Shown piece by piece: positions 1 to 64,000 of a stretch of 64,000 bases of DNA; the stretch's first letter is position 1, and each line of letters opens with the position of its first letter. A model generated the notes under the pieces. That model saw only the letters and a list, made by a program, of their open reading frames with translations. It was not told the origin of the DNA and ran no database searches. Source of the stretch: Schistosoma haematobium (taxonomy: Eukaryota; Platyhelminthes; Trematoda; Strigeidida; Schistosomatidae); assembly GCF_000699445.3 (NCBI RefSeq), contig NC_067201.1:20067001-20131000 (forward strand), written 5' to 3'. Both the position numbers and the translations under genes were made by a program.

Positions 1-600
1 TCGACAACTGAACTAACGATAGGGAGTGAAGTAGTTGAGCGTGTCGACTGCTTCACTTGGGAGTTTCATCAACCTTTGCGGTCTGGTGTGACGAGATCTC
101 AGCACGGATACAGAAGGCCCGACTAGCTTTTTTCAACTTACATCATTTATGGCGTAGGTGAGATATCCGTCTACCAACTAAAGGACGAGTCTGCTGTGCA
201 GCAGTTTGTTCCGTCCTACTTTATTGGCTGTGAAACATCGCCGGTAAGAGTAAAGGATGTTCGTAGGTTACTAGTATTCGTTCATAGGTATCTTCGAAGC
301 ATTGCTCGTATATCCTGGGACCAACGAGTAAGTACTGTAGTTGCTAGCGAACGGATATTAGGTAAGGATTGCAAACCAACTGATGAAGTAGTGAGAATTC
401 ATCAGCTGAGATGGCTGGGACGCGTGTTACATATGCCCAACAACCGACTTCCTCGGCGTGCGATGTTTTATGGTGTAGGAGTAGGTTGGAAAAAAGTTAG
501 AGCCAAAACAAGGTAGGTGTAGACTACCTGGTTGGGATCCTCGATGGTTAGAGACATGGCACAGGTGCACTCACGTTGTACCTTAACTAAACTAGTTGTG
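1..600 (+). mobile_element. LINE-B fragment: C-terminal RT region and 3' end
   Basis: This is a decayed plus-strand piece of a non-LTR retrotransposon that enters from the left edge. The frame at 196-516 gives a retroelement C-terminus with motifs such as LRWLGRVLHMP and LPRRAM, followed by GWKKVR. The same protein tail recurs at 22670-23620 and 27590-28000 and, reversed, at 26505-26985 and 59630-59985. Stops and frameshifts break the frame, so it is inactive. The element's 5' endonuclease part is the sequence at 62880-64000. I call it LINE-B for this window only. Confidence 0.75.
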
Positions 601-899
601 AGATCTTGCCGTGATCCAATCTTTACCATTCTTCAAATGTTATGAATTTGTTTCAGTTGTTTAATTTTCATTTTTAAAGCAATAGAAACATGTAAACAGT
701 GCTGGAAAAAAGTTAAAATCACATAACATCTACTTAGATGAATTTTAATTCCAATGTTGTGTAAAATAAGGGGATTTCAGAAATACGTTTCAGGATTTCA
801 ACCTTCTGAATAAATTATAAACAGTGCAGTTTAACCATGTCGAGAGTGCGGAATGGAAGATTGTCGTCCAATATTTTGAAGTGTTCAGAATGAGACAAA

Positions 900-1075
900 T
901 AGATACCTGCTTGATGGTCTAAAAGTTAGACATTGGAGAAAGGTCTTGGATTCGATTCCCTGATGTGGGGTCGTGCATGTGCACTACTTAGGAATCCCAT
1001 ACTGGGACGAAACAGTGTCTAGTGCCTTCAAGATCCCAGTGGTGATCTAACTAAGACCAAGTCGAGATCTGATAC
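900..1075 (+). mobile_element. SINE-A copy with degenerate hammerhead
   Basis: This is an old tRNA-like retroposon. A B-box-like TTCGATTCCC near 952 is followed by the family block TGCACTACTTAGGAATCCC and GGGACGAAAC. The hammerhead core here reads CUUAGGA instead of CUGANGA, so it should not cleave. Its stem I strands (GCACUA and UAGUGC) still pair perfectly, by a pair different from other copies. The usual 3' block (GGTGATCTAAC) follows. Confidence 0.65.
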
Positions 1076-1559
1076 CTATGAAAATGCTATGATCTTCACT
1101 AAACATTGTACTGTTAAAAATTATAAACAATTCAGTTAATGGATTAAGGGATAACTTCAGTGTAGCTTTATAATACTGGTGAACATGAGGACGCAAAAAA
1201 TGACGTTGTAGCTTTCTGTGTCCTATACTTGACATGATTAAGTAGGTCGTCCAAATCAAGGATTTTTTTTCCTTAGAAACGTAATAAGTTTTGATATTTA
1301 TAATGATTCTACATGAATTACAAATTTCCCATAGTTATTCGCTACGTTGAAATAGAACATTTTTATTATGAAAATTCATTTATTCGAAAGAAGATTAGTA
1401 TAAATTTGGATATTTTAGCGGGTCATAAACTATTTTCTATCGTCTTTATAATAATTATGCTCAGACTTCTTGAATACTCGACTAAATGATGTAAAATAAT
1501 TGTCTGAGAATTATGTTTATGAAAATCGTGGTCTTTTTAAACCATAAATCTCACAGAAA

Positions 1560-1800
1560 AGTACCCAGTTAGAGACGTTACCACTGAGTTGGATGATACG
1601 GGATCGAATCCATCAGGGAGCATCAGTTCCCTCAAGATTACAGGTACACTTTGCGGACGAGTGCCAAGTAGCACGAAACCTGGGTCCAGGGTTTCCTGTT
1701 GACTACCTCAGACCACCATCTTATCTCAACATAGTGCACACAATCTCGAGTCATCTAGACTGGTGGCCACATTGAAACTTGATCGATAGGATTCGATTTG
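1560..1800 (+). mobile_element. SINE-B copy (tRNA-like head plus hammerhead-like body)
   Basis: This is a tRNA-derived short repeat with a B box (GGATCGAATCC near 1602) and a conserved body. It matches the minus copy at 6455-6665 and the plus copy at 30960-31135. The body holds a hammerhead-like segment, listed separately. It lies downstream of the Src-like kinase exon 5, in the following intron. Confidence 0.7.
1648..1692 (+). ncRNA. Degenerate hammerhead ribozyme motif in SINE-B
   Basis: Read as a type I hammerhead, a 5' stem I strand (ACTTTG) precedes the core CGGACGA. Then come a perfect 4-bp stem II (GTGC/GCAC), GAAA, a short self-complementary stem III ending in GGGTC, and a 3' stem I strand (CAGGGT). 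Core position 4 is G instead of U, so this copy should be inactive. Two other copies carry different core mutations, and the majority base at each position gives CUGACGA. The ancestral activity is inferred. Confidence 0.5.
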
Positions 1801-1913
1801 CACTAAGAAGGACCTGACATACATGACATTGATCACCATCCAACGATTAATTAATTGTAAACCAATAAACTATAGCACACATAAAATATGAAATAATTAT
1901 GATTCCAATTTAC

Positions 1914-2170
1914 CTGTGCCATCATATCAATTAATGGTTTCAATCCTAATTCTTTGCCAGGACCATCACGTAAATATTTTAATAAACTACCATTTTTCAT
2001 TAATTCAGTAATAATATAAATTGGTTCAGCTGTAACTACAGCATATAAACGTACAAGTCTTGGATGATGTAATTGTTTCATAATACGTGCTTCTTTAAGA
2101 AATTCTTCTTTAGTCATTGTACCTTGTTTTAATGTTTTCACAGCAACTTCAATAGTTTCATTCCATTTTC
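1914..2170 (-). CDS. Src-family tyrosine kinase, exon 5 (kinase N-lobe to hinge and beyond)
   Basis: This exon encodes residues 538-623 of the in-window protein. It holds the VAIK-like VAVK (Lys549, ATP-anchoring), the helix C motif FLKEA (Glu564, salt-bridge partner) and the hinge IYIITELM with a Thr gatekeeper (Thr592). SLLKYLRDGPGKEL and LIDMMAQ follow, matching Src-type kinases almost position by position. The acceptor is TTCAG at 2171-2175 and the donor is GTAAAT at 1908-1913. Phases are 1 in and 0 out, so it joins exon 4 without a break. The next exon (HRDLAARN loop, DFG, activation loop, C-tail Tyr) is not visible between 1 and 1913 and must lie outside the window. Confidence 0.95.
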
Positions 2171-2573
2171 CTGAATATTTTCATTTAATAAATAATTATA
2201 ATAATAGTAATAAAGTGATTAAATTAATGAATAAGAAAATAAACTTTATAATGACAATCTGAAATATGTTTGAACAGATGGCATAAGAAGTTAGTATCAA
2301 ATACTTTCACAGAATGGATTACCTTAGTGAAATAGAAGGTGGTATGGAGATGCGCCACATAAATCATTCGATTTGTGTAAGGGTTTGGATACTGCCCGTG
2401 TGCTCGAAACGAGGCAGGAGGTTTTCTTAGGGGGCCACACTGGGAGCCTTCGACCTAAAGGTCTAATCCATAAGGCAGTGGAGCAACGTCAGGAGATGCA
2501 GTCCCATGGTAAGCCAGTGACCAACGATTGGTTTATACTCCTTTTGTTCCTACAGGATCGTGGAGCCCATGCT

Positions 2574-2697
2574 TCGGTTTGAGCACCCGGACAGTATTCC
2601 AGCTCTAACACAAATCGGATGATTTACGTGGCGCATATCTATTTGATGCCTCCTCGTACAAATGTTTATGTGTTTCAATAAAATAAATAATAAATGT
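2574..2697 (+). mobile_element. 5'-truncated family C copy inserted in another family C copy
   Basis: This is the 3' ~120 bp of family C, ending in an AATAAAATAAATAATAAAT tail. Host sequence stops at GAGCCCATG and resumes with ATGTGCACC around the insert, so the target duplication is only about ATG. The copy starts at TTCGG, at the same internal point as the truncated copy at 31213-31345. Confidence 0.6.
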
Positions 2698-2717
2698 GCA
2701 CCATTGATTTGGAATCA

Positions 2718-3626
2718 TGACAGATTCCTAGTGATCGACTGGATCATGAAGATGTCAACGTCTGAAGGGAAACACGGGATACAATGGACATCTAAGATGA
2801 AGTTGAACGATCTAGACTTCGCAGATGATCTGGCCTTTCTATCCCAAACGCAACAACAAATGCAGGAGAAGACGAACAGTGTAGCAGCAGCCTCAGCAGC
2901 AGTAGGTCTCAATATACACAAAGGGAAAAGCAAGATTCTCCGATACAACACAGAATGCAACAATCGAACTACACTTGACGGAGACGATTTGGAAGATGTA
3001 AAAACCTTTACATATCTGGGCAGCATCATTGATGAACACGGTGGATCTGATGCAGATGTGAAGGCGCGGATCGGCAAAGCAAGAGTAGCATATTTACAAC
3101 TGAAGAACATCTAGAACTCAAAGCAACTGTCAACCAACACCAAGGTCAGGATTTTCAATACAAATGTCAAGACAGTTCTACTGTATGGAGCGGAAACCTG
3201 GAGAACCACGAAAGTCATCATCCAGAAAATACAGGTGTTTATTAACAGATGTCTACGCAAAATACTTCGGATCCGTTGGCCGGACACTATTAGCAGCAAC
3301 CTACTGTGGGAAAGAACAAACCAGATTCCAGCAGAAGAAGGAATCAGGAAGGAGCGATGGAAGTGGATAGGACACACAATCAGGAAAGCATCCAACTACG
3401 TCACATGGCAGGTCCTCACATGGAATCCTCAAGGCCAAAGGAAAAGAGGAAGACCAAAGAACACATTACGCCGAGAAATGGAGACGGATATGGGAAAAAT
3501 GAACAAGAATTGGATGGAACTAGAAAAGAAGGCCCAGGACAGAGTGGGTTGGAGAATGCTGGTCTGCGGCCTATGCTGCATTAGGAGTAACAGGCGTAAG
3601 TAAGTAAGTAAGTAAGTAAGTATTGA
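2718..3626 (+). mobile_element. RTE-like (SR2-type) LINE, 5'-truncated, C-terminal RT part
   Basis: The frame at 2662-3114 carries the reverse transcriptase catalytic box as FADDLAFL (palm motif C) and then YLGSIIDEHGG. The protein continues in other frames with LYGAETW and ends in [15 protein letters not shown] and QDRVGW. The 3' end is a tandem TAAG tail (about 3598-3622). Near-identical ATTGATTTGGAATCA and ATTGATTAGGAATCA lie immediately before and after, and look like a target-site duplication. The clade assignment rests on the protein motifs and tail and is moderately sure. Frameshifts make it dead. Confidence 0.8.
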
Positions 3627-4199
3627 TTAGGAATCAGGGTTTTCTAACTTCCGTAGGTGGATCCTCCATATCCACAAACACGGTTAAAGCGCCTTTAGTC
3701 CTCTTAATTTATCAGACAACAGTAATTCTATAAGAAAGGAATGAGCAGGACTTCACTGTCAGTGACTGTATACGCGTGGCCATGTGAGAGCATTTCAAGA
3801 GGGAGAGCTGACTCTCCTCACTCTTGGCCGTACCAGGGCATTTGGAGCCGATGAATTAATAAACACTAAGTAGATTATTATAGACTATATTCATGGATAG
3901 TTTTCAATGAAATCAATCTAGAATCTTTAAGTTTGTTAGTTCAGCTAGTTATGGAGCATGAAAAAAATAAATAAAAAATAATTAATCGGACAAGTACACG
4001 CTTCAGTAGCCCATAATAACTTAATGGGTTAATGGGTAATATATTAGTTTGTGAAATGAGTTTATATTTTATCAGGAAATCTCATTATATCGGACCACAG
4101 ATAAGCTTAACCGATGAGTTTTGCATTTTATTTCCATACACAGTCATTCACAAAGTTTTCCTTCAGTCTTGCGACAACTTATTTTTCTTTCGAAGTATT

Positions 4200-4325
4200 T
4201 AGTTATTCGAACTGTGGCTGTATGGATAAGACATCTAGGAAACCTGGGATGCGTACTGCTGAGGAGTCCCAGGTTTTTAATGGTGATCTAACATCAATCG
4301 GTTCATGATCTCAATGAAAAACTTA
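4200..4325 (+). mobile_element. SINE-A remnant
   Basis: The 3' half of SINE-A is recognisable by GCGTACTGCTGAGGAGTCCC, a shortened body, TGGTGATCTAAC and TTCATGATCTCAA. Stem II, stem III and the GAAA of the hammerhead are deleted, so nothing functional is left. Confidence 0.6.
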
Positions 4326-5294
4326 GTAATCCCTATACTGATACATTAATTTTCCAGCAAACTGTTAAAATTCACCAATAATTGTCATATAGCAAACACA
4401 AATCATTTTTATAATAATTCACTGATAATGACATAAAATATAAGATAATGTAGGTTTCAATGGTAGTAGTTAGTAGTAGTATCGGTAATTTTAATTTAAT
4501 AAACCATGTAATGAACCAAATACGAGGCTAACTAATAAATTCAGTTCACTTATATTACAAACTTGCAAACTGATTAGTTGCATATTAAAACATTAATTAT
4601 TTAAGGTATATATATAAAGTGCAGTATGTGCTACTGATGTTGACAGATATAAGTAGTATGTAACACTGATCAAAAGTGGAATGCCTGGAAGCAGAAAACC
4701 AAATTGAAGAGAACAATAATGTAAACAGAGAGTAATTGTAATAAAAACAGGAATGGAGTTTGTAAGAAACGATTCAAAGGTGTGCAAATGATGTACTTAA
4801 TGTATGATTTTTACATTTTACTAAATCACTATGTGGTTATCGCCCACCAAATCTTCGTTCACTATAAAAGTATTCGATTAATTATAACATTATTTTCTCT
4901 TTCTGAATAGACGATACCTTGTAAGCTTTAATATCAAGGGCTGTAAAGGGATTTCTTAGGGTGTTATGAAACAATAAAGTTGTTGATTATTAGTGTGAGA
5001 TGTATGAAGAACTAAGCGCTTTCTCATCCAACCTTTAAAAAAGACTATACATCAATGGTTGTAGGTTTGAAATCATTATACTGATGTACATTAACAATAA
5101 CTTATTACTCTACGCGTACGTATTCCATGTTACTTATTATTTAATAGGAATAAGCTTCTTTTGTTGTATTGTTTGATCGGATATTCTTCCATATTTTCGT
5201 TTAATTTTATTCTAACCAGCCGACAGATAGCTACCATTTAACTCTTACAAACAGATCTGATTCTAACAGTGAAAGATAAATTACATCGTTTGGT
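4326..5294. other. Intron sequence without recognised features
   Basis: AT-rich intron 4 of the kinase gene. I see no conserved frame, exon-like block or named repeat here. Confidence 0.6.
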
Positions 5295-5755
5295 TTAAGG
5301 TAATGTCAAGGCACTTCTACTGTATAGAGTGCAAATTTGGAGAATTACAGAAGTAATCATCAAGAATATACAAGTGTTTATCAACAGTAATCTGCCCATA
5401 ATACTTGGGATTCATTGACCAAAAACTATTAGCAACAACAACCTACTGTGGGAAAGAACAAACCAGATTCCAGCGGAAGAAGGAATCAGGAAGAAGCGCT
5501 GAAAGTGGATAGGATACACAATGAGGAAAGCATCTAACTGCGTCACATGGCAAGTCCTTACATGGAATCCTCAAGAGCAAAGGAGAAGAGGAAGACCGAA
5601 GAACACATTACGCCGAGAAATGGAGACGGACATGAGAAGAATGAACAACAATTCGATAGACCTAGAGGGGAAGGCCCGGGACAGAGTGGGTTGGAGAATG
5701 CTGGTCGGCTGCCTATGCTAACGGGCGTAACTAAGTATGTAAGTAGGTAAGTTGA
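5295..5755 (+). mobile_element. RTE-like LINE, extreme 3' end
   Basis: This is a 5'-truncated copy of the same family as 2718-3626. The frame at 5521-5721 gives [32 protein letters not shown] and [10 protein letters not shown]. It ends in a TAAGTA-type tail about 90 bp downstream of kinase exon 4. It is inactive. Confidence 0.8.
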
Positions 5756-5844
5756 AGGTAATTAAAGCTAAACACTACAAATTTATACTTTATAAATTAA
5801 TATCATAAACTATCTCAAAATACAACAGTATCAGTACAATTTAC

Positions 5845-6162
5845 CTTTCCAAACTTCACCAAATTGACCAGCACCTAATAATTCAATTAATTTCAATGAG
5901 GAACGTGAAATTTCCCATTGATCTCTTGTTAATCTTGATAAATCAGTTGGTACAGGAGGTGGTCTTGGACATGGACGTGTAAGACAACAACATAAACCAT
6001 CCGCTTGATTAGAATAATGAATAACTAATGATTTTAAATCAGGAAAGACTTGTTTTGTAGTTATATACACATCACCAGTTTCAGAAGATTGTTTAATTTT
6101 ATAATGTTTTACAGTTTCACCTCTTTGTTGTTCTGTATCACGCACTGACAAGGATAGAGCAC
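5845..6162 (-). CDS. Src-family tyrosine kinase, exon 4 (SH2 C-half, linker, glycine loop)
   Basis: This exon encodes residues 432-538. It starts with ALSLSVRD, the beta-C/D strand of SH2, and runs through HYKIK and LVIHYSNQADGLC to the end of SH2. The SH2-kinase linker (about 492-513) is very proline-rich: PCPRPPPVP contains real PxxP motifs. It is followed by DQWEI, whose Trp514 matches the conserved Trp at the start of Src kinase domains. The kinase domain opens with the nucleotide loop GAGQFGEVW (528-536). The donor is GTAAAT at 5839-5844 and the acceptor AG is at 6163-6164. Entry and exit are both in phase 1, matching exons 3 and 5. Src linkers usually have one loose PxxP, so this richer stretch may bind the SH3 domain more tightly (inference). 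Confidence 0.95.
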
Positions 6163-6454
6163 CTTATGTTCAAGAGGAAAAGAGAAACAATAATAAAATA
6201 TTTTTAAAAAGTCATGAACCACAGAAAATTTAGTATTTAACTGTTCCTAACTGTAGTCGTCCAACCTTGCTACACTTAGTATATGCGTGTCCAAATCAGC
6301 TACTAATCAGAACATGATATACTTACTTTCCGTAAATCAGATTTTAAAAAATAAACTTGAATCTTTTTTACTTTACAGTGAACCATACTCATGAGACTTG
6401 TGTTTGTAGATTAATTGGTAAGCAAAGTTATACACGTATGGCATAAGTTCCAAG

Positions 6455-6665
6455 CATGTTGAAAATTTAAGATGATGGTTGTTTGGAGGTAGTCGACAGA
6501 AAACCCTGGACCCGGGTTTCGCGCTACTTGGCACTCGACAGCAAGCTGTACCTGTAATCTTGGGGGAACTGGTGCTCCCTGACGAATTCGATCCCGTATC
6601 ACCAAGCTTCACAGTCAGACACGTTACCACTGGGCTATCCGGGCCGCGACCACTCAGTGATCAAT
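6455..6665 (-). mobile_element. SINE-B copy, most complete of three
   Basis: On the minus strand it opens with an A-box-like TAGCCCAGTGG and a B box GGATCGAATTC. The body contains the hammerhead-like segment and ends with GTCGACTACCTCC. The head resembles a tRNA, but I find no intact acceptor stem, so I call a SINE and not a tRNA gene. Confidence 0.75.
6503..6547 (-). ncRNA. Degenerate hammerhead motif in SINE-B
   Basis: The core reads CUGUCGA (position 6 is U instead of A). Stem II is GUGC/GCGC with one wobble pair, GAAA is intact, and stem III is the perfect palindrome ACCCGGGU followed by the C expected at the cleavage site. Stem I is weaker than in the copy at 1648-1692. It is probably inactive. 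Confidence 0.5.
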
Positions 6666-6879
6666 CAATTATGATGTTGAAAATTTAAGCACTCCTTTAT
6701 AATGATTGGTACATGCAGTAGATACCGAAGTTGTTCTACTATCTAACCGTTCATAATACAGTATCTAAGTGAGTGACAGTTACATTCGCGATCTACTTGT
6801 CAACCAATAAAGCTGAAATACAGTAATGAAACATAATTGGAAATCGGCTTTTATTGGTAATAATTCTTTCTGGATCCCT

Positions 6880-6985
6880 TCATAGATTATGGCGGGTACT
6901 AGGCCCGGATAAAGGAGAAAGACAATTAGGAGCGAGGTTGTCAAATCAATCCCGTTAAAAAAGAATCTTGGTGAGAAAATGCTAA
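6880..6985 (+). mobile_element. 5' fragment of an RTE-like LINE
   Basis: The block GGCCCGGATAAA to CAATCCCGTTAAAAAAG matches the starts of the elements near 38430 and 62640. It is non-coding and isolated from any ORF. Confidence 0.5.
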
Positions 6986-7054
6986 CCAGAGAAATTTATT
7001 TAAACAATTTATCATCAGTAAAAAGCATATACAAAGGGTGAAAGAAGCGCTTAC

Positions 7055-7158
7055 CATTTGTTGTTTCACTAGCTCGAACCAGAAATGTCCCACGAATATT
7101 TCCTTTTAATAATAAAAGACGTTCTGAATCTTTTCTTGATATACTTCGGAAGTACCAA
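7055..7158 (-). CDS. Src-family tyrosine kinase, exon 3 (SH2 N-half)
   Basis: This exon encodes residues 397-432. It reads [17 protein letters not shown] and then [13 protein letters not shown]. Arg425 in FLVR is the phosphotyrosine-binding Arg of SH2 domains. The following Ala426 replaces the Glu usual in FLVRES of Src kinases. The acceptor is ACTATAG at 7159-7165, chosen because it restores the family sequence EDWYF across the exon 2-3 junction. The donor is GTAAGC at 7049-7054. A longer open frame upstream of 7158 does not resemble SH2 and is intron. Confidence 0.94.
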
Positions 7159-7284
7159 CTATAGTTCGCAGGAAGATGATGCACCGTTAATGGCAAGAAA
7201 AGAAGACTTAATTGAGAAACATGGTGATATAAAGGATATTAAATATAAGTCAGTCATAATCAACGTAAGGATTAGCATAAATAT

Positions 7285-7930
7285 GCACTAGTTGACAAAC
7301 CACATTAGCAAAACAGGATAAAATTGACAGGATAGACAGTAAACAGAGTCAGAATAATTGAAACAGTAATGATAGTCAGAAAGACCGGACACCATATAGG
7401 TTTTAACGCTACAATCTGAATAGTACAGCTCAATCCTGTGGTGCAACCACACAGGCACCAACCACAGTGGTGGACCATTCGCACCATTCATATAAACATT
7501 CACATCACATGAATAATTATTCCGATCAATGATCGCGTGAATCAATGATGCACAGCACGAACAGGCCAAAGTCAACCCATCCCGCCTACACAACAGTCAA
7601 ACTCATTAATGTTAGCAATGGCGACAGGCCTTACAATGTCCCAATGACAATGGCCTTGAGAACAGTGAAAAGCAACCACCATTATGAATGAAATCGGTTA
7701 ACTAGCAAACTAATTTTGCACATGAACAGTCAGCAAAACTTGCCAAAATAATGCCGAACTATCCACAATACCAATGGTGAACCTTCAGTCTCATATGAGA
7801 CCTTCAGTTCTACGTAGCAATACAGCTTATATAAAATAGCCTGACTTGAAGCGTTCAGGTTTAAAGAACGCTTAAAACCTATTGTCTCATGTCGGAATAC
7901 TATTACAAGAACATGAAGATTATTTTTATC
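7285..7930. other. GC-richer unclassified block with TATA-like element
   Basis: This stretch inside the kinase gene is less AT-rich than its surroundings and matches no repeat I see elsewhere in the window. At 7828-7837 it has TATATAAAAT, followed about 25 bases later by a short hairpin (CTTGAAGCGTTCAGG), as seen in LTR promoters or Pol II core promoters. A minus frame of 101 codons (7288-7593) is not recognisable. A solo LTR is possible, but I could not fix its ends. Confidence 0.3.
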
Positions 7931-8802
7931 GTATTAACGAAGTTTTCACATTATTTTTCCAGACTTTTCAAACCCTGAATTATGGGGTAGGAGTATCCTT
8001 TTTTTTTTCTTATTCCTACTGTTTAGATTAAATAATAGTCAAATGGATTGATCATTTTATTTTCTTCTTTATTTTAGACTAATTAATCAGAGAGAAAATT
8101 GTAATTTGTAATTTTTAGAAAAAGAGAAAAAGAATAATCTGTCAAACATTTAGACGAACATTATTGTTCAAAAGGTTAAACCGAAATAAACATTAATGTT
8201 ATAGTTAAATGTTAACAAGAAGAAGAAGAACCATAATTGTTTTGTTTTTCGAAATGAAAGATGAAGATCAAAGAAAAAAAATGAATGAAAGTAGAATGTT
8301 TGTTGGTGTTGGCGTTGTTGTTGTCCATGTGAAATGGATTAATAAAGTTAACGTTTCATTTCTGGTTTTTCGTTTATAAGAAATTTATTAGTAGTTTAGG
8401 TGGAAACAAAAGAGCTTACTGTTGAAGTGATCCAGAAAACTTGCAAAATACAAGAAAGACTCAGGAAACACTAAGAAGCATTTTATCTAGTCAGTGTTCA
8501 GTAGAAGTTTAGCCAGAAACATCAAGAAAGTGAAAAGTCACATTTCGAGTTTCTGACTGACTGATTACTATACTGCTACTATGTTTAGTAGCATGCCAGA
8601 ATTTTCGGGAAACACAAGGACACCTAAAATACTATAAAGACCCTATATTTTCTGTACTTAAACGAACCTTTGGAGTAAAGTGCTTCTCGTATATTTTGCG
8701 CCTTTTCTCTCATGTTCAGGTCACTGTGTAGTTCTAGCTTGGGGGTTACGAGAATAGCTTAGGAATTGAATAGTGTTCAATTAGCAAGACTTACCACTTA
8801 CT
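7931..8802. other. Intron sequence; diverged repeat at 8440-8600
   Basis: Most of this is simple AT-rich intron. The part at about 8440-8600 is related to 12720-12870 (shared CATTTTATC..AGTCAGTGTTCA-like order and a CACATTTCG block). The family is unknown. Confidence 0.4.
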
Positions 8803-9172
8803 TGAATATTTGAGCTACCTGTTTCTTCCATTTAGATATTTCAACAAGTTATCAGGTTTTTTTCGTCCGTTGGTTTTATTATGCTTATCAGTCTCGTAAC
8901 CTATTCGGGTGTGTTTCTGAAAAGTGTACAACTTTTCGCTGTACAACTGACGAAGAAGAGCTCAATCAAAGATATCGTGGTTGTTGCCAATATGAATTAA
9001 AAAGAATGAACATTATACAGATGTTTATTCCTGAATTGCTAACATCTAACTGGTGATCAACTCAATATTTATGGCACGGATCGATCAAGAAATAAGAAAA
9101 GTTAACTTACTAAAATACTTTGTGCTGAGGATTCTATAGTGTACCAAAAATATTATATTGAATAAAGCCGAC
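8803..9172 (+). mobile_element. LINE-C 3' end
   Basis: This is non-coding or decayed 3' sequence of a non-LTR element. It ends with TTGTACCAAAAATATTATA and AATAAAG. The same block occurs at 36950-37356, with a long TAA tail, and reversed at 39433 onward, where RT-like protein remains. This copy is directly abutted by a LINE-B 5' fragment. Confidence 0.65.
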
Positions 9173-9715
9173 CGTTCTTGCTACCTTGACGTCGTGATCG
9201 GGCTTGCCTATCGTGATGAACCAATCGAGCTGTACTAACTGGAACATTCGTTCCTCAATGTCCTAACGTGCCAGTTGAGGAACGCTAAGACTAAACACCG
9301 CAAACTCAAGGTCCCAAGTCCTACTCCCGATAGTACAGAGGTGTGACGGCAGTAAGCTGTTTCCTTCAGACAACCAGCATGACAGCGATGCTGCCGTCTC
9401 ACAAGGAGGGGTGGGGTTGGACAAGGTCGACCCTAAAGATACACATCTCGCCTTATCCCACGGATATCCGTCTCCGGCAGTAAGGTCTCAACAAGTATGG
9501 AGCTAACATGAAAATTACCCACAGAGAGGCCGTGTGTGACCGAATTCAGGCAGTTGTCTCTTGGGCACTGCGGTCACACTCTCAGGTCACTAAGACCACC
9601 TTCAATCCAATTTCATTTTTAGGTACCTTCAGAAGAACCCTTTTACGGTGTGGGCAACCGGGAAGTGATAACCGCCCTCATACTTCTAACAGCACTCAAG
9701 ACTGATTAACAGTAA
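9173..9715 (+). mobile_element. LINE-B 5' region fragment
   Basis: It matches the 5' part of the element at 62880-63450, from CTTGCTACCTTGACG through GGAGGGGTGGGGTTGGA to GGGAAGTGATAACCGCCCTCATAC. It carries several stops and small indels relative to the right-edge copy. The endonuclease ORF is not present. Confidence 0.75.
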
Positions 9716-10354
9716 TGTTAATGAACACAAGTGTATCCTCAAAGAAAGATGGGAAAATATTTGAATTTTAACAGAATGACAATGTGTGTGTGAGGGGGGT
9801 GAGAAGAATGGAGTAGTTGAATAAAATATTTTATTCATTATCTAACTTGGAAGTATCTTCTATCATAAAAATGTATTAAAGGCAATGAATACTCATAATA
9901 ATACTTCTCTTTGTTTAGATTAAATATCACGTTTCAATAAAGAAACAGAAAATTATCTGAAATAAAGCTGGGGGTGGAATAAGCAAAGAATAAATATAAT
10001 ACAAGGAAAAACAATATTTTGTTTTACCTGCCTAAAGTCACTTAGTAAATAATTAATTCCATAATTTAAAAGAGAGGGGAAATAACACATGATGAGTATG
10101 ACTGAAATGCAACAATGTATAATAGTAGATGTAATTATACTATGCTTGTACATATATGAAATACCTATCAAAAGTACTTGTTTCCTTCCCTCTGCACTCG
10201 ACAATATCGAAAAATTTCATGATGGTATCGTTTTGTTTTCGATACACATAATCAGATTACACAGTCAAATAACTAAGTTAATTATCACATGCAATGGAAT
10301 ATGTTCGTCCGATATGGAAGTTAGACATGTACACCATTATAATTGACTCAGTGG
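9716..10354. other. Intron sequence without recognised features
   Basis: Two opposing short frames (9953-10204 and 10089-10346) are hydrophobic, low-complexity and unsupported. I see no gene here. Confidence 0.5.
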
Positions 10355-10605
10355 TCTAAAAGTTACGCGTTCATGGCACGAAATGCACTCATCCATTTGG
10401 CTAAATAGAGTTTATGCATTATAGCTGATGTCAGTTCGTGATGAAAACCTTCAATTTAATTTCTAACCTTAACTATGAACCATAAATCATAATCCTAATT
10501 CTCTACACTGGTTTATAACTCTCATTTGGTCCTAGTTATTAGGTGATCACTTTCAAGGTCACTTTGGCGTCACTCAATAGTCATCCATAAATCATAGTCT
10601 CACCG
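10355..10605 (+). repeat. Family D repeat (copy 1)
   Basis: About 230 bp here align with 18510-18720, sharing CATCCATTTGGCTAAA-type and GATGTCAGTTCGTGATGAAAAC blocks through TCATCCATAAATCATAGTCTCA. It starts with a tRNA-like GACTCAGTGGTCTAAAAG. The family is unclassified. Confidence 0.55.
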
Positions 10606-11784
10606 GTTAGACTCGATAATTTCAAATAAATTGAATATATTGAATAAGATGCTATTGATAAAGGTATATTGATGATAACCAAAAGAGTAGAGAATTCAAT
10701 TTCTGACGTCTCACAACCTGATTTAAATTGCTTCTTTAGAGAGTAAGTAGATAAACATATCAAATTAAAACAAGTTAAAATAGTAAACAGGAACAAGGTA
10801 GAATATTTAGTTCAATCAAACTCAACCTAAGTTTGATGATTTTAATATTAAGTGAATTATTTGGTCAATGTAATTCTGTATAGGACATTCGTGTATATAT
10901 TTGTGTTTGTATGATGGTGTTAAGATTTCGCTTATTATGACTTAGCTACTCTTATTACTTAGTAATCTTGGACACTACTTCACTCAACAAGTCCCCAAAT
11001 CAGAACACGAATGAACGGGAGTGTAATTGTATTCCAATTAACAAGGTTGGACAGTAAGTAACAATCACAATAAGTAAAACGTTACTATATTTGTAATTTT
11101 CATATAAGATTCTAGAATTTTCTTTAAGTCTCCGTAGCGCTAATTGGTTAGGAAATAGCCAATAGGCGTGCTCCAACACAATCCTGCATGGAACATGCTT
11201 TAATCCAGTTTATATCCCTCTAACAGATGGTAAGAAAATTATGAAGTTTATAATGTGAAAGAGTAGAGTTGAAATGTATGTATGTATGTGTATGGTAATC
11301 ATATGGGGTAGGAATAGGACTACGTGTGTTTGTTTAGAAATAGTTCAAGTTGAATGAATAACCATGTTTCCTATTCTATTAAGAGAGGTGAGATTTAGCA
11401 GTATATACAACGTTTCAGCTATTCGCCTTTCTTGCTAGTTAAAAAAGCCTTTCTGAATTATTTTGATGTTTTTAATATATAGATCTGGTAGTTCATGTGA
11501 AGTTGAATAGCATAATTTATGCCGACCTCTATTGTCTCGTTTTTAATCCGACTATAATTTTAAGATATTTGCAACTAGATGATTAGGAACCATAAATTAG
11601 AGTGATGAATACATTTCTTTTCTTGGTTTATACAAATAATATATGTATAACTATGTCTAAGGTGACTTTTTTTAACGATCGTCAAAATAAAAAGAACAAA
11701 ATCATAATCAATCATATTTTGATGAATAAACCATAATAAGCACCTATTTACAAACATGCATTTTTGTAGATTATATCTATTGTA
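10606..11784. other. Intron sequence, no gene seen
   Basis: AT-rich. The piece at about 11130-11225 (TAATTGGTTAGGAAATAGCC to TTTATATCCCTC) weakly resembles 30590-30710 and is probably an old repeat. Confidence 0.4.
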
Positions 11785-12215
11785 AGACTGAAGAACTGGA
11801 GAACTACGAAAGAGATCATCCACAAGATACAAGTATTTATTAACAGCTGTTTACGCAAAATACTTCGGATCCGTTGACCACACACTATCAGCAATAACAA
11901 CCTACTGTGGGAGAGAACAAACCAGATTCCAGCAGAAGAAGAAATCAGGAAGAGACGCTGAAAGTGGATAGGATACACAATGAGGAAAGCATTCAAATAC
12001 GTCACAAGGCAAGCCCTGACATGGAATCCTCAAAGCCAAAGGAGAAGAGGAAGACCAAAGAACACATTACGCCGAGAAACGGAGACGGACATGAGAAGAA
12101 TGAACAACAATTCGATAGAACTAGAGCGGAAGGCTTGGGACAAAGTGGGTTGGAGAGTGCTGGTTGGCGGCCTATGCTCCATTGGGAGTAACAGTCGTAA
12201 GTAAGTAAGATTGAA
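11785..12215 (+). mobile_element. RTE-like LINE, 3' end
   Basis: A 5'-truncated copy. Frames give [32 protein letters not shown] and VGWRVLVGGLC, ending in GTAAGTAAG. It is close in sequence to 5295-5755 and 2718-3626. Confidence 0.8.
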
Positions 12216-13709
12216 GATACCTTACATATTAGACATATTTATGTTTTTTATCAAATTGAGTAAGCATCTTAAAGCATGCCTAACACTATTCAATATTAAT
12301 CGGATTTCACAGTTTCTTGATGGTGAAAATTGAATACTCAACAATAAAACCTTTTCATGAATAGCAACAAAATAATGTTTATGAGTATGTTCCTTAGCAA
12401 CGTTACATTTAAACCTCGTTCTTTTTTTTTTTTACAAAAAAGTATGTATATGTACACACCACGTACTGATCACTGCAAGTAGATATATTCATTTTAAGCG
12501 GAAATTAATTTTTTTTTTCAAATCAATTAAAATTATATGTCCTAGAAGGGGAGAGACATTGAAACAAAATGGGGATTCAAATTTGTCACTTGAAGAAGAA
12601 GAAGGAGGAGGAGGAGAAGGAGGATAACACTGAAAAACTATGTATTCAACTTTTCTTGGGGAGGGGAATTTCGTTCAATAATTACAATGTCAAATTTTCG
12701 GGGAGACCAAACGTATTCTTCCAAAAAAAGCTTAGAAGTGCCCTGAAAACACTGGGAAACATTTTATCCATCCAGTATTGAATAGAAGTGTCTCAGATAC
12801 ATTTATAAGGTGAAGAGTCAAGTATCACATTTCGGATTGGATGATTATATACTGCTGCAATTCTGATAGGGGATAGAAAAAAATTGGTGAATACAACTGG
12901 ACAGTTGTCATGTTCAACAGTATCAACTTTAATGCCAATAAACACCGGAGTTTAGCAGTTTTCAATGACTCTTCAGATGACATTCATTTGAGTGTAATGT
13001 AAAATGATTAGGAAATGTTTTAATTAGCTAAGAGTATCAATACAAGTTATGATTGACGGTCAGAGATATTAAATATCATAAAAAATGAATGAGATCTAGA
13101 TAGGTTAAGAAAATCTTTAATCTTCTCATAATATGTATAACTAATAGAGTAGTATACAGAGTTATTTGTTCTCATTTGTATAATTAAACTTTTTCTTTTC
13201 TATAGCAAATAGTTAATTTCTAGCAGTTCAAATTGACAGGCTAGCAATTGAACAATTTCTCTGTTTCAAAATGATCTATGTATGTGTAGAGATTGCTTGA
13301 ATTTTCTATTTGAATACTTTTACAAATGGTGGAAAGGTGAACTGTTCACAAGATTTTGTCTAGTCACTGAATATTAGGAATAAACCGATCATTATTCACA
13401 TGTGAAGATAACCATCCTTTTTCAGTGTTCAATAAAAGTGTAATACCTAGAGTTTATTTATTTACTGGGATGGTGTTGTGTATAAGAGGATGATTTTCAA
13501 CGGAAGCTTTTTTATTTCATTCGTTTAAAGTTATCTCTACATATGTCTTCTATGAACACGTAACTATGCAATATATCAGTTTGCTGGATGAAAGGAAACA
13601 AATTAAGTAAACTTTACAGTTTTAAAGAAAATCCTCAGTGAAGATAATGTCTTTATACGTAGAGCTCATTTTCATGGATTAGTTGAAGTTAGATATTAAC
13701 ACCGTTGGA
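12216..13709. other. Intron sequence with purine tract
   Basis: A GAA/GGA-rich tract lies at about 12586-12625. A diverged repeat related to 8440-8600 lies at about 12720-12870. Otherwise nothing is recognised. Confidence 0.45.
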
Positions 13710-13915
13710 TGCCGACAAGTTCATTGGTCTAGAGGTTAAGCGTTTGTGCGCAAAACCGATAGGTCATGGGTTGGAATACCACGGAGCGGGATCATGGATG
13801 CACACTGCTGAAGAGTACCACAAGAAGATGAGACGGTCATCCAATGCTTTCAGGTTTTCCATGGTGGTCTAACTTCAATTGACTCATGATCTCAACTATT
13901 GAAATAGGGAAATCT
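13710..13915 (+). mobile_element. SINE-A copy
   Basis: The tRNA-like head (TTGGTCTAGAGGTTAAGCG, B-box-like GGGTTGGAATACC) is followed by the hammerhead region and the 3' block TTTTCCATGGTGGTCTAAC. The hammerhead has CUGAAGA, but stem II and GAAA are destroyed. Confidence 0.75.
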
Positions 13916-14694
13916 TTGAAAATGCTTAATATCATACATACTTAAATATTGCAAAATAGATGAACTACAAATTCAAAGTCTTGCATACATCCTATCTCGA
14001 TTTTTACCATCATACTTATCATTTCAAATGCCCACATTTTATTTTGAATAGGTTCACTTCAAACGATTGCCCTTAAAAAATTCATGCCTATTAAAACTGT
14101 CACATTTAAAGATAAGTAATAACAATAGCAGACCATTCAATATATACAACTGTTTAATATTGATACAAACTTATCAATTTAAACACAACACCAAGTTTAT
14201 ATATTCATGAAATACACTAGGGTATATTACTATCATTCTGTACACAAATGTAAACATAAACAAGAATAGATTTAATAGAAGAAGAGAAAAAGAAAACAAA
14301 CGAAAATATGACTCATGTTCCATTGTAAAACTGGATAATCTAAACTATAAATTAGATCAATTTAGTGTTTATCTAGTCAACTATTTATTTCTCTCCACAA
14401 CCGCTCCCCAACACTCCCCATAGAAATGGACAAACATATAAAGGGAAAAAAATATTGAAACTAACATACATTGGTCTTATTATTAATGTGTTATTAGACC
14501 ACCACTAAAATAGGTTACAAAAAGTTGGTTATAGTTGTGGTAGTAAGACAATACTAGATTTTACCAATAAAATAATGTAACATAATATAATTTATAGCAA
14601 ATAGGCCCATACATAAAATTGAAAAGATGAGTATATTTCAGTGAAATAAAGAAATAACCTGCTCATTGTTATAATACAAAGATATTTTAATAGT
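13916..14694. other. Intron sequence, nothing recognised
   Basis: AT-rich, with no conserved frame or repeat block. Confidence 0.5.
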
Positions 14695-15080
14695 TGAGAT
14701 CATGAGTCAATTGAAGCTAGAACACCATGGAAAACCTGGAAGCACTGGACGGCCGTTTCGTCTTATTGTGGAATACCTCCTTGGCAGTGCGCATCCACGA
14801 CACCGCCTCACAAGATCCGAACCCAATCGTTATTCGTCAGTAATCAAATTATGCAGTTTAAAAAATAATTTATATTATTGTACATCATTCATGGATCATA
14901 ATTGATCGTGAATACAATAATCAATTCGTTCGTATTATACTGTTGACGAGTCTAAATAAACGCCTGGGAACGTATTATCTGATGAGTTCCATAATAGGAC
15001 GAAACGGCCGTCCAGTGCTTCCAGATTTTCCATGGTGGTCTAGCTTCAATTGACTCATGATCTCAGCTGTTGGAAAAACA
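14695..15080. mobile_element. Two SINE-A fragments, head-to-head, with S-alpha remnant
   Basis: At 14695-14830 a SINE-A copy lies on the minus strand; its hammerhead core is altered to CCAAGGA. At about 14978-15080 a plus-strand 3' half keeps CUGAUGA, a stem II with one wobble, GAAA and ACGGCCGUC. Its 5' stem I strand has been replaced, so it cannot fold alone. Between them, TTGACGAGTCTAAATAA resembles a decayed S-alpha hammerhead. Confidence 0.6.
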
Positions 15081-16609
15081 CCTAATTTTCTACATATAAC
15101 TAACCTAAGAGTAAAGGTCTTACTAATATTTTGCCCCATTGTTCAATTTAAAACGTGGAATTAGTGTATGGTTATAGGAAACAGATAAGAAGTCAATAAT
15201 ATGCGTGCCAGTAACAGATTAACAAAAAAAACTACTAATCGTTTTCAACCTTACAATCGGTAGGAAATAACATGACAGTAGTTAGTATATATATAAAGAA
15301 AACCAAAGCTGTTGAAACCTAATTTTATGTGGTCACAAAGAAAATAAACTGAAATATACAAGTTTATCTTCATTTATAATATATACATATCACATCGTAC
15401 CTATAATATGTCTAATTAATTCTGAAAAAACGGGAAAAACTTAGCTATTTAAAATTAAATATGCATATAAACATTATTGAAAATTGGCAGCATGCCAATT
15501 GTCTACACGATGATTTCTCAATTCTGGAGAGCCATGATAAAGCGTCTTAATGTTTGATTGTGTATACGGTAACAAAACAAGAGTAGAACAGTAAAAGATA
15601 TCCCACTAAAAATGTGGACATGCTACTATATTACCGGACATACGAGCATGTTTGTACATAGTGAGTGTATAAACACTTACATAGTGGTAATGTGTTCTTC
15701 ATATATACTGTTAAACAACCATTGTTGTACACCACTATTCTCGTAACCGGGAAAAAACTTCTAGACCAGACATAGAAGTCAGAAAAATAAGTAATGTAAG
15801 GGTAGAGAGAGAAAATTAAGGAAAGTATTAAGCAAGCAACCTAACGAATGAGACACAGAGGGAGAAAAAAAAAAAGAGAGAGAGAGAGAGAATGCGACAC
15901 CGTCATAGTAACGGATTAAACAAAACACCTGTTTAAGGTATTAGATATTGTAGTTACCTTAAGAATGAGAAAAAACGGAAGAAAACAAGAGGTAAGGGAA
16001 TTTTGTTATGAAATTTCAGTCATCAAAATTGTGATACCAAAGGAAAGACTAGAAATGTACGAATAACATCTAAATAAAACATATTTTATGAGACCAAATA
16101 TGATTATCTAATAAAAATTATTATTATTATTACAGAGAATTAACAGGTCTTGTTTTTCTTTATCCAGCGTAATGATTTTTCAAGTTGTTGTTTATTATTT
16201 TTGTCTCCTCCATTTGCTTAATTGACCTTTATTGTTTTATATATAAATGTTCTTAACAAGTATATTATGTGTGATCAGATTGTTCGAAATATATCGCGTT
16301 AATATATCATATTCAGATGGTGGAGAAGATTCTTAGCTCAGATGGATGATTTTCCTAGAGTATTGTTCTCTGAACTGGATGGTTTGGTCGTGGAGCTTTC
16401 ATCGTTCTTCTGAACGACATTATCAGTACAAATTTCAGGTATAAGCGAAGCGTTCGAATTTCTCTACATGTGGTTCACAGATTGTCAGTTTATCTAATAA
16501 ATAAATTATGCTACATCACAATTTTCTTTAATTTTTTCAGGTATCGAGGTAAATAAATGTTCAATGTCTGCACTATATCTATTCAATATTAAAATTACTA
16601 TAATATTCA
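15081..16609. other. Intron sequence with GA tract and a duplicated 130-bp block
   Basis: A GA microsatellite lies at about 15874-15892. The block at about 16360-16480 (GATGGTTTGGTCGTGG to TTCGAATTTCTCTACATG) recurs at 51449-51540, where it is also inverted. No gene is seen. Confidence 0.5.
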
Positions 16610-16975
16610 CAGGATCCCTTCTGATATTAATCAACATATGCTCACAAGTGACTGGCTTCAAAAGGTGTTCCCTGGAGTTCTAGTGAGAAGCCGTGACCAG
16701 TGGAGTTCAATAGGGTCTCTTGTGAAGAAAATGGTAAATGTGTCGCTCAATTTAGTGGATTGGTTTAAGCTAAACATTAACACCATTAAATGCCGGCCGG
16801 CTCGGTGGTCTAGAGGTTAAGTGTTCGCGCGCGAGATCGATAGGTGCTGGGTTGGAATCCTGTGTGGTGGGATCGTGGATGCGCACTGCCAAGAAGGAGT
16901 TCCACAATAGAACGAAACGGTTTTCCACGGTGGTCTAGCTTCGAACGACTCATGATCTCAACCATTAAAATATAT
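16610..16975 (+). mobile_element. Long SINE-A unit
   Basis: This copy includes the 5' extension (CATATGCTCACAAGTGACTGG, GGAGTTCTAGTGAGAAGCCG) before the tRNA-like head (CTCGGTGGTCTAGAGGTTAAG). The same extension is present at 60540-60905 and, reversed, at 18900-19310. The hammerhead is damaged: the core has an insertion, and part of stem III plus the cleavage site is deleted. Confidence 0.75.
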
Positions 16976-17714
16976 CCATTCAATCAGTTAGAGCCTCACG
17001 ACCAAACCATTCAGCCCAGATAACAAAACTCCATCAAAAAAAGTACGCTACTCAAGCTTCGATCAATGAATTATAGCGCTGGATAAAAAAATAAATGATG
17101 TTTCAATAGTGTTTGAAGTCAATCAATCAACGAATATAACCCTACCACCACTAAGCTAAAAATAGTAGAAGATAATCTAACGAACATTCCTAGTGTCATT
17201 TTACGATGTTGTAATCATAAATATAATCCTTGAATATAAATTTTGTACTTTTTAAAACTTACCTAAAAGATTGTTAAAACGATGACAATCATTAATCAGA
17301 GAGTAATGAAGTGTAAAACGTTTCTCTCTTACAATAATAGTATAGTCACTAATTGAATAATAGTTCGATAGGCGTAAGACTAAATATATTACGAAGGGTT
17401 TGACATTAAAAAAAAGGATTGTTGGTATTTGTTTATTGATTTTCATGCTTGAATGGTCACTTTCAAGAAGTTGGCAACTGAAACAACTTTATTTTATTTT
17501 AATGCTTCATTTAGCAATTATAAGTTAAAAGATGTTTACAAAAATCCATAAACTTACAACTGGTTAATGTTATTTTTCCCAATTCATATCATCTTTAGAC
17601 TTCAGATGGAAACAAAAAAACTTATGCCTAACTAATCGTCAAACATTTAATATGTATAGGTATATTACTGACTGACAAGTGATTTATAAATTACATCTTT
17701 ATTTATTTGAACAC

Positions 17715-18215
17715 ATAGATATTGGTATAAGGGGTCACCAGATACATGTGCGCCACACAAATCTCATTTGATTTGTTTGAGGGCTGTGATACTGCTTGAG
17801 TGCCCAAACTGAATCACGTAGTTTTCTTAGGGGGCCACACTCAGAGTCTTCGATCTAAAAGTCTGATCCACAAGGCAGTGAAGCAACGTAAGGAGATGCA
17901 ATCTCATGTTAGAAGATGACCAATAATTGGTTCATACGCCATTTGTTACTTCAGAATACTGGAGCCCATGTGCACTATTGGTTTGGAATGAGGGTTTTTC
18001 AACTCCCCTAGGTAGATCCTCCATATCCACCAACCCGGTTAAAGCGTCGGACATTCATTTTTCATCCTCTCAATTTCGTAAACAACAGTAATGCCTCAAG
18101 AACACAGTGAGTAGAACTTCCCACTTAGTTGCTGTATACGCGTGGCCATGTGAGAACATTTCGAGAGGAAAAGTCGACTCACCTCACCCTTGGCCGTACC
18201 AGGGCATTTAAGGGC
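17715..18215 (-). mobile_element. Family C retroposon, full-length-like copy
   Basis: In the reverse orientation this ~490-bp repeat runs from CCCTGGTACGGCC to an A-rich tail (TATCTATGTGTTCAAATAAA). It has no ORF. A short inverted TGGTAC near both ends is the only terminal symmetry, so I treat it as a non-autonomous retroposon and not a DNA transposon. Confidence 0.65.
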
Positions 18216-18509
18216 TGTAAATTACATCACATAGTTTACAGTACTCAATTACTAAGTAGTCTCAATGAACCAATTCTACGAATAACATAAAATATCATCC
18301 ATTGGTTAAGAAAATACAATATATATCTTTTCTTGGATACTGAAAAAGATTACGGTAATGGTGTATGGAAAGAAGAAAGAATCAAGATTTCATGATATGT
18401 TGAAATTCTACGGAAAATGGATACTTAATTATATGAATTCATCAGGAAATTTTGGCGAGAGTATAATTTATGGACGAACTAATCAGATTTAAGGTAATAG
18501 GTTTTAGAT

Positions 18510-18720
18510 TTTGGTGCGAAATTCGTTTATCCATTTAGTTGATGTCAGTTTGTGATGAAAACTTTAAATCGAATTCTTAATCCTAACCATCAACTACAAA
18601 TCATAATCTTTATTGTTCATATAGATTTATAGCCCTCATTTAGCTTTAATAGGCAAGTGAACATTCTCAAAGTCACTTTAGAGTCCTTTAAAAGTCGTCC
18701 ATAAATTATAGTCTCATTGA
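18510..18720 (+). repeat. Family D repeat (copy 2)
   Basis: Aligned by eye with 10380-10605; both end in a CATAAATTATAGTCTCA-like block. Unclassified. Confidence 0.5.
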
Positions 18721-18899
18721 AATTTCTAGTAATTAAATTATGTTAAAGTTAATGAAAAGTTGAATAATATCTAGTACTGAACTACTGATTCATTATCTTT
18801 TGACGGAGGATATGGTGAAAAGGTAGTTTTGCGAATTATAGAGTACTGATGGTCTACTGAATGATCACCGGGATATTTATTCAAGTTCTGGCTCTAGAA

Positions 18900-19560
18900 T
18901 ACTATTATTATCAGAAGGGGTTTTATGGAGATTTCAGTAATTTCAATAGTTGAAATCATCAGTCAATTGGAGTTAGACAACCATGGAAAACCTGGAAGCA
19001 TTGGACGGCCGTTTAATCTTAGTATGGAACTCCTCGGCAGTGCGCATCCACGATCCCGCAACGCGAGATTCGAACACAGGACCTATCAGTCTCGAGCGCT
19101 AGTGCTTAACCAATAGACCACTGAGACTGCCGGCATCCAATGGTGTTAGTGTCTAACTTCAACCAATCCACGAAATTGCACCACCGTACACCATTGCCTT
19201 CAGTAAGCTGATATCTCACAACAGACCTGGCTGAACTCCACTGGTGACGGCTTCTCACTAGAACTCCAGGAAATGTCTCTTGAAGTCAGTCATCAGTGAG
19301 CAGATGATTGTTATCAGAAGGGGTTTTGTGGAGATTTCAGTAATTTCAATAGTTGAAATCATGAGTCAATTGATGCTAGACTGATAGGTCCTGGGTTCGA
19401 ATCTCGCGAGGCGGGATCGTGGATGCACACCGCTTAAGAGTCCTACAATAGGACCAAACAGCCATCCAATGCTTTCAGGTTCTCTATGATTCTTGCTTCA
19501 ATTGAATCATGATTTCAACTATTGAAAATACTATTATTATTATTATTATTATTATCATTA
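18900..19560. mobile_element. SINE-A pair: long minus unit joined to a plus copy, TTA tract at end
   Basis: 18900-19310 is a long SINE-A unit on the minus strand, with tRNA-like head and 5' extension. At 19311-19380 a second minus 3' end begins and switches directly into a plus-strand copy (GGGTTCGAATCTCGCG at about 19393) that ends in a TTA microsatellite (19530-19560). Both hammerheads are mutated: CCGAGGA with GAAA lost, and CUUAAGA with CAAA. Confidence 0.7.
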
Positions 19561-20390
19561 TTCAAGCAGTATTTTATCATGAATTTGAAATGTTCACGTA
19601 AAAAATCAATTCGTTTATTCACATCTCTTTCCTTATGATTTATTTGGTTTTACTTTCCACATGGAAAAAAGAAACAAATAATAAACAACTATTTGGTTAA
19701 ATGATTAAGAATGGGGATAGTAACAAGGTTTAATCTATAGATATTACAATTTATTTCTAGTTGTACATCAATGGTAATACAATTTATGTGATAATTTATT
19801 AACTATACAAAATATATGTAAATAATTATAGATTAAGTAACACTTATGTTTTGTATTTCGCTTTTATCATGTACGTGTTACTACTTTTTACTGGGTCAAT
19901 CATTAGTTGTTGTTATTGTTGTTTATTTGTTATTTACCAAACATTCTTGTTATCACTATTAGTGTTGTTTATTTATATTGTGTAATTATCAAAGTGTAAA
20001 TGAAAAGAGGTGAAGGAAAATCTAAACAACAACAACAACAACATGAACGATGAAAGCGGAGAGAAAAGAGGAAAATTCAAAGAGATAATCAGTGATAAAC
20101 AATACATGATTCATACTAGGATGAATGCGTTCATTATTTTTTTTAAAATTTTCTATGCACATTATACATAAATATGTTTACTAATACATAAAAACTATAG
20201 TTGTATGCCAGTTCTACGTGTGGAGAATGAAAGGCAGTTATAACTGATATGTATAACCTTTATAGATAATGAATCTACAATTATGATGTTGAAATACTAC
20301 AAATGAATCAACTTAACTCAATAATTATTATTAGTAAATTGTAAATCTATGAAGAATTCAAGTAGAAAGGTTATGTTGTTAGTCAGTTTT
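19561..20390. other. Intron sequence, nothing recognised
   Basis: AT-rich with a short CAA tract near 20028-20043. No gene seen. Confidence 0.5.
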
Positions 20391-20391
20391 C

Positions 20392-20424
<33 letters not shown>
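20391..20424 (+). repeat. GT dinucleotide microsatellite
   Basis: About 14 GT units, with one interruption near the right end. Confidence 0.95.
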
Positions 20425-20764
20425 CATGGCTATAGCAAGAAGGTGTATTATACTAGACCTTATTACAATTTATTACTTCATGGAGGTTGTTGGTATTTAT
20501 TATTAATAAAATGAAAAGAAAAGAAAAACTAAAGGAAAATTTGTTTTTTTTACGTTAAAGGTACCATATATTCAATCTTAAATAATAGAAAAAAACTGAA
20601 CGAAATATCAGTAGGATAATTGCCTTTAATTATAACCTTTTTAAGGGATATCGTTAAAACAAGCATCGATGATAATGTGTAACATGAATTCCATTATTGA
20701 ATAATGAAACTCATGATATTAGGCTAAGAAAAAAATGGATAAAATTAACTCAAGTAAAGATGGA

Positions 20765-20900
20765 TAGTGGCTAGTAGTGTAATACAGGATGAGCGTTTCG
20801 TCCTATTTGGGACTCATCAGCTGGATGTACCTTCATCTCAGAGTTGATGTTTACTCTGGGACTTAAGGTTATATCAAGGCAATCTGCAAAGGATGCACAT
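20765..20900 (-). mobile_element. S-alpha copy, minus strand
   Basis: The hammerhead and its 5' context (AGTCCCAGAGTAAACATCAA on the minus strand) match the copy at 27340-27540. The A box is not recognisable and the B box is reduced to AGTCCCA, so it belongs to a subtype without a clear Pol III promoter. Confidence 0.65.
20779..20832 (-). ncRNA. Hammerhead ribozyme (S-alpha type), core bases intact
   Basis: Minus strand: stem I ATCCAG, core CTGATGA, stem II GTCC/GGAC with loop CAAATA, GAAA, stem III ACGCTCAT and a C at the expected cleavage position (plus-strand 20788). All invariant core bases are present. One mismatch in stem I (CTGTAT where CTGGAT is usual) and one in stem III should weaken it. 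Activity is possible but doubtful. Confidence 0.7.
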
Positions 20901-22195
20901 ATATCAACATGAGAATGACCCATTACAGTCATAAATAACAATGGAAAAATACAAGTAAAACAAGAACCAAGTGAATTTACAATTAACTCAAGTTCCCTAT
21001 AATATGGGTTAAAACAGATCCATTTCAAATTAGCAATGTTTTGATAAATTAATAGCTTACATATTCTAAAATTAATCAATACTTATTTTCAATATAATAC
21101 AAAAAAGAGGTTTTGAAACAATCAATGTTGATCTCGATCTCGGTGATATTAAACAATATTATTAATTCTTACTTTATGTAGAAGTGAATTCCCTAGATAT
21201 TCCTAAAGTATTAAGACAAACATGATGGTCATTTTACGTTTTATTGTCTTAATTTGTTGTTTCAGTTTCTAACTACATGATCTATTGATCTGTTCCATGT
21301 AAAACAGAAAACTGAAGTTATATTCAAGTCTTTTAATATGAGATTTTCTGGACGCTATGCTTCTAGAAATTGCCTTGAGTTCTTAAAATTTTATCGAATT
21401 GAAACATCTACATTTTCTTTCACAATTGTCTCTAAACACTGATATATCAAAATATATCGTTCCATTTCATAGCTATTTTGTGTTCAACAGTCTTCAGAAC
21501 TGGAAAGATATATGAAGATTATGAAGTCGACCAACAGCAAACACGGTCATTAGAACGGACCGAATAAACGGACAGGTATTTCTCCTTCCTTTTTTTTTTA
21601 CAAAAATTCATCACTGAATAAAGACAAACATCATGCTGATCGAATCTTTAATGATGACAGGATAATGTTAATCAAGCGATTATATATAGTAACATTACCT
21701 AAAAATTAATTAAGAAATAGATATTCCTTATTTACCGTTGATCTATTTTATAGAATTGAACTGGATAAAATACTACCATTTATTGTGGTAAACAATAAAT
21801 GTGTACTATTTGATTTCCATCTATATTATTCATATTATAGAAGAGTGGGAAATTTCGTGGTGCCTTAACATCTACTCAGCAATGTCTGTAATGGTATTTA
21901 GTGTCTTAAATCAGTGTACATGATAAATTGACTGGTAAGTAAAACAAATATGTACATTCTCATAGTTTACATCATGAGAAGAACATAGTTAGACAACTGC
22001 GGGAAACGAGGAAGCACTAGAATGAAACTACCACCCAGTAATATGTGATTTTAAATGATTATCTAACTACAATCAATCCATGAGTTAAAATATGAGAATT
22101 CAACAATCATTACAAACTCACTACACTAAGCACGTTTTGTTTTATTAAAAACGAGAAGATTAATTCATGCATGAATCAACATTATGACAACTCAC
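20901..22195. other. Intron sequence, nothing recognised
   Basis: AT-rich intron 2 sequence directly downstream of exon 2 of the kinase. A SINE-A-like 3' scrap may lie near 22000-22080. Confidence 0.45.
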
Positions 22196-22288
22196 TCTTC
22201 AGCTTCAACAGAATTGGCTTGAGCTAAATAAGATGATGGAATGTAACCAACTTGTCCAGAATGTTCAACTAACCACCATTCTGAATCA
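22196..22288 (-). CDS. Src-family tyrosine kinase, exon 2 (SH3 C-half)
   Basis: This exon encodes residues 366-397: SDSEWWLVEHSGQVGYIPSS, then YLAQA. Trp370-Trp371 and the YIPSSYL segment are the ligand-binding WW and 3-10 helix motif of Src-type SH3 domains. The acceptor TTTTCAG (22289-22295) and donor GTGAGT (22190-22195) are strong. Phase 2 in and out matches exons 1 and 3, giving LDLS and EAED across the junctions. It is separated from exon 1 by about 22 kb and from exon 3 by about 15 kb, both filled with repeats. Confidence 0.95.
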
Positions 22289-22669
22289 CTGAAAATAAAT
22301 GATATAAAACAAACGAATAGATGAAAATAAAATACTTTTTTAGAAATTTTACTATACTACTCAACCTAACCAGTATAGTAGTGTTAGAAGTGTTTCAAGG
22401 AATATATTTCATACAGTGATTACCTAATAATTGAACAAGGAAGAAATAAACACGAATTGAGTTGACATTTTGAGAGGAACCAAAATCAAAACAATTGTAT
22501 AATAAATAATAGTTGCAAATGATACACAGAATTGACAGTTTTGTAACTGACAACCAAGTGGTCGTCCTATTCGAATTGTGTGCTCCGTTATAAAGTCATC
22601 CAATAAATGTTGACTAATCAAATAAACAATGCCAGGATGTTTGGGGTGCGTTTCTCCCACTCTAAATGC

Positions 22670-23620
22670 AAGTTGTTGCTCCAGGAATGGCCTGCGTCAA
22701 CACCTCAACTAAAGATAAGGAATAAAGTAGTCTAACGCGTTGACAACTTCACTCATGTTGGAAGTCTGATCAGCCCTAAGGGGTTGATGTCTGACGAAAT
22801 CTCAGCACGGATCCAAAAAGCTCGTTTGGCTTTTTCCAACTTACGTCACATACGGCGAAAACAAGTTATTCGTCTATAAATTAACGGACGAGTATACTCC
22901 CCAGTAGTTCGTTCTGTTATACTTTACGGCTGCGAAACGTGGCCATTAAGAGTAGAAGATACTCGTAAGTTACTAGTATTCGACCACGGAGGTCTTAGAA
23001 ATGTTGCTCGCATCTGCTGGTATCACCGGGCAAGTAATAATGAATTATACGCAGGGTACTAGGGAATGATTGTAAATCAGTTTATGAGGTTGTGAATCTT
23101 CATCGAGTGAGGTGGTTGAGTCACGAGTTACGTATGCCTGAACACCGATTACCACAACACGTAATGCTGACTAGTGTTGGAGATGGTTGGAAGAAAGTTA
23201 AGGGTAACCAAACCAAAATGTGGCATCAGTCCACAAAGTCACTAGCTTCTAGTCTGAGCCATGTTGGTAGATGCAGACTACTTGGTTGGGGTCCGCGTGA
23301 CTATTGTAACCAATGGTTGGAGACTCTTAGTGACATGGCTGAGAATCAATCACAATGACGTAGATGTATACAGTCTCTGTCTTCCCTTAAACTATGAGAT
23401 GAAAATTGCTTTATATCTTTCTTTCTACGAACTAATTATTTATTCCTGTACTATATCCTTATACACAATCTTTCTTTTATATATTACCACCATTGAATTA
23501 ACTACTTCTATGAACCTGGTGTTCATCTTGCTGTGCTAATGAGGTGTGGTAACTTAGACCGATGTATATATGTGCCTGGTTCTACCTTGTAGCTGACTGA
23601 ATCAAATAAACTGAATTAAT
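22670..23620 (+). mobile_element. LINE-B 3' part
   Basis: This is a longer copy of the element seen at 1-600. Frames give FYGCETW-like and VRWLSHELRMPEHRLP, then VGRCRLLGWGPRD and a 3' UTR with TATATGTGCCTGGT. The end is GTAGCTGACTGAATC. It has several frameshifts and is inactive. Confidence 0.8.
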
Positions 23621-24089
23621 TATTACTTTTTTAGTTCAGAAATCATTCAACCGATGCCTTGATCATTTTAGCTTTATCGTTATTTTCATCTTCAAACCGA
23701 AAATATTCAAGGGTATTGTGATTATTACTGATATTGCTGGTACAATCAAACAGTCGATTATCTAATGTTGCATTATTTAATAAGTCTATTCTTAGATAAC
23801 TTTCATTAGCGAACTTGAAGTAGTACCACTCAATGATGAATTCAATCATAAAAACATCAATAAATGTAGGAAATTTATTGATGAGATTATGTATAAATAA
23901 TCAAATCGGTAAAAACTGGTGTAAGAATTCAGTCATTGCTACTTTAAAGGCAGTGATTTCATTTCAATACCGATACAGTAGTAAGTTTGAAAACCAAAAT
24001 AGCATACAGATATACGATGACGTGAAGTTCAATCACATACAGTGTGAGATAGTTGGTTGTGTAATATCATAACTCGACTGAAGTTAGAC

Positions 24090-24490
24090 AAGTACATCAT
24101 TGATTCCGTGTCAGCTTTTCAAATGAAAAGCGTTTGCGAGCGAAAACCGAAGTCTAAAGATTCATTCCTGGATGAGAGGTCGCAGGCGCACACTTCTGAG
24201 TCGTCCCATACTAAGACCAAACAGTTGTCCGGTGTCTCGTTTTTTCGTGATGGTCTAGCTGAGATCGGTACGTGATTAAAACTATGAAAATATGGTGGTC
24301 TGTTTGGAAACATTTAAACAGAAATGATGAAATACTTTAAATTGATAGTTAAGTGCTTAAGATGCTCAATATCCAGTCCTAGACTCGAACCTCGTTCCAC
24401 CTATTTCGGTCTAGGTGAATAGATAGTATGGTTAACATTTAAGCTAAAAGTGTGGCTCGTACCCAAGTACCTGGTGAAAGAGTTATGGAA
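24090..24490 (+). mobile_element. Old SINE-A copy followed by family E tRNA-like repeat
   Basis: 24090-24290 is a diverged SINE-A (GGTCGCAGGCGCACACTTCTG, GGTGTCTCG, TGGTCTAGCTGAGATCGG). 24345-24490 resembles 28255-28415: a tRNA-like B box (GACTCGAACC) followed by CACCTATTTCGGTCTAGG and GTGTGGCT. No hammerhead is seen in family E. Confidence 0.5.
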
Positions 24491-24954
24491 AAAATCCTTC
24501 TTTAGGAAACAATCAACGAATAGTGCGCTAGATATATTTTACAGGTTGAATTTGAAAAGTTGTTGACGTATGAAATCCATAGTACTCATTATTCTATACA
24601 TTGAAACCTTAGACTAAGAAAATTGAAGAAAGGTTTAACGTATGTTTAGCGTCTTTCAATCAAATCATACAAATTGTTGTCTTTAAATAAACGTCCTTAA
24701 AACAATAACATTAAAGAGAATAGCTGATTTATTATAATGACCGTAAGGACCATCACTAGACTGAATGGTCTCGTGACTGTCATTATCAATGCACATTGAA
24801 TCAATCCATCAACACATTTTTAATTTTATTCAGATGAACAAATACACTGAGATCTAACGAGTATAATACATCATCAAAAATTAATAACAAAAAGGCGGGG
24901 TTTATTGATGAGGCTAAAGCCTATGTTACATATGCACAAATACAGCCTACTTTG

Positions 24955-25320
24955 ATGTACAACATTCATTGGAGTAGAAGAAGATTTGAAGAATGTTAGT
25001 AACATCCGATTCAAGATGTGGCAACAGACTGGTAAGTCCTTGAGTAGATTGTGTTAGTAGATCCAGACGACCTGATTGGTGTCTATGAGATAACCATGAA
25101 TAGGTATTACAGACAATGAGTGACAAGGATCAGAATCACTCTTCATGTTTATCTCCATACGCTTTATTCATCGAATTCATCTATTCTTTTCGAATAAGAC
25201 TAATAATATCTGGTCTTTATCACCGTCGTTGCAACTACTAACATTGCTATTCCTTTGTTACTCTTCTTTTCCATTTTATCTCGTTATGATAATGTGGTAC
25301 AGTAACTTGGGTTGGTAGAC
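24955..25320 (+). mobile_element. Very diverged LINE-B 3' end
   Basis: The order of blocks (AAGATGTGGCAACAGACTGG, AGATCCAGACGACCTGATTGG, then a GGTACAGTAACTTGG-like tail) matches 23200-23590 at low identity. It is an ancient copy. Confidence 0.5.
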
Positions 25321-25536
25321 ATTTATGCCAGCCTCTACCCTAATTAAAATTTAAACGACAATCAGTTTAACAATTAATTTTACATAATAAGATATGCCAG
25401 ACTTAAATCTGCTTGACCTGATTCTAGTTTAAGATTGCACATTAGAATCAGAAATTTGTTTCAAAGAGTTTTGGTTCCTACAGAACTGTTATCAAGTTAA
25501 AGCACTAATACTGATAGGGTTTCAATTCATTCACTA

Positions 25537-25915
25537 TTAAATCATGATTTCCGAAAACCATTTAAATTTTATTTCATTCACAAACAATTTCCTCAACCTA
25601 TGTAAGATCTTAGAGCAAGAATCCAAAAACAGTTCTAGAACCTCTCTAAATGAAATATTTAGGATAAATATATATCTAAAAGGGAAATTTTTGAAAACAT
25701 GGATGCATAAGTATAGTAGAATAGCAACAATGAAGTACTTTAACAAGAAGCGAATTTTCATACTTGATTGTGTGTCTCGTCTCCTAAATAATGGTTCTCG
25801 ATTCTTCGTAATACAAATGCTCAAATCAATTGATAGGATTAGTGAAATGATTGCAATAGGTAAAGTGAAAACTTGCTCCCCCAACTACTTAACAAATATC
25901 AACGGAATAGATTAG
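25537..25915 (+). other. Unsupported 123-codon ORF with antisense ORF
   Basis: The longest plus frame outside recognised elements runs 25544-25915, with a 115-codon frame exactly antisense to it. The translation is Ile/Lys/Phe-rich and I recognise nothing in it. Paired long frames on both strands usually mean locally stop-poor sequence. It lies in kinase intron 1. It could be a fragment of an old mobile element or a small gene. Confidence 0.15.
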
Positions 25916-26504
25916 ATAAGATTAAACTACTAGCCGTTCGGTCAAATATATTCAATCAGTCAGTTACAACGCAAGACCAGGCACATACATGCATCGGTTC
26001 AAGTTGCCATCGCAAATCATACATGAAATAGTCAAGTCAGATATTATAATTTATCAAATAACAAATAACTTTTTAAATATAAAAGTCAAGGTCATAAAAC
26101 AACTGATGATTTGGCAAACAACCATGTTACAACACTACAATGTTTCAAGTTAAAACAATTGATAAGAACAGTAATTATGAACCAGCTTTTATTAATATGA
26201 CGGCTGATTTATCTAGATTTTCAATTTGTTTTATTTAACTGACGAAAAGCCGATCATTTTGTATCATGTAAATCCTTTATTATCATTAACAGTGCTACTA
26301 ATCTTACGTCTTTGGCATCCACCCTGAAAATTTCATTCAGCTAAGTTAATGAGGTCTAACAATTTGAATCAATCTATATATGTACCAGGTTTTATATTTG
26401 CGTCCAACTAACGGATTAATCAAATGTGTTATTTTTGTGATACACTTAGTATTTCAGTCAACATAGCTGTGATTGATACTAACTTCATTGAAATGTGATT
26501 TCAG

Positions 26505-26985
26505 TCAGTCAGCAAAAACGTAAAACTTCGTACGCACACATATCAGCACAAGTTGCCATACCACATTAGCACACAGATACAATTGTCGATTCAAAACCCA
26601 TAGTGGTAGAGGTAGTAAAAGTATAAACAGTAATGGGAAAGATTATGGTTTGTGGATGTTATTCAAGGAGTATAATCTAGTGAAATAAATTTGGAAAGAG
26701 AAAAAAAGAAAGGGATAAGAAGAATTCAGAAGATTAGAGTTTGGGAGAACATAAAGAGTGGATGCGCCTGTGTCATCGCAAACGATTTTGAGCCATGTCA
26801 TTCAAGGTCTCTAACCATCAGTTGCTATCGTTTCGCGGTCCCCAACCAGGTAGTCTACACCTACCAACATGACTAGTCCACTTGTCAGTGACTTCATGTA
26901 TTTGTGCCGTGTTTTGTTCTGGTCGCCCCTACCTTTCTTCCAACTTACTCCCACACCATAAAACATCGCTCTTCGGGGTAATCAA
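26505..26985 (-). mobile_element. LINE-B 3' end, minus strand
   Basis: Reverse complement of the LINE-B tail: the GTAGTCTACACCTACCAAC and CTTTCTTCCAACTTACTCCC blocks match the RT C-terminal region. Short LINE-B tail scraps also lie at about 25950-26030 (minus) and 26340-26420 (plus). The cluster suggests repeated insertion into one another. Confidence 0.65.
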
Positions 26986-27339
26986 TAGTGAATTAATGTT
27001 AATGTTAAAGATTTTCTTAATTCTTTGATAATTTTGATAAGGAAGATAAAAAAAAAGTAGTAAAACAAGGGTGCGAACATTTAACTGTTTAGTAATTGTT
27101 TTTATTACATGGTAATTGATCCTAAATACCTTTGAATAAAATCATTGTCAAGGATAAATTTATCAAAATCTAAATATGATAAAATAATTCAGAATTTTCG
27201 CCAAAATCAATCTATAAGTATGTTAGCTTTTAATATTGATTTTACTATCATGTAAACATTGAAGAGTAGTCATAAAATAAGGATCACTGTGTATGATTAT
27301 ATCATACATAATAGTTTGTGTTATTATGGTTTTTGACAT
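26986..27339. other. Intron sequence, nothing recognised
   Basis: AT-rich, with no frame or repeat that I can name. Confidence 0.45.
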
Positions 27340-27540
27340 TCTAAACCACAACTGATCAATCTCTACTGATATCTATGTATTCTGAACGGATTGCTTTGAT
27401 ATTGAATTTTAGTAACAAGATTTTAGTCCCAGAGTGAACATCAACTCTGAGATGTGAGTACATCCAGTTGACGAGTCCTAAATAGAATAAAACGCGCGTT
27501 CTGGATTCCACTGCTAACTACTATCCATCTTTGCTTATAA
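27340..27540 (+). mobile_element. S-alpha copy with degraded hammerhead
   Basis: The copy contains CCCAGAGTGAACATCAACTC followed by the hammerhead (27457-27510). The core has UUGACGA (position 3 is U), stem II is broken and GAAA has become AAAA. It should be inactive. It is the same subtype as the minus copy at 20765-20900. Confidence 0.7.
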
Positions 27541-27589
27541 AGGTTTTAATATGTTTGGACTTTAGCTAACAGTGTAAGTTAAAAGAATT

Positions 27590-28000
27590 AGGGGCAGCCA
27601 AACCAAAACGTGGCATCAGTGCTTGAAGACACTAACTTCTAGTCTGAGCCATGTTGGTAGATGCAGACTACTTGGTTGGGGTTCGCGTGACTTTCGTAAC
27701 CGATGGTTAAGGACTCTTGGTGACATGGCTCAGAATCGATCACAATGGCGTCGGTACATACACTCCCTGTTTTCCCTCAAACTAAGAGATTAAAATCACT
27801 TCATATCTTTCTTTCTACTAAATAATTCTTTCTTCCTGTACTGTATCCTTATATGCAATCTTTCTCCTATATATTACCACCTTTGACCTAATCACTCCTA
27901 TGAATCCGGTGTTCATCTTGCTGTGCTAATGAGGTATGGCAACTTGGACCGATGCATATATGTGCCTGGTCCTACGTTGTAGCTGACTGACTGAAGTTAA
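27590..28000 (+). mobile_element. LINE-B 3' end
   Basis: Nearly the same sequence as 23200-23600, from CCAAACCAAAACGTGGCATC to GTAGCTGACTGACTG. 5'-truncated. Confidence 0.8.
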
Positions 28001-28074
28001 GACAAGCGTTTCCTTTTATTTAGGATTTATAAGCTAAATTTACTCACATTTAAGCCGTAGTTTGAACATTGTAC

Positions 28075-28252
28075 TAGAAAGGAAGGCCTAGGACAAAGTG
28101 GGTTGGAGAATGCTGGTTGGCGGTCTATGCTCCATTGGGAGTAACAGGCGTAGGTAAGTTGAACATTAAAATTACTGGAACATAGGTACTATCAGTTTAT
28201 GAGTCTTAAGTTGAACAAAACTCAAGTCCTTGACTCCACTACTAACTATAAG
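28075..28252 (+). mobile_element. RTE-like tail scrap and S-alpha hammerhead remnant
   Basis: 28075-28160 is the last ~80 bp of the RTE-like family (GACAAAGTGGGTTGGAGAAT to GTAACAGGCGTAGG). 28195-28252 reads like a decayed S-alpha hammerhead 3' half: TATGAGTCTTAAG, GAACAAAACTC, then GTCCTTGACTCCACTACTAA. Confidence 0.55.
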
Positions 28253-28254
28253 TA

Positions 28255-28415
28255 CAATGGTGGCCTAATGATTAAAACATTCGAATATCGATCACTAGAC
28301 CCTAAGTTCGAATCCCAAGTCTACCTATTTAGGTTTAAGCAACCGGATAATGTGATCAATCTGTACACTTGAAGTGTGGCTTATCATTAAGCACCTGCCA
28401 AATGAGTTAATTTAA
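28255..28415 (+). repeat. Family E tRNA-like repeat
   Basis: A-box-like GTGGCCTAATGATTAAA and B box AAGTTCGAATCCC are followed by CTACCTATTTAGGTTTAAG and GTGTGGCTTATC. It is related to 24345-24490, and a weaker relative lies near 30330-30440. It does not fold as an intact tRNA. Confidence 0.5.
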
Positions 28416-28884
28416 TTCAGCATTATTTAATATAAATGGATTAAGCTCTACTATTCATGAAAATGAATGATTTTAATACCCATAATATAAGATTTCAAAT
28501 GTCAAAAAAATTCTAAGAACATCATGATGATAAAAATTCATTAAGAAATCATATTCATTAGACATTGTATATAAAAGGCGCCTAGTAACAATAGAACAAT
28601 AAAATAGGTATGTGTATAGACGACTCTCAATTATAATTCTTTATATTTATTAGTATTAGTTAGAATAAAAGTAAATAAACAATAAATATTGAACAATTTT
28701 CAAATATTGAAAATTAATTTAAACAAAATATTGTAACGAAGGTAAACCTATATAATTGTAAGTTTACATGAATGAACTGGCGCTAATTCAGTGTTAATCT
28801 AGTTACGAACTAATAACTTCAAACCTCGACCAGATTATAGATTTCTCTTAGAATATAGGAGTATGAAGCATAATGTTTCTTCTT
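28416..28884. other. Intron sequence, nothing recognised
   Basis: AT-rich, no features. Confidence 0.45.
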
Positions 28885-29400
28885 TTATTTGAACACATAA
28901 ATATTGGTAAAAATGGGCACCGAATACATATGATTCACACAAGTCACTTGATTTGTATGCGGGTTGTATTACTACTACCCGGATGTCTAGACCGAAACAG
29001 GTGGTTTTCTTAGGTGGCCACACTCAGTAGAGTCTTTGACCTGAAGGTCTGATCCACAAGGCAGTGGAGTAACGTCAAGTGATGCAGTCTCATGGCAGCC
29101 GGTGACCAATAAATGGTTCATACACCATTTGTTCCCTCAGGATCGTGGAGCTCATGTACACTATTGTTTGGTAATGAGGGTTTTTCAACTCACCTAGGTG
29201 AACCTTCCGTGTCCACCGACCCAGTTGAAGCGCCAGTCATTCACTTTTTGTCCTCTCAATTTCGTAAACAATACCGCTGTAGCGAGAATGCAGTGAGTAG
29301 GATTTCCCTGTCAGTGGTTGTATGTATACGAGTGGTCAGTTGAGAGCATTTCGAGAGGGATAGCTGACTCTCCCCACTTTCAGCCGTATTAGGGCATAAC
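28885..29400 (-). mobile_element. Family C retroposon, full-length-like copy
   Basis: Same family and orientation as 17715-18215. The A-rich tail is at the left (TTTTATTTGAACACATAAAT) and the GGGCATAAC end is at the right. No ORF. Confidence 0.65.
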
Positions 29401-30955
29401 TAATCATTATCTTATGAACGATTGTATAATATTTCTCTTAACATTAAAAATACATAATTGGGAAATGAGCATTCTTTTCAAAAACTTCTTATCAGGTTTT
29501 TATTTTGTTTTATTAATAATCCTAAATTCATTTAGTCTATTTCTTAAGAGAAAAAAAAGCATTTTGCTTTAAAGTTGACTATCCGTTTGGAACATTAATT
29601 TGATTGTATAACTGTAGGATCTGATTAAAACTTATTCAAAATAATGTTCTTCTTTCATATTATCTTTGTACTTAAGCAACTATTATTATTTTTAAAATAT
29701 TGAGTATGTAGATTTTTTTAGAGATAAGAAATTTACGGATATATAAAGGTATATTTGTTCATTCTTGTATGTCAATCATAGAACTAAATGTATAAATAGA
29801 ATTTATTGTTGTTACTTAGTTGGAATCATAAGATAAACATTTAGAATATATTTAACTGATTAAAACTATCCCTTTTCTTGAGACATGATATATGCATAGT
29901 AACATTTCAACCAATGTTAATAATCAGAACCGTTAGTTTTTTGGTTAATCTTCGCTGTATATAGATACCAATTGTAAGAACCTGTTCAGTGTAAGAAATT
30001 AGCGTAGATTTTTAAGTATTTTTAACCAGCTAACAGAATCTATCTGGTTACGTTACAGTGATATATGGATTCTATAGACACTTGTCATCAAGGTAACAGA
30101 ATGAAGATATTGATGTTTAGGTCACAATAATGAATAGTCTTTGTTACTACGATCAGGATTAGTAAATAACGTGTTGTATTGTACTGTAATGCCAACTAGC
30201 AACAAACCACACCTTCATTTAATCTTTTCACTGTATTTTTTTAATTCTCTATACCTATTACCATCTGTACCGTTTTCTGCTAGTCATTGCTGTGATCAGT
30301 AAGCATAAAAGTCGTTGTGTCTTTGTGTATGGAATCAATGGTTTAGTTGTCTAAGCAATTTTCTTTCGACTAATAGATCACAGGTTCAAGCCCCATTGTT
30401 TTGATCATTTGGGTACTATAACTAGTCTTCATATATACGGAGGACATAGTTTACAAGTGAATATTTAAACATATACTTGGGTTTTGAGACATGTTATGTG
30501 AATATAAAACCTCGGATACCCCGATGTCCTTATTAAACTTCTAATATAAATTTTTGAAATAATTTCAAAAGTTTAATTGTTAAAACGAAGTTAGAGGTTC
30601 CCTGATTGGTTGAAGATTGAATAGTGGCCAATGTTATGTATGCTCACTCCTTCCAAGTGCTGGTAGAACTCTATCGATTAAATTTAAATGTGGTCATCAG
30701 TTTAAGTAACCCAAAACCTCGTTCACTACGTTAAAGTGTAAGTTGGTAATGGTTGAAATTGGTTGATAGGACACCCTGATCCACCGATGTTCTATTCTGT
30801 TAGTCACACGTCAGTAAAGTGAATACGCTGTGTTGAGAAAACTGGTACTTGATAGAATTCGATAAGCATTAAGAACGGTTTGAAAGCCATAACAACAGTC
30901 ACCACTCAGTAGTCAATTAGATGTAAATATGTATCAGTCCTACAGGTTACTTTCA
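29401..30955. other. Intron sequence, mostly unrecognised
   Basis: A weak tRNA-like block (CAGGTTCAAGCCCC) lies at about 30330-30440, and 30590-30710 resembles 11130-11225. No coding signal is seen. Confidence 0.45.
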
Positions 30956-31135
30956 ACCATAGTAGCTGAATGGTAATGTCTGAGTGTGGAGCTGTTTAAA
31001 ACGGGTTCAAATCCTCCGGAAAGTATGGATTCCTTGACGATTACAAGTACACTTTGTTAACGAGCACCAAATTGCTCGAAACTTATTTCAATCAGGGTTT
31101 TATGTTGACTGCCTCCAACCGACACCATTTTATAA
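30956..31135 (+). mobile_element. SINE-B copy, diverged
   Basis: A-box-like TAGCTGAATGG and B box GGGTTCAAATCC are followed by the SINE-B body. The hammerhead part (about 31051-31110) has UUAACGA and GAAA, but stem III carries an insertion. Inactive. Confidence 0.6.
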
Positions 31136-31199
31136 TGAACGGCTTAGTAGTTTATTGGCTTATACGTATGATATTAACTTTCTATGATTAATAACAACA

Positions 31200-31345
31200 A
31201 TATTCAAATGCTTCGGCCTAGGCATCCGGGCAGTAGTAATACAGCCCATACACAAATCAAGTGATTTGTGTGAAGCATATTTATTCGTTGCCCCTCTGTG
31301 CCAATATTTATGTGTTCAAATAAATAAATAATAAATAAGTTATGA
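31200..31345 (+). mobile_element. 5'-truncated family C copy
   Basis: It begins at TTCGGCC and ends in AAATAAATAAATAATAAATA. It is truncated at the same internal position as 2574-2697. Confidence 0.6.
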
Positions 31346-31954
31346 AGAGTTTACTATTATTTAACAATATATTTCTTCATAACTGAAACAACGACAGGTC
31401 AGTCAATAATAAGTGACTAACACACACTTCACTTAAACAATTAACATCGCAATAAATACAAGGAAACGAACGACACTACAACCAAATTAACATGATATGT
31501 ATTTATCAATTAATTAGACTTTATATGATTTATTACAAAGCTGTATTCTATTTTTGTTTGAGCCTCACAGTTCACCAAACGGGTCAAAAAATGTTCCATT
31601 CAACTAATACGTAACACTCGGCTATGGTTACATAACCTCAGAGTACCAAAATGAGTATTTAACGTGAAATAATTGGCAACAGATACCGACAATTTACTAA
31701 ATAAAATAAATCTTATACTGAGGAGAACCAAGTTTTATATTTGCCCAGAGACTAAATCTTACTTAAATTCACTGAGAAGGTAGATATCATTACTAATTAT
31801 TATAATTAAAACTTTTTTTTCAAATAAAGATCTACACTTATAATTCACTAGTTAGTGAAACATCATTTCAATCATTAAAATGATGTTTTGAATCCTAGAG
31901 AAAAAAACAATAACTCGAAGAAGAAATCAATTGGGATAAATGATAATCATTGAA
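31346..31954. other. Intron sequence, nothing recognised
   Basis: AT-rich, with no repeat or frame that I can name. Confidence 0.45.
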
Positions 31955-32335
31955 TTGACTTGGTATTGTTTTACTTGAATCTTCCCATTGGTGTTTAGAA
32001 CTGCAATTGATCAGTCTCTTATCGGCATATGTGCATACTGTGTGTATTTGCTTGATTCACAAGCATTATAAGCAAAAATGGATAGTGGCTCTATTCAAGT
32101 AAAGTATACCAAGTGAATTCAAACTTAACCTCATTGCACAAACAAGTGGCTATGAGGATTCAGTAGCTAAGTGGATAACGTGATAGCGTTTGAAGCGAAC
32201 GGTACTGGTTACGAGTCCCGGACTGAATATCAACTTTCATATGCAGGTACGTCCAGCTAACGAGTCCGAAATAGGACGAAATGCGCGTCCTGGATTCCAC
32301 TGGGAGCCACTATCCATCAATACTATTCATTTTTA
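31955..32335. mobile_element. Two S-alpha pieces in head-to-head orientation
   Basis: 31955-32090 is the reverse complement of the S-alpha 3' part seen at 59030-59180 (it contains AAAAATGGATAGTGGCT). From about 32090 a plus-strand copy begins, with A box TAGCTAAGTGG, B box GGTTACGAGTCCC and the hammerhead at 32246-32300. The junction makes an inverted pair. Confidence 0.7.
32246..32300 (+). ncRNA. S-alpha hammerhead, one core mutation
   Basis: Stem I (GTCCAG/CTGGAT), stem II (GTCC/GGAC), GAAA and GTC before the cleavage point are all present. The core reads CUAACGA, with the invariant G5 changed to A, which should abolish cleavage. Confidence 0.75.
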
Positions 32336-33464
32336 ATAAGTGACTTATCTCAATGTAGGTATGAATTGAAATCTCACTAAAACTCTGTAATCTCTAAAGC
32401 CGAACTAGATAGTGAATGTAATACGAAACCCAATTACGATGTAAGATTCTTTCATTACGCTGAATTATAAAAATTAACATCAAGAGAGTGTGTTAACGAG
32501 TCTGATTTTAACAAAAAAGTTATTATTTGATGTCTTCTTTTTTCCAATTGTAAATAACTTTATGAACTGATGCTACGCTTTGGTTTGGTAGCACATAGCT
32601 TTCTTCCAGACTACTGCTACAACAATAAACATAACTCTTTGAAGTATATGGTGTTTGGACAAACATAATACGTCTCATTCATCTCACATGATGATTTACT
32701 ATCTAAATATCCGATTTGTTATCCTTATTTAATACCTTATATCTAACTCTAGCTTTGCTAACTCAGTGGTCTCAAAAAACAGATCTGCAAAGCCCCGAGG
32801 GTATCTGTGACCAAATACTATTAGTCTACGAATGTCTTCTATTCTTCAAAATTATGTATTTCACCCATAGAATACCCATAAGCTTTTATTATATTGGCTT
32901 TGTTGACGTGTTCTGTGTCCATTGAAACACTGCTTTATCATATCCGGTCGTCAAACAAAGTGATACTAAAAGGTTTAGACTCGAGACGTTTACTCATTTT
33001 AAGCCGAAAAAAGAGGCAAATAATACGAATCATTAACTGTGTACTGCTTTTTCGTGTCTAAGTTAATAAATTATGTTTCTCGTAAAGGGGACAATGATGA
33101 GGAGTGACATTGAAAGTAAGATGAACTGAAATTTTAGAGCTAACAACACGTTATATAATATGGTTTCTACATAGTCTGAAAAATGTGTCATTAGAAGGCA
33201 ACTCTCATCAATATATCATGTCAATAGGAGAGCCAACACATATTTCATATGATATTGGGAAAGTGTTTCACTTTAATTTAGAGCTTCTCAACATTATGTG
33301 CCAATAAACTCCTACGAAACTGTGTCGAGAACCTTTGGTTCTCGTAATGAGCACGATATCTCGTGATGGACAAAAGAGTCGGAATTCCATGATCCACATT
33401 TCAAGTTTAAGTAAATTTGCGATCTAATAATTGAAAGCTAACTGCTTTAATAATTATCTCAATA
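32336..33464. other. Intron sequence, nothing recognised
   Basis: A 69-codon frame at 32716-32925 is hydrophobic and unsupported. No repeat family is seen. Confidence 0.45.
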
Positions 33465-33665
33465 GTTGAGATCATGAATCAACTGAAGCTAGACCACCAT
33501 GGAAAACCTGAAAGCACTGAACGGCGGTTTTGTCCTATTGTGGGACTCCTCAGCAGTGCGCATCCACGACCCCACCTCAAGAGATTCGAACCAAGGACCT
33601 ACCGGTCTCGCACGCGAACGCTTAACCACTAGACGACTGAGCCGGCATCCAACGGTGTTATTGTT
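33465..33665 (-). mobile_element. SINE-A copy, well preserved
   Basis: Minus strand: CTCAGTCGTCTAGTGGTTAA, B box GGTTCGAATCTC, hammerhead, then TTTTCCATGGTGGTCTAGC and TCATGATCTCAA. The hammerhead has intact CUGAGGA, stem I and stem II, but GAAA is AAAA and the cleavage-site C is lost. Confidence 0.8.
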
Positions 33666-33672
33666 AATGTGA

Positions 33673-34015
33673 TAAAGTAACTCACTGCGGAATCTAAGAA
33701 TGTTTCTCACTTTTTCATTTAAAATATTGACGATTGTTCAATTGTTTAATCACTTAAAATAGTGACAGAAGATTTTAATTTCAAGTAACATCATATCCGA
33801 TAACTTTCATCCTTAATCTTCATTATTCCTTATTAATCAATAATCATATATGTCCGAATCTCTCGAGATAAGGTTGTGGATGCGCACTGCTGAGGAGTCC
33901 CACAATAGGACAAGACGGTCATCCAGTGCTTCCAAGTTTTCCATGGTGGTCTAGCTTCAATTGACTCATGATATGAACTATTGAAATTACTATAATATTC
34001 ACAAAAACCCTTCTG
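33673..34015 (+). mobile_element. Chimeric SINE-A unit (copy 1 of a duplicated block)
   Basis: About 195 bp of unrelated sequence (TCTAAGAATGTTTCTCAC to TATTAATCAATAATCATATA) joins SINE-A exactly inside the B box region. The same junction and sequence occur at 60206-60540, so the chimera itself was copied. The hammerhead has CUGAGGA and perfect stem II, but GAAA reads AAGA. Confidence 0.75.
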
Positions 34016-34329
34016 ATAATAATAATTATCATGATTTCATTTGAATCCAATAATAAGAACATGTCTTTAGGAAAAATGATAATTATAATAAGATGAGGAA
34101 ATATGAAAAAAAACTAATTTAACAATCGCTTAGTGTCAAGTGTTTGACAGACATTAAAAATGAAATAGTATTTGTAAAATTCTTTGACTACAATGCCAAG
34201 TAAGAACTTTGGAGTTGTTATAAAATGCCACACCTAAGATCTCTACAAATATAATAACTAGTATGAAGGGACTTGTGAAGATTACAAAGTTTGCGTAGTT
34301 TTAGTCATGAACAGATTTTAGCTAGATTA

Positions 34330-34640
34330 ACATTTGAAACCAGTAAGCACTGGATAGCTGTTTTGTCCTAATATAAGACTTTCTAGCAGTACGTATTCAT
34401 GAACTCAGAATCGAGAATCAAACTAAAAACCTTCAATCTTGCGCGAACGTTGTACTTCCAGACAACTTAGCCGGTATCCAAAGGTACATATGTGTCATTT
34501 CAATCAATTCACGATACTGAGTAACTTTAATCCATTGTCTATAATGAATAAATATCTTAAACCCGACATGATTGAACTCCACTGTTTACAGCTTCCAGGT
34601 TTTCAATAGTGATCTAACTAATATCAGTTCGTAATTTAAA
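34330..34640 (-). mobile_element. Old SINE-A copy
   Basis: A strongly diverged minus-strand unit with the TGCTTACTGG and CAGCTATCCAGTGC blocks, and part of the 5' extension near 34490-34590. A plus scrap (TTTTCAATAGTGATCTAAC) follows. The hammerhead is lost. Confidence 0.55.
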
Positions 34641-35924
34641 CTATGGCAATATAATTACCTTTGTAACGTATAAAAATTTTTGCAAGAAACTGCAGGAAAT
34701 GATGACTGATTTCTTTATGGCAGCCTTCTTTTACTGATAAATTATGATATAGACCATTGAATTAGGGATTTTTTTTCTCAAATCTTACACTACATAACAA
34801 CAGTACATTGAAAGAAACTATTAAAGATTGAATCAGGAAGTTTTATATTCATTAAAATGAATCGAAAGCTTAACTTCAGTGAAGTTGTCGAATACTAAAA
34901 CTTAACGTCCATTGAAATACATTTCAGTATGATTATCAGTGTCATTTACTTTTACAACTATCTTCCAATGTATATGCCGATTTTCATTAACTCCTTATGT
35001 TTATAAAGATGTACATTTAATACCATCTATAAAGTGATTAATTATTGGAATATAGTCGGAATTTACTTATTGACTTTGATAAACAATCATTCGAATAGTA
35101 GCAATGCATTATTACAAATGTCTAGAATAATACACACAGATTTTTTTTTCCTAGGTGAATAGACAACAGGAAATTGTCTCTTTTTTCTTTTTTTTGTTAT
35201 TAAAATGTAGTAAAATCGACCGTTTTAATTTCTCATAATGGAATACATGTACATTTTGTGCTACACAGATGATTTCATCATCCGGTACTTGTTAACATTA
35301 TGAATAAACCAATCAAAAAGGCTTTTTATACAAAATTATAACTTGAATAAAGTAAAGACTTTGGCACTGAGCCAACAAAATTTGTCCATTTGTTCATCAT
35401 TATGTTGTTATTTCTCTCAAAACAACATACACACAGTCAAAAATTATACAATACAATGATTTTTTTTAGAAAAAAACGTTTATCATAGACACTATACAAA
35501 CAAAGTACATAGAGAAATATAGGAATGAGACAGGAAATATATATATACATAATCCGTTGAAAAGGACGAAAGACCGGTAAATAGATAAAACTAGAAGTGT
35601 CTACACACTTCAGAAGAAACAAAACTAACTAACTCCTAACCAACTCCTAGTGTTGATGTTAAGAATTTGGATACATTAGTTTCAATGACTTTTTCATTAA
35701 ATAAATTAATGCATGAAAGATTTTTGTAACATTACTCTAATCTAATTGATCTTTAAAAATAAAGAGAATTTATCTATAAATTTTACATAAGCATTAAGAG
35801 GGGAAAGAGAGAGAAAAATAAACAATGTTTAGGAAAAATGAGATATAAAGAGAGATACTAAGGTTATCGGTTACACGTTATACGTTATATTTAACACTTA
35901 AAACCATTTTTACTGTTTACTAGG
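34641..35924. other. Intron sequence, nothing recognised
   Basis: AT-rich, with poly-T runs near 35140-35200. No gene seen. Confidence 0.45.
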
Positions 35925-36070
35925 TGAGTGAGTGAGTAAGTGAGTCTGAGTGAGTGAGTAAGTGAGTCTGAGTGAGTGAGTGAGTGAGTGAGTGAGTGAG
36001 TGAGTGAGTGAGTGAGTGAGTGAGTGAGTGAGTGAGTGAGTGAGTGAGTGAGTGAGTGAGTGAGTGAGTG
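35925..36070 (+). repeat. GTGA tetranucleotide microsatellite
   Basis: About 36 units of GTGA with a few GTAA and GTCT interruptions at the left end. The Thr-His-Ser-Leu frame on the minus strand comes purely from this repeat. Confidence 0.97.
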
Positions 36071-36409
36071 TATCATTACATTTCAAGCCCTAATTCTTAA
36101 TATACTTATATTTTACAACCTGCTTGTTAGGCTACGCTAAAATGTTATGCTCATAGTAAATGATTGCAGATAACTCCAAACGTTTGAAATGAAATCTTTA
36201 ATGAAAACCACACTCTAATACGAAACAGATGTTCTCTTACTGAATGGAAAATAGTTAGAAAGTGTTAAATACAACATGAACATTGAAAATGTGAATAATA
36301 ATCTCAGCTACAGAAAAGTACAGAATGAAAATGTATCAATTAATGTATTTAGATTAAATAGATTGAAAAAGAAATATCAAAGTGAATGTTGTTGAGACAT
36401 ACAAAAAAC

Positions 36410-36480
36410 AGGAAACGGCAATCCAATGCTTCCAGGTTTTCAATGGTGGTCTATTAGTTCTAGATTTATGATCTCAATCA
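36410..36480 (+). mobile_element. SINE-A 3' scrap
   Basis: Matches only the end of the hammerhead and the 3' block (AATCCAATGCTTCCAGG, TTTTCAATGGTGGTC). Confidence 0.6.
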
Positions 36481-36949
36481 AAAAACTCATGCAAAAGTGG
36501 TTAGATTTCAAGTAAGTTAATTATACTAAGTATAAGTGTTTATTTATTCTTGAAATGTGATTAAAATTATGTCCATTAGTTATACAAAAGAACAGTTGGT
36601 CTGTTAATAAACATGATGTAGAACAATTTTATAACAAAAAGACAGACAGAGATTGGTAGAGTACTTTGAAAGCATTAAGAACAGATGTTTGTAAGTTTAG
36701 AAATTCTAGAATAAACTTATTACTTGACTACACAAACAACACTTAACTTTCAAAGTTAACCATTATCGAAAATTCCTGAAGAAATTTTCCTATTATTGAA
36801 AGCAAAATCAATCAAGATATATATATATAACATTCATTTGGTATTGATGTATTACCCTCACAACAAGAGATTTGCTAACACATTGAGATACATAAAATTC
36901 AGCATTATATGCTTAACCATCTTAGTGTAGGCTAAAGGGCGGTCTGCTT

Positions 36950-37313
36950 GAGCATCTGGGCTACCTGTTCCTGCCATCTAGATATTTCAACAAGTTATCT
37001 ATTTTTCTTTGTTTTAATACATCATTATGTCTATTAATCGCATAACCTATTCTGCTGTGTTTCTGAAAAGTGTACAACCTTTCGTTGTCAAAGTTACAAA
37101 AAACTCAATAAGAGACAATGTGGTTGCTGGCAATATACAACGAAAAGAATGCACATTATTCAGATGTTCATTTACTGAACTGCTAATATCTAACTGGCGT
37201 TCACTCAATATTTATCATCAGGACCGACCAAGAAGAAAGAAACGGAAACTTGTTGAAATACTTTGCGTTGAGAATTCTTTATTGTACCAAAAATATAATA
37301 CTGAATACAGCTA

Positions 37314-37356
<43 letters not shown>
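36950..37356 (+). mobile_element. LINE-C 3' end with TAA tail
   Basis: Same 3' region as 8803-9172, better preserved, ending in ATAATACTGAATACAGC and about 14 TAA repeats (37314-37356). The open frame at 37027-37314 falls in this region and I do not recognise it; it may be the degraded end of the element's ORF. Confidence 0.65.
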
Positions 37357-37358
<2 letters not shown>

Positions 37359-38362
37359 TAAGTGTTCACTAGAAGTACAACAGAATTCCTTGCTAATCAC
37401 CGAATGGGGGAAAATAAATGAACGATTTGAACTTGACTTTTTTAGTGAACACTTTTTAACTTAATCTTTTGTTGAAATACATAATTTCTAACAGAAATCA
37501 ATATAAATTGTGTTTATAAGAAAAGATACCTTTGAACAATTATTTTGATTTAGTTAAAGTAATCTAGACATTCGATTCTTATGTTATCACTTTCAATGAC
37601 AAATGTCTTAACTTACATAACTAATGATCTACAATTCAATGTATAATGAGATAGATAGACATCTTCAAATGAGAATTTATAAACTAAGAATTATTGGAAC
37701 TATTTTCATCACATAATACACACATTTAAATTTAACAAGCTGGTGTAAACAAATCAGATTGTTATTCTAAGCTATCTCAGAAAGTCTAATTATTAAATGA
37801 TGAGGTACTTACTCTACACTGACTATTTACTGAACAGCAACCTATGTCACATTTGCCTAGACTCTTTACTAGGTAACTAACTTCTATCAACCAAAATAAC
37901 AATGTGGCAACAAGTTAATGTGATAGCTGGGGTAAAGTGCCTGGTAGGAAATTTCGAGGTGACTGATCAGAATTCTATAGCTATTGTCATACTCTTTTGA
38001 ATTCACTCATCATCCCATTTGTAAAACAAATTGTTGTGCCAACCAAAGTTTGTCTCATTTTTAATATAACTGATAACTGATTTTGTCTATACTATCCAAA
38101 CAAACACATACATACAACTGTTAAGTAAAATGACATATGTTGAATGGAAAAACTAGAATAGATTAGTCATTAAAACATTTAAAAATTTTCCGTCTGTTTA
38201 TTTATTTGCTTATATATAAATATATAAGCTTGAAATAATTACCGGATAAGTTGACAGTGGTCAATGTTGATTATTGATAAAAACAAGCACAGCCTTTTTG
38301 GCTGTATGCCAATAATCGTGGTTACTATGGTGATACTTTGTTAACCAGAGCGTAGGTGACAA

Positions 38363-38366
<4 letters not shown>
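37357..38366. other. Intron sequence, nothing recognised
   Basis: AT-rich, with no frame or repeat that I can name. Confidence 0.45.

Positions 38367-38425
<59 letters not shown>
38367..38425 (+). repeat. TA dinucleotide microsatellite
   Basis: About 29 TA units directly upstream of an RTE-like element. Confidence 0.97.
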
Positions 38426-38428
<3 letters not shown>

Positions 38429-38429
38429 A

Positions 38430-40640
38430 TTTCAAGCCCGGGTAAAAGTGTTGGGTATGAGGTCAGCAACTCAATCCCGTAAAAAACAAACCTACTAAAC
38501 AAACTTTAACCACAAAAATAACTTAAACCGATTAAACTCTGACATCGGAGTAGAGGAAATAATAAAGACACCTCACGGTGAAAGTAGAGATTGTTCGGAA
38601 GTCACGAGGCCGATGTCACTTCTAACAACCAGGGTAACAATTAACATAGCTAAATGGAACGTCTGGATAATGTGGGAGACCGGGAGAACTAATCAAACGG
38701 ATACGGAAATGAGGAGATACAACTTGACGGTGCTCAGAATCAATGAAACCCATTGGACCCAAACTGGACGGAAAAGGATATTCACGAGAGATACTGCTGT
38801 ACATCACGAAGAAGAAAATGCTCCGCACACTCAAAGAGTTGCTCTGATGCTGTCCGAAGAAGCACGTAAAGCACTTACAGGATAAGAATCTCATGGATCC
38901 ACAATTATCAAAGCATCCTTCAAAACAAAGGAGGAAATTACAATTAATGTTATCTAGTGTTATGCACCCACCAATGGTAGCAGTGAAGATGATAAAGATC
39001 AGTTCTACTCGAGGCTGCAGTCGATCATGGCGAAGTGCTCAGGGAAAGGCCTGGTCATCCTGATGAGAGACCTAAACACCATTTTCGGAACGGACAACAC
39101 CGGATATGAAGATACCATGGGACGAGATAGACTAGGAGAGAGAAATGAAAATGGGGAGTGATTTATGAATTTATGTGCAACCAACAAATTGGTTATAGGC
39201 GGCACAATATTCCCACACAAACGCATACGCAAAGCTACATGGGTCTTACCGGATCGCACCAAGAAGAATCAGATAGATCACATTTGCATCCGTAAAAACA
39301 CACAACGTCAGTGGAAGATGTGAAAACCATGAGAGGAGCTGACCACCACTTGGTTGGGGTCAAGATGAAACTGAAGCTAAAAAACACTGGACAACTGTGG
39401 AAACAGCATTACAAAGGTTCAATACAGCCTCCCTTTGAGATTATTATTATTATTATTAATGGCTTTATTCAATATTATATTTTGGTACAATATAGAATTC
39501 TCAGCACAGGGTATTTCAACAAGTTTCTTACACAAAAAACAGAAACAAAGACAAAAAAGGAAAAAAGGTTTTAAAAATTTTGAAAAATCGTACAACTTTT
39601 CAAATTAGAGACATGTTAAGAATGCAAGTTATTGACTAGATTAACTCTGACAACCTGTTCGTCACAGAGTTTATTTGCTAGGTAAGGTATTATAGGACTT
39701 TTATACTTTTGCTTGAGTGTATGGGTTTTAATGTAATTACGTCTCGTTCTGCCAGAAGATATACAAGGAGAAAGATAAGAGTGAAGGGGATGGTAAAATA
39801 ACACTTGCCAGGAGTTTGCATGACTTTAGATGTCTATCCACAAACGTATTAATTATGACCTCGAAAGATTCACCATACACCTTGCTAACTGCCTTCAGCA
39901 CTCTCCACAATACAGCAGTTTTTTCTCAAAAGTCCGAGAAAGAATAATGGAGAACAGTAAAGAATAATAGGTAATATGCAAGAATTGACAAATTGTAAGA
40001 GTAAGTGACGAGTAATCCCAAGAGCAAGGTAACACCAAGATAATTGACCTTCGATACTGTGTTTATCAAAGAGTCTCCAATGGTACAAGCATTATGGGAT
40101 CTCAAAATGGTGTTTAGATGCCGTTCATGTCTCATGCTAAAGTTAACAGCTTGACACTTAGACGGATCAAGTATAAGACCATTACCAACAGATCAACAAT
40201 CAATACGAGACAAAAACTCACTCATTCCTATGAGATACTGACAAACTCAACGAATTCAAGATAACTCTCAACAACAGCTTCCAAGCCTTACAGGATCTAC
40301 TGAAAGAAGGAACTGCTATGGAGGACAACTGGCAAGGGATCAAAGAAGCATAAACTTCAACGTGCCAGGAGGTGCTGCGTCGCAAGGAGCATAGGACATA
40401 CATTGGGAAAATCATCAAACTGCATGATGAAGAAAGCACTAACTTGGAATCCTGAAGGCAAACGGGAAAAAAGGAAGACAAAAGAACACAATGAGCCGGG
40501 AATTGGAAGTAAACATGAAAAGGGTGAGTAGCAACTAGAAGGAACTGGAGAAAATTGCCCACGACAGAGTTTGATGGAAAATCCTGGTGGGCGGATTATG
40601 CTCCCCACGAGGAGTAACAGGAGTAAGTCAATAAATAAGA
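38430..40640 (+). mobile_element. RTE-like LINE with internal deletion, split by LINE-C
   Basis: The 5' leader (TCAAGCCCGGGTAAAAG) precedes an AP-endonuclease domain: NIAKWNV, INETHW, MRDLNT, KNQIDHI and ADHHLVG show the catalytic order. The frame has stops at about 38883, 38956 and 39161. After the LINE-C insertion (39433-40226) the protein resumes ([18 protein letters not shown]). It then jumps, by deletion of the whole RT domain, to the element's extreme C-terminus ([11 protein letters not shown]) and a degenerate AAGTCAATAAATAAG tail. It is inactive. Confidence 0.8.
39433..40226 (-). mobile_element. LINE-C insertion inside the RTE-like element
   Basis: A 5'-truncated minus-strand LINE. 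Near 39885-40135 it has RT C-terminal motifs (VNYLGVTL, LPIILYCSP), and it ends in AATAAAGCC and an ATT tail at 39435-39455. The host reading frame continues on the other side. CCTTTGAGAT and CCTATGAGAT at the borders look like a 10-bp target duplication with one change. A CR1- or Jockey-like clade is likely but not certain. Confidence 0.75.
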
Positions 40641-41439
40641 TTGGGACTGCACGAAACCCCTATGCTACTCTGTTCTTGGATTTTCGCACAAGAAAGTCTG
40701 AAGTTTCTCAAGTTTTGCTGAAGTCCTGAATATAATCAACCGGAGATCACAAACCATTACTAATATACGTGTGTAGTCAAAACAGTAATGATCACAACGA
40801 GAAAAAAGCAATGGAAACAATGGAGAAATCCTTACTTAAATCGAGAAACTAAGTCGTTTAAAAGTAAAGTAAATGAAATAAGTTCGACGTTATCTCCAAC
40901 ATTAATTTTTGGGTTATATTAAAGCCATGCCAAGTGCTTAAGGCTCCGTAACTGACTAAACTGAAGTGTACAAATAGTATTCTATACTTCCACCTGTAAA
41001 TCCCAAATTATTAACTGACAATCTCCATCCACAAACGTAGTGAAAAATGTGGAAACATTCAACGACCACGAAACTCCAGTAAATCAGAATATTTCGATAA
41101 CTAAAACTAATTATTTGATGTTGTAGAGGGAACTCACGAGACGGCTAGTTTATGTGCGTTCGTTGTTTGATAAAACCACTACTTAGGTAGAAAAATTAGT
41201 TCCAGTACAATAATTTTTCTAGGGAGCCATCTATCGACCAACAACGGGAAGTTTCCAGTTATATGAGAGATATGTGGACGGCTGCGAATTTAATTAAAAT
41301 CTGGAGGAGTGTCTAGTAAAATAAACTGGTACTGGAATTAAGAGCGAATTAAGATTTACAGAAAAGGCCACATACCTCCATAGAATAATCAATATATAGA
41401 AACTTTACTTGGAATAACTAGGATAAAAACTTTCAAAGT
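40641..41439. other. Intron sequence, nothing firm
   Basis: Somewhat less AT-rich than neighbouring introns, with no recognised frame or repeat. It could hold the 5' part of the doubtful locus at 41440-42160. Confidence 0.35.
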
Positions 41440-42160
41440 CATATCCCTTTGGGTAAGAAGAGTGACTTAATTCGACTTCTTCCTAGGTCATCAGACGAAT
41501 ATGGAGTGACAATACAATAGACGACAAACTAGCTGAATCCCTTCAGATACTCAACAAAAGTGGTCATCTTGTTTGGTTCGCTAACTCGATGAAACATATT
41601 CGTACATTAGCTCCAGGAAAGTTTAGAAAACTTTACAAAAAACGTATTGCTGACTCCACAGGTTGCACCAAGTGGTCATTTTCATAAATAAACAGAATGA
41701 TTCGGGGAATGATATCCAAGCGTGGTATGACGAAAGTCCTACATCATCACTAGTGGAAGACGTTATCGAATCCAAAGTATTTTGACTGTTTTGACGAGAT
41801 ACATACACCGTAAACTCTCCTCAGAGCATCGGTCAAATAGTTTAAGCTCCCATATGAGTACAACTACCATTGAAGAAATAAACATTCTTGAACTACAAAG
41901 TAAACTTGATATAGAAAAATCAGTGGACTCAAACGAAATTTATCCTAAGCTACCGATAGAGCGCAAGTCCTTTGTGGCAAGACATTCGAAGTTAATAATA
42001 TCTTACTAGTTTTTTAGTATCGCAGTGAAGCTGGTTTAACCCAAAAAATTTCAAGCACCCAACATACGCAGCTTGTTACCTCGCCTTTTGATGAAGTCCC
42101 ACATGAAAGACTGGCATACAAGTTTAACAATATCGAAATCAGGAGAAATTTACTTCTGTG
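41440..42160 (+). other. Cluster of open segments with micro-intron-like junctions
   Basis: Successive hydrophilic frames lie close together: 41487-41684 (GHLVWFANSMKH, KFRKLYKKR), about 41696-41784, 41782-42006 (EEINILELQSKLDIEK) and 42018-42157 (SPFDEVPHERLAYKF). Junctions resemble very short introns: GTAAGA at 41453 to CCTAG at 41486 (34 nt), and a TTACTAG-TTTTTTAG acceptor at 42017 with GTGAGT at 42158. I could not join all segments in one phase. It may be a real small gene, or a decayed one, nested in kinase intron 1. The product is unknown. Confidence 0.25.
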
Positions 42161-44263
42161 AGTAAACAACTTTCAACTTGAACATAAACAAAGGGCACTA
42201 CAAGGTGTCTGACCATGAAACAGCATATAGGGACGGCAACCAGGGTACATTTCTAGAATCAGCGTCATTTCTTTTATGCGCATACGACCATTTTAGTTTT
42301 GTGTCATCATCGATCTCGTTATGTTAGAAAATAATCTAAACAACAAAATATCGACCAAACGATGAAAATACTATTTTTTTACAGTCATTGGTCACCCAGT
42401 ACACAGGGATTCTAGTTAGTAAAAGGCTTCCAGTTACTCAAACATAACAAATAAATCAGCCTACAAAATGTCAATCAGATAAACTGAAACTGTAAACGAG
42501 TTTTTCATTAGTGACGAATAAGACTGTTACCATTATAATGAATGTTTACATACGCAAGAAAAACTAATCTCTTATTTGATCTAAAATGATACTGTTTGTA
42601 GATCTGTCACCAACACAGATGTGAAAATCTACTCATAAACTAGTTCACACTAAAGTAGTGTTTAGAGTTTTTGATGAAATATTTTGGTATTAATTAGTTT
42701 AACACTCAATAACGCTATTCAAAATATGCTATGTACTTTAGTTCTTAAAAAACAGGACTCAGAAAGGAAGCAAAAACTTAGAGTTCTAAGGATTAAAGAT
42801 TTTCATTATACAAAGATAATCCTATAACGAAATAACAAGGATTCCCAATATTTTAGATAATTATACGCTTATGATAAGTCAAAATCAAGGGAAACATGTA
42901 TAGTCAAAATAAAAAAGGGATTTAGATTGGACAGAAATATTACTTATAGTTAGGCAAGTGTTTTCGACCAAGAAGCTGGCAAGTAATAACAGAACCTAAA
43001 AAATTAATTGTAATAAATATGCAAACAGTTCAAATGAATCTGATTTACATTTTGTATACTAACGTTAAACATTTTCAGTAATCTTGTCCAATAGCATCAC
43101 TGTAAAAGAGCGAAATTTAGTAAAAACACTTAGATTGCAGGGGCCTTTTAAAATAATAAACGCATTTTTGGGGAAACAAAACAGGTCACTTTTAAAAAGA
43201 CCATAATTTGAATACTAAGGTGTGATTTCGGATTTATTCCGGCGTAATGCATACAGAATCCTGAAGTTATCAAAAGATTACTGTATCCAAAGCTTTCACT
43301 TTGATCCAATCGAGGAGGTGATCAAAATGTATTACATAAGACTTATTTGTTTGAAAGTAATTGAAAATTGACCATTGTTTCACACATATTTTGAATAGTT
43401 TAAGTATAATGCTCCTCATACAAAAGTGGGTTTTCATTCGTAAATTATCAAATTGATACGACTTAAATCATCCAAATGTATAATTTATAGAACATATGTG
43501 ATCGCAATCTGACAAACAGGAACGTTAGCATAGAGCGAATGTAGAGGTGAAGAATAATTTTATTATTTATCAGGTATGACTACCAGTTCGACATAAAAAA
43601 ACAATGAGTGAATTAGATTTTGACTACCAACAAAATGAAAGAAATATTTCGAAATACATTCAGAGACAAACATACATAAGTATCAAAATAGTACGACCAT
43701 AAATAAAAATTGAAAAGGCTATATGAATAAGAAAACCAGCTCATGAATTGAAGCATGTTCAAAGTTATAAAGATTCAATTATTTAAGACAGTACTATTAA
43801 GGTCAAATTTGACACTCCAACCATACATTCTGGTTCGAAAGTTCGACATGATACGTCAAACGAGAATACTTACAAAAGCCAAGGTATATTTATCATCCAG
43901 TGTAAACTGTCTTAACAAAAATAATTAATCCTTGACGAATAACCTATAGCATTTTCAGAAAAAAATTAAATATCATTTGGTCTTGACTGGATTCCACTAT
44001 AGTTTAGACCTACTATACACTATAACAATATGAGAAATCAGGACATGATGCTTGATATTTGCGTATCGATCCCAATCGCTACTTTTATTTGTATCTAAGC
44101 AACAATTGCACCAATTGATTGATATTTTTCATGAAAGCTATTCAACAACATTTGAGTTGCCGATTAGTGATTTAAACGGGATTCAGCACAGTCTTATTAA
44201 GAAAATAAATAAAAAGTTTAAATCTAAACATATAATACATAGAACATGGTAATAATCTTGTAC
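42161..44263. other. Intron 1 sequence next to kinase exon 1, nothing recognised
   Basis: AT-rich. None of the named repeat families was found in these 2.1 kb, unlike most of intron 1. Its freedom from insertions may reflect regulatory content near the first exon, but no motif is identified. Confidence 0.4.
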
Positions 44264-45360
44264 CTTAAATCCAAAACTCGAAGTTGATCACCCTTTCGTG
44301 CGCTAACTTCCTCTGATGTATGAGCTTCATAGTCAAAAATGGCAACGTGATAGTATTCACTGTTATGGGAGTTTTCTTGTGTAAGAGGGTAGAACTTCTT
44401 CGAATTAATACATGGACCAACCGAACCCAAACTAAGACGACTGGATGAGCCAGCACTTGGAGGAAAATAAGGCTGATGAACAAGATAACGAGTTGAAAGA
44501 CCACCAACGGAAGAATGATGATCTGAACTACCATTTTCCATAAAAATTGTTGCAGCAGTGCTAACTGTTCCTCCATTTTGCTCAAGATTCTTCAGACGAT
44601 TGGAGTCAACAACAACAGATGATCTATACGGTTTGTCCGATTTGTGAGTCCCTGAATCGATTGTGAGTGGGGATTCCATTGCGCTTCGAGTGACACTTGC
44701 ACAGCCACTTCGGGAATACCTGTTGCCAACCAAGAAAGGCATAATATTCAACGAGGAATGTTGTTGTAAATGCGAATGTGATTGTACATGGATATTACTC
44801 CGATGTGGTGAACTTAGTTTCTGCATAGTAATCTCATCTGATGGCTTACTTGAGGAAACGCACCAGTGAACGGGACTCACAGGATGCTTATTATCTAAGT
44901 AATCGAAATTCGCACTGTTTCGTACGCCAGAATGATGAACCCTCATATCTCTTGTCATCTGCTCTAAAGCCAATCTCGGAAAGTGAAAGCTACTAGAAAG
45001 TACTGTTTCCTGAAGACCTTCAGTGCAATGGCTTCCTGCGAAAACATTGACAAGAGAAGTTTTCGGAGTTGATAGATTGGACTTGCTCCCAAAAGACAAA
45101 TCTCTCCCAGTAGAAAATCTCTCGCGAGTTACGCTGGATGAAACTTTTTCATGCTCTTTTGTTATTCCGAGTTCATTTATTAATCCGTCTTCGTGAATTA
45201 CTTTTAAGGAATTAGATTTGAAACTATCACACAAGTCAATAGGTTGAGAACTTGTTCTCACGACATATTTGGAGGTCTCACACGGATTATGCAACGCATT
45301 AACATCGCTACTTTGTTCTGTAGGAGGAGGAGAGACGTGCTTTCCTGCACAATTACCCAT
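44264..45360 (-). CDS. Src-family tyrosine kinase, exon 1 (myristoylation site, unique region, SH3 N-half)
   Basis: This exon encodes residues 1-365 plus two bases. The start at 45358-45360 gives MGNCAGK: Gly2 is a classic N-myristoylation site and Cys4 a likely palmitoylation site, so the kinase should sit on the inner plasma membrane. Residues ~8-335 form a Ser-rich, low-complexity unique region, against roughly 60-90 residues in Src and Fyn. SH3 begins at VAIFDYEAHTSEE (339-351), followed by KGDQLRVLDL. The donor GTACAAG (44257-44263) follows in phase 2 and joins exon 2. The ORF's final residues beyond 44264 are intron read-through. Which schistosome Src/Fyn paralogue this is I cannot tell. 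Confidence 0.93.
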
Positions 45361-45669
45361 TAAATGCTACATATGTCATATCGAACAAAAAATCTGAAAA
45401 TGTGCTCATTTCTGACCTTCGAAAGACTAACATTTTTGAGTATAAAAACAAAATACCATAATAATGAGCCAATCATCAACTTAAATACTCTTCTTGATGT
45501 CAGAAAAGCTTTCAGAAAAATGTAAGCATCCTCTGATATTATTTTCGCTGCACCGCAGCTGCTGTTATCAGTTAGATCGGAATCATTTTAAGGTGATACA
45601 ATTTTATGTAAGTTGAATCGAAACAATTAATGCATTGAAACTTGTCAATACGACGTCACTCATCACCCA

Positions 45670-45675
45670 TTTATT
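45670..45675 (-). promoter_or_regulatory. AATAAA poly(A) signal candidate
   Basis: TTTATT on the plus strand reads AATAAA on the minus strand, about 100 bp past the TAA of the candidate small gene (45775) and about 310 bp upstream of the kinase ATG. It fits as that gene's 3' end signal. Confidence 0.35.
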
Positions 45676-45774
45676 TCACAGCAACGGAATTCGAGTAAAA
45701 TAGTTTGAAAAATAAAGAGAGCAGAAAGGAAATAAAAGATGGGATTAAAATGGGAATGGACTAATCCATTGAAA

Positions 45775-45923
45775 TTAGTGATAGTCATAACGGCAGTAAA
45801 CTTTACTGCGAAAATGTGAGAAGAAACGTGGGACGTTAAACCTATATCCAGAAATCAAGCCGTGTTTTCGACGTATTTTTCCTTTCGAACATCCTCCACC
45901 ATTCAGGATAGAAACGTTTAATT
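45775..45923 (-). CDS. Candidate last exon of an unknown minus-strand gene
   Basis: The frame reads ELNVSILNGGG, SKGKIRRKHG and FFSHFRSKVYCRYDYH, then TAA. The acceptor after CTTACTGAAG (45924-45925) gives two bases that complete the codon left open by the exon at 46154-46294. The protein end is basic and has no domain that I recognise. Distances and phases fit a compact gene just upstream of the kinase, but the acceptor is only moderate. Alternative acceptors upstream (for instance after TTGTTAAAG) would change the join. Confidence 0.35.
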
Positions 45924-46153
45924 CTTCAGTAAGTGTGGAATATCTCCCCCCCCCGCTTTTGAAATACTTTAACAAGTAAGGTGTGATCACATAGGACAAG
46001 GTTGCATATTATCTGTCAGACTTTCACCATGTGACCGAAGACCCTTATGATCCACAAAAATCGGACAAAAATAAATATCTTCGAATCTGACAGCTCAAAG
46101 ACAAACAAGTGAGAAACAACGACGATTGAATGGATGAAATTGTTTTATCGTAC

Positions 46154-46294
46154 CTATTGTTTGATATGACTTACACCAAGTCGGAAGACCGATAACTGGT
46201 TGTCGATTCCATCGAATGGCTATGACCATGACGTCTTCATTAAATTGAGGAACAATCGTGGCAGAATGTAGATGTACAATCCAACGTGGAGAAC
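46154..46294 (-). CDS. Candidate internal exon of an unknown minus-strand gene
   Basis: A 141-nt open segment reads GSPRWIVHLHSATIVPQF, NEDVMVIAIRWNRQPVIG and LPTWCKSYQTI. It has alternating hydrophobic residues and three Trp, looks like a beta-rich globular fold, and is not repetitive. The acceptor is GACACAG at 46295-46301; the donor is GTACGAT at 46147-46153. Phase 1 on both sides fits the flanking candidate exons. Antisense and other frames here carry stops. No family is recognised. Confidence 0.45.
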
Positions 46295-46539
46295 CTGTGT
46301 CGGTCGGATTCTAAAATGGGAATATAATTCATTGGGGATTTGTTTTTAAAAAAACCATAGTTAGATCCCTGACATTGATGCCCCGACGATCATTAACATG
46401 CCTTTTTACAAACAACTGTATTACGTACAAAGCAATCGAGATCAGAAGGATGCCCCAAATGAAACAGTACTGAGTAACACTACACAAGCGATAGCTCTGG
46501 TAAATTGCTTGAGCCTAATCTAGACGGGCTACTTAGTCG

Positions 46540-46660
46540 CGGATTCTCGCAGTTCAGGAGACGTTTAAGCCAGTTCAGTTTTACGAAACGTCCTTACAAT
46601 GTTTCGTGGTTTTCAATAATGGCCTAACATAGATCGGTTCATGATTTCAATGAAACACAG
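46540..46660 (+). mobile_element. Old SINE-A 3' remnant
   Basis: Only the end (CGAAACGTCC, GGTTTTCAATAATGGCCTAAC, TTCATGATTTCAA) is recognisable. It lies between two candidate exons of the unknown gene. Confidence 0.5.
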
Positions 46661-46727
46661 ACAAAACAGAAGATTTATTCATTAGTATTCTAAAGGTGAA
46701 ATAGGAGTGATCTAATTTGCTGTATAC

Positions 46728-46890
46728 CTGTAGGGCGTCGTCCAGGACTATGAAAGTACGCAAAGGTATGTTGGACAACCAAGTGAGGAGGTGTGCTAAT
46801 CTCCACGACTATTTGTCTAAGACAAGATGGCTTCAACAAATGCGAATCACGTACAGCGAGGACATTTTCAGCACGCGATAGCTCACTACA
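46728..46890 (-). CDS. Candidate internal exon of an unknown minus-strand gene
   Basis: A 163-nt open segment reads CSELSRAENVLAVRDSHLL, CLRQIVVEISTPPHLVVQ and HTFAYFHSPGRRPT. The donor CTACAG|GTATAC is good. The acceptor CTCGAAAG has a weak T-rich lead, so the left border is uncertain. It exits in phase 1 and joins the next exon to give RRPTGSPRW. Upstream exons and the start codon should lie between 46900 and 47340; several short minus frames there were not resolved. Confidence 0.4.
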
Positions 46891-47346
46891 CTTTCGAGAT
46901 CATAAAATAATTATATATGTGCTGTTTCAGACATATGCAAGCGCATTTATTACACGTCCACACGCTATCTTTTCAGCAGAAAAAAATCGAGTGAGTTGTG
47001 CTGGTTTTTCATGGATAAGAAACCACCTACAGAACAAAACATTCTTCGATAAAATTGTTATAATAGGGAGAGAAGGCAATTTGTTAAAATATGAAAAATA
47101 ACAAGATCGGAATATATAATATAAAATAGGGATGAGATGGTCATCTTTATGGTAGATATCGCTGGTGTCCAGGGTTATTGATAACAACGGCCTCATGTAG
47201 TGCTTCGTTGAGGTTTCAGGAAGATAGTGACCGCCAGCGTTTTCGTCAATAAAATTCGTTTTTGTTGCCTAAGCTCTCGCCACTTGACATTTTTCGGTGT
47301 TAACTATCAAGCCCCTACCGTGCATCCATTTGTTCAGCGTCGTTCG

Positions 47347-47359
47347 GTTGCTTAGTAAC
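47347..47359. promoter_or_regulatory. RFX-type X-box motif
   Basis: GTTGCTTAGTAAC fits the X-box pattern RYYNYY-N-RRNRAC exactly (GTTGCT, T, AGTAAC). RFX factors use such sites at ciliary and centriolar genes. It sits between the candidate minus gene and the plus-strand LRRCC1-like gene, about 2.2 kb before the likely LRRCC1 start, or closer if an untranslated first exon lies near 47400. A single 13-bp match can arise by chance. Confidence 0.4.
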
Positions 47360-49515
47360 CTCTGGAGTTGTGTTGCACACAAGGGACAAGTTGTTATGCA
47401 AACACAATGCACCCACAAGACATTTCATCAATTTGGTGAGTAACTGACTCCAAATTGTCAATTGACTTGAGTGATGCTATATAGTTAGATCAGTTATATT
47501 TTTAACTGGACAAAACAACTTTCAGTCACAAGTGGTTGAATGTGTTGATTTTTCCTTCAAGTTATTTCAAGCACTAAGCCAAAATTCAGTCTTAACATTA
47601 TATGTAAAACAATAATACCAGTTGAAAGAGGCTCAATGTAACATATGCCAATAAAATAGAGATACTAAGACAAGCCTAACAAATGTAATCAAAATGAAAT
47701 CATTTATGCACTTATCAGTTGATAATTATTGTGAAGTACTGTCTTATTTTGTAGGTTATCGTGGAGCACATAGAACCGTAAAGTTCGTCTGCTACAATTC
47801 ATAAAAATACAACTACATAAGCTAGAAGTTATCTACAAACCAGTTGCAGACAATAAGCCAATTCATTATGCCTATGATAAGTTTACTTTCATCTGCTATG
47901 AATATTGTCCCGTGTTTATTCACTTCTGTGCACAACAGAATGAATGAATCTTTTTTGAATGATGTGAATTTGGAATAAAGTGCCGGAATTTGCATGATGT
48001 GCGTGTTTATGAGTCACACAGCTATTTATGCATTTAAATGCTTAAATTTCTCTTTGAATCCAGTTATAAACTTCAACTAATGAGAGACGGTGTGTTTAGT
48101 GAGAGACTTAGAGTGAAGATCTACTACCTCTTACTCAACGGGTACTTGGATCTAAGCTGCTGATATAAGAATACGAGATCCATCTTTCATATATGAGGGC
48201 CCTACACTATGCCAGAGTTATGTTAATTCTAGGCTGGGCTTGATTCCACACAAATCATGCGAGAATGAAGGTTTTATACTTCAGCTGAGTACTTTTAATA
48301 CGTCATATATGGCATACGTATGTAAATTTGTCATAATGCAACGACCTGATATATCAAATCTTACATCGAAGTCACATAATTGACTACACTGACTCGTCTC
48401 ATCTTGAAAATCAGCAATATGTTGTTAAGTGCTTCTGAACAACACATTTTGACTGGAGATGACGTAATATATTTGATGTGGAATGATATGAGTTACACAG
48501 AATGGCCACGCCTGCAAGTCTGAGCTATGTCATATCATACAATTCCCTCGTTAATCAAATATTCTGCATCAAAGGTCGTGTATTACGAGCCAATATGACC
48601 ACATGTACACTGTCTTTGCCAACCATGTCGAGTCATAAGCGCTATATGTTCCGGGATAACTTATATTATTAAGTCAACCATGAAACACTATGGGAGGTTC
48701 TATGCCTGTATGTCACAAATTCACTTCTATAACACCATAATAGTATGGGATTTTTCCAACTCACTTTACGAATTATATGGACGGATTATATCCCTGTTCT
48801 TATTTCGGCACTCTGTATAATATTGAGTATCAAGAAACAATCTCGCTTTAGTTAACCATATCCATGCATTGTAGCAGGAGAACCTGACTTCCTTTCGGCG
48901 TTTTTGAAAGTGAGTTCAACGTGATTTTGTTGACCACACATCAGTAACCGGAAATATCAGCCTTTACACTGACATATTAGTATATTTAAATGCTCCCAAG
49001 TATATGCATTGTGTCTTCACCTTGATGGTAGACAGCCAATACTACAAATCCGACCATAACCATAAAAACGTGGAAGCAATGTGTGGTAGGTTTAGCCAAA
49101 CACTTGACCATAAGAACAACAACCCGGAATCACACACCAATGAAATGACCATGTGTTGATAATATCCCAGTATATATTAACACTAAGAATTTGTGAGTGA
49201 GCATTTGGAGCATAGCTCGCAAAAAGACAGGAAGTGAGAGACATAAATGCTTGACAAACCGGAAAAAGGTAGACTGTTCGCAGTAAGCAAAACTGAAAAA
49301 TGAAACCCAAGCGAAATGTTAGTAAGGGTGCAGAAAAGACCAATCGATCTATACACGTTCGTTATAAATGCTGTCAAATATTGAGCATTGTACACATTTT
49401 TCCAGGCTATTTACTTGGTTGTGATGTGTGCGACTTTTTGGATGTCGTTTACTTTTCGGCGTTTTATTATGATTACATTTCGGGACAATTCTCGGATCTA
49501 TCACAAGATCTAAGT
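47360..49515. other. Upstream region of the LRRCC1-like gene
   Basis: A possible 5' leader exon near 47395-47441 ends in a donor-like TTTGGTGAGT. A strong acceptor (CACATTTTTCCAG at 49393-49405) precedes the LRR start and could take a cis or spliced-leader junction. No repeat family is recognised in this 2.1 kb. The minus frames at 49092-49395 look like shadows. Confidence 0.4.
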
Positions 49516-49778
49516 ATGAGAACTGAGTTGGAATTTATCAATTCTGGGATCGATAGTATTAACGGTCTTAATTTGTCTCCAAATATAACGGTGTTGAATT
49601 TGCACCACAATCGCATTTCAAAGATAAATGGACTCACAAAAGCGACATTGTTGCGTTATTTGGATTTATCTTCTAATTATATTAGTAAGATATGTGGACT
49701 CGATAATTTGCAGCATCTTCGAATTTTGAACTTGTCATCCAATAAGATTCGGTCCATTGATTCATTAGAGAACTTAAA
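49516..49778 (+). CDS. LRRCC1: LRRCC1-like protein, first coding exon (LRRs 1-3)
   Basis: From ATG 49516 this encodes 87 residues plus two bases. It carries SDS22-type leucine-rich repeats: VLNLHHNRISKINGL, YLDLSSNYISKICGL and ILNLSSNKIRSIDSL. The segment before them (EFINSGIDSINGLNL) lines up with the start of the LRR cap in animal LRRCC1 (CLERC), a centriole and ciliary base protein. The donor is AAA|GTAGGT. The frame is open upstream to ATG 49300, but that part spans a strong acceptor at 49405 and is not LRR-like, so the start at 49516 is preferred and not certain. Confidence 0.8.
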
Positions 49779-50419
49779 GTAGGTTTAAATGCTTATGTCT
49801 TTTTATTTAAAATCAGTTCTGGTGAATGTATTTTCCAACGTCGTATGTCAGTCTAAAATGCATATATAGTTATGTAGTCATGTGGTGCTATTTTGATACA
49901 CGATATCTATTGAAGTTTAGCAAATATCTCGGAAATAATGTTTAAAAAATTTGGGAATCAGAACCAATATAAGTCAAAATTTGATTGTGAACAAGAGTTC
50001 ACAGATCGATAGTTTCACTGTAAAGAGACGCTGGTGCAGGTGTTGAAGCGAATAATTCATGCTTTGTCGAACTTATTTAAACGTTCATATAAATGATAGG
50101 TTCATTTAGCTAAATAAAAAGTTCCATCATGGATTTTGAACTCTTAATACTGGACATAACTTTGGTGTGGTCTCATTTCTACGATATCCAAAATAACAAA
50201 ATCATACTCGTAGTCTACATTTAGTCGAAGTAATTCAATGCAATCAGTTAATCAGTGTGTTGCCCTTACCTCTTATATTTTGTGTGGATAGCGGTAAGTT
50301 TATTCATTATCCACATTAATGGCACTATGTTAAATCGTGTTTAGATATCTTATCCTCTTAACTGTAAACTTTTCAGTTCGCAAGCCCTCTTCTGCTCCTC
50401 GTTTTTCTTGTTTTTCCAG
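49779..50419. other. LRRCC1-like intron 1
   Basis: Starts GTAGGT and ends TTGTTTTTCCAG. No repeat recognised. Confidence 0.8.
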
Positions 50420-50643
50420 TTGTTTAGTCCGTTTAGATGTCTCTTTCAATGAAATAACTAGCCTAGTTGGTTTGAAAAAACTATTTGGTCCCGGTTACAG
50501 TTTGACTGCTATTATATTACAGGGAAATCAAATCCAGTCCAAGTCACATATCTTGGAGTGCTTGAAAAATTTAGTTAATTTGCGCCAATTAGTTTTGCTC
50601 AATCCACAAACAGGAGATAGTAATCCTGTTTGTGGCGAACCAG
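50420..50643 (+). CDS. LRRCC1: LRRCC1-like protein, exon 2 (LRR 4-5)
   Basis: This exon encodes residues 88-163: NCLVRLDVSFNEITSLVGL, then LTAIILQGNQIQS and LRQLVLLNPQTGDSNPVC. The last segment matches the LRRCC1-specific LRR end (GDDNPVCRLPGYR in the vertebrate protein, from memory). The acceptor at 50418-50419 is preceded by a long T tract and the donor is CCAG|GTAAAC. Phase 2 in and 1 out agree with both neighbours. The reading frame upstream of 50420 is intron. Confidence 0.9.
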
Positions 50644-52439
50644 GTAAACACATATATTTGTTCTAACTGTACCTATAGATTTTTTATGTTGATACTGTAT
50701 TCAGTAGTAATGGTAAATGAAGGTATATGAATTTTGTGCTAAAGCAAAGTCTATACATCTTGCTGTGTTATTAATTGTTCAAAACAACTTTATCGCGTGC
50801 TGATTAAAGAGTGGCTTTTTGCAAGCTCTTACATTTGCTACACAATTCAACGCCGGTTTCCATCATCTCTGTCCAGATATTGATCGTTAGTACTTTTCGA
50901 TAGCCAAATGATCACATGGCAACATAACTTGTCAGTCACTTTAGTATTCATGAATCAGGGAGGTATTTTTAACTTTTATCACTTTTTAACAAGATTAGCG
51001 CATCAGATTACAACACAATGTTAATTCATTGATTATACACGCATTCGTTAATTGCACATTTCCTGTAAAAGGTATACAACATTGTTTCGCTATTAGCTTC
51101 TATACATCTCTTATTATTATGACTATTACGGTTATCCCATAATTTTTTTTATTATTTTGGCTACTGAAACGAAAAGATACATAAATGTTTATTACAATTA
51201 GATTTGTCTAAAAAAAACTTTTAGCTACTGGTTAAACGTCATTCTAAAAGTGTTGACGCATAAAGTCTTGAAATGATAGGTTTTTGGCCGAAAATCGTTT
51301 CCATAAATTCAACTTAATTGGCTAGTATCTTATTTTATTTCAAATTGAAGACCATTGAAAAATGTCTATCTTTGAGCCCTTGTACAAGATAAAGTCGTGT
51401 TTCTCTGACAACAACCATTTTATGTTTTAGGTGGTTTTGTCCACATAACTGGATGGTTTGATCATGAGGCTTTCATTGTTCTTCTGAACAACATCATTAG
51501 CACAAACTTCAGGTAGAAGTGAATTATTTGAATTTCTCTACATATGGCTCACAGTCTGTTTTGTGGAGAAATTCGAATACTTCACCTCTACCTGAAATTT
51601 GTTGTTGATGATGTTGTTTAAAAGAACTACGAACAGAACTCCCAAATTATCCGCTTGAGCTAAAAATTTTCTTCACAATCTCAAAATTTCATATGTTGTT
51701 AGGTTCTACTTTTAACTGGTTTGAATCAAATACTTGTTTACTATATATACAATTTCATAACTCTGGTCAGATTTTTGGACTTTACACTGAGATATAAAAC
51801 TATTACGGAAATATAAAACGGCTTACTCTAACTTTTTTTTAAAATAAAGTTTTATAATGGTAGCTTAGTGATATTAGTAATCACCATTTCTCCACCGTAG
51901 TATCGATCGTCAAAGAAAATGTGTAAAATACCATAAACTACAGTGAGGCGCGTAATCAATGCTTACAAACTTGTCGAAGTAAATGTGACACATAGTCGTC
52001 AGACGTAACTAAGGTTAAGTCATGATTAAATTTTCAATCGCGTGTACGGTTAATACGAGGGCCTTATAAATCTCAGGAGGTCTAAATGGATAGTCTTTCA
52101 ATAATCGGCAACAATCTAGCCAATTGAGAAATTGCGCTAGTACTCAATTAGGTTGAATATAAGTCATTGGGGAAAAGCATATTGAGTAAAATGTAGACCA
52201 ACGCGAACAATTCGATAGTTTTGTCACATTTCGAGTTTTTCTAAAAGTTGAAAATGTCTTGATAATCAACCTTGAATCCATAACTAAAAGGATCCATTGT
52301 ATCATTGAAAAAGGAAGGTAATTCAGCAAAGAACATTTTATTTTCAACGACTTCATTTACTTAATCTGAACAATCGTATTTATAGTCAGTTTTATTTGCT
52401 AAATAAAGCTCTATGGTGAGATAGAAAGGTGCAAATTAA
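50644..52439. other. LRRCC1-like intron 2, with a foldback at 51449-51640
   Basis: Mostly unrecognised AT-rich sequence. At 51449-51545 a block related to 16380-16480 occurs, and it is followed at about 51550-51640 by an inverted copy (GAAATTCGAATACTTCACC and ACCTGAAATTTG), which gives a potential hairpin. The family is unknown. Confidence 0.55.
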
Positions 52440-52990
52440 TTTAAAAGCTTGGAGTGGTATGTTGTTAAGAATTAAAAATGAAACATTTAAAGGAAAGTAC
52501 GTAATAATCGGCTAGTGAAAAAGTTGTAAGGTGGAATAATTGTCTATTTGATAGTTATTAAGAACAAAACAATTAAAAGTCGTGATAATTGCTAATTAAT
52601 ATTCATGAAAAATAATTAGGAGGGAGTGGGAATAATAAGCTAGATAAAAATTATTGGGGACGATAGATTTAGGAAGATAGAAAGGGAGGTTAGGGCCATG
52701 GAAGAATGAGGTACTGAAAATACCCTTGTTGTTAAGCTTAAAATGGTGTATGACAATAGCCTCCATTGTACATAAGTTTTTCACTCTCATTTTTATTAAG
52801 CTAACTCTTTTGACTCTGTGTGGCCGGAATTGACTAGATGCTCTAAGATTGAGCTTTTGACTGACTTCTTTAATCCTTTGGAGAGTCATGCCGGGTAATT
52901 TTTGAATATGCGTCTCAAAAGAGTTCGCCTTGTGTGGCCAATATAACCCGCTCTACACAAGCAAGTAAACTGATAGCTGCATATTAGTTC
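52440..52990 (-). mobile_element. Penelope-like element remnant with GIY-YIG endonuclease
   Basis: The minus frame 52978 down to 52796, interrupted by one stop (at about 52870), reads CLCRAGYIGHTRRTLLRRI, then KNYPA, LSKGLKKS, and SILEHLVNSGHTESKEL. This is the C-terminal endonuclease typical of Penelope-like retroelements: Tyr-Ile-Gly motif, a downstream Arg, and the ILEHL..GH block. The RT domain is missing to the right (towards 53100), and sequence to 52440 is probable 3' untranslated region. Confidence 0.7.
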
Positions 52991-53786
52991 GACCCAAAGC
53001 TGAATCTAGTCTTTCACACAAATAGAATTGAATATAAATACGACTATTAAGCTTAAGTCAATGAAATCATTGAAAAGAAAATTTTCTTTGCTGATTTACC
53101 GCTTTTTTTCAATCCTGAACAGCAATGGAATAAAGTAGTGGCTGAAACTTACAACATGATAAATAAAGTCAAAACTTAGTAAAAAATTAAGAGTGCATAT
53201 ATATGTATTCTTTTAATCTGGGGCCTTAACCTATAAGTCTACACAACGTCACTGACCGACTTGCCATTTCTATGTAGTACCTGTTTCTATTCTAGATATT
53301 CCCACTTGATGATTTCAACATATCCAATGAATTATTTGAAAAAATATATGCTCAGATACTAACAACCTGTGTAATAGCCTTTCCACATAAATTTGTGTTT
53401 TATAATCATAAGATAACAACACTAAGCCAACTTTATACACATCTCTTTATGTCACTAGTCTATGATCACCGTTATGTAGTGTAATTACTTTAATATTATT
53501 TTTCCAGTTTGGTTGAGCTGTATTATATCTTTCGTTGACTCTTTGAACTATTTATGAATTTATTTGTAAAAAGGCTACAGTTAGCATCATTTTAACAGCT
53601 TATTTACTTTCTTAGGATGATCCATCATTTTTACAATCAGACTACGTTTAAAAAATATTGCTAAATTAATATCGTTAGAAGATGGATGGATTTCATTTGA
53701 GATAATGTATCATTATGTAACATACCTACTCATTTATTTTATTTTTCAATTTGCATATGTTATTGGGTTTTTGTTCTTTCCTCCAG
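52991..53786. other. LRRCC1-like intron 2, right part
   Basis: No recognised feature apart from possible Penelope-like decay. Ends in TTCTTTCCTCCAG. Confidence 0.5.
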
Positions 53787-53891
53787 ATTATCGTCTAGAT
53801 TTACTTCAGGGTCTTCCTCAATTAGAAATATTAGATCACGTTGACAGAATGGGCCGTTCCACTCAAATTAATGTTTTGGCTGATTTGCCAG
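53787..53891 (+). CDS. LRRCC1: LRRCC1-like protein, exon 3 (LRR cap)
   Basis: This exon encodes residues 163-197: DYRLDLLQGLPQLEILDHV, then DRMGRSTQINVLADLPG. The LPQLEILD segment is the LRR-cap signature following NPVC..GYR in LRRCC1. The acceptor is CTTTCCTCCAG at 53776-53786 and the donor is CCAG|GTAGAT at 53892. Phase 1 in and 1 out. The intron before it contains the Penelope-like remnant. Confidence 0.9.
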
Positions 53892-54480
53892 GTAGATTAA
53901 ATATGCTTACTTTATCCCCACATCTGTATATCTCAGTATTAGTTGTTTTTATAGTGTGGTGGCTCAGTTGCTACGTTGTTCAGCTTTCAGTCACTAGACT
54001 ATAGATTCAAATGCCTCTTAAACTATTTTTTGTTCACCAGGGTATTATTACAAGCCCTCATAAAGAAAGTATGCCTTGAAACCGGATCCATAAACTTGTA
54101 GTTGATATACGATTAATGGTTTCAGTATAAAATTGCTTCAGTCTTAATTCAGTCGAATGTTGTGAGAACACATTGTAAATGTGAAAAAGTGTTTATGTTC
54201 CGAGTTATTGCTTTATTTGAATTATTATGACGAAGTATAATCCGTCAAACATACAAGTCACTAACAGAAATGAACCAAAATCATATTTCAAATGTCGCTG
54301 ATATCTGATGTGACCCTGTCCCAACGCTGTCATTTGAATTCGAGATGTCGAGTCTATTTTCAGGAGAGCAGGATGATACGGTGGCCTAATCAGAAATTTC
54401 CAACTGAGAAATATACTTAGTTGACTAATAAATAGCCAATTTTGCAATGGAAATTAGCTCTCGATAGGCTCTATGTTCTT

Positions 54481-54484
<4 letters not shown>
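53892..54484. other. Intron sequence, nothing firm
   Basis: A weak tRNA-like block (GGTGGCTCAGTTGC, AGATTCAAATGCC) lies at about 53960-54020. No other feature. Confidence 0.4.

Positions 54485-54538
<54 letters not shown>
54485..54538 (+). repeat. TA dinucleotide microsatellite
   Basis: About 27 TA units. Tyr-Ile frames on both strands come from it. Confidence 0.97.
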
Positions 54539-54540
<2 letters not shown>

Positions 54541-54802
54541 CAAGAGTGTACAGTTGTTACTTGATTTAGATGGTGAAAAATTTTTCTCCTCAATCTTTTC
54601 ATTCAAGCAGTGGTTCGTGATTGAATGTATCAGTATTAACTCTCGGGCACCTTGCCTCACAACAATGTTAACATTTATTGCTTAATTTGAATGGATTTAG
54701 TGAATAAATTTATAACACTGTATACTGATATATTCAGTCAGTCACACTTGAACAAACTGTCGTAATTTTATTCAAACTAAACAGACTTTCTAACCTAACT
54801 AG

Positions 54803-54879
54803 AAGTGATTGCTCAAACAAGGGATATGTTGTCTGGTTTTGACACTTCAATATGTATTTTCCGGTTCAACCGTTTCTAT
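54803..54879 (+). CDS. LRRCC1: Possible LRRCC1-like linking exon
   Basis: Exon 3 leaves one base, while the next good open block (56787) needs phase 0, so an exon of 3n+2 bases is required. This 77-nt segment fits: acceptor TTCTAACCTAACTAG (branch-like CTAAC), frame EVIAQTRDMLSGFDTSICI then FRFNRFY, donor TAT|GTAAAA. The first half is a plausible soluble helix, the second is less convincing. The assignment rests on phase and splice signals only. Confidence 0.3.
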
Positions 54880-55007
54880 GTAAAAACCTATATCAGTTAT
54901 ACTATCAGGCAATTTAGTGAACGATATACCAAGAGCCTCTCTTTGTGGTTTAGAAAGGGGTCAGCCAAAGTCAATAATCAATTCTGCATTATCGTGTTTA
55001 GACAAGT

Positions 55008-55510
55008 AAACATTGGTACAAGGAGGCACCAAATAGATATGCGCCATACAAATCATTTGATTTGTGTGAGGGCTTGGATACTGCACAGGTGTTCAAATGG
55101 AAGCAGGTGGTTTTCGGAGGGGGCCACACCCGCAGCCTTTGACCTAAAGGTCTAATCCACAAGGCAGTGAGGCAACATCAGGAGATGCAGTTACATTGTA
55201 GCCAGTGACCAACGATTGGTTCACACGCCATTTGTTCCTTCAGGATCCTGGAACTCACATGCACCATTGGTTAGGAATGAGGGTTCTCAAACTCCGCTTG
55301 GTGGACTCTTCGTGTCCACCGACCCGGTTAAGGCGTCGAACATTTATTTTTTGTCCTCTCAATCTCGTAAACAATACCGCCGCGGCGAGAAGGCAGTAAT
55401 CATTACTTCCCTGGAAGTGATTGTATGCACGTGACCATGTGAGTGCATCTGGAGAGAAGGAGAGAGCTAACTCCCCCTACTCTCAGTCATACCAAGGCAT
55501 TTGGTAATAA
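55008..55510 (-). mobile_element. Family C retroposon, full-length-like copy
   Basis: Same orientation and layout as 17715-18215. The tail side (TTGTTTACTTGTCTAAACAC on the minus strand) is more degraded. No ORF; the frames at 55205-55434 are repeat-derived. Confidence 0.65.
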
Positions 55511-55974
55511 TGGGGATCTAATTACAAACACTGTTCATGAAAATAAAAAAAAAAATTACTTTTAATTAGAAAATGTTTGTCATTGGGTTGAAACTTATTG
55601 TTTCAACACATTAGTCAAAAGAAGTAATTCCTCTATGTCTAAGCTCTAATACATATCGATGTGGAGACTTCTGTTAGAAGGAAAAGGTTGAACAAGTTCT
55701 TAAACTGAATTATAATGATAATAATGAATATTTCGTTTGATTTATGTACATTTGTGGATAAAAAAATTGGGTGAAAATCGTTGATTTTGAATTTGTTTTT
55801 ATTTTTCTCCCCTAAAGAATTAAGTGGATTCCTCGACATGATTTCTACTTCCAGTTTGTCAGTAAGTTTAAAAAATGTTTGTTTTTTAAATTTATGAATA
55901 TAAGTTTAATTCGTTTAGATCCATTTACTGATTACGGTTATCATTTATCTTATGAAAAGTTTTGAATGAAGTCA

Positions 55975-56055
55975 TGTTGATGTTAGACCACTATTGAAAA
56001 CTTAAAAGCACTGGACGGCCGTTTCATCCTGTTGTGGGACTTCTCAGCAGTGCTC
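55975..56055 (-). mobile_element. SINE-A partial copy with near-complete hammerhead
   Basis: Only the hammerhead and 3' block are present. Minus strand: GCACTG / CAGTGC stem I, core CUGAGAA (invariant G8 changed to A), stem II with one wobble, GAAA, ACGGCCGUC. It lacks the Pol III head and is inactive by the core change. Confidence 0.65.
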
Positions 56056-56219
56056 ACACCATTGTAAAGAAATAAAATAGTCAAATGTCAATAACTAAAG
56101 TTACAAGAATGGTATTTATAAAATTATGTCATAAAACTACGAGTAATCAAAGTAGATTTTGTTCCTTTAAAAGATGGATTGCATATTATTTTTAAAAAAT
56201 CAATTAGACTTACGATAAA

Positions 56220-56735
56220 ATCAGCCCTCAAATGCTCTGGTACGGCCAAGAGTGGAGAGAGTTAGCTCTCTCCCTTCAAATGCTCTCACATGGTCATGTG
56301 CATACAACCACTTCCAGGAAAGTCCTACTCACTGCCTTCTCGCGGCATTACTGTTGTTTACGAAATTGAGAGGACGAAAAGCGATTGTCCGACGCTTTAA
56401 CTTGTTCGATGGGCACGATGAGTCCACCAAGCGGAGTTGGAAAACCCTCATTCCTAGACAATGATGTACATTGGATCCATGATCATGAAGGGAAAAACAA
56501 CGTATGAACCAGTCGTTGGTCACAAGCTACCATGGAGTTGCATCTCATGATGTCGCTCCACTGCCTTGTGGATCAGACCTTTATATCGAAGGCTGGGTGT
56601 GTGACCCCTTATGAAAACCACCTGCTTCGGTTTGGGTACCTGGACAGTATCCCAGCCCTCACATAAATCGAATGATTTATGTGGCGCCTCCTTGTACCAA
56701 TGTTTATATGTCTAAATAAATAAACGATAACATCA
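56220..56735 (+). mobile_element. Family C retroposon, full-length-like copy
   Basis: Starts near GCCCTCAAATGCTCTGGTACG and ends in TTTATATGTCTAAATAAATA. It lies 50 bp before a candidate LRRCC1-like exon. Confidence 0.65.
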
Positions 56736-56786
56736 ACACTGTATTCTTACTAAATTTTATTGTATGTATGTTCTGTTCATACACAG

Positions 56787-56885
56787 GGATTTGGTCATTT
56801 GGATGAAGAAAAAGACAAGAAACTGAACTATAATAAAGATCAAATACATTTGTCAGAAAATTCTGCTAATAAAGAAGTCAAGAAT
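56787..56885 (+). CDS. LRRCC1: Probable LRRCC1-like exon
   Basis: Acceptor TTCATACACAG (56785-56786), then a phase-0 frame GFGHLDEEKDKKLNYNKD and QIHLSENSANKEVKN, donor AAT|GTAATT. It is acidic and lysine-rich, as expected for the region after the LRRs. If the donor is ignored the frame ends at TAA 56898, which would make a short alternative C-terminus. It cannot follow exon 3 directly because of phase (see 54803-54879). Confidence 0.5.
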
Positions 56886-56899
56886 GTAATTAACTAAAG

Positions 56900-58019
56900 T
56901 TTATTTGATTATTTTCTGATTTCTACACTAAATAAACAAATTTGATTGGATTTAACATTGATGTTTGTTTCAAAGATGGTTCTATATTGAATAATATTAG
57001 CTTTCAAATGGATATTTTCTTCACTATATTTAGTTGAAAACTCTAACGAACAATCTGTTAGAGACGATAGGGAACAATAATTTTTTATAATTTATTTTAA
57101 TATGCTTTTGTTACTGGGCTACAGTTCGAAACCCTATATACTTTATTGATTTATGAGTCTGTGAATAATCAATTTAACAACTTTACTCGTTTATAGGTTC
57201 AGATTTGTTTCATCATAATCAAAGTATCAGTTTCAAAAATTTTAAAGTCTCGGAAGAGATATAGTAAACTTTATGACTTCTAAACTGAACTTACAAATGA
57301 TTTATTTTTATGAATAATTTAGTCCAGAAATCAGCTGAATATTTCATTTCACCGAACTACTTAATAGTATTCAGTAGTTTGTTTGACAACATTCAATTTC
57401 CACGAAGTCCAAGGTTGAAGAGTCAAATCATTGGAGCTTTACTGAAAGAATTCTATTCTGATTAGTGGATGCTATGGAAAAAGAAACCGAAAACTCATAG
57501 AGATTATCAGTTATTTTTGAGGAAACTAAAGTTTGCATGAACCAGGTGTGAATGCAACAAAGTTTAGTAATTCCGAGAATAAAATATAAGGATATGCTCA
57601 AGTGAGATAGTATAACTAGAACAGATAAACGTTAATGCCAGGCTCAGAGGTTTTTCTTATTAGTTTGTAAATGTAAACATTTGACTGGTATCTGACAAAT
57701 TAACTTCAGAACTGTCAATATTTCCCAACATAATTAAGTGTGTTTACATCACCATGTTCAATCGGGACTCATTTTTTACTTTGGAAATTAGTGTTTATTT
57801 AGGATCAATCGTATGCAGTTTAGCATATATGTTATACAAATTTAACTAGAGATATTACTGAACAGTGTATCTAGTTGGATAGACGGTGTCATGACTAATG
57901 ACTGTATTCTAAAGAATACATTTAAATGAAGTTATAATCTAGAAATTGCATTGTCAGTAATCGCTGTGGCCAATTTATCTAGATAACTTGGTCAGATTCA
58001 AATAACATAAACTACCTTA
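56900..58019. other. Intron sequence, nothing recognised
   Basis: AT-rich, no repeat family or frame. Confidence 0.5.
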
Positions 58020-58515
58020 ACTGTTGGCCCCCGAATGCCCTGGTACGGCTGAGAGTGGGGAGAGTCACCTCTCCCTCTAGAAATGCTTTCAAAGGCCACG
58101 TGGATGCCACCACTTTCAGGGATGTCCTACTCACTGCCTTCTCATGGCAGGGGTGTTGTTCACGAAATTGTGAGGACAAAAAGCGAATGTCCGACGCTTT
58201 AATCGGGTTGATGGATACAGAGAATTTACCTAGGGTAGTTGAAAAACACTCATTTCAGTATCCTGAGGGGAAAATAGCATATGAATCAATTATTGGTCAC
58301 TGTCTACACGGGACTGCATCTTTTGACGTTGCTCCACTGCCTTGTGAATCAGACCTTTAGGTCGAAGGCTCCATGTGTCCCCCCCCGAAAACCACCTATT
58401 TCAGTTTGGTCACGTCGACAGTATCCTAGCCGTCGCAAAAATCTAATGATTTATGTGGTGCATATCTTTTTGGTGCCTGCTTGTACCAATGTTTTTGTGT
58501 TTAAGTAAAACATAC
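58020..58515 (+). mobile_element. Family C retroposon, full-length-like copy
   Basis: Starts CCCCCGAATGCCCTGGTACGG and ends in CAATGTTTTTGTGTTTAAG. The 101-codon frame at 58055-58360 is within the repeat and is not a host gene. Confidence 0.65.
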
Positions 58516-58810
58516 AAAATAACCTTAACTATTGAACCTAAAACATTTTGCCTTCTGAAAGTACGTCATCAAAACAAGAAAGATACTTCAGTGTTCTTTA
58601 GCACACTTATTTTGGACAATGAAACAGTGATAAATTAACTGAATACCTATTTTGAATTCATAAACGTTCGGGCCAGGTTTTGTGTTAGTCACAGCTGACT
58701 GACTATTCTACATCTAGATATCAACCAATTTCTTCATAAAATTTATTTAAATTTCAAGAACATTTGGATGATTCACTTAAACTTCTTGTAGTCGATACAT
58801 AATTGATCGA

Positions 58811-59180
58811 TGGGAAGACACAAGCCAAACAATACCAAGTAAATTTAAATCCACCCCATTGCACAAGCAAGTGGCTATCAGGACTCAGTAGCTGAGTGGA
58901 TCACGCGATGGCGTTTGAAGCGAATGATATTGGGTTCGAGTCCCACAGTGAACATCAAATCTGAAGTGCACGTACATCCAACTGACGAGTCCCAAACAGG
59001 ACGAAACGCGCGTCCTGGATTCCACTGCTAGCCACTATCCATCATTGCTTACAAAAAGCTTGTGAATTAAGGCGATGTTGAGGCATACGCACAGTATGCA
59101 CATATGCTAATAACAGACTGATCAATTGCAGTCTTAAACCTTAATGGGAAGATACAAGCCAAACAATACCAAGTGAATTT
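58811..59180 (+). mobile_element. S-alpha unit, full length plus start of next repeat
   Basis: A TGGGAAGACACAAGCCAAAC block at 58811 recurs at 59145, giving a 334-bp unit followed by the first ~35 bp of a second one. Inside are an A box TAGCTGAGTGG (58889-58899), a B box GGTTCGAGTCC (58933-58943), the hammerhead (58972-59025) and the 3' half. This is the expected layout of the schistosome S-alpha SINE-like family. It ends about 25 bp before the splice acceptor of the next LRRCC1-like exon. Confidence 0.85.
58972..59025 (+). ncRNA. Hammerhead ribozyme (S-alpha), all core bases intact
   Basis: Stem I is ATCCA/TGGAT, with an A-C mismatch at the pair next to the core. The core is CTGACGA (58982-58988), stem II GTCC/GGAC with loop CAAACA, then GAAA (59003-59006), stem III ACGCGCGT with a two-base loop, and cleavage expected after C59014. 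This is the best preserved S-alpha ribozyme in the window and may still cleave. Confidence 0.88.
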
Positions 59181-59205
59181 GCTTTGTTTTGTTTTTTCAT
59201 AATAG

Positions 59206-59505
59206 ATGCATTCAGCAACCTGTGAACAAGGTGAACAACATATTTCTACATTATCTTCAATCACTGAACGTCGATTATTAAATTTAGAAAGTCAATTAAA
59301 TTCATTAATTACTTCTCATTTAATGCAAATTTATCAAACTGAACATAATCATTCAACACATCATAATAATGTACTTCATTCATCATCAATTCAAGAAAAT
59401 AATCTAAAAAATGGTAATACTGTTGTAGTACATGGGAAAAATGAAATTAACTCATCTAAAGTGAAGGATACCCTTGACTTATGTCAATATATTCCAGAAA
59501 AAGAA
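59206..59505 (+). CDS. LRRCC1: Probable LRRCC1-like exon (300 nt)
   Basis: Acceptor TTTTGTTTTTTCATAATAG at 59187-59205 and donor GAA|GTAAGT at 59506 are both strong, and the exon is exactly 100 codons in phase 0. The frame reads HSATCEQGEQHISTLSS, ITERRLLNLESQLNSLIT, and an Asn/His-rich stretch, ending LCQYIPEKE. The ERRLLNLESQLNSL part could begin a coiled coil. It joins the previous candidate exon (56787-56885) in phase. Assignment to LRRCC1 is by position and phase; the sequence itself is not diagnostic. Confidence 0.6.
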
Positions 59506-59629
59506 GTAAGTGTCTGCATTCCAAATGAATTCAAGTTTATAAACTAATGTCTAAAATGTTAGAAATAATAACAACACAAATAAGCTTATTATCATTGTTC
59601 ATATTTTTGAAGGCAAATATGAGTTAACA

Positions 59630-59985
59630 ACACAGTCAGTCAGCTACAATGTAGGATCAGGCACATATATGCATCCGTCCAAGTTCCCATACCTTATTAG
59701 CGCAACAGGATCAACACTGGATTCATAGAACTAGTTAATGCAATGGTGGTAATATATAAAAGAAAGATTGCATATAAGGACATATTACGGTAAGAAGAAA
59801 TTAGTTGGTAGAAAGAAAGATATGAAGTGATTTTAATCTCATAGTTTAAGTGATGACAGAGAGTGTATATACCTACACCATTGTGATCGATTCTGAACCA
59901 TGTCACAAGATTTAGCCAAAAGTGGCTGTCAGTGTGGGTGACTGTAATTGATAGACTGGGCATAACTCAAGAATGGCAAATCGTG
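59630..59985 (-). mobile_element. LINE-B 3' end, minus strand
   Basis: Reverse of the 23250-23600 type sequence (GCACATATATGCATCCGTCC, GATCGATTCTGAACCATGTC). 5'-truncated and non-coding. Confidence 0.75.
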
Positions 59986-60205
59986 TATTAATAGTTCATA
60001 GGTCAAAATGAAGCTTATAATAAGAGAAACATGAATATGAATAGTTTAGTTACTTGACCATTATACAATAAATAATATGTGTATACTATTAGTCCAGAAA
60101 TAGATTCCAACAGTTACCATTCATTATTCTCATCGGGATATAACATAAAGTCACTTAACCAATTAGGTCATTGACTTCGATTTATAAACAAATGTTGTTT
60201 AGTTA

Positions 60206-60540
60206 TGGTAACTCACGCGAAATCTAAGAATGTTTCTCACTTTTTTATTTAAAATTTTGACGATTGTTCAATTGTTTAATCGCTTAAAATAGTGACATAA
60301 GATTTTAATTTCAAGTAACACCATATCCGATAACTTTAATCCTTATTCCTTATTAATCAATAATCATATATTTTCGAATCTCGCGAGGTGGGATCGTGGA
60401 TGCGCACTACTGAGGAGTCCTACAGTAGGACGAAACCGCTGTCCAGTGCTTCCGGGTCTTCATTGGTGGTCTAGCTTCAATTGACTCATGATCTCAACTA
60501 TTAAAAATTAACATAATATCCACAAAAACTCCTTGTGATA
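60206..60540 (+). mobile_element. Chimeric SINE-A unit (copy 2 of a duplicated block)
   Basis: Nearly the same sequence as 33673-34015, including the unrelated 5' half and the join inside the B box (TTCGAATCTCGCGAGG). It runs directly into a complete SINE-A unit at 60540, making a tandem pair. Confidence 0.8.
60404..60449 (+). ncRNA. Hammerhead ribozyme in SINE-A, core intact
   Basis: Stem I GCACTA/CAGTGC (the pair next to the core is an A-C mismatch), core CTGAGGA (60410-60416), stem II GTCC/GGAC, GAAA (60432-60435), stem III ACCGCTGT with one mismatch, and C at 60443 before the cleavage point. All invariant core bases are present, so residual activity is possible. Confidence 0.7.
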
Positions 60541-60905
60541 CTAATCAGCATATGCTCACTAGTGACTGGCTTCAAGAGATATTTCCTGGAGTTCTAGTGA
60601 GAAGCAGTGACCAATGGAGTTCAATCTGGTCTGTTGTAACTCACTGAAGACAACAGTGAACGGTGGCTCAATTTCATGGATTGGTAGAAGTTTGACATTA
60701 ACACCGTTGGATGCCGGCAAGTTCAGTGGTCTAGTGCTTAATTGTTCGCGTGCGAGACTGATAGGTCCTGGGTTCGAATATCGCGGTGCGTGATTTTCGA
60801 TGCGCACTGCTGAGGAGTCCCATGCTAAGACGAAACTGCCGTCCAGTGATTCTAGGTTTTCCACGATGGTCTAGCTTCAACTGACTTATGATCTCAACTA
60901 TTGGA
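60540..60905 (+). mobile_element. SINE-A, complete long unit
   Basis: It has the 5' extension (CATATGCTCACTAGTGACTGG), a tRNA-like head (GGTCTAGTGCTTAA, B box GGGTTCGAATATCG), the hammerhead and the 3' end (TGGTCTAGCTTCAACTGAC, TGATCTCAACTATTG). It lies 70 bp before an LRRCC1-like exon. Confidence 0.8.
60804..60849 (+). ncRNA. Hammerhead ribozyme in SINE-A, core intact
   Basis: Stem I GCACTG/CAGTGA (5 pairs), core CTGAGGA (60810-60816), stem II GTCC/AGAC (3 pairs), GAAA (60832-60835), stem III ACTGCCGT with one mismatch, cleavage expected after C60843. It lies exactly 400 bases after the previous SINE-A hammerhead. Confidence 0.7.
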
Positions 60906-60973
60906 AAAATCATATATGTATTTAAAGTGTATTTTATATGAGTTTCTTACAATCACCATTAATACATTTCTAG

Positions 60974-61043
60974 ATGTTCGATGGAGAAGTTCAAACTGAA
61001 GCAAACGTACAATCGAATAATTTAACGGTGCAATCGACCATTG
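60974..61043 (+). CDS. LRRCC1: Probable LRRCC1-like exon (70 nt)
   Basis: Acceptor TACATTTCTAG (60963-60973) and donor CATTG|GTATGT. The phase-0 frame reads MFDGEVQTEANVQSN, then NLTVQSTIG, and leaves one base. It follows 59206-59505 in phase. It is short, so it relies on the splice signals and phase. Later exons with the long coiled coil would lie beyond 64000. Confidence 0.45.
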
Positions 61044-61744
61044 GTATGTTAAAAATAAACTGTTGAAACTTCAACATTTTCTTATAGATCGATATAGTGT
61101 TTGTAAAATCAACGAGGGTTACATGTATTTAGAAAAAAATATTGATTTTTGTTGTCCAGGAATACATCTTTAGCTGAATCATCTTTCTAGCTGCTTTATC
61201 ACGAAGGTAGTGAACGTTATGTCTTTAAGTATTGAAGATTATACGTGAGTAATATTTCACGTTCAATCGATATCATGAAAAACTTTCGAAAATGTTGGTT
61301 ATATGTCATAATTGATTCATTAAAACCAAATGACCATATCATGGATACCGAGATTTTAAGAGTTTCTATGGTCAATACAGTGTTCAGTTGTTTGTTTTTT
61401 AAACGTTCAATCAAGTACAAACAAATTTGAGACGATTTTTTGTACAGACAATGTTCTCTCATTTAATTTATCAAAAACCATTGAAACAGTGATTTGACGA
61501 TAAGAAACAGCATGAAACTACATTTGTATGTTCTTTTCATCAATATAAGATATCGATAACCGTCTATTTTAGTAGTTCAGTTATTTCATTTATTGGGGTA
61601 AACTTTTTATGATTTTTCTGTATCTCATAATGTGTTCACATTAATAATTCCCATATTTCAATTGAGACCGTCACATTTAAAGATGTTACTGACATTTCAA
61701 TTAAATATTCAATACAACTTTGAAAAAGCAAGATTTTCTACTTA
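61044..61744. other. Intron sequence, nothing recognised
   Basis: AT-rich. The frames at 61217-61462 overlap on both strands and look like shadows. Confidence 0.5.
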
Positions 61745-62655
61745 CTTATTTAATGACGTCTGTTACCCCCAATGGAGCATAGGCCGCCAACCAGCATTCT
61801 CCAACCCACTCTGTCCTGGGCCTTCCTTTGTAGTTCTACCCAATTGTTGTTCATTCCTCTCATGCCTGTGGTCTTTAGTCCTCATCTTCTCCTTTGGCAT
61901 TAAGGATTCCAGGTGAGTGTTTGCCTTTCGACACAGTTGGGTGCTTTCCTCAATATGTGTCCCATCCACTTCCAGAGCTTCTACCTGATTTCTTCCTCTA
62001 CTGGAATCTGGTTTGTTCACTCCCACAGTACGTTGTTGCTGATAGTGTCTGACCAACAGATCCGAAGTATTTTGTGTAGAAAACTGTTAATAAACACTTG
62101 TATCTTCTGGATGATTGCTTTCTTAGTTCTCCAAGTTTCCACTCCACACAGTAGAACTGTCTTGACATTTGTATTGAAAATTATGACTTTGGTGTTGGTT
62201 GACAGACAGTTGTTTTGAGTTCCAGATGTTCTTCAGATATAGATTTGCTATTCTTGCTTTGCTGATCCGCGCCTTCACATCTGTATCAGATCCACCGTGT
62301 TCATCAATGATGCTGCCCAGATATGTAGAGGTTTTTACATCCTCCAACGCTTCTCCATCAAGTGTGATTCGATTGGTGCATGTTGTGTTGCATCGGAGAA
62401 TCTTGCTTTTCCTTTAGTTTATGTTGAGACCTACTGTTGCTAAGACCACTGCTACACTGGTTGTTTTCTTCTGCATTTATTGTTGAGTGTGCGATAGAAG
62501 AGCCAGATCATCCCATGCTTCCTCCCAGATGTTGACGTCTCCATGATCCAGTCGATCACCAGGGGAAAGAGAAAGGTTGAGAGTAACCAACCTTGCTTGA
62601 CACCGGTCTTTACTTCGAACGGGTCTGTCAGCTGTGCTCCTCCGCCTGGAGCCGC
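61745..62655 (-). mobile_element. RTE-like LINE, minus strand, 5'-truncated
   Basis: Reading leftwards from 62655: QLTDPFEVKTGVKQGWLL (RT motif B region), LVIDWIME, then KTSTYLGSIIDEHGGSD and finally [14 protein letters not shown] in shifted frame, ending in a TAAATAAGTAAG tail. The FADD box falls in a damaged stretch. Inactive. Confidence 0.78.
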
Positions 62656-62765
62656 TTTAGGGCTACTTCGGGTCCCAAACCCGGATAAAGAACGAGGGTT
62701 AGGCATGGGGTTAGCGACCTCATCCTGTAGAAAACTAACTCGCTAAAAAACGCTTATTAGGAAAA
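62640..62765 (+). mobile_element. RTE-like 5' leader fragment
   Basis: GGTCCCAAACCCGGATAAAG to ACTAACTCGCTAAAAAACG matches 38430-38500 and 6890-6960. It lies against the minus-strand element, as if two insertions had joined. Confidence 0.5.
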
Positions 62766-62879
62766 ATAATTCAAAAAGCCAGATAATAGTTGTCATAATT
62801 GTACATAATACAGCAACCTTGTTACAAGTAATTGGGATTATCCGGTCCCTTAATCTTGGTAAACATTTACTGCACTGCA

Positions 62880-64000
62880 CGGCCATTCCCGATCGAAGCT
62901 GCTACCTTGACGCGGTGGTCGGGCTTGCCTATCGTGATGACCCAACTGAGCTATATTGGCTGGAACATATGTTCCTGCAGGTTCTACCATGCCAGGCAGG
63001 TCGATTGGTGAACGGTAAGACTAAAAGCAGCAACTCAAGGTCTGAGGGCGAAGTCGTACTGCTGACTGTAGAGAGGTGTGACAGCAGTAAGGTGTTTCCC
63101 TCGGACAACCAGCATGACAGCGATGCTGCCTTCCCACAAGGAGGGGTGGGGTTAGAAAAGGTCGACCTTAAAAATGTCACACCTCACCTTACCTCACAGA
63201 TTTCCGTCTCCGGCGGTAAGGCCCTTTGAAGAACGGAGCTAACACGTCAAAAACCTTCCACAAAAAGGCCGTGCGCGACCGGCCTCAAGCAGTTGTCCCT
63301 TGGGCTCTGCGGTCACGCTCCCAGGTCGTCAAGACCAACACTAATCCAATTTCTTTTTCAGGTTCCTCAATAAATACCCTTCCACGGTGTGGGCAGCCGG
63401 GAAGTGACATCAGCCCTCATACCCGTAACAGCACACGAGACCAAGTTGGTCACATTCAAATCCTTCCTTCACCTCCTAATACCTCTCTTATCTCCATGAC
63501 TAACCCTCCTCACGTCTCTTTATCACCTCGCACCGCTAGGGCAAACGATTCGAGTACGTGGAACGCCATTCCTGGTCTCCTGAAACCACGCTTTGAACTA
63601 CACGTAGGAGCTTTTAACGTCCGAACACTGTGCCAAATAGGACAGCAAGCTTCCTTAGCTAGGACTTTAGAATCCCGCGCCATCGATGTGTGCTGCGTCT
63701 CCGAAACGCGCATACAGGATCCAAGTAGCGTCATTAATTTGACCTCACCATGCCAAAATAAAGAACCGACTCGATTTACGCTTCGTGTATCTGGAAGCCC
63801 TGATTCTGCTTCCCGTGGCCTCGCCGGCGTAGGTATAGCATTGAGTCCTAGGGCAGAACTAGCTCTCTTAGAGTGGATCCCAGTAGACAGTCGTTTGTGC
63901 GCTGTCCGACTGAACGGAACAGTAAGAATCCAGAAAGATAGGGACACTCGTCGTTGCCTCTTCGTCGTCTCTGCCTATTCTCCCACTGACTGCAGCTCAG
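62880..64000 (+). mobile_element. LINE-B 5' end, running off the right edge
   Basis: A well-preserved copy of the 5' region seen decayed at 9173-9715, followed by the endonuclease ORF. Unlike all other element copies here, its coding frame has no stop from 63220 to the end of the window. This makes it the youngest-looking insertion. Confidence 0.8.
63496..64000 (+). CDS. LINE-B endonuclease-RT polyprotein, N-terminus (open at the edge)
   Basis: This is the start of a retrotransposon ORF. From ATG 63496 (frame open since 63220) the product includes LHVGAFNVRTLCQIGQQ, CCVSETRIQDPSSV, GLAGVGIALSPRAE, WIPVDSRLCAVRLNG and CLFVVSAYSPTDCSS. FNVRTL (Asn) and SETR (Glu) match the first two catalytic motifs of AP-type endonucleases in non-LTR elements. 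The remaining endonuclease and RT lie outside the window. The C-terminal part of the same protein family is that at 1-600 and 22670-23620. Whether the whole ORF is intact cannot be seen. Confidence 0.7.
   Translation, partial: MTNPPHVSLSPRTARANDSSTWNAIPGLLKPRFELHVGAFNVRTLCQIGQQASLARTLESRAIDVCCVSETRIQDPSSVINLTSPCQNKEPTRFTLRVSGSPDSASRGLAGVGIALSPRAELALLEWIPVDSRLCAVRLNGTVRIQKDRDTRRCLFVVSAYSPTDCSS

Follow-up and report, generated by a model that had tools for sequence, protein, structure and literature searches.

The SINE-A repeat and its hammerhead

The analyzed stretch of Schistosoma haematobium DNA, 64 kb in length and referred to here as the window, contains a dispersed repeat whose ~400-bp unit includes both an A and a B box, along with a type I hammerhead and a tail rich in A and T. 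We retain for it the name SINE-A, the label given in an earlier sequence-only reading to the short repeat that carries the hammerheads at 60404–60449 and 60804–60849. A profile built on 11 seed copies and run against the window with nhmmer (E < 1e-4) returned 20 rows, two of which were excluded (one Sm-alpha copy and the short piece 34584–34650), leaving 18 fragments. Both halves of the hammerhead core are present in 13 of the 18. Insertions are fewer than fragments, because 19381–19342 and 19158–18939 make up one copy, and 60373–60507 and 60689–60908 one insertion. The 17-mer GCACTGCTGAGGAGTCC, allowing up to three mismatches, occurs nine times in the window, whereas shuffles give an expectation of 0.02. 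The features are collected in Table 1.

Table 1. Positions of SINE-A copies, their hammerheads and associated features in the window
Feature	Position	Strand	Details
Insertion, 534 bp, read as single	60373..60906	+	~1.33 units, both hammerheads; unit positions 308 to 403 to 38
Hammerhead type I, copy 1	60404..60449	+	predicted cleavage after C60443; 12/12 core; innermost stem I pair A.C; 35.0 bits
Hammerhead type I, copy 2	60804..60849	+	predicted cleavage after C60843; 12/12 core; 28.6 bits
Left target-site repeat	60359..60371	+	AATAATCATATAT; 12/13 identical to 60905-60917
Right target-site repeat	60905..60917	+	AAAAATCATATAT; first two bases overlap the aligned copy end
A box, 3' unit of 60373-60906	60727..60737	+	TGGTCTAGTGC; 10/11 to TRGYNNARNGG by eye; majority 11/11
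B box, 3' unit of 60373-60906	60771..60781	+	GGTTCGAATAT; family majority GGTTCGAATCT, 10/11
Copy, about one full unit	16582..16972	+	start at unit 25–32, end at unit 38–39; part of the hammerhead deleted
Copy, 403+75 bp	18904..19381	-	unit 1 to 75, 478 bp; ends 403 bp apart, 69/75 identical
Second composite part, opposite orientation	19374..19532	+	core broken at G5, G12
5'-truncated copy	13667..13915	+	core broken at A14
Truncated copy	14684..14825	-	core broken at U4, G5
Truncated copy from C3	14979..15077	+	core intact, stem I 5' strand missing
Copy	33455..33667	-	all stem pairs intact; G12 to A
Copy, 3' end of segment 33677-34026	33851..34026	+	G12, A14 changed
Truncated copy	55967..56059	-	all stem pairs intact; G8 to A
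Decayed copy	899..1072	+	G5 changed
Decayed copy	34296..34486	-	four core bases changed
Decayed copy	24083..24291	+	three core bases changed
Third hammerhead family	1589-1724	+	A and B boxes scored in 2/3 copies of the family
Third hammerhead family	6474-6660	-	
Third hammerhead family	30963-31133	+	

In the majority sequence of the 18 fragments, none of the 12 invariant core bases (C3, U4, G5, A6, G8, A9, G12, A13, A14, A15.1, U16.1 and C17) is missing, and the three stems pair, stem I over 6 bp, stem II over 4 bp and stem III over a short stretch. The majority has the features of the type I class, namely the CUGANGA and GAAA motifs, an H17 at the cleavage site, three stems and ends that lie in stem I. 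Among the 13 scorable copies, all 12 core bases are intact in three (60404, 60804 and 14979), ten have lost at least one, and none keeps the core together with every stem pair. The core bases that are broken vary by copy and comprise U4, G5, A6, G8, A9, G12 and A14. Agreement with the majority is 161 of 184 cells in the core and 2003 of 2435 at other positions (17 rows, the tail piece 19381–19342 also being excluded), a difference too small to demonstrate selection on the core (Fisher p = 0.086). The perfect core of the majority, together with the similar conservation of core and remainder, suggests that the founder of SINE-A was ribozyme-competent on paper and that inserted copies decay much like the remainder of the repeat.

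The sequence-only reading had described a common repeat with a type I hammerhead shortly after its B box, a majority sequence amounting to a perfect ribozyme, copies broken at different positions, and a predicted cleavage-site C at 60443 and 60843. These descriptions agree with the 18 fragments, the Rfam matches, the core table and the bases read at the two sites, the perfect ribozyme being predicted from the majority core and stems. The motif it quoted is that of the family majority; the 60404 copy itself has the A.C mismatch, and the 60804 copy lacks two pairs, one in stem II and one in stem I.

Covariance scores and predicted folding

At the gathering cut-off of 34 bits, the Rfam type I hammerhead model (RF00163) matches nine places in the window. 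Four are Sm-alpha-like (58976, 20782, 32251 and 27462), four have SINE-A stems and one belongs to a third family (6503). The SINE-A matches are 56008–56053(−) at 41.2 bits, 33514–33559(−) at 39.7, a composite at 14937–15018 at 37.5 and 60404–60449 at 35.0. The composite arises because DNA that cannot be aligned to SINE-A replaces the stem I 5' strand of the 14979 copy, so that Rfam merges this copy with an upstream motif at 14937. Four more SINE-A hammerheads score below the cut-off at E ≤ 1: 33884 (32.0 bits), 60804 (28.6 bits, E = 0.0068), 18998(−) (26.6 bits) and 14742(−) (22.1 bits). In the covariance search of the window, which had been proposed as a check, the hammerhead at 60404–60449 is thus above the cut-off and the one at 60804–60849 below it.

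In free-energy folding, the minimum free energy (MFE) structure of the SINE-A majority differs from the hammerhead, which lies 5.2 kcal/mol above it. The corresponding difference is 6.1 kcal/mol for the Sm-alpha copy 58976 and 5.0 kcal/mol for the Rfam consensus, and for the single SINE-A copies it is 8.8 kcal/mol at 60404 and 5.4 kcal/mol at 60804. When the hammerhead is enforced on a 90-base stretch, an outer helix is added to stem I beyond a small internal loop. In natural hammerheads this region is the site of loop–loop contact. Sm-alpha hammerheads are described as active in the cited parts of two papers (PMC8490949; PMC6155905).

Polymerase III-type boxes

The SINE-A majority contains an A box that agrees at 11 of 11 positions and a B box that agrees at 10 of 11, located 44 bp apart, when scored against the general A-box (TRGYNNARNGG) and B-box patterns. 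Shuffling the mononucleotides of the majority 5000 times never yielded an A and B box pair. Sm-alpha has both boxes at 11/11, also 44 bp apart, and in two copies of the third family the A box scores 11/11 and the B box 9/11 or 11/11, with spacings of 43 and 41 bp. The repeat had been called tRNA-like, which is apt for its boxes and their tRNA-like spacing but does not extend to a recognizable tRNA: ARAGORN found no tRNA genes, and Rfam gave no tRNA match at E ≤ 1. With a lowered threshold, ARAGORN returned an implausible 92-base fold for the head of the majority. Neither program yielded anything usable in favor of a tRNA origin of SINE-A.

Unit length, copy ends and target-site repeats

Direct repeats 250–500 bp apart were present at three loci among 24 places tested. 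The periods of SINE-A are 400 bp (60373–60906) and 403 bp (18935/19338), and Sm-alpha copy 58976 has one of 334 bp. We took a circular 403-bp reference unit from copy 19381–18979(−). Three SINE-A copies cover the whole unit, and two are clearly over one round, 18904–19381 (478 bp) and 60373–60906 (534 bp). The copy at 16582–16972 was also considered as over-length and rejected, because its overlap of 7–14 bp partly coincides with a target-site repeat, leaving it at about one unit. Most copies other than 60373–60906 are single and truncated. The 403-bp unit has a GC content of 46.7%, 60373–60906 one of 45.7% and the 220-base head-to-tail majority one of 51.8%.

The 16 listed 3' ends fall at unit positions 38–50 (seven), 75–78 (two), 5–29 or 56 (six) and, for one short match, 361. 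No listed copy end coincides with the cleavage site, which is at unit 378. Closest to it are two 5' starts at unit 368 and edges of internal deletions at 357/387 (4247–4314) and 373 (16582–16972). Two decayed copies, 36408–36478 and 46583–46650, both start at about unit 368 (36413 and 46586), immediately ahead of the GAAA and ~10 bases before the cleavage site. BLAST-derived ends of decayed copies are approximate.

Four of 16 SINE-A intervals have a target-site repeat at p ≤ 0.02, some intervals being alternative readings of one locus, and the other 12 have none at that level. The copy at 16582–16972 lies between 13/14 repeats (16574–16587 and 16971–16984) that were equaled by 0 of 150 random pairs. 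The over-length copy 18904–19381(−) is the inverted part of a composite that ends at 19532; this composite is flanked by 15/16 repeats (18896–18911 and 19525–19540), which are partly ATT microsatellite and were likewise equaled by 0 of 150 random pairs. At 33455–34026, a minus-strand and a plus-strand copy adjoin, and the pair is flanked by an A/T-rich 11/12 repeat (p = 0.02); this is possibly another inverted composite. The head-to-head pair 14684–14825 and 14979–15077 was considered as a single event and rejected, as it has no target-site repeat. A second test on eight intervals found a 15/16 repeat at 20752–20978 (Sm-alpha) and a 16/17 repeat at 6474–6660 (third family), and nothing above chance at 58810–59180 (p = 0.11), 31950–32319 (p = 0.26) or three other intervals.

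Against three 403-bp units in tandem, the whole insertion at 60373–60906 is covered by one alignment (80.6% identity, E = 6e-145), and its direct-repeat arms, 60373–60508 and 60773–60910, lie 400 bp apart. The 12/13 target-site repeat on its flanks is equaled by ~1% of random interval pairs (0.01 of 150; 0.013 of 300). Both hammerheads probably arrived as parts of one insertion slightly over one unit. They had earlier been taken for separate SINE copies, one at 60404 and one at 60804. We set this reading aside in favor of the arms of a single 534-bp insertion, since the block is in phase, with a period of 400 bp, and lies between target-site repeats.

The history of this locus is nonetheless more complex than a clean insertion, as its left junction is found again at 33851. 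The junction there is within a segment of ~340 bp that 60208–60545 shares with 33677–34026 at 85.7% identity, and that includes ~165 bp unrelated to SINE-A, followed at both places by the same junction with the repeat. We read this chimeric, duplicated or co-mobilized segment as a putative later duplication or re-mobilization of the inserted locus.

Sm-alpha and a third hammerhead family

Sm-alpha resembles SINE-A in its box spacing and type I hammerhead, but the two differ in the sequences of stems I and III, in loop II (six bases in Sm-alpha and seven in SINE-A), in their bodies and in unit length (334 versus 400–403 bp). Alignment of Sm-alpha to the SINE-A profile is limited to the stretch from the A box to the hammerhead (nhmmer E = 3.9e-5), whereas body, tail and stems I and III differ. 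The distinctness of stems I and III, which the sequence-only reading had pointed out, is thus upheld, and on sequence comparison SINE-A is outside the Sm-alpha family, as Sm-alpha sequence beyond the functional motifs is absent from it. The Sm-alpha copy at 58810–59180 has 12/12 core bases, scores 69 bits and has direct-repeat ends 334 bp apart, the length of the published W36.2 unit. At 20752–20978 and 31950–32319 there are Sm-alpha composites, each made of two pieces in opposite orientation, and the first has the 15/16 target-site repeat.

The third family, with three copies in the window, is distinct from both Sm-alpha and SINE-A. Its majority has CUGACGA, GAAA and pairing stems, with a GUGC/GCGC stem II by eye, and every single copy has lost core bases. 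The copy at 6474–6660 carries the 16/17 target-site repeat, and no repeat above chance flanks 1589–1724 or 30963–31133.

Two further features of the window were recorded. Rfam matches mir-3492 above its cut-off at 49–119(−) and 22745–22822(−); as the match is repeated within one window, it may mark a transposable element and not a miRNA gene. An open frame with leucine-rich repeats at 49297–49782(+) is probably a host-gene exon.

Relation to published schistosome repeats

Four hammerhead-bearing units of S. mansoni are described in the cited part of PMC8490949: W25.2 (415–428 bp; 39,648 autosomal hits), W26.2 (399–402 bp; 25,162), W27.2 (403 bp; 55,303) and W36.2, which is Sm-alpha (332–335 bp; 42,670). 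According to that account, the W25.2, W26.2 and W27.2 hammerheads have weak similarity to Sm-alpha, and the tested W-element candidates have a very short stem III. Three of five W25.2/W36.2 variants cleaved in vitro, the family of each active one being unstated there, and the two inactive variants carried changes in the core or at the cleavage site (PMC8490949).

SINE-A is like W25.2, W26.2 and W27.2, as these are presented in that source, in having a type I hammerhead only weakly similar to Sm-alpha, a short stem III and a unit within the range of 399–428 bp. These elements have tens of thousands of autosomal hits, and a possible target-site duplication (TSD) is given for one W25.2 element. 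The periods of 400 and 403 bp match the lengths of W26.2 and W27.2 (399–403 bp), just as the 334 bp of Sm-alpha match W36.2 (332–335 bp). SINE-A is likely one of the published W-element hammerhead families, W26.2 or W27.2 by length, the match being one of unit length and kind. The comparison is by description, and the cited text treats the W-elements as satellite-like and their SINE-like role as speculative. The idea that SINE-A is a newly seen second ribozyme-bearing SINE family does not hold, since there is a third family in the window and W25.2, W26.2 and W27.2 have been published (PMC8490949, in the part cited). Ribozyme-bearing mobile repeats of this kind have been described before, and SINE-A is one of them.

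Two other reports, as cited, describe related material. In S. mansoni there are ~38,500 hammerhead candidates and a tRNA-Gln-TTG-like SINE tied to Sm-alpha (PMC2770079), so that an abundant Pol III-type SINE and abundant hammerheads occur in one genome, as for SINE-A; that SINE is linked to Sm-alpha, whereas SINE-A is not recognized as a tRNA. In S. haematobium, 16 hammerhead-like small-RNA elements are reported, seven of which overlap SINE/tRNA repeats (PMC5993326). An exact SINE-A 22-mer gave no match in public viral contigs or public genome contigs, an exact 25-mer gave none in public viral contigs, and six SINE-A motif strings had no occurrence among 5.39 million open-access papers.

Metazoan non-LTR retrozymes are described, in the cited parts of PMC7229834 and PMC7761336, as repeats of 150–450 bp with type I hammerheads, larger TSDs and low GC, occurring as dimers to multimers with TSDs of more than 4 bp, and platyhelminths are among the phyla named. 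SINE-A compares closely: its two hammerheads in 60373–60906 are 400 bp apart, within the 150–450 bp range of direct repeats, its target-site repeats of 12/13, 13/14 and 15/16 at three loci exceed 4 bp, and the GC content of its 403-bp unit is below 50%. There are differences. Small circular RNA in the animal, a mark of retrozymes, is for SINE-A a prediction, and SINE-A has Pol III boxes, whereas the term ‘polymerase III’ does not occur in the cited text of PMC7229834.

How the copies may have arisen

SINE-A is probably a non-autonomous retroposon of the non-LTR retrozyme or Sm-alpha type, a SINE/retrozyme hybrid with Pol III-type boxes. The observations that support this are the boxes, the hammerhead majority, the unit period, the two over-length copies, the target-site repeats and the fact that the listed copy ends all lie away from the cleavage site. 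On this reading, SINE-A would be transcribed by Pol III. By analogy with the studied metazoan retrozymes, multi-unit transcripts would be cut by hammerhead self-cleavage into ~400-nt pieces, which a cellular RtcB-type ligase would close into circles. A reverse transcriptase borrowed from another element, presumably primed on the tail, could then insert copies of one unit or longer at a staggered target site, producing target-site repeats of 13–17 bp. Some copies would thereby come to exceed one unit, and some would have one part inverted.

Several of these observations also fit other accounts. Transcription of a tandem satellite with no circular stage explains the over-length copies equally well, and a linear element whose bounds lie in the tail would account for the one-round copy 16582–16972. 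Twin priming is a mechanism of LINEs, but a Penelope-like enzyme could likewise produce inverted composites flanked by TSDs, so those seen here fit either. Penelope-like elements reportedly carry hammerheads in their repeat arms and occur as partial tandem and inverted copies (attributed to Cervera and de la Pena, 2014). SINE-A shares with them the hammerheads in repeat arms and the partial tandem and inverted copies; a difference is that no autonomous element with the SINE-A tail was found in the window. For the helper enzyme of retrozymes, a published account favors Penelope-like elements or Terminons, and a 2020 review states, in the part cited, that metazoan retrozymes have no motif indicating a helper retrotransposon (PMC7761336).

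A domain scan of 10 of the 21 open frames identified a reverse-transcriptase remnant at 2647–3603(+), with RVT_1 at E = 2.2e-6, below the curated cut-off, and DUF6451 above its cut-off. The remnant was rejected as an autonomous partner that shares the SINE-A tail, because its 3' region differs. Five other places in the window carry further copies of that 3' region.

The alternative that survives best is a linear Pol III SINE with an incidental hammerhead, which has no circular or multimeric stage and for which 60404 and 60804 are separate insertions. It accounts for the A and B boxes with their SINE-like spacing, for truncated copies with seven of 16 listed 3' ends at unit 38–50, for a copy (16582–16972) that starts and ends near the same tail position, and for the recurrence of 60208–60545 as a block of its own at 33677–34023. 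It is nevertheless unlikely in our judgment, as copies continue beyond the A box on its upstream side, crossing body and tail to enter the next round, and two of these copies surpass one unit, 60373–60906 forms one in-phase block between target-site repeats, and no tRNA was recognized. We consider it highly improbable that SINE-A represents pieces of a tandem W-type satellite which DNA recombination, and not retroposition, has scattered: the unit periods do equal those of S. mansoni W26.2/W27.2 and 12 of 16 intervals are without a target-site repeat, but such repeats flank both single copies and composites, and nine of the 16 listed 3' ends cluster at unit 38–50 or 75–78. That the hammerhead is a chance or decayed resemblance that never worked as a ribozyme is scarcely credible, for although no copy in the window is wholly intact and the MFE fold is not a hammerhead, the majority retains the full core and three pairing stems, the 17-mer far exceeds its expectation, the stems differ from those of Sm-alpha yet still pair, and W25.2/W36.2 variants are reported to cleave in vitro (three of five tested; PMC8490949, as cited).

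Returning to retroposition of a ribozyme-bearing unit, a wider proposal can be made, which we advance tentatively and with more doubt than conviction. At least three sister schistosome families (Sm-alpha, SINE-A and the third family) may combine a hammerhead with a promoter of the Pol III type, and their insertion features, by which we mean over-length copies, inverted composites flanked by TSDs and the absence of copy ends at the cleavage site, may record the tail-primed copying of ribozyme RNA, either circular or multimeric, by a reverse transcriptase. The SINE-A hammerhead itself adds little to the published ribozyme repeats of schistosomes. What could matter more are the over-length copies, the target-site repeats and the inverted composites, which concern the way RNA processed by ribozymes returns into animal genomes. 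If the wider proposal is true, this insertion record could reveal whether a LINE or a Penelope-like enzyme mobilizes animal retrozymes.
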